Origin: Morinoia aosen
Lineage: Eukaryota; Arthropoda; Malacostraca; Amphipoda; Talitridae
DNA length: 64,000 bases
Direction: 5' to 3'
Assembly: GCA_030386875.1 (NCBI GenBank)
Contig: CM059558.1
Location: 7,077,501 to 7,141,500, forward strand
The notes beneath the pieces were generated by a model. That model saw only the letters and a list, made by a program, of their open reading frames with translations. It made no database searches and was not told the origin of the DNA. The translations under genes and the position numbers were made by a program. Below, in pieces: positions 1 to 64,000 of the stretch. Position 1 is the first letter of the stretch; each line of letters opens with the position of its first letter.

Positions 1-2241
1 TTCATAGTACACTTCTACACCGTAAATACACAAGTACTTTTATAGGGAAATATTTCCCATCAATTGTTTTCTGATTATTTTATGAAATAATTATATTTTT
101 CACGAATGAACTTAAAATACTGAATTTTTCGCTCACTCAATGTAATGATTCTTTGCAGCGATATCAGAAGAAAAATATGAATTACACTTTGTTCCCACAT
201 ATTATAATGAAGGCATCTACGGATGCTTTATAATAAAATAATGAAGGCATCTACGGATGCTTTATTTCCAATCAAGCCTGATACATATATCACCTTTTAC
301 ATTGGATTTTCAAATGCCTTATAATATAAAATTTGTTTCTAAAAATTTAAAACTTGGAGTTAAGTAATTCCTCGCATTAAGCAATAATATCCTTCGAATT
401 AAAAAGGAATTCATTTTGTATGCGACGGGCTTTCATCAACTCTAAACACCAATATGAAAGTAAAAAATTGTCACATCTTTTGTTTCCCATCATCAGGCAC
501 AATAGGAAAATAGAATTTTAAGCCTGAAAATATTTTGCTCTTAGATATCGCATTCAAGTAGTTACAGATGACAAGTATTGCCCTCCGCTATTTCAAATTT
601 AAGTAAATTTGGTTGAAACATTTTCACATAAACTCAGTTACTAAAAGAAGCAGACGAAATGAGAGCTTGCTTGTCAATAGCAATTACGTCAATAGATATG
701 TTAGCAAAGAAAGATTGAGAAGTTATTTCTATTCTTATTTTTTACTATCATTCATGATATTTTTGAAGGTTGCTTATTCTACACACACATGATCGCAGCA
801 CTGTACCAGCACCTTTACACAATCAACGGAGGTACGTCAGCTGCGCGTCATACTTCAAAGAAAACGATCCGAACTCGTGTTTTTCTAGGTAAAACTAAAT
901 GAAATAAGAGAATTCTAGGAAAGCGCCTCATACTCGGAATCCTGACCGACACAGCAGTAGTGAATTTCAGGTCTCGTCTGCTCTAACTTTTCCCGCGATT
1001 TAAATCATCGTTATGGCAAGTGTGAAACAAATTGCTCCGCGTTGTCAAATTTTATCAAAAATCAAACGTATAGAACTCGAAAGCCACTTTTTCACGTTTT
1101 TTAGCGTTGTTAACTGTGCATTCAATTCGAATCGATGCGTTTCACGTAGATTTTTTGATTGGCCTCTCGGCATCCATCTTATTAATTAAAATTATTAAAC
1201 ACCTAAAAGCAATTGATAGCCTTCTCGATGGATTTTCAAGGTGAAGAAACTTTACAATAACAGACTTGTTATTAACAAGTTGAAAAACAATAACAATAAC
1301 AGATTCAATAACAGACTTGTTGAAAAAAAGTAAACCATCTGCAGAGTTGGAGAACAGTACACAAAGAAAATAAAATAAGTCTTGAAGGTACCTCATGATG
1401 CTTCACAGATGCATCCGATATTTTTGCACACGTGAAGCAATTGTTGGTGATTCACTTGAGCTGAATAAATACAAGTAAATTCAAAGTTTAAATTATTACT
1501 ATGATCTTTTTTCCAAGTTTCTGTTTCGGTATTCTGTTATTAAAGGCAATAAATGTTATTTTAACTTTACGAGAACTTCACGGATTTCGCAAAAAACACA
1601 TGAACAGTATAGAAGAATAGTAACTGATTAAGTTTTGAAAATGGAGTTTTTCAACAGATTTTTACAAACAACTGAATCGAAAAGCTAAAGTGAATTATTT
1701 GTTAATGAATAGCATTTTCCAAATTTAACTCGTAATAAAAACTCATAGTGAATCAACTATATTCATGCGGATAAACCATACAAGGGCATATACTAGTTGC
1801 ATGCATATCGAATGACTATATTTCACGATTTGAGTGATGTAAACCGTGACCATTTTCGAGTGAATATTCTGTGTGTGTGACAACTTTGTAATAAACAATA
1901 TAGTGAAAGAAACAAGTGAAGTACTATACACTTTCAATGGATTACGTGTGGATTTGAGTCGATAACTATTGTACAAATACTAAAAATAAACAAAATATAC
2001 ACTGTCAAATAAGTACAATTATGGGAAAATGTGACCCAAAAAATCATACTTATAGATGGAAGGCCGGGAAAGATTTAATTCTTCTACTGAAGTTATTGAA
2101 AGTGAAGCGTCTAAGCGTCAACAATATTCCACTTCAGTACATGAAAGAACATGGAAGCAAAAAGCTTAATATTTCAACCGGCTTCCTTCGTACGCTCTAT
2201 CTGTCGGAGTAACTGGACCACAATTTAAAATATCATTCTTA
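1..2241. other. AT-rich stretch without a recognisable gene
   Basis: I see no convincing coding region here. The short open frames are low-complexity and resemble no family I know. If the minus-strand promoter and splice donor at 2243-2454 are real, this stretch would be the first intron of a gene whose coding exons lie beyond the left edge. That is inference only. Confidence 0.35.
203..267. repeat. Short tandem duplication, 34-bp period
   Basis: The phrase ATGAAGGCATCTACGGATGC occurs at 207 and again at 241. The two copies are almost exact, so this is a recent local duplication. Each copy contains the small hairpin GCATC-TACG-GATGC. Confidence 0.8.
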
Positions 2242-2242
2242 C

Positions 2243-2454
2243 CTGATACTTCAGTAGAGTGGTGTGCGATGACAGATGTTCAAACACTCGTAATTTGAAA
2301 GGTCGAGAAGAAATGATCTTCAGAACTACGACGGAGGCGCTTGTGGTTCGCTTGCTACCTTGGAACGACTGCTCACTAATGTGGGGCTCCAGGCCAGCCC
2401 CTGCTATTTAAGTACCGAGTTCTAACTTTAAGAAAGATCTAGAAGACCGGAAAG
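2243..2454 (-). promoter_or_regulatory. Candidate heat-shock-like promoter and first exon, transcribed leftward
   Basis: On the minus strand, spaced TTC/GAA units (2431-2454, containing TCTAGA) precede a TATA-like ACTTAAATAG (2404-2413). About 30 bases further on a GC-richer stretch could be a 5'UTR. It ends in ATCAG followed by GTAAGAAT, a strong splice donor with its GT at 2241-2242. The order matches the hsp70 genes of this window: HSE, TATA, non-coding exon, GTAAGAAT donor. No coding exon is visible to the left, so the gene would start coding outside the window. It could also be an orphan promoter copy or a chance match. Confidence 0.35.
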
Positions 2455-3179
2455 CCAACATAGACACATGAGACAGTAACCTTCGTCGCCCGGTAGATTT
2501 TATCTAGTCGAAATGTTCACGTTGATTATTGAAGAAACGTCTATATGTCCAATTTTTTTCATCATTGCCTTTTCACTCAAATTTTCTCCTTATCGCGTCA
2601 ATTGCAAACTTATTTATTGAGTGAAAAATTTACGTAGATGTTTCAAGTCAAAACTTACGTAATCTAGCAATTGATTCTTATTTCGTCGTAGTCTCATTCC
2701 TAGGAAAGAAAGACTATTCCATTTGGATGCTATCAAAGTAATATTTACAATACCCATAATTTGTTTCGTTTATTTTTGGGGAGGTTTGTGACTCTCCCTC
2801 TGTGCTCAATTAGATATATCAAATACACAATTAGTTGATTACACAATGGATTATATGTAAAAAACACTTCGTTAAAACTACGTTATAGCGTTATATAACA
2901 TTGTGGAGAAATTATTAAAATTTCATACACATAGAGACTAATTATTTACTTGCTTAAGCAAAATCACACTTGAAGGAATGGTTTTACTGCGCAATGTTAG
3001 CGAAATTAAATATGAATTGAATACATTCTTCGATATGTTGAAAACGTGAATCTTTCTTCTCAATGCTCAGTTTCTTCGTATTGTATGAGTAGACATCGCT
3101 TAAGGTAAATGGAAAGGTGTTAATAAACAAGAACATCGAACCGAAAAATGTACGTACAAAGTATGCGAGCCATTGGTGT

Positions 3180-3440
3180 CTGTAATTCCGTGCGGATGTG
3201 CGACCAACGCTTGTCTGATGAGCAGAGGAGCGGGTGGGTTGGGGGTCGACGCCGCCTTGTCAGCTGCCGGTCTTTGCCTCCCAACAGACATTCCTGAACT
3301 ATGAGTGGCTCCATGGCGCGAAGTCGATCGACACAGACTGGAATGGGAAACTCCAACGCTGAAGTTATGTTTATGAAGTTCATTTACGCACAGATCGGTT
3401 CTGGAAAGAAAAGGGGACCCCATGATAGCTGCTGCGAGAT
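3180..3440. other. Unassigned GC-richer block
   Basis: Base composition rises clearly above the surroundings. A 122-codon minus-strand frame spans it, but I see no motif, no convincing start context and no paralogue elsewhere in the window. It may be an exon, a captured gene fragment or a decayed element. Confidence 0.25.
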
Positions 3441-5718
3441 GCACGAACTTACGAACATGGAGACTCACAAACAGAACATTTAATATCCCTACGATAGTTC
3501 GTTAATAAGTTACAAACAGTTTTCAAATGATTAATTCCCCTAAGTGAATTACAGTTTGCCTTAGAGCTATGATAAGTGATCTCCTAAATTCGCGAGTGGT
3601 AGTAGTAAAATGTTTAATTATCATTTATTTCCCTTGTTCGTGGAAAATGTATACCGTTGTGAAGAACGGCACTTTAAACCTAAGCGACGGTTCTTTAAAT
3701 GCTTCACAAATTTTGATCTGTCTAAATAGTGTCTTGTTTAAGAACTACCTTCGCCTCAAGATATGAGTAATGACATTCAGTGGATATATTAGTCTTTGGA
3801 ATCAATTTATACGCGTCTCAGTTTTGTACAGTACAGTTCTGTTTCGGGTCAACCATACCCGAATTCCTCAGTGCTTTCAATCAAAAGAATGCGCATTTAA
3901 GGCAAACTGACCATGTGGAGAACTCATCAGGTCTGTAAACTACACTCGACGCACAATGAGATGCGTCCCCCATTTCAGCTTCTTGTAATTTTCTCCAGAA
4001 AAAGTCACTACAGCACATTGATTTTTGTAAAGAATGTGCTAGCGAATCATGGATTGGATGAAATAACTGGGAAATTACATGTCTGTGACGTATTTAAAGG
4101 TTAATTCAACAAAGACCGTTGTCCAATATTGAAGTAAACCGTGCAAAAAATTATCGGCACCGGTCGAAACGCTCTTTTTGTGAAGCATAGCCAACTTTTG
4201 CTCCACATAATTTAAAACAAAATTGTATCTTAATTCACTCTACATAGTGAAGTTAATAATTTCAAAAGGAGCTGAAAATTTTATGAACTATGAAAACCCG
4301 AGCTGTTGTAGTTCAGTGCGAGTACGTGTGTTGGCCGGAAATTTTTGGGTCCTCTTTGTCTTTGTAGCTGAAATTTAGCCCTTGTGGGAACCAAGAGGCT
4401 GATATTTTAACATGCATAGTGGCATTTGGTTCCGTGTCACAGTTCCTAAATTAAGTGACATCATGATTGTGGAACTATTGAATTTAAAGCCTCATTTCTT
4501 TTCATTCAAATGAAGTTATCATGAATGAAAAGTACGTTAGGTACTAATAATCAAACCCTACAGAATTTTTTTCCGCTTGAATTTTTATTTAAATTGTAGT
4601 CTAATAACTATTTTTAATTATCATGCCCACAGAAAATCAATATTTGATAAATAAGACGTAATTTGACAACGGGTTCTAACTATCATAAAACCTGGACGCC
4701 TTACTGAGAGTAAAATGACGTACATCGGATTAAGCTTATTTAGGAGCTATTCAATTAGTTCATAGTTTTAAGCAGTTCAAGAATATACCATGAAATCTGC
4801 CTCAGGCTACAATGTTGCATTAAGAATTTCAAATCAAATGGTATTTTTTTGGCACTAGTTTTCTCTTCATTTGTAGGAAACATGGGGTCAAAATTATTCA
4901 AATGAAGCTGAGCATAACTTCGGAAATGTAATGGGTACAAATGACCTTTTTCTATTTGAACACTCTTAGATACTGATGGAAGTGGATGTACGTAGATGAA
5001 AAGATATGTAATCGCTGTGAAAATTTATTGGAACGTGCGACTAATTTTTTATATCTTTAGAATTATTTTTATCAAACGTATAACAAAACGAAGCGCTTAC
5101 TGTACGGAGATAGAGATCAGATAACGATACTACCATAGTTTTCACATTTATTATAATTGTTTTAACATCTATAGATGCGCCAACCGGGGTCAAAAAGCTA
5201 GAGTTGAGTCGAAGAGGTCTGACATCGCGTGCCAAATGTGATGTCAGAGGAGCAGGCGTTGCCACATTTACTGGGAAACAAAGTCTGGGCTGGATTTCCA
5301 GTACTCATGAAAAGGTGCCAACTAGTCTGTTTTTAAATTTAGACTGAGTTGAAGTGTTTTTACTCCCACTCGGTCAATTATGTTGAATGGTTGCTATGCA
5401 ACAAGTAACAGCGAATGTAAATTAATAGGACTTCCCATTTACTAGACCTGACAATTCTGGTTTCGTCCACTTGTTTCTACGTTCGATATCCCATCAAGCT
5501 TAATCTCATAATTTTTTTTCAGTGTGTTCTAGATGCTTCTAGCAAAGCCAAGAAACATCGCGCGTTTTTCCTTATTCCTTTTCAACTGTAGTTTTTCAAG
5601 GAACAAAAATGAAATGTGTTAGAAAATAAGAAAGAAAAAATTTTACAATGTAGGTAAACGAAGCAGCACCAATAAAGATAGGAATAAGGTATGAAAAAGA
5701 CATAGTATTGCATTAGTA

Positions 5719-5775
5719 AAATATATATATATATACTATACATGTATTTAAACATATACAGACGCATATATATAA
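5719..5775. repeat. AT-rich microsatellite
   Basis: Runs of AT dinucleotides with interruptions (ATATATATATATACTATACATG and similar). Confidence 0.75.
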
Positions 5776-6429
5776 TTATTTTAATAAAACATTGGATATT
5801 TCACGCCTTTAACTAATATCTTTAACCTTTATCCAAATTTACATGCTATAGCTCACTGCGTCTAAAATTTCGTTTAGATTGAAAGCAAGTAGAAAATTTC
5901 ATTCAATGGCTGCTTATGAATATATGAAACATGTCAACTTTTCCGAATCAAGTATCAAATAGGAGAAATGATGTTAGATAGCTACTGGTCACCTGACTTG
6001 GGACATAACAAGCTCTCTCAGTTTCTGGCGCAGTATTGTGGAATAAGCTTCCCAGCGTACGAAAACTCTCAAGTTATAAAAGAATTCAATGCGAACGTGA
6101 CGCGCCGGTTCGCATTTCTGTCGTAGAAAATAACGCTCTGTAACATTTCGTTGTTCAACATTGCCCAACTCATGCTAAATAATCGACCGTTTGCTCACTG
6201 CGATTTTGAGGTCAACATTTCAAACTTCACAAAACTGTAGTGTCTATAACTGTGTTAGGTTATGTTTTTTACTGACTAATGTCATGGTGTTTCCTTCGGT
6301 AACGTAGTCTTCCGCATCTCTTCCATTGGCGTGATAAAAAAATATTTCTCCGAGTTCCTGGATTCGCATACTAGTTGATGCGTATGAGTGCAAATATAGT
6401 TCTGAATGTCAACCTCGTTGCCTTAGACG

Positions 6430-6735
6430 CAGAAATGATTTAATCTACCAGGTTAACTTTCGAAATAATTCCTTATACCGCAAGTCCGTGAGCTCGTATT
6501 TCAATGTAAGTGTGCACTAAACAAAGTGTTTTCAACAATACACCGTCATTGAAATTATATAATTTTTCCAATTGTAGTTACATATACTATCAAACCTAGA
6601 TTAAGGAACAACAGGAATACATTGCCCTCAATCATTTATTTCGACTAGTGACATGGGTATTACGACACTCATGTGTGTGTATCAACTAAGGATCCTAATT
6701 TTAAGATATTTTAAAAACCACTGATGAGCTTTTTT
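6430..6735 (+). repeat. Diverged copy of the hsp70-upstream repeat
   Basis: This stretch follows the same sequence order as 22110-22350 and 34370-34600: TTTCAA-GTAAGTG, then GTGTTTTCAACAAT, then a TTTCGAC stretch followed by GACATGGGTATTACGA, then TATCAA...GAGGATC, then a run ending in AAAAACCAC. Similarity is patchy, so it is an old copy of DNA now found upstream of hsp70-A and hsp70-B. No coding capacity is evident. Confidence 0.6.
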
Positions 6736-6951
6736 GTATCATCTTTAGTATAAATAAAACTGATTTTCGTTCATATTTTTCTTTCTATTCCTTACTACTC
6801 CTACTGCGAAGGCCTCACACTTAGCCTGTACAGCGCAGTCGCTTATGGAACCACGACTAGGTTCATTTGTAATCTACATTTAAATGTGTAGAAATTTTGC
6901 AGCTATTTGTTACTTTTAAGCCGTGCTTTATTCTAGCTCTTGTGCGCCAGA

Positions 6952-8258
6952 GGGTGCGCCAGAGAAACTTACTTATTTGAAAGGTCAATAAAAACAAAAG
7001 TACTTCAGTTATTGTTTTAAATTATTTTTTATATGAGAATACAATATCCGAATTTTTTTTCATGTTGTCTTGAAAATGACATCGGATAAATGGCGACCCC
7101 CATTGCGCATACACTGATGAAGTCGATTTTTGAAATTCGTATCCACTCTTTGCAGCATATCAATCGGTATGTTGGCAATGGCGTCGCGAATGTTGTTCTT
7201 GAGGTGTGCTATGGTCCGTGGTCGATCGACATAAACCAGGGATTTCAAATAACCCCATAAAAAGAAATCGCATGGAGTCAAATCTGGAGAGCGTGCCGGC
7301 CATTGGAGATCGCCTCTGAGAGAGATGAGGCGGTCGGGGAAATGTTGTCGCAACAAATTCATTGAGCCTCGTGCTGTGGCTCCATCTTGCTGAAACCACA
7401 CGTTCCTAACGTTCATTTCTTCGAGTCTTGGAAGAAAAAATTCCTCGATCATGTTCCTGTAACGAGCTCCATGCACGGTAACTGCGCGTTCGTTTTCTTC
7501 AAAAAAATAAGGACCAATTATTCCCATTACCGACATCGCACACCAGACAGTCACTCGCTCACAATTAAGTGGCTTCTGGTGAAGCTCACGTGGATTTACA
7601 CCACACCAATAACGCATGTTTTGCCTGTTGACGCACCCGGAAATGTGGAAGTGAGCCTCGTCACTGAAAAAAACCACCGCGTCTTCAGGCAGGTTTTCAA
7701 TCAGCATTTCACACGCATTTTGACGGGCAACAAAATCGCGTTCACTTAATTCTTGCACAACAGCCAATTTATAGGGATGAAATTGAAGGTCTTCATGGAG
7801 AATTCGTCGAACAGTGGTGTCAGAAATTCCCATAGCAGCTGCGTGTTTGCGAGCCGAACGCCGGGGAGAACGCACAACTGACTGCCTCACTCTTTCGATA
7901 TTTTCCGGAGTTCTGATGATCCGTTGAAGTCCATTTCTGGGTTTAGCGACACTTCCACACTCCCGAAATGAGTTAACCCACGACAGAATGGAATTACGCC
8001 CAGGAACGAGTCTGTGAGGAGGAATTTCAAAGCGAGCGCGGAAGGCACGTTGCGTAGCAACAATTGAGCGACCGTTAGAAAAGAAGCTCTCGACTGCGAA
8101 GGCCCGCTGCTCTCTAGACCAGAGCATGATGGCAACTGACTGGCGGGAGAAACAAACTTGGGAACTTCCATCTCCAGATGCGCCCCCTCTCGCCCCTCTA
8201 CCCGCTCAACTAACCGCGCGGGAATTTTTTCAAATAAGTAAGTTTCTCTGGCGCACCC
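6952..8258 (-). mobile_element. Complete Tc1/mariner-superfamily DNA transposon
   Basis: The 1307-bp element is bounded by perfect 31-bp terminal inverted repeats (6952-6982 and 8228-8258) beginning GGGTGCGCCAGAGAAACTTA. It contains one uninterrupted transposase gene on the minus strand. No TA target duplication is obvious at these boundaries. On the left the terminal phrase GTGCGCCAGAG is partly repeated just outside the element (6941-6951), so the true end or the insertion history may be more complex. Perfect termini and an open gene suggest a young copy. Confidence 0.88.
7060..8127 (-). CDS. Mariner-like transposase (DDE, D38D spacing)
   Basis: A 355-residue protein that should cut and rejoin the ends of the surrounding transposon in the nucleus. 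Residues 1-110 form the DNA-binding part, with the EQRAFAV...TQRAF...RNSILSWV pattern of the helix-turn-helix domain common in insect transposases of this group (DUF4817-like), then a second HTH (TVRRIL). The catalytic domain shows FFSDEAHF (D156), WFQQDGA (D248) and SPDLTPCDFFLWGYL (D287). The last two acidic residues are separated by 38 residues, longer than the D34D of classical mariners. The ATG at 8127 is the natural start, just inside the right inverted repeat. No frameshift or stop is present and all three acidic residues are retained, so the protein may be active. Confidence 0.9.
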   Translation of the reverse strand: MLWSREQRAFAVESFFSNGRSIVATQRAFRARFEIPPHRLVPGRNSILSWVNSFRECGSVAKPRNGLQRIIRTPENIERVRQSVVRSPRRSARKHAAAMGISDTTVRRILHEDLQFHPYKLAVVQELSERDFVARQNACEMLIENLPEDAVVFFSDEAHFHISGCVNRQNMRYWCGVNPRELHQKPLNCERVTVWCAMSVMGIIGPYFFEENERAVTVHGARYRNMIEEFFLPRLEEMNVRNVWFQQDGATARGSMNLLRQHFPDRLISLRGDLQWPARSPDLTPCDFFLWGYLKSLVYVDRPRTIAHLKNNIRDAIANIPIDMLQRVDTNFKNRLHQCMRNGGRHLSDVIFKTT

Positions 8259-8584
8259 GTTACTAATGTCTGTATGCTATCATAAAGAAAACCAAGAAAA
8301 TGAGAAACCTAAAATATTTTTGTCCATTGACTATAACTTGTTTTCTCTCATAATTCTGTCAGAAAATTAAAAACTAACGCATTATCCGTCTTTGTCGTAT
8401 TGGTGCTAGGAAATACAAAAGTTTAAAATTACCTTTAATTGGTATTTAGTCCAATAAAGAGCATTCGTTAAAGTTTACTTCGTGAAAATTTTTTTCTTAC
8501 AAAATAAATGGATAACCTAAATGATACGGTACTACAAATCACGTTCTGACATTCTTGTCAAGCCCATCCGTCAGTGTGTGATTT

Positions 8585-8690
8585 TGATTAAAAAGAAAGA
8601 AAAGAAAGAAAACCGTTTATTTACAAGTTGCCACATGAGATACATGCCAACATATTGGCTTTTAAAAATTTCTTAATATAAGACGTCCTA
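8585..8690 (-). repeat. Retroposon 3' end with TTTC tail
   Basis: Read on the minus strand, it ends in AAATAAACGGTTTTCTTTC followed by TTTC units. A similar 3' end occurs at 19660-19745. An AATAAA signal followed by a simple repeat tail is typical of a truncated LINE or SINE insertion. The parent family cannot be named from this fragment. Confidence 0.5.
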
Positions 8691-8701
8691 AAACAAAAGT
8701 T

Positions 8702-8909
8702 CCATACGAGGAGTGCTAATTGACAAACCATCCGAGGTGTACAAATAGATAAGCCAAACGAGGCATAATAGTAGACAAACTATACGAAGTATGCTAATAG
8801 ACAAACTATCAGAGGTGTACAAATAGATAGACCATACGAGGCATATTAATAGACAAAATATACGAGGCGTACTAACAGACAAACCATACGTGGCGTGCTA
8901 ATAGTCTAT
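8702..8909. repeat. 26-bp tandem repeat, eight copies
   Basis: Eight consecutive 26-bp units fit the consensus CCATACGAGGCGTGCTAATA followed by GACAAA. Copies differ at several positions but keep the period exactly (unit starts at 8702, 8728 ... 8884). Because 26 is not a multiple of three, the frames read through it are not real proteins. Confidence 0.9.
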
Positions 8910-8934
8910 CTCTGTCAAGGTGTAGTTGAATAAG

Positions 8935-9185
8935 AAATGATAAATATCATCTCTTGGATATTTTATATTCCAAGAGATTGTTAACAACTTATAAATAATT
9001 CGAATACTACTAAAGAATTCTTCGGAACTCCCAAGTTTTTAGTTGAAATTATCGAAGTAAGAAAAAGACAAAAAACGCTATACCGGAGCAGATTGAAACA
9101 CCATCCTAAATGACAATCAAGTGTTGAGAAGAGGTTAGTCACGAAGTAATTTATAAAGAACATCGCGCAACACAGCACGCACATT
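8935..9185 (-). repeat. Inverted, diverged copy of hsp70-upstream repeat DNA
   Basis: The reverse complement follows 20010-20180 and 32240-32410 in order: ACTAAC, GACGGTGTTT-like, a TTTAGTT...ACTT block, GAAGGAATT-like, TTATTTATA-GTTGT. It is therefore a fragment of the same repeat family in the opposite direction. The conceptual translations also resemble each other, but I see no recognisable domain. Confidence 0.5.
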
Positions 9186-9484
9186 TAAAAATGCGTAAAC
9201 AAACTTACACTCAAAAATGAAATGCATGGCTTGTTCGGCACATAAACATAAAGATAATTTTTGCACGAGCGCTTTATTTCATTTGTCTGTTTATACTTTT
9301 AATTTCTTCTGTTCACAGAAATGCCCTTCGGGGCCGTGATAGATCGATTTATGAATCATTAAGCAAGCGCAATCAATTTGTTTGTTTTTGCAATTTGGCT
9401 CATTGTTAACTGATCGCAGAGCTTTAGGTAAAATGTAATGTGTCTTGAGGTTTTGCTTTTTACGCAAAAAATAGAAATAGAAAC

Positions 9485-9615
9485 ATATATATGCACATGT
9501 GTGTATATATATGTACGAACGTGTGCATGTGCACAGATACATAGACATTCATATTTGCGTGCGCACACATACACACACATGCACACACTTACACACACAT
9601 ATTCATATACATACG
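9485..9615. repeat. Purine-pyrimidine alternating microsatellite (CA/TG/TA-rich)
   Basis: An imperfect run of TATATG, TGTGTA, GTGCATGTGCAC and CACACATA units. The open frames found here on both strands are artefacts of the simple sequence. Confidence 0.75.
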
Positions 9616-10126
9616 TATTGAAAATGAATACAAGAAAAATGCTAATTAACATAAAAAATAATCTTGTTCTTTCTACAATTAAAATGACAGCCAAAGCTCT
9701 GTGTAATCGTAAGAAATATCCTGAGGAAAAATAAGGAATAGAAAAAGGACTTCGAAAAAAGTAAATTATGATTAACTTAAATGAGAGACTCTCTGAGACT
9801 AAATTATTTCCATTCTCCATGCCTCGACAACATGTGTCACTAACGCAAAGCCGTTAAGCCAATGTGTCAATGCCTATAGAAATAGAGACTTGCTCCTCTC
9901 AAGAGCGTTCTTATCAATGTTCACCGTTTTTTTCTTAGTGAGCGCTATTTACAAGCTTTAAATTTAGTTTAATCCACTCAAGTGTACCTTTTTTATGTTT
10001 TTCTCTAAATATTTTATTTAACCATTGGCTACTAAAATACCACTAATGGTTTTTGCACAAATTAAAGATCTCTAGGTTAATAATTATTCAATACCCAATG
10101 GGGTGATGAATTTGGTGATTCAGCTC

Positions 10127-10175
10127 TGCTGGAAATACTGCTGGACAGCTGCTGGAAATACTGCTGGAAATAAAT
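10127..10175. repeat. Short tandem repeat GCTGGAAATACT
   Basis: GCTGGAAATACT occurs three times in near-tandem (10128, 10152 and 10164 approximately), with a related GCTGGACA unit between. A small local expansion with no known function. Confidence 0.65.
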
Positions 10176-10199
10176 TTTCTTTTGCTTTCCTTTTTCAGT

Positions 10200-11010
10200 C
10201 ACCGTCATTTATGTACCAAATGTCATAAAGTTATTGCCTGATTACAGCAAATTCGTCGAGGTATGAATATGTGTGCCTAAAAAATTGTTTCGGATTTCTG
10301 ATATCTTGACCAGCTAATTTTGAATGCAGAATTTTTTACTTCCGACCATTCTACTTACGTTATTCCCGGATTTCGCAGAAGCCAAAACTCATTTGCCGAT
10401 ATAAGGGGAAACTCTCAAGAGCGTTTTACATCCGAGTGTCACTGTGTTCATATTTTTTTATTATTGTTTGTGTTTGTAAGCATTATCTAACTTAGATTTC
10501 CTTGGGCATAGGAATACATTATTGGTTTTCTTACAATATCACGGATAAACATTTTCATGGGCTGTTATACCACCCATGTACGTCTTCCAGCCAAGGATCT
10601 TCATGTCAAAATATTTTAAAGCCAAGGCTAGTTTTTGGATGAATTTTGTTTGAAAATAAATATAACATTTTTACTATTAGTATCTATAGTATACCGATAA
10701 GTGTACCGAAAATATCATGGAGACACGGACTAGACAGTGCGAAATGTTTGTTCCAGTGTTTCATTCGTCGCGTTTAAACGTTTTGTTAGCCTCTAGTGAC
10801 AATTTCTCGTTTCTAACGCTCGAGAGTACGTGCATCATTATTTATGTATTCAATTTCACGAATTGCTCCGTTCGTGTGGTAAGTATTTTGGTTAGCATTA
10901 TGCAACAATCTTTTCTTGTTCCTGATTCGACGAGTACAATGTATGTAGGAAATACGAAAATGCGTGGTGTGATAAAACCTGTTCTCCGAGCTAGTTACCT
11001 GGTACACCGG
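10200..11010 (+). repeat. Old diverged copy of the hsp70-upstream block
   Basis: The order of motifs parallels 21380-22010: TTATTCCCGGATTTCGCAGAAGCC against TTATTCCCTGATGCCGCAAAAACC, a GTTCATnTTTATATTTT-like stretch, CATTATC-AACTT, and then TTTTGGTTAGC...ACAATC...TTTTC...GTAGGAAAT. Identity is too low for a recent event. A 222-codon frame crossing it continues into the SINE beyond and is unlikely to be a gene. Confidence 0.55.
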
Positions 11011-11039
11011 GTGATACTGTATATTGGTTTTTCAAATGC

Positions 11040-11236
11040 CTTACAACTAACACCAGGACGTCAAGACGGTTTATCCCGTAAAGCCGGTACCTATTTCCGA
11101 CACCTAGGTAGAGTGGGGTATCGTGCTTTGAGTTTTCTCTTATACTCAACAGGGAAAGTCGCCGAGCAGCGCCAGGATTCGAACCAACGACACCTTCACG
11201 AAAGGCGCGTTCTTAACCACTCGGCTGCGGCGAACA
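11040..11236 (-). mobile_element. tRNA-derived SINE
   Basis: A tRNA-like head (11159-11234) is followed on the minus strand by a non-tRNA body of about 120 bp with no coding capacity. A tRNA head with intact pol III boxes joined to an unrelated body is the SINE plan. The far end is not defined and no target duplication was identified. Confidence 0.55.
11159..11234 (-). tRNA. tRNA-like sequence, probably the SINE head
   Basis: 76 bases on the minus strand show an A-box-like GCCGAGTGGTTAAG, a 7-base anticodon loop TTCGTGA (anticodon CGT, threonine type) closed by CGCCT/AGGTG, and a B-box GGTTCGAATCC. The acceptor ends TCGCCG/CGGCGA pair. The T-stem is poorly paired beyond two base pairs. The failing T-stem and attached body argue for a SINE head or tRNA pseudogene, not a working tRNA gene. 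Confidence 0.4.
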
Positions 11237-12003
11237 GTAGATTCTTGTCTAGATATTTGAACACGCCAGTGAATTTGCGATGTTTTCTATTTAATTACAC
11301 TCTGATGCGTTTCCTCTCCTGTTCTCACCACTGCTTCCTGTCAGGGTCCCATCCAGGCCAGTCAGCAGAGCTAGAATCCAGCTGAAAATCTACTTGTGGT
11401 TGCAGGAAATGGCAGTGTGTCTTTGTGCCTCGCCTAGCTTCAGCATCCAGTCAGAGTTCTTTGAATTCGCCACTCCTATGAAACCCTCGCTAGGATCATT
11501 CAAAACAGTACTGTTAAAGATAACTTTGAATTTCTTTGAAGTAGAACATTTTCCCATCATCAGTATTCATTAATTTCGCTACGATGCGTTGCACATGCAA
11601 GCTGCAATTCATTGACTTCTTTGAAATTTTTCTTACGTTTTTATTCTATTCATAATTTAATTGAGTTTTTGGAAAGTGAATGAAGTTCCTTCATGTTCTT
11701 TTTTCATACATGCAAAGGGGAAAATATAATTTCTCACTGTAGTTTGCAGGCGATTTCGTTGGTACCTCAACCCTGGTTTCGTTCTCATTCATATTTACGA
11801 GTCCTGAAAGAACGTGCTGTCCGACACATTGTATTTCAACTTCAGCATCCAGTCAAGTCGGACACGCAAACTACCATGCTCGCAACAGAAGCAACCGGCA
11901 GTCGCTGCTGGATGTGAGCATCGCGCCTGGCTGTGCTGATTGACACCTTTCCGTTTGTGATGCTACGCCGCTGCCGTTTCTCGTTGTGGGGTGACTCTTC
12001 TAA

Positions 12004-12115
12004 GGTATGCACGGCAATATTTTCCTTGGGCGGAACTGCGTCGCCAACTTCAAGAGGGTATCAGAAACTGCAACGCAACGTTTGGCGCTTGGACTGCCGT
12101 AAGAGCGGGAGATGA
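12004..12115 (+). other. Candidate protein-coding exon, identity unknown
   Basis: An open stretch is bounded by CTTCTAAG on the left and by GATGAAG followed by GTGAGTCG on the right, a near-ideal splice donor. It translates to about 37 residues with ordinary protein composition (YARQYFPW...LRRQLQEG...NATFGAW...RAGDE). It sits in a GC-richer island (11800-12130). I do not recognise the protein. It may be one exon of a host gene or a gene fragment carried by a transposable element; no partner exons were found nearby. Confidence 0.35.
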
Positions 12116-12555
12116 AGGTGAGTCGAAAGCTTATTGGACGTTGGTTATGTGGACCTTTTATCTCTATTATTCACGATGGTGTGATCCATGTAGAGCTGAG
12201 GCCTACCCAGTATTACTTTTTCGCCGCCTGCATCCATGTTTTTCGCTTCCCAAGTAATTAAATTGCTTAGGCGGCGAAAAACATACATGTTCTGGCGAAA
12301 ATCTTTGACTGCGTATACTTCAAGTGGCGCCCTGGGTGAGTAGGTCTAATTGCAATGTCTTACTCGAGATAGATCGTTTTGATCAATGGGATGTGGCTTA
12401 CGGCAGCGTATTGTAAAAAAAACCTTGCAAATTAGTTCAATTAAGCTTCTTTGTAATCTTGACTTATCGGTCAAGATGAAGAGTTATGCTATTACTCAAA
12501 TCGGAATTGTTCTTCCTTACGGCTAACGCACGTCCTGTCATGGTTTCAGTTTACC

Positions 12556-12772
12556 CAGTGATTCCCGAAGTGGGCGTTACCGCCCTCGAGGGGCCGTTGA
12601 AGCGCTCAAGCCCATCTTGGAAAATTTTTTACATATAAAAACTCATCTTTTCGATAATTCGCTATAAAATTTTGAAATAATTAACCACTAGGGGGCGGCA
12701 AGATCTCAAGGGGACGGTAGATAAAAAATTTCCTGAGAAGGGGCAGTAAATAAAAAAGTTTGGGAACCACTG
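12556..12772. mobile_element. hAT-type MITE
   Basis: 217 bp beginning CAGTGATTCCCGAAG and ending CTTTGGGAACCACTG-like (reverse complement CAGTGGTTCCCAAAC). CAGTGGTTCCC termini are characteristic of many hAT elements. Flanking octamers are similar but not identical (about 6 of 8 bases), as expected of an aged 8-bp target duplication. No coding capacity. Confidence 0.65.
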
Positions 12773-13423
12773 GTTAACACGATTGCGCACACTGAATGCA
12801 TGATCAGTCTTCTCACTTCATCCTGTCTATTACCTTAACTAGCGATTAGGCCTCAATAATTTTGAAAAGCCACGAGACCGAGAAATACCTTCATAACTGC
12901 ATCTTTAACTGCCATCGAATATTGCGAAACAATTACAGAATTTTTTATTAGTAACGAGTTCTTACGTACAACATATCGCTGGTTCAATCATTTCTGAACC
13001 TTTTCTGAACTCATTGGTAGTTTCAATTTTGTGAACCATTGCGAATGGCAACATTCAAATTGCGTTTCCCTCATTTTCATGATGTAAAATTAGGCCACAC
13101 TATTTAAGATAAAAGAAGGCTCAACAGGTTGCCTTCTGAAAGAATAAAATTGCGCTTATTACCAGGCAATGTGTGTTGAGTATGAAATTTTTTCTTCTTC
13201 AAAGTGAAATATAGGGATTTTTCAACGGATAAAATAACAATTTAGATGCATCAGTTGTTTTCATGTACGTGATGGTAATGGAAATTAATACCAGACGTAT
13301 TCTGCACTGATTTTCAAAACACGTTTTATTCAAGACTGAGCCATTGGCGACTAACCACTGTCGAGAGAATACCTATTTATGTACCTGGATTCGACAGAGA
13401 AACGTAGGTAATCATTTTACTCT

Positions 13424-13481
13424 AATGGGATCACACTGTGAGAGGCATCTTGAATGGGATCACACTGTGAGAAGCATCTTG
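13424..13481. repeat. 29-bp tandem duplication
   Basis: AATGGGATCACACTGTGAGA-GCATCTTG occurs twice head to tail with a single difference. Confidence 0.9.
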
Positions 13482-13546
13482 TCTTCATACGAAATAGACG
13501 CTTCTGACACTTGAGCTGGCAATGCAACAATGATGACCATGATTAA

Positions 13547-13769
13547 CCCATTAATACGTAGCGTCTAAAAAATTGGACGCTAAGAAATTTAGAATTATTT
13601 ACTCGGTAATTGATCTGGCTCACTTTTGCTTCAGACAAGCATGACCCCAAAAAATTGGACGGGACATCCATTTTTTTGTCTCAAACCAAAGTGAGCTACG
13701 TCAGTTGCCTAGCAAATGATTCTAGATTTCTTAGCGTCCAATTTTTTTTAGACGCTATGCATTAATGGG
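13547..13769. mobile_element. piggyBac-type MITE
   Basis: A 223-bp palindromic element with arms of about 80 bp beginning CCCATTAATACGTAGCGTCT on the left and CCCATTAATGCATAGCGTCT on the right (reverse complement). The left side is preceded by TTAA (13543-13546) and the right is followed by TATA, a probable one-base change from TTAA. CCC termini next to TTAA are the piggyBac signature. It is non-coding, so it must have moved using a transposase from elsewhere. Confidence 0.7.
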
Positions 13770-13773
13770 TATA

Positions 13774-14821
13774 GAACATAGAGAACATAAATGAATAATA
13801 AAAACTTCCGCATTTCCCCTGCCATGACTCGTAATTCAGATGGCACTGGAAAACTGACTAATGGGCACCGATCCAACGTTTCGCCAATTTTTATTCATTC
13901 GATTACGTAAGTACACAAGTCATTCGCTGTATTTAGTGAGGGCACTCGGTTAATTGTTTTTTCGTCCTTACGGGAAATATGAGCGTTGTTATCAGAATTT
14001 CCAAAATCTTTGAAGTCTAACATTCCCACAAATAGTTCTCTAACAACCAGTATTGTAACTCTGAAGCAACACAAATTTGTATAGACAATTCAACAGCTCA
14101 ACACCTTTAGAAATTGTATCACGCATCATCATTGATGTATGTATTCTAAAACGACCTAATCTTACCAAGCTATCAACACTCAACATCAAATTTACAGTAA
14201 ACGTTTATCGCCATGTGCGAATTTTTAACCGTCTTGAAGTCACATATTAGGCGGCGATAAGCTATTCATATTCTTCAGGCACATTCTGATGAAAAATAAA
14301 AATCGTCTCTAAATAGGCCTTCAGAACTCATGATATAAACATGTTACTCAGCATCAAAGGGATGAAAAACAGAGCGACAATTGTTTCTTTTTTATTTCGC
14401 TCACAGTACCGATTCCCGTAAAAATCGCACCTGAACTTGACAAATAATGGCCACAAGTAATAACAAATTGCTCCGCTGACATTAACAAAAATATAAATGG
14501 CGTTTCAAAAAATATATTATTAACAAAGCCTTACTTATGAATAAAAGCTTGCCTACGAACTCTTCCACATCATAATAACACAGTTCTTGGCTTTTTTGTA
14601 TATACGCGTAATGCAACAAACACACCTACATAAAACGCATCGGAACTAATTAGTGGACACTTCCAATTGATGAATATAAGCATGAATGAATCAAAAATCG
14701 ATGTATACTGTACAACAACTACAGGACTAAAAACCTACCATCGAGCGGGAATGAGATGAATATTTACATAATGTGAGAATGACCGACGAAGAGATGAACA
14801 AAAAAATTCTAAACGAAATAC
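13774..14821. other. 3' flank of hsp70-A, no gene seen
   Basis: AT-rich sequence downstream (in gene sense) of hsp70-A. It does not resemble the 3' flanks shared by hsp70-B and hsp70-C, so the duplicated block ends close to the hsp70-A stop codon. The 3'UTR of hsp70-A must lie here. Confidence 0.5.
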
Positions 14822-16762
14822 TTAATCGACTTCCTCAATAGTTGGTCCCTGAGCAGCACCACCAGGTCCTGCTGAGGGCATGGGACCGCCAGGCATAGTT
14901 GGACCACCCGCTCCCCCGTAGAGCTTGGTGATCACAGGAGTGCACACCTTCTCCACTTCCTTCTGTTTGTGCTCGAACTCCTCCTTCTCTGCCAGCTGGT
15001 TGTCATCCAACCACTTCAGGGTCTCGTTGCACACGTCCAGCACTTTCTTGCGGTCGTCTTCATTGATTTTTGCCTTCATTTTGTCGTCTTCAAGAGTTGA
15101 TTTCATGTTGAACAAGTATGACTCAAGAGAATTTTTGGCAGAGATCATTTCCTTCTGTTTGTCATCTTCAGCTTTGAATTTCTCAGCATTCTGTACCATT
15201 TGCTCGATCTCCTCCTTGCTGAGGCGACCTTTGTCGTTGGTGATGGTGATCTTACTCTCTTTGCCAGTAGATTTGTCCACAGCCGACACATTCAAGATAC
15301 CGTTGGCATCGATATCGAAAGTAACCTCGATTTGAGGCACGCCTCGAGGTGCAGGTGGGATACCCGAGAGCTCAAACTTTCCAAGGAGGTTGTTATCCTT
15401 GGTCATGGCGCGCTCGCCCTCGTAGACTTGGATGAGCACACCAGGCTGGTTGTCGGAGTAGGTGGTGAAGGTCTGAGTTTGCTTGGTGGGAATGGTGGTG
15501 TTGCGCTTGATGAGAGCAGTCATGACACCTCCAGCGGTCTCAATGCCCATCGAGAGAGGAGCCACATCCAGGAGCAGCAAGTCTTGAACGGCTTCTGATT
15601 TATCTCCGGTCAAGATAGCTGCCTGGACTGCCGCTCCATATGCTACAGCCTCGTCAGGGTTGATGGACTTGTTTAATTCTTTTCCGCCGAAAAAGTCTTG
15701 TAGCAGCTTCTGAATCTTGGGAATGCGCGTCGACCCACCGACAAGCACGATCTCGTGGATTTGACTCTTATCCATTTTGGCATCCCTCAGAGCTTTTTCT
15801 ACGGGATCCAGAGTTCCTCTGAAGAGATCAGAGCATAGCTCCTCAAATCGCGCTCTGGTAACGGATGTGTAGAAGTCAATTCCCTCAAAGAGGGAATCGA
15901 TCTCAATGCTGGCCTGGGCAGACGAAGACAAAGTTCGTTTGGCTCGTTCACATGCAGTCCTGAGGCGTCGCAAAGCACGTTTGTTTTCTGAGATATCTTT
16001 CTTGTACTTTCTTTTGAATTCTTGGGCTAAGTGATTAACGAGACGATTGTCAAAATCTTCGCCTCCCAGGTGAGTGTCACCGGCAGTTGATTTGACTTCA
16101 AAAATACCGTCATCGATCGATAAAATTGAAACATCGAAGGTGCCACCTCCCAAGTCAAAGATCAGAATATTGCGCTCGCCCGCACCGCTACCCTTCTTGT
16201 CGAGGCCGTAAGCAATGGCCGCTGCTGTAGGTTCGTTGATAATTCTCAAGACATTAAGACCTGCAATGGCACCAGCATCTTTTGTAGCTTGACGCTGTGA
16301 GTCGTTGAAGTAAGCAGGTACGGTAATGACTGCGTCTTTCACTGTGTCTCCTAGGTAAGCTTCAGCGATTTCCTTCATTTTCGTGAGAACCATAGACGAG
16401 ATCTCTTCAGGAGAGAAAGTCTTGTTTTCTCCCTTGTACTCGACTTTGATCTTGGGCTTTCCATCATCGTTGATAACTTTGAAGGGCCAGTGTTTCATGT
16501 CAGTGGACACGGTCTGGTCATGGTATTTACGGCCAATGAGTCTCTTGGCATCGAACACTGTGTTGATGGGGTTAAGGGCGACTTGGTTCTTGGCAGGGTC
16601 TCCGATGAGCCTCTCTGTGTCGGTGAAGGCGACGTACGAAGGAGTTGTCCTGTTGCCCTGGTCGTTGGCGATGATCTCGACCTTGCCATGCTGGAACACA
16701 CCCACGCAGGAGTAGGTCGTGCCCAGGTCGATGCCCACTGCAGTCGCTCCTTTCGTCTTCAT
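14822..16762 (-). CDS. hsp70: Cytosolic HSP70 chaperone, copy A
   Basis: A complete 646-residue HSP70 that binds unfolded segments of client proteins and releases them through an ATPase cycle with J-proteins and nucleotide-exchange factors. The nucleotide-binding domain (about 1-385) shows the signatures [27 protein letters not shown] and [13 protein letters not shown]. The substrate-binding domain (about 390-510) and helical lid follow, then a Gly/Pro-rich linker ([12 protein letters not shown]) and the terminal EEVD that docks TPR co-chaperones in the cytosol and nucleus. The ATG at 16762 lies 10 bases after a splice acceptor. It differs from copy B at few residues. Two structural novelties occupy its 5'UTR intron: a fold-back element and a palindromic triplication. 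Confidence 0.97.
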
Positions 16763-16819
16763 CGCAGGTTGATCTGTGGGTCCAATGAATTTTGTTTGTT
16801 GATAGTGCGTGAAATTCTA

Positions 16820-17482
16820 GGTCAATGTTTATTTTTTCTTCGGTAGGGAAATTAAAGATGTTGGTGCTGATAATCACTAAATGAGCACATTTAAAAACCT
16901 TTTACAGGAATGAAATTATGCTCGCTGATGCGTTATTTTTAAATAATTGAACTTTGAAGTTGGCCTTTGCGCCAAAGGAAGCGAGCGCGTGAAACGGAAT
17001 TTAATTAATACAAAGCTATTACAAACGTAAAGAGGTTGGGTCGTGAGGGGGAGGCACAGTTCTTCTAGTGAAAATTATAAATAAAGCTTCTAACCCACCC
17101 ATTACGGTGACGACCGCAATCTTGTTGACATCGGGTCCAAGATGGCGGCGCCCATGGTGGTCGCCATCTAAGACCCAATGTAAACAAGATTGCGGTCGTC
17201 ACCCTAATGGGTGGGTTAGAAGCTTTATTTATAATTTTTACTAGAAGAACTGTGCCTCCCCCTCACGACCCAACCTCTTCACGTTTGTAATAGGCGGGTT
17301 AACTACCCTTATTAACTAAATTACGGCGTGCGCCGGCGCCAACTTCAAAGTTCAATAATTCGAAAATAACGCATCAGCGAGCATAATGTTATTCGTGTAA
17401 AAGGTTTTTAAATGTGCTCATTTAGTGATTATCAGCACCGACATCTTTAATTTCCCTGCCGAAGAAAAAATAATCATTGACC
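16820..17482. mobile_element. Fold-back (long inverted repeat) MITE in the hsp70-A intron
   Basis: The 663-bp element is almost entirely an inverted repeat: arms of about 300 bp beginning GGTCAATG and CATTGACC meet near 17150. It is flanked by an exact 8-bp duplication AAATTCTA (16812-16819 and 17483-17490). hsp70-C has the uninterrupted sequence GTGAAATTCTACCCTATTTG at the matching place, and hsp70-B nearly so. The insertion therefore happened in copy A after the duplication. An 8-bp target duplication fits hAT- or P-like transposition, but the family is not identified. No coding capacity. Confidence 0.9.
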
Positions 17483-18164
17483 AAATTCTACCCTATTTGT
17501 TGTTCGAATTGAATCGTTGTCGTGATGATTTATATCCTACGCATTAACCAAGCCTATCGGTAGGATATTAGTTGTTAAGAGTTTCAGAGTAAAATTTTCA
17601 CATCGAATGTCTGGAATATTTATTTTTGTTATTATTGACAAAATTCAACCTGGAAAAATCGATGTCCAGTCGTCATTTACTTTCAATTTATATCTCTTAA
17701 TTTGAGGTTCAATGGAAAATGATCGAAAGAAATAACCAGAAATATTGATGAATCAAGTCAATCTTCTCAAGCGGCCCTTCGGTCAACCGCTGAGAGGTTA
17801 ATGCTTTTCATATAAGCTGTGAACCGTATTTTGAGCTCATGCATAAGCTATTTTATTACAGAGAATTTTCAACTTAACACATCATAATAATTGAACTGAA
17901 ACTCCGAATATAGTGAGGCTGAGGTAAGATGACACTAGAGACACTTTAGTTTAGACAGTTTCGAACTCCTATCAATTATCTGCGGTCAGTAGGCTGTCTC
18001 GTATAAGCATGACATCATCAAGACATGTCATTCAGTCTTTCTTACGCAATCGTTAAGCTATCTTCTCACCAACAGTAAGAAAATCAACAGTATCCTTTCA
18101 TTTAATTTGATCGAATCTTCGAGGCAAGTCCAGAGAAGGAAAACTGAATATCGTCTTTTGCTAA

Positions 18165-18662
18165 AATTTTTGCTAAAACGATTTCTTAACGCAGTTGCTT
18201 GTGGCGAATGACTTACAAATATTGATTAAAACTGTAATAAATGGACGAAATATTGGATAAATGGATGGATTATTATGTATGCTTGAAATTTTTTTCATTT
18301 TGATATCTTAAGTTTGTTAACGAGCTTAAGAAAATACTTTCGCATGACTTACAAATATTGATTAAAACTGTAATAAATGGACGAAATATTGGATAAATGG
18401 ATGGATTATTATGTATACTTGAAATTTTTTTCATTTTGATATCTTAAGTTTGTTAACGAGCTTAAGAAAATACTTTCGTCACCACGAAAGTATTTTCTTA
18501 AGCTCGTTAACAAACTTAAGATATCAAAATGAAAAAAATTTCAAGCATACATAATAATCCATCCATTTATCCAATATTTCGTCCATTTATTACAGTTTTA
18601 ATCAATATTTGTAAGTCATTCGCCACAAGCAACTGCGTTAAGAAATCGTTTTAGCAAAAATT
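18165..18662. repeat. Palindromic triplication in the hsp70-A intron
   Basis: A 136-bp unit starting ATGACTTACAAATATTG occurs at 18208-18343 and again at 18344-18479, followed after four bases by an inverted copy (18484-18619). The outer 43 bp also match in inverted form (18165-18207 with 18620-18662). hsp70-B and hsp70-C have one copy of this sequence, in the orientation of the third copy. The pattern fits template switching during replication; an assembly artefact is possible. Confidence 0.88.
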
Positions 18663-18699
18663 ATAGTGATAGATGTCGTACAAAGTTTTAAATTCTTAC

Positions 18700-19000
18700 C
18701 TCAAATTCAAGTTTAGTGATGAATCGAAGATAGAACTTGAACGATTAATCGTTGGGTAATCTTCTTATTGGAAGTACTTCTTATACACGTAGCACTTGAG
18801 TATCACTTCAATAGTACAACGATGCTTCGTTTGGTACACTTGGTGTAATCTCGATGCAACTTGCTTTCCTTTCTTCCGTACGCGTCACTCGTAGAGTTTG
18901 TTCTGCCGGAGGCGGCCGCGACGGTCGCTTATATCTCAGTCTCTGCTGCTGCCTGGTTTTCTCTGGAGTTTTCTAGAACATCACTGAAACGAGAAGTTTC
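18700..19000 (-). promoter_or_regulatory. hsp70-A promoter and non-coding first exon
   Basis: On the minus strand, heat-shock elements TTCTAGAA (18971-18978) and a GAAAC-GAGAA-GTTTC array (18986-19000) stand upstream of a TATA box GATATAAGCG (18926-18935). Transcription should start near 18900 and run through a 200-base leader to the donor at 18700. HSF trimers bind such alternating GAA/TTC units, so heat induction is expected. Copies B and C have near-identical promoters. Confidence 0.88.
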
Positions 19001-19659
19001 TACGCTGTACTAGTTGTGCATTACCGTAACTTTAGCATGCACCTTATTTAATGAGAATTACGGCACGAATTATCCAATTTATAGCTTTGCAATGAACCCA
19101 CGCACTCCCTGGGACATGCGCTTTACTTTGTAAATAGACAAATGAGAGAAAATTCGATGAAGCAAAATCATGTTCTACAAAGTTGTGTATTAGATCAACA
19201 TCAGGGAGTTACGGTACACTATTGTATTAAGTCGACAAGTGAACACAACCAAATCAAAAATTTCAGCACAAAAAAATGCAGCGTTCACACCTTCAAATTA
19301 ATGAAGCATCGCACAAGGTAAGATCTGCATAGGCAATAAACAAAATATCTTACGTCAGTGCAATACGACCAAACAGCGGCTAAATTTATTTTTGAGAGAT
19401 GACGCTCTCATCACAAAAGTTTGTCTCTTAGTATCATGTTATTGTCGAAGGTGTGAAAATTTCCAAGTGCTGTAAAATACAGGGTGACTCACAAAACTAG
19501 TCGAAAGTAAATGCTTATAACGCAAAAAGTAATTGATGTAGGGAGGGCACACAAAATTATATAAAAGACGATATTCTCAAGTTTTATTTGGTATCAAAGA
19601 AAGACAGTGCAACAGCACGCACATCCTCGCCTGCAACAGATTGGTTGAAAAATCGCTTC

Positions 19660-19745
19660 AATGAAAGAAAGAAAGAAAAACGGTTTATTTCCAATAGAGA
19701 TGGTACAAAGTACCATCATTGTTTTTTAAAATATCTTAAAATTAT
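19660..19745 (-). mobile_element. Short retroposon insertion specific to block A
   Basis: Between CGCTTC and CCGAACC, block A carries about 85 extra bases absent from block B at 31950. On the minus strand the insert ends AAATAAACCGTTTTTCTTTC plus TTTC repeats, the same 3' end as at 8585-8690. It is probably a truncated LINE or SINE copy that arrived after the duplication. Confidence 0.6.
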
Positions 19746-22700
19746 TCATGATTATTTGCACCGAACCAATTTTTTGTGGCCAGGTAGGTTCCCTGACGTC
19801 ACCTTTGGATTTTCTTTCCTTAAAGAGAAGGTATTTAAATTAAAACAGAACACGTTTGCTTTTCGTTTTTCTTAACAATCAATATGTGCGTTACAGGCTC
19901 CGCTCTTGAGTTTCCCCTATTTTTTCCTTGAAATACAAAACTGAACAATTTTCTCTGACAGTAATACTCGAAGTGCATCTAATATTGCATTAAAAACTCT
20001 TTGTTAGAAAATACTTTTCACTAACTTTTTCTCGGTGCGTGATAATCATTAACGACGGTGTTTTCTGTCCGCTTCAGTTAAGCCTTTTCTGGATGTTCTT
20101 TTTTTAGTTTCTACTTACAACGAAGGAATTTTGAGGAATTCCCTGACTGTATTTAAATTATTTATATGTTGTCAGCCATCTTTCTCTGGATAAAATTTCC
20201 TTGGGTTGATATTTTGATTGTTGCTCTCAAAAACAAAATTATCCCTCGCCCTCGACTCAGCTGAGTAGATCTTGTATGGTTAGTCTATAAAGTAAGTACG
20301 TTTGTATCTAAAAATTTTCAAAAACCAATACGTTTTAATACATTTCATGTATGAATTTTTTATAAATAACCGCTTTTTCTTTTCTTTTTTCTTTTTATGA
20401 TGTGAATTGGGAACCTCGGTGTGAGATATACACATCAAACACTTTCAGCTACTCCAAAATCCAAATAAAACATTCCAGTGTTAAAGTGCTAAAACTTACG
20501 AACGAAAAGACATAACACAGCAATAATTTAAATTCGGAGTACAGCTGATTATTTTCAGCTCCAGAATGTTCCCGTAGCTCACAGATGCTCGTGTCCCCGC
20601 CCCTAGAGCTGGTGTGCCACATCTCACAATCGGCTGAAGCCGTGTGCCACATCTCAATAAACGTTCCCGAAGCAAACCGTGCTTCCTAGGTGTTTGATAA
20701 ATACGCTCTAGAATTTTGTGCTTTGTGCTAGAGAACTCCTTAGGATGGAATTACCCAGGGATTTTATAAACGTATCCCGTACACTATCTGATATGTTCCC
20801 ATCATCACATAAAATCAGTTACCGACAAAGTTAATGAATTGTTCTTTTATTCATATAAAATTAACAATCGAAATGATTGTTTCATATATTTAAAATTTCA
20901 TTTTAATGACTTGCTTTTAGTTGGCCCGTAACAAAAACAGTATTAATAAAATATGTCATAGGCCGTGTATGCCTCATACTCCTGATATTATCAAACCTCC
21001 TCAGTTTTACTGTGTTTTGGTAATCAACAATAATTGTACGCCTTAGCACATACTGAAGACGTAGTTACAAATTTACTTCGCTCCTTATCCTACCCTATGA
21101 AGGTTTCGATCCAAAGTTTGTGTAGCGTACGTATGCGATGTGATTGCTTGTATGCTGAGATTTATGTACGTACGCACAACAGTTACTGCAAAATTGCTCA
21201 GCCAGCGACTGGCATTTTTGTTAATAGACACCGTATTTTTCTATGAACATACTTCCTTATATTATTGTCAAGCGTTTATTTAGAAAATATCATACATTTT
21301 TTGAGTGGTTCAAAGCATTTACTTCGAGGCAGTTAACTCAATTCTATTGATATGTTCCTCCAAAAAGACAGCTTTGTATTCCTGCCAACCATTACACTTT
21401 CAACATTATTCCCTGATGCCGCAAAAACCAAAGCTCAAATGTCAATGTGCGTGGTGACTGTCACAAGCGTTTCCCCTCACTTTGTTCATCTTTATATTTT
21501 CTATTATATTCATAAACATTATCAAACTTCGAATACCTTGCTATGGGAATACAGTTTTATGTTTTCCTCTTGGCCTCTTGGGTTGCACAAGCATTGACAT
21601 AGGATGTTATGGCTCCCATATATGTTTATCAACTACGAACTTTATCAACTTTAGAGTAAGACATTTTAAAAAGCGATTTAATTCATCTTACGTATTAACT
21701 CTATAGGACTTTAAGGGTTTCCTTTTCTCATTACTGTCGTGTAAAGTTATCGTTTGCCTTGTATGGCTATTCCTTGTTTCTGATGCCCGTGAGTATATTA
21801 TGACAGCATTATTTCGGCATTTAACGTTACGCGTTGCTCTAGTTGTGCTTTAAATGTTTTGGTTAGCGTGGTACAACAATGCTTTTCGTGCGTCTGACTC
21901 CGGTGAACACTTTTGTGGCAACATTATCAGCGTAGGAAATGTGATCAATTTTGTGTTGTAGTAGAGTATTTTATTTCCTCTAGCTCGATAACTGTCATAC
22001 TAGTTCATATTTAGGAGTGAAAAGATGGTTCCGAAGATCGACCTCGTTTTCTTATACTCAGAATTATTTAAATCCATACATTTTACTTTCAACATTAATT
22101 CCTGATATCCAAGTTCCTAATCCCGAATTTCAACGTAAGTGCGCTCTAATTAGAGTGTTTTCAACAATGTATCGGCGCTGGTATTTTGCTTTTTTGAAAC
22201 TTGTATTTACATGTATTATCAAACATTATGGCATTTCTTTCAATCATTTCTTTCGACAATCGACATGGGTATTACGATATCCAAGTATGTACTGTATATC
22301 AAGTGAGGATCTTGATGATAAGACATTTGAAAAACCACAGCTGCAATCTTCACGTATCAACTTCATTAGAAATAAACTGTTTCCTTTCTTTCTTTCTTTC
22401 TTGTTACAAAAGACGCTGTTATAACAAAACAACTCGCAATACGGAATATTGAAAAACGAACTTGAAATTCGGGAATTGAGGTACGTTTCGGATTCGCATA
22501 ATGCATCAAATCCTTTAGTAAACAACATTATTTTGGTGTCGTGATTTTTATTTTCGAGGCAACATGCATTGTTATGTTTTATTACAACGTTTCGACACTT
22601 GGGCGTTCTTCAGAGGTAGGGAACTTGTGGTGTTGTGGGGAGCATTTTGTATTTTACCCAACATTTTGGCCTTGCCGAGCTTGTTAGTAGAGCTATTCGT

Positions 22701-23689
22701 CACATTTTAAATTTCTACTTTGCCAGGAGCAGTATTATGTAGTCATAAATTAAGTTGACATGAGCACAATGTGATCTCCGTCTTGTTAATTGACGAACAT
22801 TACAATGATAGTTCATACGGTGAAGCATGCATGACTGTTTACTTCTTAATTAATTGTGGGTCGATGTTCTTGTTTCTAAATTCTGTTTTCTCTTTCATTT
22901 AAAATTCAAAGACATACATCTGACATCTTTGAAATGGTTGCTGGAATGTCTTCAGTAGTACTTTTGAAATGTTTATCGTCGATGTATCAATCTGAGAGCG
23001 TTTTATCAATAGAGTATTTTTTCAGATATTTTATCAATAAATTTGGTGCATGAGTATTCATTTTCTATACCGTCGGTTCGGATGGCTTATAAACAATGAC
23101 AATTCCATTTCAAAGTTGCCGGAGAGTTACGCTGGGGTGTCACTGCATGCAGGAGACCGAGCACGTAAGCTTTCCTGAGAACCGGCTCCATCCTGATGGA
23201 TCGTCTCGAACTGTCCCGAACAGCGCCCGCGAAGGCACACATGAGAATGATCCCACAGCTTTCGTATAACTTATGATTGTTAGAAGGCTTAGCTAGGGAC
23301 AGATTTAATGGTATTTTGATTTTTTGACGATGACTTTGCATGTTGTCCAATTTCTGAGACAGAGTTCAACGGTGAATAAAATGTTTTCATGCTATGATTT
23401 TTAGGATCTTGGGTACACATGTGGTTTCGCAGATAATTTTTCATTCTTGAGCGCATAAATCAAAGCATAATTGTAGAGGCAATTTATTCAGTCTTTCCAT
23501 GGATTTTATACCCCGAATATTAGGTAGCAACCCCTCTGATGCATATCCGTGCTGCATATGAACGGAAGGAACGAAACTCATTAACTAACGGAAGAAGAAA
23601 ATCATTTTATTTTTACTCGGGGATTTAGCATTAAGGAATCTTAAATTTATAAAATTAGTTTGTTACATTTCAAGTCTTTCATCCGAGGA

Positions 23690-24290
23690 CGTTCGGGACC
23701 GTTTCCCTTTATCCTTTACAAACCACGGTCGACCTTCTAACCACGAATGCCTCGCTAACCATTCTCAGAATGTTGTGCCTGAGAAACCTCAGACACGCTC
23801 CACCATTCACAGCACTCGCCACTTACACACGCCTTCCTACGGAGCATCATCCGTTGCATATTCATCTTTAATTTGTTTATTTCTCCGAAACAGCCCTCAG
23901 GATGTGCGTATTTGGCTAATAACGCCCGTAATAACTTACACTTCGGACCACTGCGCCCGACTTCAAGGAGAATGCAAGTGACTGGTGTCCAAAGTGATGA
24001 CGGACGCCACTGCGGTTTCGATCAGCTGTGCGACTGCCCTGCACTCGGCTACCTCTCATGGATCTCCTCAACTACGGAGTCAGCCCTGATGGGGAGCCAG
24101 TGCCTTCTACTGCAGTTCAGCGCTTCAGCGACCGTGCGGCCTAGACCTTCTCTTCCACGTCGTCGTCATGTGGACTTCAAGGGATCCTATAGTGAACGTG
24201 GGTTTGGTGATAAGTTGGTGCATTTGTCTCGAACGTTCCTCACTAGCCTTCATATGGCTGTAGTTTCCCGATCTCGAGCCGTACTCTGAA
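23690..24290. other. GC-richer, coding-like but degenerate block (copy A)
   Basis: Composition is well above the surroundings and the block is kept in copy B at 35740-36340. Fragments translate plausibly (for example NYGVSPDGEPVP) but frames are broken by stops and indels that differ between copies. It looks like the remnant of a gene or retrogene that was already dead before or soon after the duplication. I cannot name the family. Confidence 0.35.
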
Positions 24291-25013
24291 TTGTAGGCCG
24301 TGACTTGACAACGTAAATTTAATAACTAGAAAAATGCCAGGTGTAGAGTGTACTGCCTAATCTGTTAACTCAGAAAACGTTTACCTAAATATATTCTCAG
24401 TAGCTTTCAATCCTACCACCGTCAAATTATTTACGTACCGTGTAATTTTTCTCAATTATTGAAATTACCTTATTTCCAACAGGTCACTGTTATTGTCAAA
24501 ATTGATGAGGTCGGCCGTCGGGTGCATTACTTCCGACTTCCTGCTTACCAAGAAGTCTCCGATGTGCCATGTTGCTGAGACGCCTTCTGTTGTTCATTAT
24601 TATTACCATTATTATTATGCATTGCAACACTAAAATAATTAACGCTCAGGAGCTTTCTTCCCCACTCTTTTTTTTCAATAAGCCCAGTAAATTGTACCTC
24701 CTCAGTCCCACAATGTTCCAGCAGATCGTTTGCCACTGCCTAAAGCGCTGGTGTGCCATATCTCTCTATCAGCTGACGCCAATTGTTCCAAGTGCCAATG
24801 TGCGTTCTTGAAACAGACGAACCCTTCTGAGCTTTCTGCCCGTACGTTCTAGAATTTTTAGCTGGGAAACACTTCACAATGGAATCAATTGACTACGTTC
24901 CAGAGATTCTTTGTGGGTACGTCATGTAACAATTTGAAAGATTCATATCACGCGTCTCCATCAAACATTCGACTAAATGGCAGTAGATTCTCAGTTATCA
25001 TTCTGTTTAGATC

Positions 25014-25015
<2 letters not shown>

Positions 25016-25053
<38 letters not shown>
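25016..25053. repeat. (TA)n microsatellite
   Basis: About 19 TA dinucleotides in block A. The paralogous site in block B (about 37000) has only a short TATATAAATA, so the array expanded after the duplication. Confidence 0.95.
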
Positions 25054-25055
<2 letters not shown>

Positions 25056-26229
25056 CCGCAGTGATTGCTGACGAATACTCGCATTTTAGAAGTCTGCTTA
25101 ACAGTTCACATGACTAGCGCAACCCAGGTCGGTTGACTTAGTAAAAAAGATACTCTCCCAACTTCAGTTCAAAAATTTGCATAACATAAATTTTTCCAGC
25201 ATAGCGGTCATCCAAGTATGGCTTTAAAACTCATGTGGAATCATTCCTGTCCTAATGAAAGCGCAGCAAGGTCGAAGACCACTGCTACAATGTCTCATCT
25301 CGGAGTCATGTTTCACTCGCCTATACCTAATCTGGCTCCCATAGCAGCTTTAAATAATTCACATGGATTAATATAGAAAGAAATTTCATTCGTAATTAGA
25401 GCAACAATCATATTACATCGATCAATTCCGTATTCTTAGTTGAATTTTACAGTGAGCTGAGACGGGTTTTTCAGTGTCCCATCTTTCGTCTACTCTTCAG
25501 ATTCTAAATAGGGCATGTACTTCAGCGTTGCGAGAAGAATTTAATTTTTAATTTATGGCGAAAACTTGAATTTTATACACTTTTTAATACAGATTTTTCA
25601 ATTGATTAAGATAGAAAATTGATCTTGTATGATATTGTGTGAGCGTTGCCTCTGTAATACATTAGTAAATTGATGACTTCTTTGGGACGTTGTAGATCAC
25701 ATGGGAACCTTGAAGTTAAGATACAGCTTCCGACTTCATTTCAGAATAGCGTGGAGAAGATGAAATTTTCGGCTGGAAGCAATTTTTTCTAACGGGATAC
25801 ACAACCACGGCTGTTATGGTAGTGGGTCCGGGAACCAAGAAAGCTGCTGAGCTCATTTTTCCCTCAACCGAATCATCAAGTTTTGTTTTGCGCATAATTC
25901 TTTGTTCTTTTTGCAATTTGAAATTGGTGTAAAAGAATTGAGCTAAAGAAAGGTTCAGTGGTGCTTACATAAGTGACGAGGGATTAAAATTCAAGATAGA
26001 TCGCCTGATTTTTCACTCAGCAAATACAGTTCATGAAGGATTTTTTAAGACTTAATTAATATTAACTTTTAATACCTAAAAATTTAGGTTCTTATGTGAA
26101 AAAACAGGGCAAAAATGTGCTCTCAAATCAGTCGTGTAGAAACTCTATAAGTTTTATACTCTCTTACCATAGCAAAACCCGATCTCGATACAGCTTCCAT
26201 TTTGTAAGACTGTAATCCTAGAACCTGAT

Positions 26230-26332
26230 TGTCTTTAACACCGTTGTCATCGACACCTAAAGTCATCTCTATCTAAGGCACACCTCGAGGTGAAGATGAG
26301 GCACTCGTGAGCTCTAACTTGCCGAAGAGGTG
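26230..26332 (-). pseudogene. Decayed HSP70 fragment, relic 1
   Basis: About 100 bp match the substrate-binding-domain part of the hsp70 genes, same strand. CACCGTTGTCATCGACACCT aligns with ACCGTTGGCATCGATATCG, then AAAGTnATCTCnAT, then GGCACACCTCGAGGTG against GGCACGCCTCGAGGTG, then GTGAGCTCTAACTTGCCGA against GAGAGCTCAAACTTTCCAA. Stops and indels prevent coding. A homologous relic lies at 38198-38300. An older HSP70 copy therefore existed inside the unit before it was duplicated. Confidence 0.7.
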
Positions 26333-26459
26333 TGTTTCACACAACTTCCGATATCACATCCAATAAATGCAACACTACGAGGGATGATTGAGGCTGGCCA
26401 ACGATATTTCCTCACAATGCCTAGAAAAGAACCAAACAAAATTTGTTTAGGCTTTATTC

Positions 26460-28105
26460 ATTTTATTTGTTTTTTTTTACCCAAATTGCTTCATATTTAG
26501 TCTGTGTTCGTTACATGTTAGTATCATTCGGGTGTCAACTTCTAAAAACGAGCACAGATATAGAATGTGCACTAATGGATACGAACAATTTTCTCCTTGC
26601 AGTGCAATTAATTCACAAGTAGTATTTACGTATCCGGTCAACGGAAAAATTAGGAATTGTTTTCTGTCATTTTTAAATTTGAAATTTCAAAATTCCATTA
26701 CGGTTCTTTAAATTCATTGCGGTACAAAGTTAATGACGGTGATCGTTATCCTAACCTTCCGCTGAGCTCATGACAAAATAACTTCAACCACACATATGCA
26801 CTGAATACGTGTGAAGAATGTTGTTCTCTTCACAAAAACTTTGAATCTCAGTATCAGCTTCCGAACTCAGGGAGGCAGAGCGGCTAGAACAACGAAGATG
26901 AACTTCATTACCTAAATAAATAGCCTAGTGCGGTGCTAGGCGATGGGGTGAGAAACTTCATGGAGCGAGACCTCAGTCCTGGCGCGCTCGAACGCGTACG
27001 TGCGATTTGCTTCTAAGATATGTTCAATTAGGTTGTTAATATATTTCGATATGATTCTATAGGCTAGGATCAGTGGGGTGAGTTCGGTTATTAAAATGAA
27101 TTAATTAGTCGGGAATAGTCGTGATTTTCGCTCATCGATTAGCACATGAATTTCAGATCTACGCACAGGTGAGACGGAATGCTGCGACAATTCTTGTTCC
27201 GTTGTAAACTACCTGGAAGCTCTCACTCAGGTACATTGGCCGCTTCTGTGTGAGGTTAGTTAATTATGTCTGAGCTCTATGTTGGGATGGACCATTAGTG
27301 TTTAGGAGCGATGCGCATACCCACGCTTACTATTGACGTAGGGCGCTTTCATGACAACAATGCAGCTCGGCTATTAGATTCATTTCAGACATGGATAGAT
27401 ACTTCGCCAATTATTTGCTGGAGCATATTGCATTTTTAACTTGTCTGAGATGCATCATACTTTTGCCTAATTATGTTTACTCATGCATTTCAATCACGTA
27501 TAAGATACTCCGTCCCGCTTACGCCTAATTTTTTTTATTAGAGATTGCGAAATCGTCAGGAAAATGTTTCAACATCACAAGTGCACCGTTACAAGCTCTA
27601 TACTTCAAGTCCAGAATTAAAATTCACACCTTGTCCAAATAAATTACATTAAGCGAAGGGAATGACAAACAAGTCTTGCAATTCATTTTATGTATTTACT
27701 TAATCTAAAACAGAACTACGAAAATAAATGATTTATAACAACTCACGAACATAAAGAAAACACAGTAGGCTAAACATTTCATTAAGTGCTTGCATCTTCG
27801 ACATTCAACATCACGAATGCTGTAATCAGTATACAAACGACTAGTTAGCAGGTATCGATGGGACACTAAACAACAATAAATGATCTAAATCCTGAACAAA
27901 TTCGATCATTCTTTGGCGTTTACGTGACACATTCGCTTATGCATCTCATAACATTTATTAATGCGCATACGAAGCTTGTGAGTACTTCCGCAGAGAACAC
28001 AATATTCGATGAATATAGGAACCGCTTGATAAGTTAAGGGTTTTAAATGAGCATGTAATGAAATATATGAAAGATGATTACATTAAAGAAGGCTAACGAA
28101 TAATA
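26460..28105. repeat. 3' flank of hsp70-B, shared with hsp70-C
   Basis: Paralogous to about 52780-54365: the same order of CATATTTAGTCTGTGTTCGT, GGTCAACG, CCTAACCTTCCGCTGAGCTC, CAACGAAGATGAACTTCATT, and CTCTATGTTGGGATGGACC. No gene is evident. The 3'UTR of hsp70-B must lie at its right end. Confidence 0.85.
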
Positions 28106-28109
28106 ACTC

Positions 28110-30050
28110 TTAATCCACTTCCTCAATAGTTGGTCCCTGGGCAGAACCACCGGGTCCTGCTGAGGGCATGGGACCGCCAGGCATAGTTGGACCACCCGCT
28201 CCCCCGTAGAGCTTGGTGATCACAGGAGTGCACACCTTCTCCGCTTCCTTCTGTTTGTGCTCGAACTCCTCCTTCTCTGCCAGCTGGTTGTCATCCAACC
28301 ACTTCAGGGTCTCGTTGCACACGTCCAGCACGTTCTTGCGGTCGTCTTCATTGATTTTTGCCGTCATTTTGTCGTCTTCAAGAGTTGATTTCATGTTGAA
28401 CAAGTATGACTCGAGTGAATTTTTAGCTGAAATTCTTTCCTTTTGTTTGTCATCTTCTGCTTTGAATTTCTCAGCATTCTGTACCATTTGTTCGATCTCT
28501 TCCTTGCTGAGGCGACCCTTGTCGTTGGTGATGGTGATCTTATTCTCTTTGCCGGTAGATTTGTCCACAGCTGACACGTTCAAGATACCGTTGGCATCGA
28601 CATCGAAAGTAACCTCGATTTGAGGCACGCCTCGAGGTGCAGGTGGGATACCAGTGAGCTCAAACTTGCCAAGGAGGTTGTTATCCTTGGTCATGGCGCG
28701 CTCACCCTCGAAGACCTGAATGAGCACCCCAGGCTGGTTGTCGGAGTAGGTGGTGAAGGTCTGAGTTTGCTTGGTGGGGATGGTGGTGTTGCGCTTGATG
28801 AGAGCAGTCATGACACCCCCAGCGGTCTCAATGCCCATCGAGAGAGGAGCCACATCCAGGAGCAGCAAGTCTTGGACGGCTTCTGATTTGTCTCCGGTCA
28901 AGATAGCTGCCTGGACTGCCGCTCCATATGCTACAGCCTCGTCAGGGTTGATGGATTTGTTCAATTCTTTGCCGCCAAAAAAGTCTTGTAGCAGCTTCTG
29001 AATCTTGGGAATGCGCGTCGATCCACCGACGAGCACGATCTCGTGGATTTGACTCTTATCCATTTTGGCATCCCTCAGGGCTTTTTCCACGGGATCCAAA
29101 GTTCCTCTGAAGAGATCGGAGCATAGCTCCTCAAATCGTGCTCTAGTAACTGATGTGTAGAAGTCAATTCCCTCAAAGAGAGAATCGATCTCAATGCTGG
29201 CTTGGGCAGACGAAGACAGCGTTCGCTTGGCCCGTTCACATGCAGTCCTCAGGCGCCGCAAAGCACGTTTGTTTTCTGAGATATCTTTCTTGTACTTTCT
29301 TTTGAATTCTTGGGCTAAGTGATTAACGAGACGATTGTCAAAATCTTCGCCTCCCAGATGCGTGTCACCGGCTGTAGATTTAACTTCGAAAATGCCGTCA
29401 TCGATCGATAAAATGGAAACATCGAAGGTGCCACCTCCCAAGTCGAAAATCAGAATATTGCGCTCGCCCCCACCGCTGCCCTTCTTGTCGAGGCCGTAAG
29501 CAATGGCCGCTGCTGTGGGTTCGTTGATAATTCTCAGGACGTTAAGACCTGCAATGGCACCAGCATCTTTTGTAGCTTGACGCTGTGAGTCGTTGAAGTA
29601 AGCAGGTACGGTAATGACTGCGTCCTTCACTGTGTCTCCTAGGTAAGCTTCAGCGATTTCCTTCATTTTCGTGAGAACCATAGACGAGATCTCTTCAGGA
29701 GAGAAGGTCTTGTTTTCTCCCCTGTACTCGACTTTGATCTTGGGCTTTCCATCATCGCTGATAACTTTGAAGGGCCAATGTTTCATGTCAGTGGACACGG
29801 TCTGGTCATGGTATTTACGGCCAATGAGTCTCTTGGCATCGAACACTGTGTTGATGGGGTTAAGGGCGACTTGGTTCTTGGCAGGGTCTCCGATGAGCCT
29901 CTCTGTGTCGGTGAAGGCGACGTATGAAGGAGTTGTCCTGTTGCCCTGGTCGTTGGCGATGATCTCGACCTTGCCATGCTGGAACACACCCACGCAGGAG
30001 TAGGTCGTGCCCAGGTCGATGCCCACTGCAGTCGCTCCCTTCGTCCTCAT
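28110..30050 (-). CDS. hsp70: Cytosolic HSP70 chaperone, copy B
   Basis: A complete 646-residue HSP70 almost identical to copy A (for example Arg for Lys at residue 2, and a few scattered changes such as N/S near residue 97). It has the same nucleotide-binding signatures, substrate-binding domain, lid, Gly/Pro-rich tail and terminal EEVD, so the same cytosolic chaperone function is expected. The ATG at 30050 lies shortly after the acceptor of its 5'UTR intron. The coding region is far more similar to copy A than the upstream blocks are, which suggests purifying selection, gene conversion or both. Its intron lacks the fold-back element and triplication found in A, so B probably shows the ancestral gene structure. 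Confidence 0.97.
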
Positions 30051-30061
30051 CGCAGGTTGAT

Positions 30062-31005
30062 CTGTGGGTTCAATGAATTTTGTTACCTGATAGTGCCGTG
30101 AAATTTCACCCTATTTGTAGTTCGAATTGAATCGTTGATTCATATCATACACATTAACTAAGCCTGTCGATAGGATGCTAGTTGTTATAGAAGAGTTTCA
30201 GAGGAAGATTACACATCGAATATCTGTAATTTTTTGTTAATGTCAATATTGACCTATTCAACTTGAAAAAATCGAAGCCCGGTAGTCATTTACTTTCAAT
30301 TTATATCTTGGTAATAGGAGTTTGATGCAAAATGATCTGAAGAAATAAGCAGACACTCAAATTTTGGATGAATCAATTCAATTTTCTCAGGCGACCATAC
30401 GGTAAACCGCTGAGAGGCGAATGCTTCACACATGAACTATGAGCCGAATGTTGAACTCATGTTGTAATAATTCTATTCAGGGATGTTTTAGACTTAATTA
30501 ACACAGCATTATAATTGAACTGAACCTTCGAGTGTCGTGTGGCTGAGAGAGGATATCACTAGAGAAACTTTAGTTAAGACAGTTTCAAACTCCTGTCAAT
30601 TATCTGCAGTCAGTAAGCTATCTCGTACAAACACGACGCCATCAGGACATTGTCATGCATTTTCGCCAAGCAATCGTTAAGCAATCTTACACCCCAACAG
30701 TAAGGCAATCAACTGCATCCTTCCATTTCAGTTTAGCGAGTCTTCGAGGCATAGTCTAAGGAAAGAAAACTGCTTATGTAGTCTTCCTCCACGAAAGTAT
30801 TTTCCTTTTACTCATTAACAAACTCAACCAATAAAATGAAAAACTTGCAAAAGTACATAATAGTCCATCCATGCATTCATTATTACGTCCACTTATTAGA
30901 GTTACAATCAATATATGTGAGTCATTCGCTATAAGCAACTGCGTTTTGAAATTGCATTAGCGTAAATCGATAGTGACAGAGGTCGAAAAGTTTTATAATC
31001 CTTAC
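30062..31005 (-). other. 5'UTR intron of hsp70-B
   Basis: The donor is CTTGAG followed by GTAAGGATT (intron starts at 31005) and the acceptor is ACCCACAG (ends at 30062). At 944 bp it is close to that of copy C. It contains the empty site for the fold-back element of copy A (GTGAAATTTCACCCTATTTG) and a single copy of the sequence triplicated in A. Confidence 0.75.
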
Positions 31006-31306
31006 CTCAAGTTCAAGTTTAGTGATGTATTGAAGATAGAACTTGAACGATTGGTTGTTGGGTAATCTTCTAGTTGGAAATGCTTCTTATACACGTACCA
31101 CTCAAGTATCGCTTCTATAGTACAACGATGCTTCGCTTGGTACACTTGGTGTAAACTCGATGAAACTTGCTTTCCTTTCTTCCGTACGCGTCGCTCGTAG
31201 AGTTAGCTCTGCCGGAGGCGGCCGCGACGATCGCTTATATCTCAGTCTCTGCTGCTGACTCGTTTTCTCTGGAATTTTCTAGAGCATCACTGAAACGAGA
31301 AGTTTC
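31006..31306 (-). promoter_or_regulatory. hsp70-B promoter and non-coding first exon
   Basis: TATA GATATAAGCG (31232-31241), proximal element TTCTAGAG with one change from the TTCTAGAA of A and C (31277-31284), and the GAAAC-GAGAA-GTTTC heat-shock array (31292-31306). Leader and donor match copy A. The altered half-site could weaken HSF binding slightly; this is inference. Confidence 0.87.
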
Positions 31307-31309
31307 TAC

Positions 31310-34300
31310 GCTGTACTAGTTGTGCATTGCCGTAACTTCAGCATGCACCTTATTTAATGAGAATTACGGAACGGACCATCCAATTTACAGCTTTCTAATA
31401 AGCTCATGCACTTCCTAGGACATGCGCTTTACTTTGTAAATAGATGAATGAGAGAAAATTTACTCAAAGTTGTATATTAAATCAACATCAGGTAGTTCCT
31501 GTACACTTTTGTATTAGGTCGACAAATGAACACAACCAAATCAAAAATTTCAGCACAAGAAAATACAGCGTTCACACTTTCAAATTAATGAAGCATCGCA
31601 CAAGGTAAGATCTGCATAGGCAATAAACAAAAACTCTTACGTCAGTGCAAGACGACCTAACAGTGGCTAAATTTACTTTTGAGAGATGACGCTCTCATCA
31701 CAATAGTTTTTCTCTTAGTATCATGATATTGTCGAAGGTGTAGAGGTTTCCTAGTGCTGTAAAATACAGGGTGACTCACAAAAACTGGTCGAAAGTAAAT
31801 GCTTAGAACGCAAAAAGTAATTGAAGTAGGGAGGGCAAACAAAATATGTATAAAAGACAATATTCTCAAATTTGATTTGATATCATTGGAAGACATTGCA
31901 ACTGCACACACATCCTCGCTTGCAATAGATTAGTTGAAAAATCGCTTCGACGATAAGATTATTTCGTACCGAACCGATTTTCCGTAGCCAGGCTAGGTCC
32001 CCTGACCTGTCACCTCTGGATTTTCTTTCTCTGGGGATACCTTAAAGAGAAGGTATTTAAATTGAAACCGAACACGTTCGCTTTTCGTTTTGCTTAACAA
32101 TCAATGTGTGCGTTACAGGCTCCGCTCTTGAATTTCCCTTATTTTTTTCCTTGAAATGCAAAACTGAACAATTTTCTCTGACAGTAATACCCGTAGTGCG
32201 TCCAATATTGCATTAAAAACTCATTATTAAAAAATACTTTTGACTAACTTTTTCTCGGCACTTGATGATCATTTACGACGGTGTTGTCTGTCTGCTTCGG
32301 TTAAGCGTTTTCTGTATATTCTTTTTTTAGTTTCTACTTACAACGAAGGAATTTTGAGGAATTCTCTAACTGTATTTGAATTGTTTATAAGTTGTCAGCC
32401 ATCTCTCTGGATAAAATTTAAAATGGGTTGATATTTTGATTGTTTCTCTCAAAAACAAAATTATCCCTCGCCCTCGACACAGCTAAGTACACCTTGTATG
32501 GTTAATCTATCAATTAAGGACGTTTATATAAAGAAATTTTTGAAAACCAAAGTGTTGTAATAAATTTAATTCGTCAAATTTTTTGGAAATAAACGCTTTT
32601 TCTTTTCTTTTTTCATTCTAGGTATTGAATTTTGAACCTGGGTGAGAGATACACTCATCAAACTCTTTCAGCTACTCCAAATAAAACATTTCAGCGGGAA
32701 AGTGCTAAAACTTACGAACGAAAAGACATAACCTAACAATAATCAAAATTCCGAGTACAGCTGGATATTTTCAGCTCCAGAATGTTCCCGCAGCTCACAG
32801 AAGCTCGTGTCCCCTCCACTAGAGCTGGCGTGCCACATCTCACAATCGTCTGAAGCCGTGTGCCACATCTCAATAAACGTTCTCGAAGCAAACCGAGCTT
32901 CCTAGTTTGATAAATACGCTCTAGAATTATGAGCAACGAAACTCCTTAAAATGTAATTAACCAGGGATTTTTTAAGTGTAACCCGTCCACTATTTGAGAG
33001 ATTGGCATAATCACATAAAATCATTTTCAGATAAAATTTATGAATTGTTCTTTTACTCATTAGAAAATTTTACAAATCAAAGTGGTCGATTGTTCCACAA
33101 ATTTAAAATATCATTTTAATGACTTGCTTTTAGTTGGCCGTAACAAAAACAGTATTACTGGAAAGTGTCATTGGCCGTGTATGCCTCATACTCTTGATGT
33201 TTTCAAACTTGCTCAGTTGTGCTCTCTTTTTGGCAATCAACAATAATCGTACGCCGTAGTACGTACTGAAGACGTAGTTACAAATTTAGTTAGCTCCTTA
33301 GTCCTTAGCCTACACTACGAAGTTTTCGATCCAAAGTTTGTGTAGCTTACGTATGCGATGTGAATGCTTGTATGCTGATATTTATGTACCCCCGCACAGC
33401 GTTTCCACCTAAATTGCGAAACCAGTAACTGGCATTTTTGTTATAGACACCGTATTTTTCTGTGAACTATTAATTTGTCACGTTACCTAACAAATTACTT
33501 TCTTATATTATTGTCTAGCGTTTCCTTAGAAAATATCACAAAAATTTTTGGAGTGGTTCGAAGCATGTTCTTCGAGGCCGTTAACTTGATTCTATTCCTA
33601 TGTTCCTCCAAAAAGATAGCTTTGAATTTTAGCCGACCATTACACTTTCAACATTGTTCCCTGATGCCGCAAAAACCAAAGCTCAAATGTCAATGTACGA
33701 GGTGACTGTCATAAGCGTTTCCCCTCACTTTGTTCATCTTTATATTTTCTATTATATTCATAAACATTATCAAACTTCGAATACCTTGCTATGGGAATAC
33801 AGTTTTATGTTTTCCTCTTGGCCTCTTGGGTTGCACAAGCATTGACATAGGATGTTATGGCTCCCATATATGTTTATCAACTACGAACTTTATCAACTTT
33901 AGAGTAAGACATTTTAAAAAGCGATGTAATTCATCTTATGTATTAACTCTATAGGACTTTAAGGGTTTCCTTTTCTCATTAAATGTCGTGTAATGTTATC
34001 GCTAGCCTCGCAGGGCAATTACTTGTTTCTGATGCTGGTGAGTACATTCTAACTGCATTATTTGGGTATTTAATTTTATGCATTGCTCTAATTATGCCTT
34101 AAATGTTTTGTTTAGTGCTGTACAATAATGCTTTTCATGCGTCTGACTCCGGTGAACACTTTTGTGGCAATATTATCACCGTAGGAAATGTTGTAAATTT
34201 TGTGTTGTATGAGTATGTTTTATTTTCTCCAGTTCAATAATTGCCATACAAGTTAATATATAGGAGTGAAAAGATGGTTCCGAAGATCGACCTCGTATTC

Positions 34301-37300
34301 TTATGCGCAGAATTATTTAAATCCATACTCTTTACTTTCAACATTAATTCCTGATATCCAAGTTCCTAATCCCGAATTTCAACGTAAGTGCGCTCTAATT
34401 AGTGTTTTCAACAATGCATCGTCGCTGGTATTTTGCTTTTTTGAAACTTGTATTTACATGTATTATCAAACATTATGGCATTTCTTTCAATCATTTCTTT
34501 CGACAATCGACATGGGTATTACGATATCCAAGTATGTACTGTATATCAAGTGAGGATCTTGATGATAAGACATTTGAAAAACCACAGCTGCAATCTTCAT
34601 GTAACAACTTCATTAGAAATAAACTGTTTCCTTTCTTTCTTTCTTGTTACAAAAGACGCCGTTGTAACAAAACAACTCGCAATACGGAATATTGAAAAAC
34701 GAACTTGAAATTCGCGAATTGAGATACGTTTCGTATACGCATAAAGTATCAAATCCTTTAGTAAACAATATTGTTTTGGTGTCGTGATTATTATTACTGA
34801 GGCAACATGCATTGCAATGTTTCATTACAACGTACTGACGTACAGGCGTACTTCAGAGGTAGGGAACTTGTGGTGTCGTGGGGAGCATTTTGTGTTTTAT
34901 CCAACATTTTGGCCTTGCCGAGCTTGTTAGTAGAGCTATTCCTCATATTTTAAATTTCTATTTTATCAGGAGCAGCATTATTTAGTCACACCTTTGAAAT
35001 GTTTGCTGGAATGTCTTCAGTAGTACTTTTGAAATGTTGGTCGACGATGTATCAATCTGATAGCGTTTATGGATAAAGCGTTTTTTCAGATATTTTATCA
35101 AAAAATTTGGTGCATGAGTATTCATTTTCAATACCGTCTGTTCAGATGGCTTATAAACAATGACAATTCCATTTCAAAGTTGCCTATAAGTTATGCTGGG
35201 GTGTCACTGCATGCAGGAGACTGAGCACGAAAGCTTTTCTGAGAACCGGCTCCATTCTGATGGATCGTCTCGAACTGTCCAGAACAACGCCAGCGAAGGC
35301 ACAGTTGAGAATGATCCCACAGCTTTTGAGTATCTGATGGTTGTTACAAGGGTTAGCGAGTGACAGATTCGATGACTTTGCGTGTTGTCCAATTTCTGAT
35401 ACAGAGCTCAACGGAGAATAAAATGTTTTTCATGCTTTGATTTTCATGGTCTTGGCTACACATGTGGTTTTGTATTTAAATTTTCATTCTTGAGAGCAGA
35501 AATCGAAGCTTAATTGTAGAGGCAATTTCTTCAGTCTTTCCATGGATTTCATTCCCCGAATCTTCGGTAGCAACCCATCTGATGCATATCCGTGCTGCAA
35601 ATGAACGGAACTACATAACCCTGTCGAAAAAAAAATTTTCTTACTCGGAGCTTTAGTATTAAGGAATCGTAAATTTATGCAATTAGTTTGTTACATTTCA
35701 AGTTTTTCATTCGAGGACGTTTGGTACAGTATGCCTTTATCATTTACAAACCCTGGTCGACCTTCTAACCACGAATGCCTCGCTAACCATTCTCAGAATG
35801 TTGTGCCTGAGAAACCTCAGACACGCTCCAGCATTCACAGCACTCGCCACTTACACACGCCTTCCTACGGAGCATCATCCGTTGCATATTCATCTTTAAT
35901 TTGTTTATTTCTCCGAAACAGCCCTAAGGATGTGCGTATTTGACAAGTAACGCCCGTAACTGTCACTTCGGACCACTGCGCCCGACTTCAAGCAAAAGGC
36001 ATGTGACTGGTGTCCAAGGTGTGATGACGGACGCCACTGCGGTCTCGCTCAGCTCTTCGACTGCCCTGGCGGCCCTGCACTCGGCTGCCCCCATCTCCTC
36101 AACTACGGAGTCAGCCCTGATGGGGAGCCAGTGCCTCCCACTGCAGTTGATCGCTTCAGCGACCGTGCGGCCTGTCGTCGACTTTTTCTTCCACGTCGTC
36201 GTCATGTGGACGTCAAGGGATCCTATTGTGAACGTGGGTTCGGTGATAAGCTGGTGCATTTGTCTCGAACGTTTCTGACTAGCCTTCATATGGCTGTAGT
36301 TTCCCGATCTCGAGCCGTACTCTGCAATGACTTGACAACGACGTAAATTTGATGACTTTAATATATTTCAGGTATAGGGTGTACTGCCTAACCTGTTAAA
36401 TGATAAAACTTTTACTTAAATCTATTCTCAGTAGCTTTCAATCCTACCACTGTCAACTTATTTCAATAGGTCAAAATTGATGTGGTCGGCAGTCGGGTGC
36501 ACCACTTCCGACTTCCTCGTTACCAGAAGTCTCCGACGAGCCTTGATGCTGCGACGCTTTCTGTTGTTTATTATTTTCACCATTATTATTATTATGCATT
36601 GCAACACTCAAATAATAACCTCCTAGGGGCGTTATTATCCCTACTCTATTTTTTCAATAAACCCATTAAATTGTACTTAAATTTCCTCAGTCCCAGAATG
36701 TTCCAGCAGCTCGTTTACCACTGCCTAAAGCGCTGGTGTGCCATATCTCTCTATCAGCTGACGCCTTGTTCCAAGTGCCAATATACGTTCCTGAAGCAGA
36801 CGAACCCTTCTGAGCTTTCTACCGTACCTTCGAAAATTTTTAGCTGGGAAACACTTCACAATGGAAGTAATTGACTCCGTGCCAGAGATTCTTTACGGGT
36901 ACGCCAATTAACAATTTGATAGATTCACATCACGCGTCTCCATCAAACATTCGACTAAATGGCATTAGGTTCTCAGGCATCATTCTGTTTGGATCAGGTA
37001 TATAAATACTCCCGCAGTGATTACTTCCGAATACTTGCATTTTAGAAGTCCGCTTAACAGTTCACATGACTGGCGCAACCCAGGTCGGTTGACTTAGTAA
37101 AAAAGATACTCTCCCAATTTCAGTTCGAAAATTTGCATAACATAAATTTTTCCAACACATCGGTCTTTCAAGTATGACTTTAAAACACATGTGGATCCAT
37201 TCCTGTCCTAATGACAGCGCGACAAGATGGAAGACCACTGCTACAATGTCTCATCTCGGAGTCATATTTCACTCGCCTACCTAATCTTGCTCCCATAGCA

Positions 37301-38197
37301 GCTCTAAATAATTCACATGGTTTAATTTAGAAAGAAATTTCATTCATAATTAGAGCAACAATCAAAACACATCGATAAATTGCGTATTCGTAGTTATATT
37401 TTACAGTGAGCAGAGACGGTTTTTTCAGTGCCCCTTCTTTCGTCTACTCTTCAAATTCTAAAAAGGGCATGTACCTCAGCGTTTCTAGAAAAGTTTTAAT
37501 TTTAAATTTTTGGCGACAACTCGAATTTTATACACTTTTTAATACAGATTTCTCAATTGATTAAGGTAGGAAATTGATCTTGTGTGGTAATGTGTGAGCG
37601 CTGCTTTTGGAATACATCAGTAAATTGATGACTTCTATAGAACGTTATAGATCGCATGGAAACATTGAAGCTGAGATGCAGCTTCCGACTTCGTTCCAGA
37701 ATAGTGCGGAGGACAACGATGATGAAATTTTCGGCTGGAAGTAAATTTTTGAAGTTGGATACACAACCACGGCTGTAATTTGGTAGTGGCTCGGGGAACC
37801 AAGAAAACTCGCTGAGCTAGTTTTTTCACAACCGAATCATCAAGTTTTGTTTAAGTGTAATTCAATTTTTTTTGCAATTTGTTATTAATCTAGAAGAATT
37901 GGGTTACATAAACGTTTAGTGGTGGTCCTTTCATCAGTGACGAGGGCTTATTATTCAAGATGGAACGACTGATTTTTCACTCGACAAATACAATTCGTGG
38001 AGGATTTTCCAAGACTTGGTTATTGTTACTTATTATTACCTAATAATTTAGGTTCTTAAGAGAAAAGACAGGGCAAAAAAGTGCTCTCAAATCGGTTGTG
38101 TAGAAACTAGAGAAATTGTATACTCTCCTGCCACAGCGAAACCTGATCTCGAGACAGCTTCCATTTTGTAGGAATTAAGTCGTGGAACCGGCTGCTC
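31310..38197. repeat. Duplicated block upstream of hsp70-B
   Basis: Paralogue of 19005-26229 with the same internal order. No intact gene is seen. Frames conserved between the blocks (for example 34266-34553 against 22017-22424) lack recognisable domains and change frame between copies, so I treat them as non-coding repeat DNA. Confidence 0.85.
35740..36340. other. GC-richer, coding-like but degenerate block (copy B)
   Basis: Counterpart of 23690-24290 with its own indels. The differing frame breaks in the two copies argue against a conserved protein. Confidence 0.35.
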
Positions 38198-38300
38198 TCT
38201 GACACTGTTGTCATCGATACCTAAAGTCATCTCGATTTAAATCACACCTCGAGGCGAAGATGAGATACTCGTGAGCTCTAACCTGCCGTGGAGGTGGGTT
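38198..38300 (-). pseudogene. Decayed HSP70 fragment, relic 2
   Basis: Counterpart of the relic at 26230-26332: GACACTGTTGTCATCGATAC, AAAGTCATCTCGATTTAAAT, CACACCTCGAGGCGAAGATG, GTGAGCTCTAACCTGCCG. Same strand as the working hsp70 genes. Not translatable. Confidence 0.68.
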
Positions 38301-38344
38301 TCACACAACTTCATATTTCGCATCCAATGAATGCAACACTACGA

Positions 38345-38868
38345 GGGAAGGTTGAGGCTAGCCAACGTCATTTCCTCACAATGCCTCGAAAAGAATCAAC
38401 AAGATTCGCCCTCTGGTGAGAGATGCGTTTTCGTGGATAAATCCAGCATTTGTGCAGTTCTACGATCCTTCGCACAATCTACCACGAGTAATAACACGAA
38501 TAACCGCGGCAGCTAACGACATTACCACGCAAGGAAGCACCGTTTGAAGGCTTCCCCTCCGCCCCACGACCTCCCTCATCACGCTCTTCATTAGGCAGAT
38601 CACCCTGGGAGTGCTGGGACCTATGCGCTGGAGGTCGGCTGAGCGAGATCACTTTTCTTAGATTTCGTCGACTTAGGCGATAAACCTGCATTATCAAGAG
38701 GTAGCTTATAATCACGGTGACTTTTGTTAGTGTCGTGATTCAACATAAAAGATCAAAAGATCCATCTTGCGTCGATTACTTCAATTCCGAATGTAATCAG
38801 CCTCCTCCCTCGCATATACAATACTAATGTCAAAAGGAGTCGTAGGATAAATCTTCATTATTATTATC
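38345..38868. other. Unassigned GC-richer DNA left of the retrotransposon
   Basis: After the relic the sequence departs from the A-B duplication. It holds a GC-richer patch (about 38500-38650) without a recognisable gene, then AT-rich DNA up to the insertion site of element 1. Confidence 0.4.
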
Positions 38869-38872
38869 ATGT

Positions 38873-39045
38873 TGTGCGGCCATCTCCGCACATGTCTGTA
38901 TTCCGCGTCGTTCTGTATCTGTACGACACTTATATAAAGGCTGCTAATGTCGAAGCCAGTTGCTCAATCTACCGATTCCCATCCTGCTGTCAACATCTAG
39001 TGGAATAAACTCGCCAAGCTCCCCCAGTGTTTCTCTGCCCGCACA
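38873..39045 (+). repeat. 5' LTR of element 1
   Basis: 173 bp starting TGTGCGG and ending CCGCACA, so a 7-bp inverted repeat closes the LTR. It contains TTATATAAAG as a TATA box (about 38930) and GGAATAAA as a polyadenylation signal (about 39001). The next bases, TTAAG then TGGTGGCACAGC, probably hold the primer-binding site; the tRNA is not identified. Confidence 0.95.
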
Positions 39046-39157
39046 TTAAGTGGTGGCACAGCATGTGGTGAACTCAACCCACATTCGTGAACTCATAAGT
39101 GTTACAGTGGATTTCAAGTGTTCTGTGTTAACATCTTTCGAACAGTATAACATCCAA

Positions 39158-39388
39158 ATGTGTTCCAGCGAAAACAAGCAGCTCTGGCAACCTGAAGAAA
39201 CGGTCATCGTCTTTGGAATCATCGTCGCTAAAGAATTGTTGGCGGCAGCTTACTGTAGATTTACAGTATTTCTTAATTTATATTCACCCCTGCGTACGAA
39301 AATTTTGGTCTACGAGTGTGAAAACGACACTATTGAATTGGTGTTTCAAGTAAAGATTGCAGCGTTCCCAGCGTCAAACATTGAGTGA
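39158..39388 (+). CDS. ORF-A of element 1, small conserved protein of unknown function
   Basis: A 76-residue frame 113 bases after the 5' LTR and well before gag. About 59% of its residues match the 74-residue ORF at 60672-60896 of element 2, with one gap: QLWQP, KELL, AYC, FLNL, SPLRT, LVYE, IELV and IAAFPA are shared. Such conservation between elements this diverged points to selection on the protein. It has no signal peptide, membrane span or Cys/His motif; alternating hydrophobic residues suggest beta strands. I do not recognise the family. Placed here it would be the first ORF of the full-length RNA. A possible splice donor (GAA then GTAAAT, 39407) follows the stop codon by about 18 bases and could join it to the ORF-M exon. 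Confidence 0.72.
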   Translation: MCSSENKQLWQPEETVIVFGIIVAKELLAAAYCRFTVFLNLYSPLRTKILVYECENDTIELVFQVKIAAFPASNIE

Positions 39389-40510
39389 ATTTTACATCTA
39401 CAAGAAGTAAATTCAAATCTACAAGTACTAAGAACAATTTGTTTTGTGTGAAATAAATTACTACGATTGCACCAGGACAGTAGCAGTGACTGTAGCAGTG
39501 AGGAGACACGAACTTTCATTTTTAAAGTGTAATATCTTCAACGTGGTGCACAGCATAACGCAGTATAATCTTGCTGTACCAGCCGACAACGTTGCCTACA
39601 GCATCACAGCGTCCCATCATTGCCTGCAAGAGACGTGATCAGCTGTCTTCAGTTTTTTACACAGTTAAGTCTTTTGTGGAAAATTTTTTTTCTTTGTTTT
39701 GTGCTATCTCGCTCTGTCCCGAGCAGCTAGTCTTCTTTGTTGCACTTATTGCCGTGGTTTTTTTTTACCACGCCCGCTCCCTGTACAGCTGAAAGCGCTG
39801 AGTCGCACCTTGCACTCAAAATCAGTTGCATTCTGAGAGTTGTGAGAGAGACACGTTGTCCAACGAATCTGGAACGTAGCTGTTTACCAGTCTTTCACTT
39901 CAATTGCAACGTACGTGTCAAATTTTAATTGCCATTTGAATAGGAGTGTTAGTAGAAGGGTGTGATTCACCTCGATTTCAATTTTTGAAGCTTTCATGTG
40001 ATAGTATTTCACGTTCTTTGCTGTGGAGGAGAAATTTTTTTTTGTTAACGCCTTGTCGTAAGCCTCGGCATACACGAGCACTCTGCACGTTTTATTAAGA
40101 AATCACAAGGATTTGCACTGATTGTGGTGTTTGAAAGTGCCACTATTTACTGAATTTAATTGGAAGTATTGGTTACGTAATTTTATTAGCGTTATTGATG
40201 ACTAGAGATTAACGCTAGTTCATTTTCTATGTTGTTGGTACGTATTAGAAGCTACTATATTCCTAGTTACTATTTGTGATTATTAATTCAAGTGGGATTA
40301 TTAATTTTTTGTGGTTCTTCAAGGTGGTGTTTCATTAATTTTTGGGTGTTGTAAATGCATTTACGGTGTTTATTATCATTTTAACTGTTTTTAGGGGGTT
40401 TATTATCATTCTCGGTGTACGATATTAATTTTTAAATGATTTTTAACTGATTTTGGTAGTGCATTGTTAATTTTTAGTAGAACAGGTGATTTTTCGAGGA
40501 AAAACGACCC
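39389..40510 (+). other. Leader between ORF-A and gag
   Basis: 1.1 kb with no supported coding region. It is likely to carry the packaging signal and any splice donors for the accessory mRNA. It contains several T- and G-rich stretches but no repeat I can define. Confidence 0.45.
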
Positions 40511-41983
40511 ATGTCGGATTTCTCTGATTCCTTGGACAGTGAGGACGAAGTAGTACGAACTAAACCTACTGTAACTAAATACGGACGAGTGAGTAACCCA
40601 GTAGTTAGCAAGATGACGACTCCTAACACAGCAGCTCCTAACACAGCAGGGCCTAATGCTAGTGCTGGACCTAGTAATGTTGACACGACACAACTTGCAC
40701 GTGACATCGCTGCAAATCTCAATGTTCCTTCTGTCGGTACAATAATGACTAATGCCGAGCTTCCAACTTTTCGTGGAAGACGCCGTTTGCATGATGGGGA
40801 GTTCCTAGAGAATAAGACATTTTCGACACATATTCAAAATCTTAAGGCCTATATGAGCCTGTTGCCGGATGCTACTAGTGATGATCGTAAGAAGGAATTT
40901 TTGGTACGATCTGCAAACAAGAACATCGGCGATTTCAATAGTGTAGTAACTAAGTTAGTAAATACCGATTTACATTATTCTTTCGATCAGGTCGTTCAGA
41001 TACTAGAGGACATTTACGTCTCGAAAGGAGAGAAGAGTATCCATGCATTAGCTTGCGATCTAAATGAGTTGAAGTTAGTTAAAAACAATGCACTTGCTGC
41101 TCAGATCGTGAACGCATTTTCAAAAATAAGGAAGCTAACAGAGAGTATTCTTAGTTCAAACTCACTCGGGTGGCAGCGCCACGCTTATTTCCAGAACTGC
41201 ACCACGCAGGCTGAGTTAAAAAAATTCGTAGGCGACAGCATGTCGTACAGTCTGGCGTTGGGGGTTCTAGGTCCTTTATTTGATGAGACGTTCGCTAGAA
41301 AAATTTTTGAAACACAATTTTCGACTGCAGAGGAGTTGTTAGCCAAGTTAATTTCCGCGGTGCGAAGCCAGAGCGAGTCTAAGAAAATACTAGCGCAAAA
41401 GTATTCTGTCAGACAGGAGAGCGAGAGTTACGTAGGTGAAGTAACTAGTGAATTCGAGGAAGTTTTGGAGGAGCCAGATCAATTCCAAGAGAACGAAGTG
41501 TACTACGGAAGTATAGGAAATTACCGTAGGAATTTCCGATCAGGGGCCCGTAGGATTGTACCTAGGCCCTGGCTCACACGGAATCCTCGCTCAAGAGGTA
41601 GAGAGTTTAACAGTTATGTAGGAGATAGAGGAAATGGATACCTAGAGTGTAATATGATGAAATCAGATAGTAATAGTTCTGGTTCTGTACAATTCGCAGG
41701 AAATGCAGGAAATTTAGGAGGAAATTCAGGAACGAAAAAACCAGGATTCCCGTACTGTAGCAGTTGTTCGACAGTAGGGCACTTCGAGTGCAGATCTCAA
41801 AGAGGATCTCAAATGCCGAGGGGATGTTTTGCCTGTGGTGGAACTCATGTAGTAAAAAATTGTAGAGCGAGCGGTTCGGAAGTCCGTAACTATAGGGCGT
41901 ATTTACGCAGTAGGGGTAGCACGAACCGTGGGCAAAGTGAAGCTCATTGGGCGGAGTCCAAGTCAAGCGATTTTTTAAACTAG
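40511..41983 (+). CDS. gag: Gag polyprotein of element 1
   Basis: 490 residues forming the capsid and nucleocapsid of the intracellular particle. An acidic, Ser/Pro-rich N-terminus (1-85) leads to a helical capsid-like region (about 85-300). A basic, Arg/Gly-rich segment follows, then two Cys/His motifs near the C-terminus: CSSCSTVGHFEC and CFACGGTHVVKNC. Both deviate from the classical CX2CX4HX4C knuckle (CX2CX4HX2C and CX2CX3HX4C). The frame is intact from ATG to TAG. The stop lies directly behind the slippery sequence TTTTTTAAAC, so part of the translation should continue into pol by a -1 shift. No myristoylation signal is present on Gag itself. Confidence 0.9.
   Translation: MSDFSDSLDSEDEVVRTKPTVTKYGRVSNPVVSKMTTPNTAAPNTAGPNASAGPSNVDTTQLARDIAANLNVPSVGTIMTNAELPTFRGRRRLHDGEFLENKTFSTHIQNLKAYMSLLPDATSDDRKKEFLVRSANKNIGDFNSVVTKLVNTDLHYSFDQVVQILEDIYVSKGEKSIHALACDLNELKLVKNNALAAQIVNAFSKIRKLTESILSSNSLGWQRHAYFQNCTTQAELKKFVGDSMSYSLALGVLGPLFDETFARKIFETQFSTAEELLAKLISAVRSQSESKKILAQKYSVRQESESYVGEVTSEFEEVLEEPDQFQENEVYYGSIGNYRRNFRSGARRIVPRPWLTRNPRSRGREFNSYVGDRGNGYLECNMMKSDSNSSGSVQFAGNAGNLGGNSGTKKPGFPYCSSCSTVGHFECRSQRGSQMPRGCFACGGTHVVKNCRASGSEVRNYRAYLRSRGSTNRGQSEAHWAESKSSDFLN
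41971..41980 (+). promoter_or_regulatory. -1 ribosomal frameshift site, gag to pol
   Basis: In the gag frame the codons are GAT TTT TTA AAC TAG. This contains two overlapping slippery heptamers of the X XXY YYZ type, T TTT TTA (41971-41977) and T TTA AAC (41974-41980), directly before the stop at 41981. Pol lies in the -1 frame. Element 2 has the same T TTT TTA at its gag end. A downstream stimulatory structure was not tested. Confidence 0.88.
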
Positions 41984-44596
41984 GTGAAGGTAGTAAGGGG
42001 GAGTTGAAACAGATTGAGCCCGAGGTATTTAACGGTACTAACCTCGTAAAACTAGAGACCGTGGCAAAGGTTCCAGATGCAACCGAGATAACCAAGTCGT
42101 ATGTTGACCCCATATTTCAATGTAAAAATCGATATCAATTGTTGCAAGAAAAAGAGCTTGAGAATGATCATTATCAAGACAAGACTATGGAATCATATTT
42201 TTCGGTATCCGTTGTAAAAAATGGTAACAAAAATGATGCTGGTTTAATATCATTCAAGGATTCCAACAAACCGACCATTATTCTCAAAAATAATGACCAG
42301 TATTTAAGCGCTTTGCTCGACAGCGGCTCAGACAAGTGTCTTCTGAGTTTCAGACAGGTTAAAAATCTAAGTGAGGAAGTAAGGCCGAGTAAATTAAGAG
42401 TGAAAGGCGTGAACGGAAAAAGTGACGTCACTGGTGAGGTGGAGTTAGCTATTAAAATCCCCGGCACTAGTAGAGTAATTAAAACAAGCGCACTCATCAT
42501 CAAGGAGGCGAAATTCAAATATGACCTGATACTAGGTCGAGACGTATTAACAAATGCAATAATTAACTTTAAGGACAAAGAACTTCTTTGGAATGATATT
42601 TCAATTCCTTTTCAAGATTTAAATATGGAACCATTGTTAAGTAGAGAAGTAGTAATGAGAAAGATAGTTAACAGCGACTGTCTGTTGTCTGAGATTGCTG
42701 TTGCGAGGAAGAGCAACAGGAGGTTAAAAATTGATGACTGCAGCAGGAAAAATGATGACGGCGGCAGAAACAATGCTGACTGCAGGAGAAAAAATGCTGA
42801 CTGCGAGACAATGAGAGCTGCGGTAGCTCAGGCACAGACAATGAGTACGAAGCAATTAATCGTTCATTGCAATCAGGCTGAAGTGCCTGGGAATTCACTT
42901 AATGTCATTTATGGCTTCCTTAAGAAACCAATTGTAGGAGAATACGTCATTCAGAAAAGATGTCTTGATAATGGTGCTCTTATAGCTGACTCAATTGTTC
43001 AAATAAATGAAGACGGTATGGTACCGATTATGGTTTTGAATCCAAGTGATGAAACAGTGTATCTCTCTGAGAATTCTATGCTATGTCATGCGGAATTAAT
43101 AGGAGCTAATGAGATTGAGAGCGAAGTATTTTTAACAAATGTGGAAAAAGCGCTCAGAGATGCTAGTGATGTTGAAGTAAATGCTGTCGCGGGGTCGGGT
43201 ACGACTAAGGTTGTTTCGTCAGGTGGTGGAATTAATGCCATAGTCGATAGTAAACTTGGGTTGGAGGCTGATACTCGTGGCAGAGGAGAAATTCTTGCTG
43301 ATGACAAGAAGTTAGATGTTAATGCAGAAGTAAATGTAAATTTATTAAGTGGAGAAAGTGGAGAAAAGGAGTTACGACGTGAGTTAACAGTAAATGATAT
43401 TTCATGTACGGAAGAAGACATTCAATTACCTCTAGTTAATTTGTTAAATAAATTTAGAGATGTGGTGACTTTAGAAAACGAACAAATAGGAGTAACGAAT
43501 ATTTTGAAGCATCATATTCAGTTGAAGACTGATGCGCCTGTGTTAAATTTAGCTCCCTACCGCATACCTCATAAGTACCAAGAAGAGGTAATGAGAATAA
43601 CCAACGATATGCTCGACCAGGGAATAATAGAGGAGTCGTCATCTGACTTCAATTTCCCTGTCATTGTAGTTAAAAAGAAATCGGGAGATTTACGGCCCGT
43701 TATCGATTTCCGTGCTTTGAATAAAGTTTTGATTAAACATTCTTACCCAATTCCCCGCATTGACGATATCCTAGCAACATTAGGTGGAAACACGTGGTTC
43801 TCTAACCTTGATTTGCGCAGTGCATTCCATCAAATTGAATTGGAAAAAGAAAGTAGGAAGTATACTGCTTTTAGCGTCAATTACCGTAAGTACCAGTTCT
43901 GTAGGGTACCGTTCGGACTCTCAACGAGTCCGGGAATATTTCAAAAACTCATGATATCAGCGCTCTCACCCATTTTGGGAAAGCTCGCGTTTGTATTCCT
44001 CGATGACATCTTGGTATTTTCTAAAAATAAAACTCAACATTTAACTGATATAGAAATGGTGCTTAAATTGCTGCGAGACGGTAAATTATCCTTAAAGCTT
44101 GAGAAATGCCATTTCTTTAAAAAAGAACTCGAGTATCTGGGCCATATCATTGCCGCAGATGGAATTAAATGTAAATATTCAAAAAAATTGCAAGAATGCC
44201 GAGCGCCAACCAATGTTAAAGAATTACAACAGTTTTTAGGTTTGGCGAATTATTTTCGCAGCTTCCTACCAAATTTCGCTGAAGTAGCAAGTCCCTTGTA
44301 CAATCTTTTGAGAAAAAATGTGGTTTACACTTGGACTAACGAATGTCAAAAGAGTTTTGAGTTTCTGAAATCGTTATTGACTTCTGACACAGTTCTGAGA
44401 CATCCCGACTATAACAAGGACTTTCATGTGTTTACTGATGCTTCCAATTCAGGAATAGGAGCTGTATTAATGCAAGCGGATGATTCAAGCGACAAAATTC
44501 TAAGACCCATAGCTTATTATAGTAAAAATTTAAACTCCAGCCAGCGTCGGTACTCGACTACCAAAAAAGAATTTTACGCGATACACGCTGCTTTAA
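41978..44596 (+). pseudogene. pol: Pol of element 1, part 1: protease, reverse transcriptase, start of RNase H
   Basis: About 870 codons, open in the -1 frame relative to gag. Protease: ALLDSGSDKCL (the DSG aspartate near residue 125) and a following ILGRDVL. A variable, repetitive Asn/Arg-rich linker follows. Reverse transcriptase begins near residue 530 (YRIPHKYQEEV, YPIPRIDDIL, LDLRSAFHQIEL) with the catalytic pair in VFLDDILVF near 681. RNase H starts at FTDASNSGIGAVL near 828. The frame ends inside RNase H because a 222-bp MITE is inserted at a TTAA. I did not find other breaks up to there. The polyprotein would convert the RNA to DNA in the particle; this copy cannot complete it. Confidence 0.88.
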
Positions 44597-44822
44597 CACG
44601 TTGACTGCGATACGACCCATCGATGGGTCGTAGTTAGGTTTTTCCTGCTGCGAAACGACCCATCGATGGGTCGTTTTGAAAAATTCCAACAACCTTTCTA
44701 AATTAATGGTAGTTAACAGGCCCAGTTAATGTTTGATATTTACAGATTTGGTTATCACTTTTGACTTCAAATTTCATTTGAATATTGAACTTCTGTTTAA
44801 CCTATCGCAGTTAACGTGTTAA
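44593..44822. mobile_element. TTAA-flanked MITE inserted in pol
   Basis: 222 bp (44597-44818) between TTAA duplicates (44593-44596, 44819-44822). Termini are CACGTTGACTGCGATA and, inverted, CACGTTAACTGCGATA, 16 bp with one mismatch. Insertion of 226 bases in total shifts the reading frame. TTAA duplication points to the piggyBac mechanism. The left half holds two perfect palindromes CGACCCATCGATGGGTCG (44613-44630 and 44656-44673, the second extending to 24 bp). It is non-coding. Confidence 0.88.
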
Positions 44823-46484
44823 AGCATTTTAAATACTTAATTACAGGATATACGGTTCGCGTCTACACCGACCACCGTCCTCTTGCACCATTGTTTAATA
44901 AAAAATTACCTGAGGACACTAACATGGCTCGTTGGTGCATAGATGTAAATTCCCTTGACCCGGTGGTAAAATATCTGCCTGGTAAGGAGAACGTTGTTGC
45001 AGACTATTTAAGCAGATTACCTGTTAATAACGAAAAATTAGATCTTAAAGAACTAAACTCTTGTGATGATTTGGAAGTCGCATTTGAATCAGAAGTTTGT
45101 GTTGTGGAGACTCGAGCACGACACAAACGAACGACAAGAAGCGAGGTAGTTGACCTGCCCTCGACTCGAGACGATGCTGACAGTGCAGCAGACAAGGGCG
45201 CTAGACCCGCGCTGATAGACTACGTACCGACTGAAGCTGAAATATCTTGGACGATTGAGGAGTTTATCGACGAACAAAATAATGACGCTTTCTGTATGGA
45301 GCTTAAGAATGCTTTGTTGCATGACAGTGTTTCGACTATTCCTGACTTAGATAAATTTCTAGTGTTAAATAATATTCTTTATAGACGTAGAGAAATCGAT
45401 AATCGACCAAGTACAATTTTGACTGCAGTCGTTCCTAATTCATTAATGAGTAAAGCTATCCTAGCGATCCACAGTTTATATCATGTCGATTACAAGCATA
45501 CCTTGTTTAAATTTAAGTTAAAATATTGGAATCAATTAGAGAAAACTTTTGTGCGAAAATTTGTTAGCGATTGCGAGGTTTGCAAGATCATTAAAGCGAG
45601 ACCTTCAGTACCAATTAAAATTTTAACAGCTCCAATAGCCACAGAACCTTTCGAAGTTGTATCAATTGATCTGCTTGGCCCACTTAAAGTAACTGATAAT
45701 GGAAATAAATATATTCTAGTGGTGATTGACCTTTTCTCGAGGTTTTGTCGTTTGTATGCAATTTCAAATCGAAATACAGAAACAGTGATTTCTTGTTTAA
45801 GCAGCTGTTTCTCATTACTAGGTTACCCTAAGACGCTCATTTCAGATAATGCTTGGGAGTTTAAATCAGTGGCTCTCAAACAATTTGCAAAATTACATGC
45901 CATTTCAAAAAGGGAAGTATTGGCTTACAGCCCACATTCTAACGCCATTGTGGAGCGCAACAATAAAAAATTACGAATCTGCTGAAACTTTATATTAATA
46001 CAATTGTTAATGTAGAGTGGGACCAATTATTGGAAGTAGTGGAAAATGCACTGAATAATTCTTTAAATTCTACTATTGGCGAAACACCAAGCTATATTAT
46101 GTTCAATCGCGATACGTGTGCTTACTATCAGTCTGACAGTTTAAAGTCAGTAACTTACAGTTTTGATGAAGAAATAGATTTAGTGAATGTTAGAGCTAGA
46201 GAAGCCGTTCGAACAGTAGAAAATATACGAAATTTTTTATTAACAATACAACAGAGCGAAATCTCTATAGAAACCTTAAGCGGCGCAATAAGGATATTCA
46301 CGTGGGTGATAGAGTCCTATTAAGGAATCATAACAAGACCCATAAACTTGAATTAAGTTGGATTGGTCCAGCAGTAGTCCAAAAGGTTAAACGTAATTAC
46401 GCTGATATTAAAATTGGATCGAAAATCGTTAGAAGTAACCTTAACCATATTTTACCACTCAAAAAGTTAAAATCTGTGAGTTGA
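44823..46484 (+). pseudogene. pol: Pol of element 1, part 2: end of RNase H and integrase
   Basis: After the MITE the RNase H tail resumes (VYTDHRPLAPLF). The integrase follows with an HHCC finger (HSLYH ... CEVC), a core with SIDLLGPL, ISDNAWEF and IVERNNKK in D-D-35-E spacing, and a C-terminal domain (GDRVLLRN, LSWIGPAVV). Two small indels break it, one near 45980 just after the catalytic Glu and one near 46250, each changing frame. Comparison with the intact integrase of element 2 shows where the frames should join. Either real mutations or base-calling errors in the assembly could explain them. Confidence 0.85.
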
Positions 46485-47206
46485 AACGACGAATTCATTG
46501 GACTGTATGACGTTCTAACTAATCGAAGAATAACGATTTACCTTTTTGTCATTGTCTACTCCGTTTTACCGTTTTACTGTTTTACCGTACTGTTACCATA
46601 GTTACCGTTGTTTACCAATAATGTTACGGAATATAATCGTAATTATAGACGCATTTTTGCTCTGTGCAATATGCTTTGCGTTCATATTAATCTCACTAAT
46701 CAATGCGTTGTGTTTTTTATGTTAATTTTAATGTTGCTTTATGCCCAAGTAAGTGGGTTATGTTAGGTATTTACCCTGAGGAATTTGTACCGTCTAGCTT
46801 TCAGTGTCGCTAGGATGTTTTATTAATTTTTTTTTTCTCAAATGCACTCAGACATTGGTATTGCTAAATTGACGATTTTTAATTGTGAACGGTTGTCAGG
46901 CGGTGAATTGAGTTCGCTGAGCCAGAAATTTATGCAGCGAGACGCGCACTTGCGGTCTTGCCGAGCTATTTTTATCTGACCAGACGGTCGCTGATCTAGA
47001 TGTGAATGACTCCGATCGTTCGACGATCAGCAGAATTTAAATTAAAATTCATAAGGCAGTTGTCTTGTCACCTGCCACATTTTTTTTTCTCAGCGATCGG
47101 CGACTATATTTTGTATGCGAGAGTTATCGTGGTTCAATGACTCTTGGGAGTCAACCAAGATTGATACCAAATTATATGTTGTATTTATTTTCATTGAATA
47201 CGGCCA
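46485..47206 (+). other. Spacer between pol and ORF-M
   Basis: About 720 bases without a supported gene. It ends in the branch point and splice acceptor used for ORF-M. Confidence 0.45.
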
Positions 47207-47236
47207 TGCTAATTTTTCTGTATCCTTCACTTGCAG
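47207..47236 (+). promoter_or_regulatory. Candidate splice acceptor for the ORF-M mRNA
   Basis: Branch-point match TGCTAAT (47207-47213), then a pyrimidine-rich run, then CTTGCAG followed by GAG (AG at 47235-47236). The ATG of ORF-M comes 13 bases later. Branch-to-AG distance is about 25 bases. The same TGCTAAT plus pyrimidine tract stands before ORF-A in element 2. Confidence 0.7.
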
Positions 47237-47249
47237 GAGAGGGTGCTCG

Positions 47250-47546
47250 ATGGGTAATGCACAGAGTAATATCGACGTAGATACCCTCGTCTCGGCTTTG
47301 TCCACGCACTCGACAACCGTTAACGAACAGTGGGTCAAAGAAAACGCGGTAACCAAGATGGAATTACTTCCCGACCGGCTTACGGACATCATCATTATGG
47401 GTCTTATCCTGTCTACGATGATTATGGGAACTGTCCTATACCATCTGAAGAAGGAGGTACAGACGTTGACGGCGACGCAACGAGAAAATTTTTCCTACGC
47501 GATGGTGCGGGGCAGGCCGCCAAGGGTCGTCCATCAGGACCCATAA
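47250..47546 (+). CDS. ORF-M of element 1: small MGN-type membrane protein
   Basis: 98 residues. It starts MGNAQSN, which fits the N-myristoylation rule (Gly2, Ser6). One hydrophobic segment (about 46-65, IIIMGLILSTMIMGTVLYHL) follows LLPDRLTD, then basic KK and a polar tail with RGRPPR. Element 2 has a counterpart (60225-60551) that aligns without gaps over the first 72 residues: about a quarter are identical and most others conservative (MGN..SNI.VD, L.PD.L.DI, K.. after the membrane span). It sits where retroviruses carry env and has its own splice acceptor, so a spliced subgenomic mRNA is likely. A lipid-anchored, single-span protein might act in particle budding, membrane targeting or cell-to-cell passage; this is inference. 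I recognise no named family. Confidence 0.72.
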   Translation: MGNAQSNIDVDTLVSALSTHSTTVNEQWVKENAVTKMELLPDRLTDIIIMGLILSTMIMGTVLYHLKKEVQTLTATQRENFSYAMVRGRPPRVVHQDP

Positions 47547-49109
47547 TTCGCGTTGCGCGCGATCTTGTGGTGGTTAATGTGACACACTTAGGGCGGGCTG
47601 GACGTCCCAGGGATGCAGGCCGTCCAAGTAAATCCGGCGGTGCGCGTAGAGTTTAGGTTGAAAAATGGTAACGTTGAAAAATTTTATTTGAATTAATTGA
47701 AGATTTATTAACAGAAAAATTATAAGTGTTAGATTTTAAATTATTTGAAAATCGGGCGCGCGGTTAAATGAAACGCAAATCGCATGAAACACGCGATAAA
47801 ATGTGCGCGCAGTGTTCTCTTTAATGTATTTTTAAATCTATTTAACCCATGTGTTTAATTTAAGTATACTGGTTTTAATATTGACGCAAAAGTTTTAATT
47901 AGCAAATGCCTTATTTGTTTTTAGTGTTAGAAGTGACATTACTGATTTGAATATGTTGTGTTTTGATTGTATTTTTTTTAATTGTGTGACAGTTCGAAAT
48001 TCGAACATGGCGGATTTTTAAAAAAATGTTTGATTGCGACTTTTTATTTTTGTTTGGTGTAAATTTTTCTAGTAGAAATATTATGCGAAAAAAAGAAAAG
48101 GTATTTGCGATGATGCAACGGGTGATTTTTTTTTTAATTGGTTTATGGTAGGTGGTTTTAAAAATATTAAAATGGCGTTTCAATATGACCCTTTTACACC
48201 GTTCTTCACCGTCGGCGTGCTGATTATATTTAAGCACGGTAAGTTAGTTGCTTTGCTTCCTTGCATATTTTTCGTTGCTTTGCTTTTTGTTTTTAGTTGT
48301 TAAGTTTTTATGATGACATGTTTTAAATTTTGTGTTGAAAAGGTACTAAACGTGGTTGAAACCTTTTCTTAAAGGTTGATTGAGGTAATGAGTTACGAAT
48401 TCTAATGAGTTGAAAAAAGTTTTAAAATTTTAGTTGAATGCGGTTTTGCTAAAATATTATTTTTCTGCGGTGAATTAATTTTATTTTTTTTAGTGTTCTA
48501 ATAAAATTTTTTTTTGGCTTGTTCCTTAAGCGGGTTTTAGCGTTCCGTTATTTTTTACCATATAGATAACCTAACTGATTCGGCAGGGGGTGAATGGGTA
48601 AAAAGCATTTTTTCTAGCATGCGTTTTAATCTGTTTTGCTTGCGTTTAATCTTTAATCATAAGGGTGTTAGCGGTTTCTCCTCAACAGTTAGACTTGCTC
48701 TTTTACTTTAACAGTTACTGTGCGTGTTAGTTAAAGGCTATTAAGCTTAATGTATCGAAGTTTTAGAGCGAGTGTGTACGTATATTGTTCGCGAAGTTAC
48801 CCTCGTTTTGCTTGTTTTTCTTGAAGTATAAAGTGGTTGGTGAAGTTGATCTTGTTGATAGGTTGAGTTGAGATTGATTTAACGTAATTGATAACGATTT
48901 ACGGTCTGTTTGTTTGAATTAACTTCATAATGTTATTTGATTTGGAATTGTCATTCAATCTGTCAATTAATTGTCGTTCATAAATTTTTTTTCTCTCGTT
49001 GTATTTGAGCACGCTAGTTGATTGCGTGGCTTCTGAGCTTTTGTTTAGTATGCCGATTTGAATTTCGAGTTAAACGTTTTGATTATGGTACTCGCTCACC
49101 AGTTGCGTG
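47547..49109 (+). other. Long 3' non-coding region of element 1
   Basis: About 1.56 kb, rich in T and in T/G runs, with no supported gene on either strand. It lies between ORF-M and the polypurine tract. Element 2 has a shorter (1.1 kb) region in the same place. Confidence 0.5.
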
Positions 49110-49123
49110 AGGGGGGGGAACTA
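49110..49123 (+). promoter_or_regulatory. Polypurine tract of element 1
   Basis: GAGGGGGGGGAA followed by CTA immediately before the 3' LTR. This is the expected primer site for plus-strand DNA synthesis. Confidence 0.9.
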
Positions 49124-49296
49124 TGTGCGGCCATCTCCGCACATGTCTGTATTCCGCGTCGTTCTGTATCTGTACGACACTTATATAAAGGCTGCTAATG
49201 TCGAAGCCAGTTGCTCAATCTACCGATTCCCATCCTGCTGTCAACATCTAGTGGAATAAACTCGCCAAGCTCCCCCAGTGTTTCTCTGCCCGCACA
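49124..49296 (+). repeat. 3' LTR of element 1
   Basis: Identical by eye to the 5' LTR over all 173 bp. It is followed by the target duplicate ATGT. Confidence 0.95.
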
Positions 49297-51032
49297 ATGT
49301 CTGATCTGCTTCTCTTTCAACAGCTTTCGCTGAGCTTTGTGGTGTATGGTTGTCATGGCTCGCCAGTTTCATTAGTGAAATAAGGGCTCTTTCATGTTTT
49401 AATTTCCTACGTAGGTTAGAAAAAATGAGAGAGTGGAGTTAAAAAGATGAAAAGAAATCAACATTTGACATTGAAGATCCTGGACGTGCACAAATGGTAG
49501 CATTGAAAATAGGGCTTTACCGATGCCCTCGACATACGCGGACAGAAGATAATCGTTTCCTCACCGTGTCAGAAGTGAATTATTCAGTTAGATTATTTAA
49601 TAAAGGAATTATATAATTATATCAATATGATATGTTTCATTAGAGGCTGGAGGCAGCGAATACCAAATATCCAGTTGAAATTATTCTTAAATGAATATAA
49701 TTTCGGTCGTAAAAATATCAACTGCAAAATACGATGTTGCAGCGATGAAATTAGAAAACCACCTAAAAATACTATATTACAGAGGCTGTTAACTTGTTAT
49801 CTTTTGTCATGGTCATTTAAATAGGTGAAATATTCACGGTCCAAAATTTCTATTTAGTTTGAGTTTAAGGCTAAAACCTTTCTCTAACTAAACGGGAAGT
49901 TGACAAATTTATTTCATTTGAAGGGGGTAAGAGCGGAGCACTCTTTACTCCCTACCCCTAGTATATGCGGTCCCTTCTTCTGAAAACACTCATTTTGAAC
50001 CAGCTCTAATAAACGTTTTTAACTTATTGCCTCTAAGAATTTCAATTATGTCTCAATTTGAAAATAAAAATTTTCTCTGACCAGATAGCTCACAGATTTA
50101 GGTTTTTTTTATCAAGAAAAGCTCTTTCACTGCATCAACCTCCCCCAGCGGTCAAACCAATTTTCTAAAAACCAACATTTAGAGACACCTCTCATTTCGA
50201 AACTATAACACCTAGAAAATACAGAAATAGTTTTAATTTGAATCGTAGAACATTTACTGTTCTTCATACGGATATCAGGCAATTTTCTCGTTTATTCAGG
50301 CAGGAATTAGGTTTTCTTAATACGTTTTAAATAATAACGGAAACTTCTTTTAGAACTTTGGGAGCAGCTTATGAAAATATCAAAGCAGTGCTGCGATCGT
50401 GGCATGGAATGTGAATATGTCCAGAAGGAGACCACATGGATATTCATAGATAAGGACATTCAAACAAAGCGTCCAGTATTATTTCAAATGAAGTCGCAAT
50501 GAGACGGAATGTTCAAAATCAACGCATGAGCACATGCAAGCACGTCTAACACTCTCCCACTTCCAGTATTTCCGAGCTAGCTACTGAAATCGAGACAATT
50601 GCTCTTCACCATAAAATAAACTAATATACTTGGAATGCTAATAAGGAAGTGACATTCTTGTTTTGAGAAAATATGAACGTCTTTCTTGTAGGAATTCATT
50701 GATGTTCAAGGACTTCATGTTGAATATCGTGTCACTGTCACTTCGATTTCAATCCTTTTAGTCTTTTGTTACACCTTTTGTGTTACATGTGGGTACTATT
50801 TGGTGTGTGCCAGTTCATGTCACTACACTAATGTGCAATTTATGCTCTCCAATGTTTTCAATCATGGGCTGAGAGCGCGTACTCTGTACGAGACCACACT
50901 AGATTGAAGGATGATCCTCTCTGTGAGAATGTCTTAATTTTTGAAATATCTTATTAATACTTATATTTTTTACTTCAACTTTGTAGTACTTTTATTTTTA
51001 CATTGTAAATTATTTTCTGTTAGTTCACTGTC
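49297..51032. other. Intergenic DNA right of element 1
   Basis: No gene recognised. It contains the first copy of a 47-bp direct repeat (50158-50204) whose second copy is at 52411-52457. Confidence 0.4.
50158..50204 (+). repeat. 47-bp direct repeat, left copy
   Basis: CAATTTTCTAAAAACCAACA and the next 27 bases are repeated exactly at 52411-52457. The two copies bracket the LINE fragment. Confidence 0.9.
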
Positions 51033-51900
51033 ATGGCCTATCATGTTGATACATTTGATGAAATTGATCCTGATCTCAATCATTCGAATATATTGTATCC
51101 GAACCTAAACAAAACTAGAAACTGTGGATACGAGTACATTAATATTGAAAAATTCAATGAATCGACGAGAACAAGTCGCAATGATTTTTCGCTGCTGTTT
51201 TGGACCTGTAGTTCACTCAATCGAAAATTGATAAAATATCTTGCACAATCTTTGAACAAAATTGTAATTTTGACGTTATTAGCTTCACCGAAAGTCGGTT
51301 CGATGACTCATTTAATGACATGATTCAAATGCAGAACTATTTTTGCCATCATTCACTACGTAATGATAATGAACGTGGCAAAGACGTCGGTGCGTACATC
51401 CCTAAACACAGAGCTTAGAGAACAGTGGCAAGTGCGACTATGAATCATGACCATCTCGAAGCGTCAATCATAGAACAAACGAAAAACCGTAAACGTATTA
51501 TTTTAGGAACTGTGTATATGCTTCCAACTGCCTATCCCGCATCTCTTCTAAATGAACTCCATAGCATAAGGTCGCAGTTTAACAAGTCTTTATACAATGA
51601 CGTAATAATCTGCGGTGACTTCAACTACGATCTTCCATAACATGAAAGCTGCAAACAAATCTCACATTTCATAAATGTTTTTCAGTCTAAATCTTTCCTT
51701 CCAGTCATCCCAAAGCCTACACGTGTCTCATCCGAAACTGCTACGCTGCTCAATAATATCTTCACGAAAGATGCAACTGATTTTCTTACAGTAATCGTAA
51801 GTTCCGACTTATCAGATCATTTCCCAGTGTTTCTTATGAATAAATGTCTTTATTACTGGTACCAAGCCACTGGCGGAAACGCACTCATTTCGTTGAGTAA
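51033..51900 (+). pseudogene. Decayed LINE endonuclease domain
   Basis: Fragments of an exonuclease-endonuclease-phosphatase type nuclease of a non-LTR retrotransposon (Jockey/CR1-like). Recognisable pieces are a SLNRKL segment, an ISFTES-like segment in a shifted frame, a conserved LGTVYMLP, VIICGDFNYDL (catalytic DFN), a KPTR...TLLNNIF segment and SSDLSDHFPVF. There are stops (for example TAG at about 51417) and at least one frameshift near 51250. No reverse transcriptase is seen downstream, so this is a truncated dead copy. Confidence 0.75.
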
Positions 51901-52410
51901 ATGAATCAAATTTGGGAACAAAATGTGAACCAATATTGCTGTAATGTGAGCGTACTTAGCAGATACAGAAAGTTTCGAAATTTTGGCGATGTTCTTTAAA
52001 TATTCTTCAGTTCACACGAATCTTCAGGCACAGTTTCTGTACACTTTTGATAACAATTTGAATTCTTGTACGCCGAAGAAACTTCATTTCGCGCCTATTT
52101 AGACTTCTTTATAATAGTAACGCAGATCTCAGGATAACTGAGCTGTTTCGGGTCCGACATCAACTATTTCCGGATTTGTAGAATTTTGTAACAATGTTCA
52201 GAATCAAGCAAACGCTGAGCCGAATAAATTTTGAATACTTCAACGAATCATCAAAATTTCAGATGAAAATTTATCACAACTTTCGAGCCTCGTAATGTTT
52301 TTCCACTGTTATTTAGACTATTTTAGCGAATGAATATTCTGGAATACCTCTCGTGTATATAGAATTAAGACGTACATTTCATACGTGTATGACAACAAAG
52401 CTACAGAAAA

Positions 52411-52457
52411 CAATTTTCTAAAAACCAACATTTAGAGACACCTCTCATTTCGAAACT
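52411..52457 (+). repeat. 47-bp direct repeat, right copy
   Basis: Exact copy of 50158-50204. Confidence 0.9.
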
Positions 52458-52547
52458 GTATAAGTATACAAAACATTTCGAAACAAATTTTGTATACTAG
52501 ATACCCGCGGATACCATAAGAGGTTTGTTTAAAAATACATCGTTCCC

Positions 52548-52578
52548 CTGATGACGGCTAGAGCTAATCTAGCCGAAA
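52548..52578 (+). other. Hammerhead-ribozyme-like motif
   Basis: CTGATGA, then a 7-bp stem GGCTAGA/TCTAGCC with a 5-base loop, then GAAA. This resembles the core of hammerhead ribozymes found in some retroelements. One extra C between CTGATGA and the stem departs from the canonical core, so activity is doubtful. Motifs of the CCTGATGA-stem-GCCGAAA kind also mark ends of retroelements. Confidence 0.35.
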
Positions 52579-52779
52579 GCTTGGGTCAAAAAATCAAATT
52601 TGTCTTTGCTGATCCCAAAAATTTTGAAAAAATGGAAAGTTCACTACCAAGACGTCCCTTATTTTAACAATTGAGACAGAAAACAATGTTCTTCTACTTG
52701 CCAAAAGGGAAATTTTTTTTACATGTTTAAAATTTGGTTAGGCTTAATTTATTTTTCATTTGGGCTTTTTTGTCTGAAA

Positions 52780-54365
52780 AGAGTTTCATATTTAGTCTGT
52801 GTTCGTTACATGTAAGAAATTAGTATCATTCAGAGTCAACTTCTAATAACGAGCACAAATATAGAATGTGCACTAATGCGAATGAACAATCTTCTCGTTG
52901 TGGTGCAATTCATTCATAAATAGTATTTACGTATCCGGTCAACGTCAAAGTTAGGAATTGTTTTGTGTCATTTTTGAATTTGAATTTCGAAAATTCCGTT
53001 ACGGTTATCTTAATTTATTGCGGTACAAAGTTAATGACGGTGATCGTTATCCTAACCTTCCGCTGAGCTCATGACAAAATAGCTGCAACCACACATATGC
53101 ACTGAATTCGTCTGAAGAACGTTGTTCTCGTCACAAAAACTTTGAATCTCAGTATCAGCTTACGAACTCAGGGAGGCAGAGCGGCTAGAACAACGAAGAT
53201 GAACTTCATTACCCAAAATAAATAGTCTAGTGCGGTGCTAGACGATGGAGTGAGGCACTTCATGGAACGAGACCTCAATCCTGGCGCGCTCGAATGCGTC
53301 CTTGCGATTTGTTTTTAGCATACGTTAAATTAGGTTATTTATAGGTTACGATATGATACTGTAGGCTAGGATCAGTGTAGTGAGTTCAGTTATTAAAAAA
53401 ATTAAATAGTCGGGAGTAGTCGGGGTTTTCGCTCGTCGATTAGTACATGAATTCCAGATCCACGCACGTGTGAGACGGAATGCTGCGATAATTCTCGTTC
53501 CGTTGTATGCTACCTGGAAGCTCTCACTCAAGTACATTGGCCGCTTCTTGTTCAGCGAACAGTGTGACGCTAGTTAATTATATCTGAGCTCTATGTTGGG
53601 ATGGACCATTAGTGTTTAGGAGCGATGGGCACACCCACGCTCACTATTGGCGTAGGGCGCATTCATGATAACAATGCAGCTCAACTATTAGATTTATTTC
53701 AGACATGGATAGATATACTTCGCCAATTATATGCTGGAGCATATTGGATTTTTAACTTGTCTGAGATGCATCATACTCTTGCTTAATTATATATGTTTTC
53801 TCATGCATTTCAACCACGTATAAGATACTTTGTCCCGCTTACGCCAATTTTTTTATTAGAGATGGCGAAATCGGCAAGAAAATATTTCAACATCACAAGT
53901 GCATCGTTATAAGCTCTATACTTCAAGTCCAGAATTAAAATTCACACCTTGTCCAAATAAATTACATTAATCGAAGGGAATGACAATCAAGTCTTGCAAT
54001 TCATTTCATGATTTACTTCATCTAAAACAGAACTACAAAAATAAATGGTTCATAACAACTCACGAACATAAAGAAAACACAGTAGGCTAACCATTTCTTC
54101 AAGTGCTTGCATCTTCGACATTCAACATCACGAATGCTGTAGTCAGTATACAAAGGACTAGTTAGCAGGAATCAATGGGACCCTAAACAACAATAAATGA
54201 TCTAAATCCTAAACGAATTACATCATTCTTTGGCGTTTACGTGACACGTTCGCTTTTGTATCTCATAACATTTATTAGTGCGCATACGAAGCTTGTGAGC
54301 TTTAAATGAGCATGTAATGAAATATATGAAAGATGAATACATAAATGAAGGCTAACGAATAATAA
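52780..54365. repeat. 3' flank of hsp70-C, shared with hsp70-B
   Basis: Paralogue of 26460-28105 with the same motif order and small indels. No gene. Confidence 0.85.
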
Positions 54366-54368
54366 CTC

Positions 54369-56313
54369 TTAATCGACTTCCTCAATAGTTGATCCCTGAG
54401 CAGGACCACCGGGTCCTGCTGGGGGCATGGGACCGTCAGGCATAGTTGGACCACCAGCTCCCCCGTAGAGCTTGGTGATCATAGGAGTGCACACCTTCTC
54501 CACTTCCTTCTGTTTGTGCTCGAACTCCTCCTTCTCTGCCAGCTGGTTGTCATCCAACCACTTCAGGGTCTCGTAGCACACGTCCAGCACTTTCTTGCGG
54601 TCGTCTTCATTGATTTTTGCTTTCATTTCGTCGTCTTCAAGAGTTGATTTCATGTTGAACAAGTATGACTCGAGTGAATTTTTAGCTGAAATTCTTTCCT
54701 TTTGTTTGTCATCTTCAGCTTTGAATTTCTCAGCATTCTGTACCATTTGTTCGATCTCTTCCTTGCTGAGGCGACCCTTGTCGTTAGTAATGTTGATCTT
54801 ATTCTCTTTGCCGGTAGATTTGTCCACAGCCGACACGTTCAAGATACCGTTGGCATCGCATCGATATCGAAAGTAACCTCAATCTGAGGAACGCCTCGAG
54901 GTGCAGGTGGGATACCGGTGAGCTCGAACTTGCCAAGGAGGTTGTTATCCTTGGTCATGGCGCGCTCGCCCTCGTAGACCTGGATGAGCACACCAGGCTG
55001 GTTGTCGGAGTAGGTGGTGAAGGTCTGAGTTTGCTTGGTGGGGATGGTGGTGTTGCGCTTGATGAGAGCAGTCATGACACCTCCAGCGGTCTCAATGCCC
55101 ATCGGAAGAGGAGCCACATCCAGGAGCAGCAAGTCTTGGACGGCTTCTGATTTGTCTCCTGTCAAGATAGCTGCCTGGACTGCCGCTCCATAAGCTACAG
55201 CCTCGTCAGGATTGATGGACTTGTTCAATTCTTTGCCGCCGAAAAATCTTGTAGCAGCTTCTGAATCTTGGGAATACGCGTCGACCCACCGACGAGCACA
55301 ATCTCGTGGATTTGACTCTTATCCATTTTGGCATCCCTCAGAGCTTTTTCAACGGGATCCAAAGTTCCTCTGAAGAGATCGGAGCATAGCTCCTCAAATC
55401 GTGCTCTGGTAACCGATGTGTAGAAGTCAATTCCCTCAAAGAGAGAATCGATCTCAATGCTGGCTTGGGCAGACGAAGACAACGTTCGCTTGGCTCGTTC
55501 ACATGCCGTCCTTAGGCGTCGCAGAGCACGTTTGTTTTCTGAGATATCTTTCTTGTACTTTCTTTTGAATTCTTGAGCGAAGTGATTAACGAGACGATTG
55601 TCGAAATCTTCGCATCCCAGGTGCGTGTCACCGGCTGTAGATTTAACTCCGAAAATGCCGTCATCGATCGATAAAATGGAAACATCGAAGGTTCCACCTC
55701 CCAAGTCGAAAATCAGATGATTGCGCTCGCCCGTACCGCTGCATTTCTTGTCGAGGCCGTAAGCAATGGCCGCTGCTGTGGGTTCGTTGATAATTCTCAG
55801 GACGTTAAGACCTGCAATGGCACCAGCATCTTTTGTAGCTTGACGCTGTGAGTCGTTGAAGTAAGCAGGTACGGTAATGACTGCGTCCTTCACTGTGTCT
55901 CCTAGGTAAGCTTCAGCGATTTCCTTCATTTTCGTGAGAACCATAGACGAGATCTCTTCAGGAGAGAAAGTCTTGTTTTCTCCCCTGTACTCGACTTTGA
56001 TCTTGGGCTTTCCATCATCGCTGATAACTTTGAAGGGCCAGTGTTTCATGTCAGTGGACACGGTCTGGTCATGGTATTTACGGCCAATGAGTCTCTTGGC
56101 ATCGAACACTGTGTTGATGGGGTTAAGGGCGACTTGGTTCTTGGCAGGGTCTCCGATGAGCCTCTCTGTGTCGGTGAAGGCGACGTACGAAGGAGTTGTC
56201 CTGTTGCCCTGGTCGTTGGCGATGATCTCGACCTTGCCATGCTGGAACACACCCACGCAGGAGTAGGTCGTGCCCAGGTCGATGCCCACTGCAGTCGCTC
56301 CCTTCGTCCTCAT
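54369..56313 (-). pseudogene. hsp70: HSP70 copy C, frameshifted
   Basis: Homologous along its whole length to copies A and B, but with a one-base deletion near 55246 and a five-base insertion near 54855-54860 (a duplicated CATCG-like unit). They do not compensate each other. Translation from the ATG gives 362 residues and then stops, so only most of the nucleotide-binding domain could be made, without substrate-binding domain, lid or EEVD tail. Within the open part several conserved residues have changed (for example GGEDFD to GCEDFD, Leu to Phe in NHLAQ, and GERNILIF to GERNHLIF), as expected under relaxed selection. The 5'UTR intron and promoter are still intact, so it may still be transcribed on heat shock. 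Confidence 0.93.
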
Positions 56314-56324
56314 CGCAGGTTGAT

Positions 56325-57266
56325 CTGTGGGTTCAATGAATTTTGTTACCTGATAGTGCCGTGAAATTCTACCCTATTTGTAGTGTGAATTGTATCGTTG
56401 ATTCATATCATACGCATTAATTAAGCCTGTCGATAGGATGTTAGTTGTTAAAGAAGAGTTTTAGAGTAAGATTTTCACATCGAATATTTGGAATTTTTTG
56501 TTAATGTCATTATTGACCAAATTCAACTTGAAGAAATCGATGCCTAGTAATCATTTACCTTCAATTTATATCTTGGTAATAGGAGTTTGATGCAAAATGA
56601 TCTGAAGAAATAAGCAGACACTCAAATTTTTGATGAATCAAGTCAATATTGTTAGGCGACCATACAGTAAACCGCTGAGAGGCAAATGCTTCACGCATGA
56701 GCTATGAGCCGAATGTTGAACTCACATTGGAATAATTTTATTCAGGGACGTTTTAGACTTAACACATCATTATAATTGAAATGAACCTTCGAGTGTCGTG
56801 AGGCTGAGATAAGATATCACTAGAGAAACTTTAGTTAAGACAGTTTCGAACTCCTGTCAATTATCTGCGGTCAATAAGTTATCTCGTATAAGCATGACGC
56901 CATTAGGACATTGTCATGCACTTTCCGCCAAGCAATCGTTAAGGAATCTTACACCCCAACAGGAAGGAAATCAACACTATCCTTCCATTCAAGTTTAGCG
57001 AGTCATTATGGCATAGTCCCGGGAAGAAAAACTGATTATAGTCTTCTCCACGAAAGTATTTTTCTTTAACTCATTAACCAACTCAACAAATCGAAATGAA
57101 AAAAATGCAAACCTTCATAATAGTCCATCCATTTAATCAAAGTTTCGTCTACTTGTTACAGTTTCAGTATATATTTGTGAGCCATTCGCCATAAGCAGAA
57201 GCGTTTTGAAATCGCTTTAGCGAAATTCAATAGTGATGCAGATCGTAAAAACTTTATGATTCTCAC
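56325..57266 (-). other. 5'UTR intron of hsp70-C
   Basis: The donor is TTCAAG followed by GTGAGAATC (starts 57266) and the acceptor is ACCCACAG (ends 56325). It retains the precise empty site for the fold-back insertion of copy A (GTGAAATTCTACCCTATTTG). Confidence 0.72.
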
Positions 57267-57578
57267 CTTGAATTCAAGTTTAGTGATGAATGGGAGATAG
57301 AACTTGAACGATTGATCGTTGGATAATCTTTTAGTTGAAAATGCTTCTTATATTCGTAGCCCTTGAGTATCACTTCAATAGTACAACGATGCTTCGCTTG
57401 GTACACTTCGTGTAAACTCGATGAAACTTGCTTTATTTTCTTCCGTACGCGTCACTCGTAGGACGTAGAGTTTGTTCTGCCGGAGGCGGCTGCAACGGTC
57501 GCTTATAAATATCTCAGTCTCTGCTGCTGACTCGTTTTCTCTGGAGTTTTCTAGAACATCACTGAAACGAGAAGTTTC
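57267..57578 (-). promoter_or_regulatory. hsp70-C promoter and first exon
   Basis: TATA GATATTTATAAGC (57501-57513), TTCTAGAA (57549-57556) and the GAAAC-GAGAA-GTTTC array (57564-57578) are all kept. The paralogy with blocks A and B ends soon after, at about 57765. Confidence 0.82.
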
Positions 57579-57909
57579 TACGCTGTACTAGTTGTGCATT
57601 ACCGTAACTCTAGCATGCACATTACATAATGAGAATTACGGAATGGACCATCCAATTTACAGCTTTGTTATAAGCCCACGCACTTCTTAAAACTTGTCCT
57701 TTGCTTTGTAAATAGACAAATGAGAGAAAATTTGATGAAGCGAAACACATGTTCTGCAAAAATTAAGTATCAAAGCACCGGCGTGCCAAATTTCGACCAG
57801 TCGCGTGAACGGAAACTTGAACGCACTCTTTCTCCCTAAAAACAGGGTGAAAAAGACCGGCAGGCGCCAGAATTTCTTGCGATTTCTTGAGTAAAACTCG
57901 TGCGACTTT

Positions 57910-58500
57910 ACACTTCAGTTGGCAGACCATAACTCTTGAAAGAATGCATCTATCGACTTCAAAATACTCGCAAATGAAAGAGCAAAACATTTTCTTTCTC
58001 CCTGATATAAACAACACCCTAACGGTTTGCCGAAAGCTACAAAAATTCTTCGATAGACCTTGTGCACTCGCGCGCAGTAAAAACACTTCAGTTGGCAGAC
58101 CTTAACTCTTGAAAGAATGCATCTATCGACTTAAAATACTCGCAAATGAAAGAGCGAAACATTTTCTATCTCCCTGATACAAACAACACCCTAACGGTTT
58201 GCCGAAAGCTACAAAAATTCTTCGATAGACCTTGTGCACTCGCGCGCAGTTAAAACACTTCAGTTGGCAGACCATAACTCTTGAAAAAATGCATCTATCG
58301 ACTTCAAAATACTCGCAAATGAAAGAGCGAAACATTCTTTCTTCCCATATTGTACACACGACCCTAACGGTTTTCTGGGAACTACAGAAATTTATCGATA
58401 AGCTTTTCCGACTCGCGCGCCGTCAAAAAACTCAAGTTGACCCGCTTTTAACTTTTGAAAGAATGCACTCATCGACTTCAAATTACTCTCAAACGGGCTA
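57910..58500. repeat. 172-bp tandem repeat, about 3.5 copies
   Basis: Units begin ACACTTCAGTTGGCAGACC at about 57910, 58083 and 58255, with a diverged partial fourth from about 58427. The first two junctions are nearly identical; the last copies have drifted. Frames reading through it on both strands reflect the repeat, not a gene. Position directly upstream of the hsp70-C paralogy break suggests a satellite at the duplication boundary. Confidence 0.85.
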
Positions 58501-58804
58501 ATATTAGTATCCTGTATGTCTCATTTTTTCTGTACCTGCAGTTGTGTTAATTTCTGAATAAGTTTTCTACCTAATATTGTCAACGACTTTTTCATGGTGG
58601 AAGATATCGTAAAAATTACAGCATAATTTGGATGAATTCAACCTGCAGATGATCGTTTGAAGGTCTGGACTCTTTACATATGAACTGAATGCATCCCTTA
58701 CATTTATTCTAGCTCTTACCTCCTGAGCTTTTCTCCGGATAGCGTACAGCAAAGACGACGACCACGACCCATCTGTTCTTCTTTCGGTGAATCATAGATG
58801 CCAA

Positions 58805-59125
58805 TGTTCCGGCCCTTTTCTCTAACAGGCCGCAAACAAACGCGAATGGGGTTCGAGAGTGACGAGCCGCAACGTGGTTTATAATTTATTGGTACTTCAG
58901 AGTAGATACAGGTTTGGTAGTTTTCAAGAAACAGTGAGGTCGGACGATAGTTGCTGGTACAAGTCTTCTACAACGCATCTGTGATCTTGTACAAGTGCTC
59001 TGCGATGGTAACGCATCTGCTACTGGCCAGTGATGGCTCTGTCTAATGTGATCACCACGACAGCTGGCCGACAATGAACGACGATATCTCTCACCGACTC
59101 TATTTATGTAGGAGGCGGCCGCACA
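58805..59125 (-). repeat. 3' LTR of element 2 (right boundary approximate)
   Basis: On the minus strand it starts TGTGCGGCCGCC, like element 1, followed by ACATAAATAGAG as TATA and AATAAATTATAAA as polyadenylation signal. The end near 58805 (GGAACA) is a guess because the other LTR is not in the window. Confidence 0.55.
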
Positions 59126-59140
59126 TATGCTCCCCCCACA
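59126..59140 (-). promoter_or_regulatory. Polypurine tract of element 2
   Basis: TGTGGGGGGAGCATA on the minus strand, directly before the LTR start. Confidence 0.8.
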
Positions 59141-60224
59141 ATTTTTAAAAATTCTTTATTACAATAAAAATTTTTAAATCGGTATTTAATTTACTTTGAT
59201 TTTCCTGTGACTATCGAGTAATCTTACAATCCGTCTTATAACAAAATTCAGAATCAGAATGTATAAGCTTCCGAATTATGAACAGAGGTAGACAGGTATG
59301 GCCGTTGCTGTCATCATAAACAAATTTCAACGGTAATCCTACATCGTGTTAAACAATTTTTAGTGTCTATATTATATATTAGCGTCACTTCAATACCAGA
59401 TTTATTATCTATAAACAGCCAAATAATCACTCTATGCATTTAGCTCAAACAAGTTGTTCATTCATCATTAAGTTTATCAACTTAAATTTATCAACTGCTT
59501 TTAGAATGTCCGTTATTCGTAATAGAATTCGTGGATACTTCAAATATTTCGGATACAAAAGATACATCGCACAATTTAACATATCAGAATATCAAAAACG
59601 AACATCAAAACGCGTACTGAATAAATCAACTCAAGTTATAGAATATAAGTTTTAATACGCAAACAATACAATACTACAAATGGTAAGTTCAACTTGATTC
59701 AAATCCTACGATTCAAATTAACGTAATAATAATAGAATAATAGAGAAAAATCTACGGATTTCAATACCAGAATTTAACTATCTCGTGGCACATTTTTCTC
59801 GCGATACAGTTCTTCGTGGCACGCTGCTAAAAAATGCGTTGAATATGAAAACTCTCCGATGATGCATTATTACAATTAAATTCGCAAGTGATCGTTACAT
59901 GATGAGAATATAAGTAGTTATTCTGCCTTTCTGCTTTTCAATCATTTTAATTAAAATGGTTCTTCAAATTTTCAAAAAGCTCTCGTCCTTCGCGAACTAC
60001 TGGTGAACAAAACAATTCTATGGGGCAAGTAAAACGACAAAAAGGTTATAATATTGACAGCGAAAACAGAACCGTATATAATAGAATTATTTAAAATACA
60101 ACATATAGAATAGAGATAATCTAAGACATGGGGGTTTCTTACTCCTCGGGAGATTGGAATATCAGAACATGATATTTAGATCTATGTTATTTAATACAAA
60201 ACGTGTGAGCCTAGAATTGTAAAG
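59141..60224 (-). other. 3' non-coding region of element 2
   Basis: About 1.1 kb AT-rich, no supported gene; position equals the long 3' region of element 1. Confidence 0.5.
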
Positions 60225-60551
60225 TTACACGCTAACTTGAGGCGAGACTGAAGGGATCTGCCTAGGACCGTTACAGATTTCTTTTAAAGCGGTTCGACGC
60301 AATGCGACGTCCTCACCACTAATGCGGCTAATGACCTTGTGTAGATCCCGTTTTATGTAGATAATCATCACCGCAAGGATGATTGTAATTACTGTGTACA
60401 GAAGCAACATTATGTCGCTTAACTGGTCAGGAATGAGATCAACTCTTGTTTCCTCAGTGTGTCGAATAAGTTCATCCGAGATTTGGCCATTATTGGCCTT
60501 TATCGCCGTTAATATGGCATCTACATTAATATTCGATACTTTATTGCCCAT
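60225..60551 (-). CDS. ORF-M of element 2: small MGN-type membrane protein
   Basis: 108 residues starting MGNKVSN (Gly2, Ser6: possible N-myristoylation). DLIPDQLSDI leads into one membrane span (about 47-66, MLLLYTVITIILAVMIIYI), then KRDLHK and a 36-residue tail with basic and polar residues. It aligns without gaps to the first 72 residues of ORF-M of element 1. Tails are unrelated in length and sequence. The ATG at 60551 is chosen because the homology and the MGN motif begin there. A branch-point match TACTAAC (60619-60625) and an AG at 60601-60602 upstream could serve splicing. ORF-A ends 120 bases before it. Confidence 0.72.
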   Translation of the reverse strand: MGNKVSNINVDAILTAIKANNGQISDELIRHTEETRVDLIPDQLSDIMLLLYTVITIILAVMIIYIKRDLHKVISRISGEDVALRRTALKEICNGPRQIPSVSPQVSV

Positions 60552-60600
60552 CTTAGCGGGCCAGAACGCAGCTATCAATGCGGGGATTAGAATTGTGCCG

Positions 60601-60625
60601 CTTGAAATTACGTAAGTTGTTAGTA
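60601..60625 (-). promoter_or_regulatory. Candidate splice acceptor before ORF-M of element 2
   Basis: Consensus branch point TACTAAC (60619-60625, minus strand) is followed by ACGTAATTTCAAG (AG at 60602-60601). The pyrimidine tract is weak. Confidence 0.45.
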
Positions 60626-60671
60626 TTGATTAATAGTGAATATCGTTTTTAGTAATTACAGATTTATTTTA

Positions 60672-60896
60672 TCACTGGATGGTTGCTGGAAATGCAGCGA
60701 TTCTTATTTGAATTACTAGTTCTATATCATTTCCGGCCTCATACACTAAAACACGTGTACGTAAAGGGGAATCAAGGTTCAGGAATATGTTTAATTTGCA
60801 ATAGGCCTCCTGTAACAATTCTTTAGATACCCTAAATTTTAAAACGATAGTCGATTCCTGTGGCTGCCAGAGTTGGTTAGTAGCCCCGGTACACAT
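60672..60896 (-). CDS. ORF-A of element 2, small conserved protein of unknown function
   Basis: 74 residues; about 59% match ORF-A of element 1 (QLWQP, KELL, AYC, FLNL.SPLRT, LVYE, IELV, IAAFPA). The ATG at 60896 is chosen because homology starts with its MC. Here the gene lies after pol and directly before ORF-M, while in element 1 it lies behind the 5' LTR. A strong acceptor (TGCTAAT, then CGTTCTTTTCAG) precedes it by about 85 bases, so a spliced mRNA carrying ORF-A and ORF-M is likely. No recognisable domain, membrane span or signal peptide. Confidence 0.75.
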   Translation of the reverse strand: MCTGATNQLWQPQESTIVLKFRVSKELLQEAYCKLNIFLNLDSPLRTRVLVYEAGNDIELVIQIRIAAFPATIQ

Positions 60897-60980
60897 CAAT
60901 ACAATTCAAGCAGTGAATGCGTATGTTGTAAATCGGAATGTGTAATTGTTCCGGAGATGCTCAGGAGTCGCTCCAGGAAT

Positions 60981-61008
60981 CTGAAAAGAACGATACAGCT
61001 TATTAGCA
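60981..61008 (-). promoter_or_regulatory. Candidate splice acceptor before ORF-A of element 2
   Basis: Minus strand: TGCTAAT (61008-61002), then AAGCTGTATCGTTCTTTTCAG with AG at 60982-60981. The branch motif is identical to that before ORF-M in element 1. Confidence 0.65.
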
Positions 61009-61499
61009 TGGCCCCAAGTTTAAAATAAACAATTTACATTTCATACTAGGGTTAGTATTTCATACTCAGGTTTCATACTAAGGCACGCTTCATTCGCATT
61101 ACGACACACTCACTCCGACCACAGTGTCTGGCATTGTTTGCCAAACAATCTGCGACAGAGGCGAGGGAATTCTCGCAGTTGCGCATACACACTCTTGTGG
61201 TGACATCTCCAACTCAGTTTATCAATTCTAGCTCACGACCCGATGAGCACACTCAGATGTCGCAACGATAACATGACAACATCCTCACCTCATCATCTCG
61301 GCTGAAGGTGTTTGCGCAACAGAAACATTTCCTAGAGCAAGACACACATAAAGTCTTAAGAACTCAAGAACGTACTTACAAGCTAAGAACTCATAGAACG
61401 CATAGAACGAACTTACATACTAAATACCATTGAAATACATATATGGAATGGCATTTTCAGAATATAAAGGATGAACAGTTACAAACTAGTTTGACAATT
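60983..61499 (-). other. Spacer between pol and ORF-A of element 2
   Basis: About 500 bases without a supported gene; matches the pol to ORF-M spacer of element 1 in position. Confidence 0.4.
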
Positions 61500-63602
61500 T
61501 TACCTTTTGAATCTATCTAAAGGCAGTACATGGTTTAGATTCGATCGGATAATCTTGTTGCCAATCCTAATATCTGCATAATTTTTACCTAGCCGTTCAA
61601 TGATAGCAGGACCCAAAAAATTCAGCTGTAATTTATGTTTTTTGGCGTGATTTTTTACTAGTACACGGTCCATCACTTTTAAATTTTTATCGCGGCGTTT
61701 CATATTTCTATAGGCAGTTCTTTCAATTGTGGCGTTAATGATTGCATTTCGAATATTGTTCACTACAATAGATGACTCTGTAAATTTTTGATTTTGAACA
61801 TCTTCATATGAAGTAGCAACATTTAATTCTTCTAAATTAGTAGAACTGACATAAACACATGTATCTCTACCGAAAACCGTGTATGCAGGTGTATCTCCTA
61901 ATGTTTCGTTATAACTATTATTAATCGAATTCTCTACAATATCCAGCAAGCTATCCCACTCATTATGAGTAAGAAAATTTAGATATAGCTTGAGCAGGTG
62001 TCGAATTTTACCATTACATCGCTCGACGATACCGTTAGAAAAAGGTGAGTAAGCCAGAACTTCCTTTTTTAAAATAGAAAGTCCTTTTGTGAAATTTTTT
62101 ACGTTAGATGCCTTAAATTCTAGCGCGTTGTCGGACAACAACACGTCTGGGGTACCGAACAAACAGCAAAAATTCCATAGACAATCTGTGACAGTCTCTG
62201 TACATCGGTCACTAGTTGGATATAATTTGACAAACCTGGAAAAAAGGTCAATGATAACAAGAATATACTTGTTACCATTGTCCGTCATTGGCAGTGGACC
62301 GTAAAAGTCCATGCTGACAGTTTGAAAACATCGCGTTCCAATTGGAGCATTTAGAATTTTAATCGGCGTCGATATGCGTGATTTTAGAATTTTACAGATG
62401 TCACATGATTCAACAATTTTGCGTGTAACTGTCCTTTCGTACGGATGAAAATATTTTAATTTAAACTTAAACAAGGTATGATTTAAATCAGTGTGGGATA
62501 AATTATGGATGAAAAGAATTGTCTGGTGCAGCAAAGTATACGGCACTACACTAGTCAGAATAGTACTGGGTCTGTTGTCAATTCTTCGTCTTTTATACAA
62601 AATCTCATTTATAATCAGAAATTCATTTATGTCGGTATTAGAAACTTTAGTTGCATTCTCTAGGGCATTCTTGATTTCAGAACAAAATGGATCTTGATCT
62701 TGTTCACGTTTAAATTCGTCTAATGACCAGTTGTCATTAGTACTTGATTGGTCTGTAGTCGTATTAACTCTATCCAGTCTGCATAAGCTCGTTGTCTGTC
62801 TGCTATTAGAGTCACTGGGTTCACGTCTGGGGCTCTCGGCAGTACTGTTGTTGTTTCTTCCGTCATCATTTCCTGGGATTGTTTCCTCGAACTCTCCCTC
62901 AGTCACAGGCTTGTTACATTTGTTACTCGCAGCAGCGGCTTGCAACCTTGTTACAACGGCATTCTTGTCTAATAAATCACGTCCAATAATGACGTCATAA
63001 TTGTAAATACCGTCTTTAATTATTAGAGCATTTGTCTTTAAACTTACTCCGTTTTTTAACTTTAGGACAAGCTCTACCTCTCCTTCGACATTACTTTTAG
63101 CATTAACGCCTTTTATAGTCAGAGAACTTGGCTTCACTTCATTACTTATTTCATTAATTCTGTGGTAGCTTATTAGGCACTTCTCTGAACCTGAATCAAT
63201 CAATGCATTCCACAGGTCTGCATCTTTTCTCAGTACAATCATTGGTTTTTGACTTTTTCGTATTACAAATAATTCATTCTGGCCTGTTATTTCTACCTCT
63301 TCATCTTCTTCGTATTTACAAACGTTCGCCGTAATGTGGCTTTCAACACTATCAGTGCTATGAACTTTTAAGTCATCGCTTAAATCTACTTCTCCCAGCA
63401 ATTCATATCGATTTTTACATTTGATCATTGGGTCAACTCTCTCAACATTTTTAACGAGGGAACCTTCAACGCCAGCATTCTCCTCGGGTTCATCGGGCAT
63501 CACTGTCGTAGAGTCACAATTAGTTATAGTTATTTTAGTTTCCGTTTTATCATCGACGTTACCTCTATCGGCAATGAAATCTTCTCCACTGCTTACGTTA
63601 AA
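61500..63602 (-). CDS. pol: Pol of element 2: protease fused to integrase, RT and RNase H missing
   Basis: About 700 codons in the -1 frame relative to gag, fully open. Protease shows NALIDSGSEKCL and IIGRDLLD. A 90-residue linker rich in Asn, Ser and Arg (from NAVVTRLQAAAASN) follows and leads straight into the integrase N-terminus (DNRPSTILTSVVP). The finger is HNLSH ... CDIC and the core is SMDFYGPL, LSDNALEF and IVERCNGK in D-D-35-E spacing. The C-terminal domain (DRVLVKN, LNFLGPAII, RSNLNHVLPL) is intact. The region holding reverse transcriptase and RNase H in element 1 (about 650 residues) is absent without a frameshift. This copy cannot reverse-transcribe by itself but could encode working protease and integrase. 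Confidence 0.88.
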   Translation of the reverse strand, partial: FNVSSGEDFIADRGNVDDKTETKITITNCDSTTVMPDEPEENAGVEGSLVKNVERVDPMIKCKNRYELLGEVDLSDDLKVHSTDSVESHITANVCKYEEDEEVEITGQNELFVIRKSQKPMIVLRKDADLWNALIDSGSEKCLISYHRINEISNEVKPSSLTIKGVNAKSNVEGEVELVLKLKNGVSLKTNALIIKDGIYNYDVIIGRDLLDKNAVVTRLQAAAASNKCNKPVTEGEFEETIPGNDDGRNNNSTAESPRREPSDSNSRQTTSLCRLDRVNTTTDQSSTNDNWSLDEFKREQDQDPFCSEIKNALENATKVSNTDINEFLIINEILYKRRRIDNRPSTILTSVVPYTLLHQTILFIHNLSHTDLNHTLFKFKLKYFHPYERTVTRKIVESCDICKILKSRISTPIKILNAPIGTRCFQTVSMDFYGPLPMTDNGNKYILVIIDLFSRFVKLYPTSDRCTETVTDCLWNFCCLFGTPDVLLSDNALEFKASNVKNFTKGLSILKKEVLAYSPFSNGIVERCNGKIRHLLKLYLNFLTHNEWDSLLDIVENSINNSYNETLGDTPAYTVFGRDTCVYVSSTNLEELNVATSYEDVQNQKFTESSIVVNNIRNAIINATIERTAYRNMKRRDKNLKVMDRVLVKNHAKKHKLQLNFLGPAIIERLGKNYADIRIGNKIIRSNLNHVLPLDRFKR

Positions 63603-64000
63603 AAATTATCGCTACTGTTGGTTTGGTAAGTTTCTACCTGGCTTTTTTCTGGTACTCGAGTTTTATACTGTCCTCGCGCACGGACACGATCAGGCCTTCC
63701 TGGTCTGGTGAAATACTCTCTTCCGAACCGACAATCTCTTGCGTAGTGTCCTAACTTATTACAACGGAAACAAGCCCCGCTACTCCGCGACTGCTCGGTG
63801 GCCGTATGCCCTAAACTTGGTTTGTACCAATCAGTCGGTTTCTCTACCGACGCACCTTGTCGTTGGCACACGCACGCACTTCTGTTGCAATACGAGCAAC
63901 GCCTAGCCTCGGTGGCTGTTTCCAATGCCTGAACTTCTAGAGTTCCTAATTCACGATCAACAAAAGATTTTACATGAGGTCTAGCACGGTAAGTTGGTCT
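63593..64000 (-). CDS. gag: Gag of element 2, C-terminal part
   Basis: At least 135 codons, open to the window edge. It contains a Cys-rich CSYCNRSACVC segment and a standard nucleocapsid knuckle CFRCNKLGHYARDC (CX2CX4HX4C), followed by a basic Arg-rich tail. The stop TAA at 63593-63595 lies two codons behind the slippery heptamer. Element 1 has less regular knuckles, so element 2 keeps the more typical form. Confidence 0.85.
   Translation of the reverse strand, partial: RPTYRARPHVKSFVDRELGTLEVQALETATEARRCSYCNRSACVCQRQGASVEKPTDWYKPSLGHTATEQSRSSGACFRCNKLGHYARDCRFGREYFTRPGRPDRVRARGQYKTRVPEKSQVETYQTNSSDNFLT
63599..63605 (-). promoter_or_regulatory. -1 frameshift site of element 2
   Basis: Minus-strand codons AAT TTT TTA ACG TAA contain T TTT TTA immediately before the gag stop, and pol is open in the -1 frame. 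Same heptamer and placement as element 1. Confidence 0.87.

Follow-up and report, generated by a model that had tools for sequence, protein, structure and literature searches.

Ty3/gypsy retrotransposons of the Drosophila MDG1 group (412, Mdg1 and Stalker2) have no env and carry two small accessory genes, sORF1 and sORF2, both situated upstream of gag, and no splicing has been seen in these elements (PMC11952523). The sORF2 motif set, which is reminiscent of the reovirus FAST proteins, was described by Voichek and colleagues from 412, its relatives and 105 insect consensus sequences: an MGxxxS start, one membrane span, a tyrosine bordering the span on its inner side and then lysine or arginine, in proteins of 63–107 aa with an ectodomain of about 30 residues (PMC11952523). 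An amphipathic motif within the ectodomain is a further mark of sORF2/FAST-like proteins. sORF2-like proteins are linked to Envelope-free cell-to-cell transfer in Drosophila, where sORF2 and capsids gather at protrusions that follicle cells send into the oocyte; sORF2-driven fusion was not reproduced in minimal cell systems, as acknowledged among the limitations of that study (PMC11952523). The companion protein sORF1 has about 110 aa and is predicted by AlphaFold3 to form a helix-turn-helix, and in 412 a short RNA ends at a poly(A) site just behind sORF1 (PMC11952523). Seven of the 22 lepidopteran consensus sequences have sORF2 downstream of pol (PMC11952523). For the ZAM and Beagle subclades of insect elements, the excerpts of PMC12992720 considered here describe short peptide exons for env that lie upstream of gag. 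The matches listed in a search of the open-licence literature included no further study of small FAST-like genes from insect retrotransposons.

We analyzed a stretch of 64,000 nucleotides from the amphipod Morinoia aosen (contig CM059558.1), referred to below as the window, which contains two diverged Ty3/gypsy elements that share a pair of small genes, ORF-A and ORF-M, in different layouts (Table 1). In element 1 (+ strand), ORF-A1 starts 112 bp past the 5' LTR and is separated by 7.9 kb from ORF-M1, which follows pol; in element 2 (− strand), both genes follow pol. The two ORF-A proteins are identical at 44 of 73 positions (60%, E 5e-33) and the two ORF-M proteins at 19 of 75 (25%; 53/75 positives; E 9e-15), and none of 20,000 segment-wise shuffles, with the membrane segment kept apart, reached the ORF-M alignment score. 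Each family was found twice in the window by tblastn (E 1e-3), in both cases as the copies of elements 1 and 2. The homology between the elements rules out that ORF-A and ORF-M are chance open reading frames. The initial annotation had placed the two genes side by side behind pol in element 2, at coordinates that proved exact on the − strand, and had located ORF-A at the 5' end of element 1 some 8 kb from ORF-M, in agreement with the distance measured here inside an LTR-bounded insertion. Its central claim, a shared gene pair whose order differs between the elements, is borne out by the pairwise homology and the positions. That the two proteins also work together may be the case, and the sample on which this and the following comparisons draw is one copy per lineage, both defective in pol, with the 5' region of element 2, where a second ORF-A may lie, outside the window.

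Table 1. Coordinates of elements 1 and 2 and of their candidate expression signals in the window.
Feature	Position	Strand	Remarks
Element 1 5' LTR	38873..39045	+	173 bp, TGTGCGG...GCACA; ATGT at 38869-38872
Leader ATG and weak candidate donor	39063..39069	+	ATG opens a two-codon frame; intron would start at 39068, 4.46 bits
ORF-A1	39158..39388	+	76 aa; first gene-sized frame after element 1 5' LTR
AATAAA behind ORF-A1	39452..39457	+	66 nt past first base of stop codon; possible alternative poly(A) signal
Best candidate donor, element 1 leader	40483..40491	+	8.82 bits, 0.38 per 1000; 25 nt before gag ATG
Element 1 gag	40511..41983	+	490 aa; T TTT TTA heptamer at end, overlaps pol
Element 1 pol	41947..46484 (end about)	+	PR, RT, RNase H, IN
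Candidate acceptor before ORF-M1	47220..47237	+	9.47 bits, 0.28 per 1000 positions; first exon base 47237
ORF-M1	47250..47546	+	98 aa, after pol, sORF2/FAST-like; MGNAQS start
Element 1 3' LTR	49124..49296	+	Purine tract ahead, ATGT after (49297-49300)
Element 2 gag, 3' part	63593..64000	-	CCHC knuckle read by eye; 5' part outside window
Element 2 pol frame	61500..63605	-	Protease fused in frame to integrase, without RT and RNase H
Candidate acceptor before ORF-A2	60980..60997	-	8.94 bits, 0.45 per 1000 positions; first exon base 60980
ORF-A2	60672..60896	-	74 aa, after pol frame (ends 61500)
AATAAA behind ORF-A2	60663..60668	-	6 nt past first base of stop codon
ORF-M2	60225..60551	-	108 aa, after ORF-A2, sORF2/FAST-like; MGNKVS start
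Element 2 presumed 3' LTR	58846..59125	-	Start from purine tract and nine-base tip; inner end guessed

Element 1 is a Ty3/gypsy insertion (38873–49296) with both ends present, and belongs to the Metaviridae as judged by its PR-RT-RNase H-IN order, the TG..CA tips of its LTRs and a short target duplication. The two LTRs are identical (173/173, 100%) and a 4-bp duplication, ATGT, is found on both flanks. Between the LTRs the order is ORF-A1, a 1.1-kb leader, gag, pol, ORF-M1 and a 1.6-kb 3' region that contains the purine tract. The gag frame gave a single Pfam match at E 0.91, and pol matched RVP, RVT_1, RNase H and rve in that order. This pol is defective: an insert of about 222 bp interrupts RNase H, and the integrase region contains two frame breaks. 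The insert (at about 44597–44818) is flanked by TTAA and has near-identical inverted ends; it resembles a piggyBac-type MITE. The T TTT TTA heptamer occurs in the −1 frameshift phase in the gag-pol overlaps of both elements (41971–41977, +; 63605–63599, −). A misassembled or chimeric segment around ORF-A1, named by the initial annotation as a finding that would undo its reading, is ruled against by the identical LTRs and the ATGT duplication on both sides, which place ORF-A1 inside one insertion.

Element 2 runs beyond the window edge at 64000, and its visible part comprises the end of gag, the pol frame, ORF-A2, ORF-M2, a 1.1-kb 3' region, a purine tract and the presumed LTR. Its pol matched RVP and rve and no RVT in Pfam, with an alignment gap where RT and RNase H are missing; despite this loss the frame stays open over 701 codons. 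The presumed LTR shares its first nine bases with the LTR of element 1, and over its whole length resembles it no better than shuffles do (28 of 100 reached the score); an AATAAA lies 235 nt into it. On the coding strand between pol and the 3' LTR, no stop-to-stop frame exceeds 163 aa in element 1 or 134 aa in element 2, and an env remnant was rejected on the grounds that no long frame is present there in either element. A blastn search of the window, which would miss a strongly diverged LTR, found no further copy of the element 1 LTR beyond its pair or of the 3' region of element 2 (58400–61000), apart from a tandem array. This array, of a 172-nt unit, spans 57961–58477 and adjoins the 3' end of element 2, and the unit is also matched at about 58411–58493.

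Elsewhere in the window, three Hsp70-like copies lie on the − strand (14822–16762, 28110–30050 and 54369–56313, the third broken up into several frames), in stretches that recur across the window; the first copy was the one run against Pfam. Long near-perfect inverted repeats are present at 18154–18673 and 16820–17482 (189 nt, 98%; 139 nt, 99%, separated by 4 nt; 145 nt, 94%; 139 nt, 93%). A 355-aa frame at 7060–8127 (−) matches DUF4817 and, more weakly, HTH_32 and is probably transposase-related, and fragmented frames at 51212–51904 (+) resemble, by eye, the endonuclease region of a non-LTR retrotransposon.

Comparison of the two elements indicates how the shared genes have diverged. Identity at codon positions 1, 2 and 3 is 0.72, 0.82 and 0.36 for ORF-A and 0.43, 0.64 and 0.27 for the first 75 codons of ORF-M, a pattern that points to protein-level selection on both genes. 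dS is saturated between the elements, and dN increases from ORF-A (0.26) through integrase (0.37; 0.36 in its C-terminal part) and protease (0.45) to ORF-M (0.80, first 75 codons). Of the parts compared, ORF-A has thus evolved most slowly and ORF-M most rapidly; RT and most of gag fall outside the comparison, since in element 2 they are missing or lie beyond the window edge.

Both ORF-M proteins contain one strongly hydrophobic stretch with a tyrosine at its inner edge and lysine or arginine behind it. The predicted membrane span covers residues 45–63 or thereabouts in ORF-M1 (followed by Tyr64 and KK; hydropathy maximum 1.93) and about 48–66 in ORF-M2 (Tyr65 and KR; 2.75), so that 44–47 residues precede the span in proteins of 98 and 108 aa. 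An MGxxx[ST] start is found in 2 of the 105 ATG-to-stop frames of 60–130 aa in the window, counting nested starts separately, and these two are ORF-M1 and ORF-M2; 28 of the 105, both ORF-M frames included, have a hydrophobic 19-mer. By its predicted architecture ORF-M is best filed as sORF2/FAST-like, a likeness at the level of motifs. An AlphaFold2 model of ORF-M1 is a single helix (residues 10–87, mean pLDDT 74.4) and says little. Searches gave no relative of ORF-M among proteins at E 0.1 (16 candidates) or in viral contigs (28 pattern matches); against PDB sequences one match at E 0.086 was obtained in one search and none in another. ORF-M1 had two Pfam matches (E 0.09 and 0.15) and ORF-M2 none, and ORF-M2 by itself matched phrog_9057 in PHROGs (E 0.0012), a family of unknown function.

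A search of 5.8 billion proteins at E 0.01 brought up no relative of ORF-A (11 candidates had words in common with it), and neither did viral contigs (205 pattern matches, 0 confirmed), contigs of bacterial and archaeal genomes (35 pattern matches, 0 confirmed), Pfam or PDB sequences; ORF-A1 had one match in PHROGs, at E 0.076. The pol of the elements fared similarly, with no match in viral contigs and five distant matches (28–38% identity) in the protein search. The collections searched seem poor in insect elements and the protein search depends on shared 5-residue words, so the absence of relatives of ORF-A, ORF-M and pol means little. An AlphaFold2 model of ORF-A built from the two sequences has a strand-helix-strand-strand order (E-H-E-E; pLDDT 73.5) with no significant structural match. 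ORF-A is likely, but not certainly, soluble, since ORF-A1 has a hydrophobic 19-mer (hydropathy maximum 1.92) that ORF-A2 is without (0.95). Both genes are closely followed by AATAAA: of the 72 distinct distances from stop codon to AATAAA recorded for frames of 60–130 aa in the window, six, those of both ORF-A genes included, are at most 75 nt and two are at most 12 nt. Together with the short RNA of 412, this proximity is the reason for proposing that ORF-A could take the part of sORF1, acting early and possibly being read from a short RNA as well.

We then evaluated whether splicing could bring ORF-A and ORF-M to the front of an mRNA, using splice matrices not trained on this genome; all sites are candidates. 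In element 1, the ATG of ORF-M1 is the first to follow acceptor 47237, 13 nt into the exon, although 17 ATGs occur in the 766 nt before ORF-M1; an acceptor at 47094 scores slightly higher (10.08 bits), but four ATGs then precede ORF-M1. Likewise, acceptor 60980 in element 2 makes the ATG of ORF-A2 the first in its exon: the 603 nt upstream of ORF-A2 contain 22 ATGs, but the 84 nt after the acceptor contain none; the slightly stronger acceptor 61149 (9.27 bits) is separated from it by eight ATGs. Env-like splicing is supported by these two sites, 47237 and 60980, as each would make its gene the first ATG in an ATG-rich region. The initial annotation had reported acceptor-like signals before each gene of element 2, which holds for ORF-A2; the signal directly ahead of ORF-M2 scores poorly (1.96 bits). 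Ribosomes might arrive at ORF-M2 by leaky scanning past ORF-A2, with two ATGs intervening, or from weak acceptors at the 3' end of ORF-A2 (60685, 5.99 bits; 60674, 5.30 bits), after which its ATG comes first.

The donor side of element 1 is more equivocal. The best candidate, 40486, would keep ORF-A1 in exon 1, with five ATGs between ORF-A1 and the donor; at the rate of the window, chance would place about 0.6 donors of this quality in the 1.6 kb examined. The donors of element 1 are no better than chance. A weak donor at 39068, if joined to 47237, would omit ORF-A1 and bring the leader ATG at 39063 into frame with ORF-M1, as judged from the coordinates. It had been suggested that, given a splice in element 1 from a site downstream of ORF-A, the lineage keeps ORF-A and ORF-M on one mRNA by two routes. 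Donor 40486 would indeed give a transcript with ORF-A followed by ORF-M, and acceptor 60980 suits such a transcript in element 2, but the former scores at chance level and competes with a donor placed before ORF-A; a common mRNA in both elements is possible and has partial support.

We looked for traces of the relocation by comparing nucleotide similarity in six pairs of non-coding regions with that of shuffled sequences. The score was reached by 69 of 100 shuffles for the leader of element 1 against the region before ORF-A2, by 11/100 for the two post-pol regions, by 67/100 for the post-pol region of element 1 against the spacer between ORF-A2 and ORF-M2, and by 29/50 for the regions behind ORF-M1 and ORF-M2. 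The best of the six, which paired the sequence downstream of ORF-A1 with the spacer between ORF-A2 and ORF-M2 (4/100), is not convincing; the LTRs (28/100, as given above) were the remaining pair. Among the coding controls, ORF-A (0/100) and integrase (0/50) were recovered, and ORF-M was matched by 15 of 100 shuffles, which makes the test blind at ORF-M's level of divergence. The routes put forward earlier for the move, reverse transcription of a spliced RNA or recombination between LTR-proximal regions, thus left no convincing trace in the six pairs, and neither the routes nor the direction of the move can be distinguished. A 5' origin of ORF-A would be the simpler guess given that both small genes lie upstream of gag in Drosophila, and it depends on an assumed phylogeny.

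Taken together, we consider it probable that: (i) elements 1 and 2 represent one Ty3/gypsy (Metaviridae) lineage that has no env frame and carries a two-gene accessory set, (ii) ORF-M is a membrane protein that has one span and a myristoylation signal and is expressed from a spliced RNA in the manner of errantivirus env, and (iii) ORF-A is its conserved partner, which changed ends after the lineage split with both genes under selection. ORF-M would most likely help capsids to pass directly between touching cells, as a FAST-like transmission protein. ORF-A would be a small, strongly conserved and probably soluble protein translated close to the 5' end of its message, which would be unspliced in element 1 and spliced in element 2. 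Its most likely function would be an early one or the control of the element's RNA, a role that sORF1 may have in 412. Against this account stand the defective pol of both copies and the leader ATG at 39063, which precedes ORF-A1. Further points against it are the length of ORF-M2 and of the residues ahead of the span in ORF-M, the size and modelled fold of ORF-A relative to sORF1, the hydrophobic 19-mer of ORF-A1, the slightly higher-scoring acceptors 47094 and 61149, the chance-level donors of element 1 and the absence of observed splicing in Drosophila MDG1 elements. A stronger version, to which we give only tentative credence, would make ORF-A a new family unrelated to sORF1 and an obligate partner of the FAST-like ORF-M, the latter spliced like env, with ORF-A having moved and been kept together with ORF-M by selection; two elements are too few to show obligate pairing.

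Several other explanations were weighed against this proposal. ORF-A and ORF-M might be independent accessory genes read from separate RNAs, the pair being shared by common descent and not by joint expression; element 1 would then splice from 39068 to ORF-M, and element 2 would use one acceptor for each gene. This arrangement is favoured by the frame agreement between the ATG at 39063 and ORF-M1 through 39068 and 47237, for which the env exons of ZAM and Beagle offer a precedent in the excerpts of PMC12992720, by the weak acceptors ahead of ORF-M2 and by a dN of ORF-M about three times that of ORF-A. Yet donor 39068 is weak, frame agreement arises by chance in one case out of three, the route would add residues ahead of the conserved MGN start, and the better donor 40486 retains ORF-A in exon 1, so we regard separate RNAs as possible though doubtful. 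Similarly doubtful is that ORF-M is some other myristoylated membrane protein, such as a Gag anchor or budding aid, and no fusogen. Its resemblance to sORF2 is one of motifs, and fusion by sORF2 itself was not reproduced in minimal cell systems (PMC11952523); what speaks for a fusogen is the combination of a myristoylation motif, a single span, a juxtamembrane tyrosine and a basic patch in elements with no env-length frame.

Descent of ORF-A directly from MDG1 sORF1, with the published sORF1-sORF2 pair split in element 1 or moved behind pol in element 2, appears unlikely. The A-then-M order of element 2 and the 5' ORF-A of element 1 do match the order and place of sORF1 and sORF2, and the AATAAA after ORF-A in both elements recalls the poly(A) site after sORF1 in 412, but ORF-A, at 74–76 aa, is shorter than the roughly 110 aa of sORF1, and its predicted fold is no helix-turn-helix (PMC11952523). 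We regard it as highly improbable that the differing order is an artefact of one nested or rearranged copy and not a trait of the lineage. Such an origin could be suspected from a single copy per lineage, both defective, and from the unseen 5' end of element 2; it is opposed by the identical LTRs and target duplication that bound element 1, by the candidate acceptor and open frame that ORF-A2 has of its own, and by the lack of second copies in the blastn search of the window, which would miss a strongly diverged LTR.

If the proposed account of a FAST-like ORF-M with a conserved, relocated ORF-A is true, the two diverged elements, which keep one pair of accessory proteins in two layouts, offer a natural comparison of how retrotransposons are transmitted without Envelope. 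ORF-A, which exceeds integrase in conservation between the copies, would then be an overlooked component of that system, and env-style splicing could drive FAST-like genes.

Compared with the MDG1 group, the Morinoia elements are likewise Ty3/gypsy elements with two small accessory genes and no env, with the sORF2 motifs in ORF-M, with ORF-A1 upstream of gag and with a possible poly(A) signal behind the first small ORF. They differ in that ORF-M lies behind pol and ORF-A at either end: one small ORF is upstream of gag in element 1, and both are behind pol in the visible part of element 2, in place of the two upstream of gag in MDG1 elements. ORF-A also differs from sORF1 in its shorter length and in its modelled E-H-E-E fold. 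With reovirus FAST proteins, as described in PMC11952523, ORF-M shares small size, a predicted acylated N terminus, a single span and a basic patch; it has more residues ahead of the span than the figure published for sORF2/FAST (44–47 versus about 30), and ORF-M2, at 108 aa, is just outside the range of 63–107. Like errantiviruses and insect ERVs such as gypsy and ZAM, as covered by the excerpts of PMC12992720, the elements have a third gene behind pol that needs splicing, here predicted, and whose exon 1 may lie upstream of gag; unlike the F-type Env described there, ORF-M is small and single-span and carries a myristoylation motif. The lepidopteran elements with sORF2 downstream of pol also have an sORF2-like gene in the env position, with no companion gene described in the parts of PMC11952523 considered here. 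A protein of the ORF-M kind has thus been described before, and the new part of the Morinoia elements is ORF-A, which accompanies ORF-M in two different positions.
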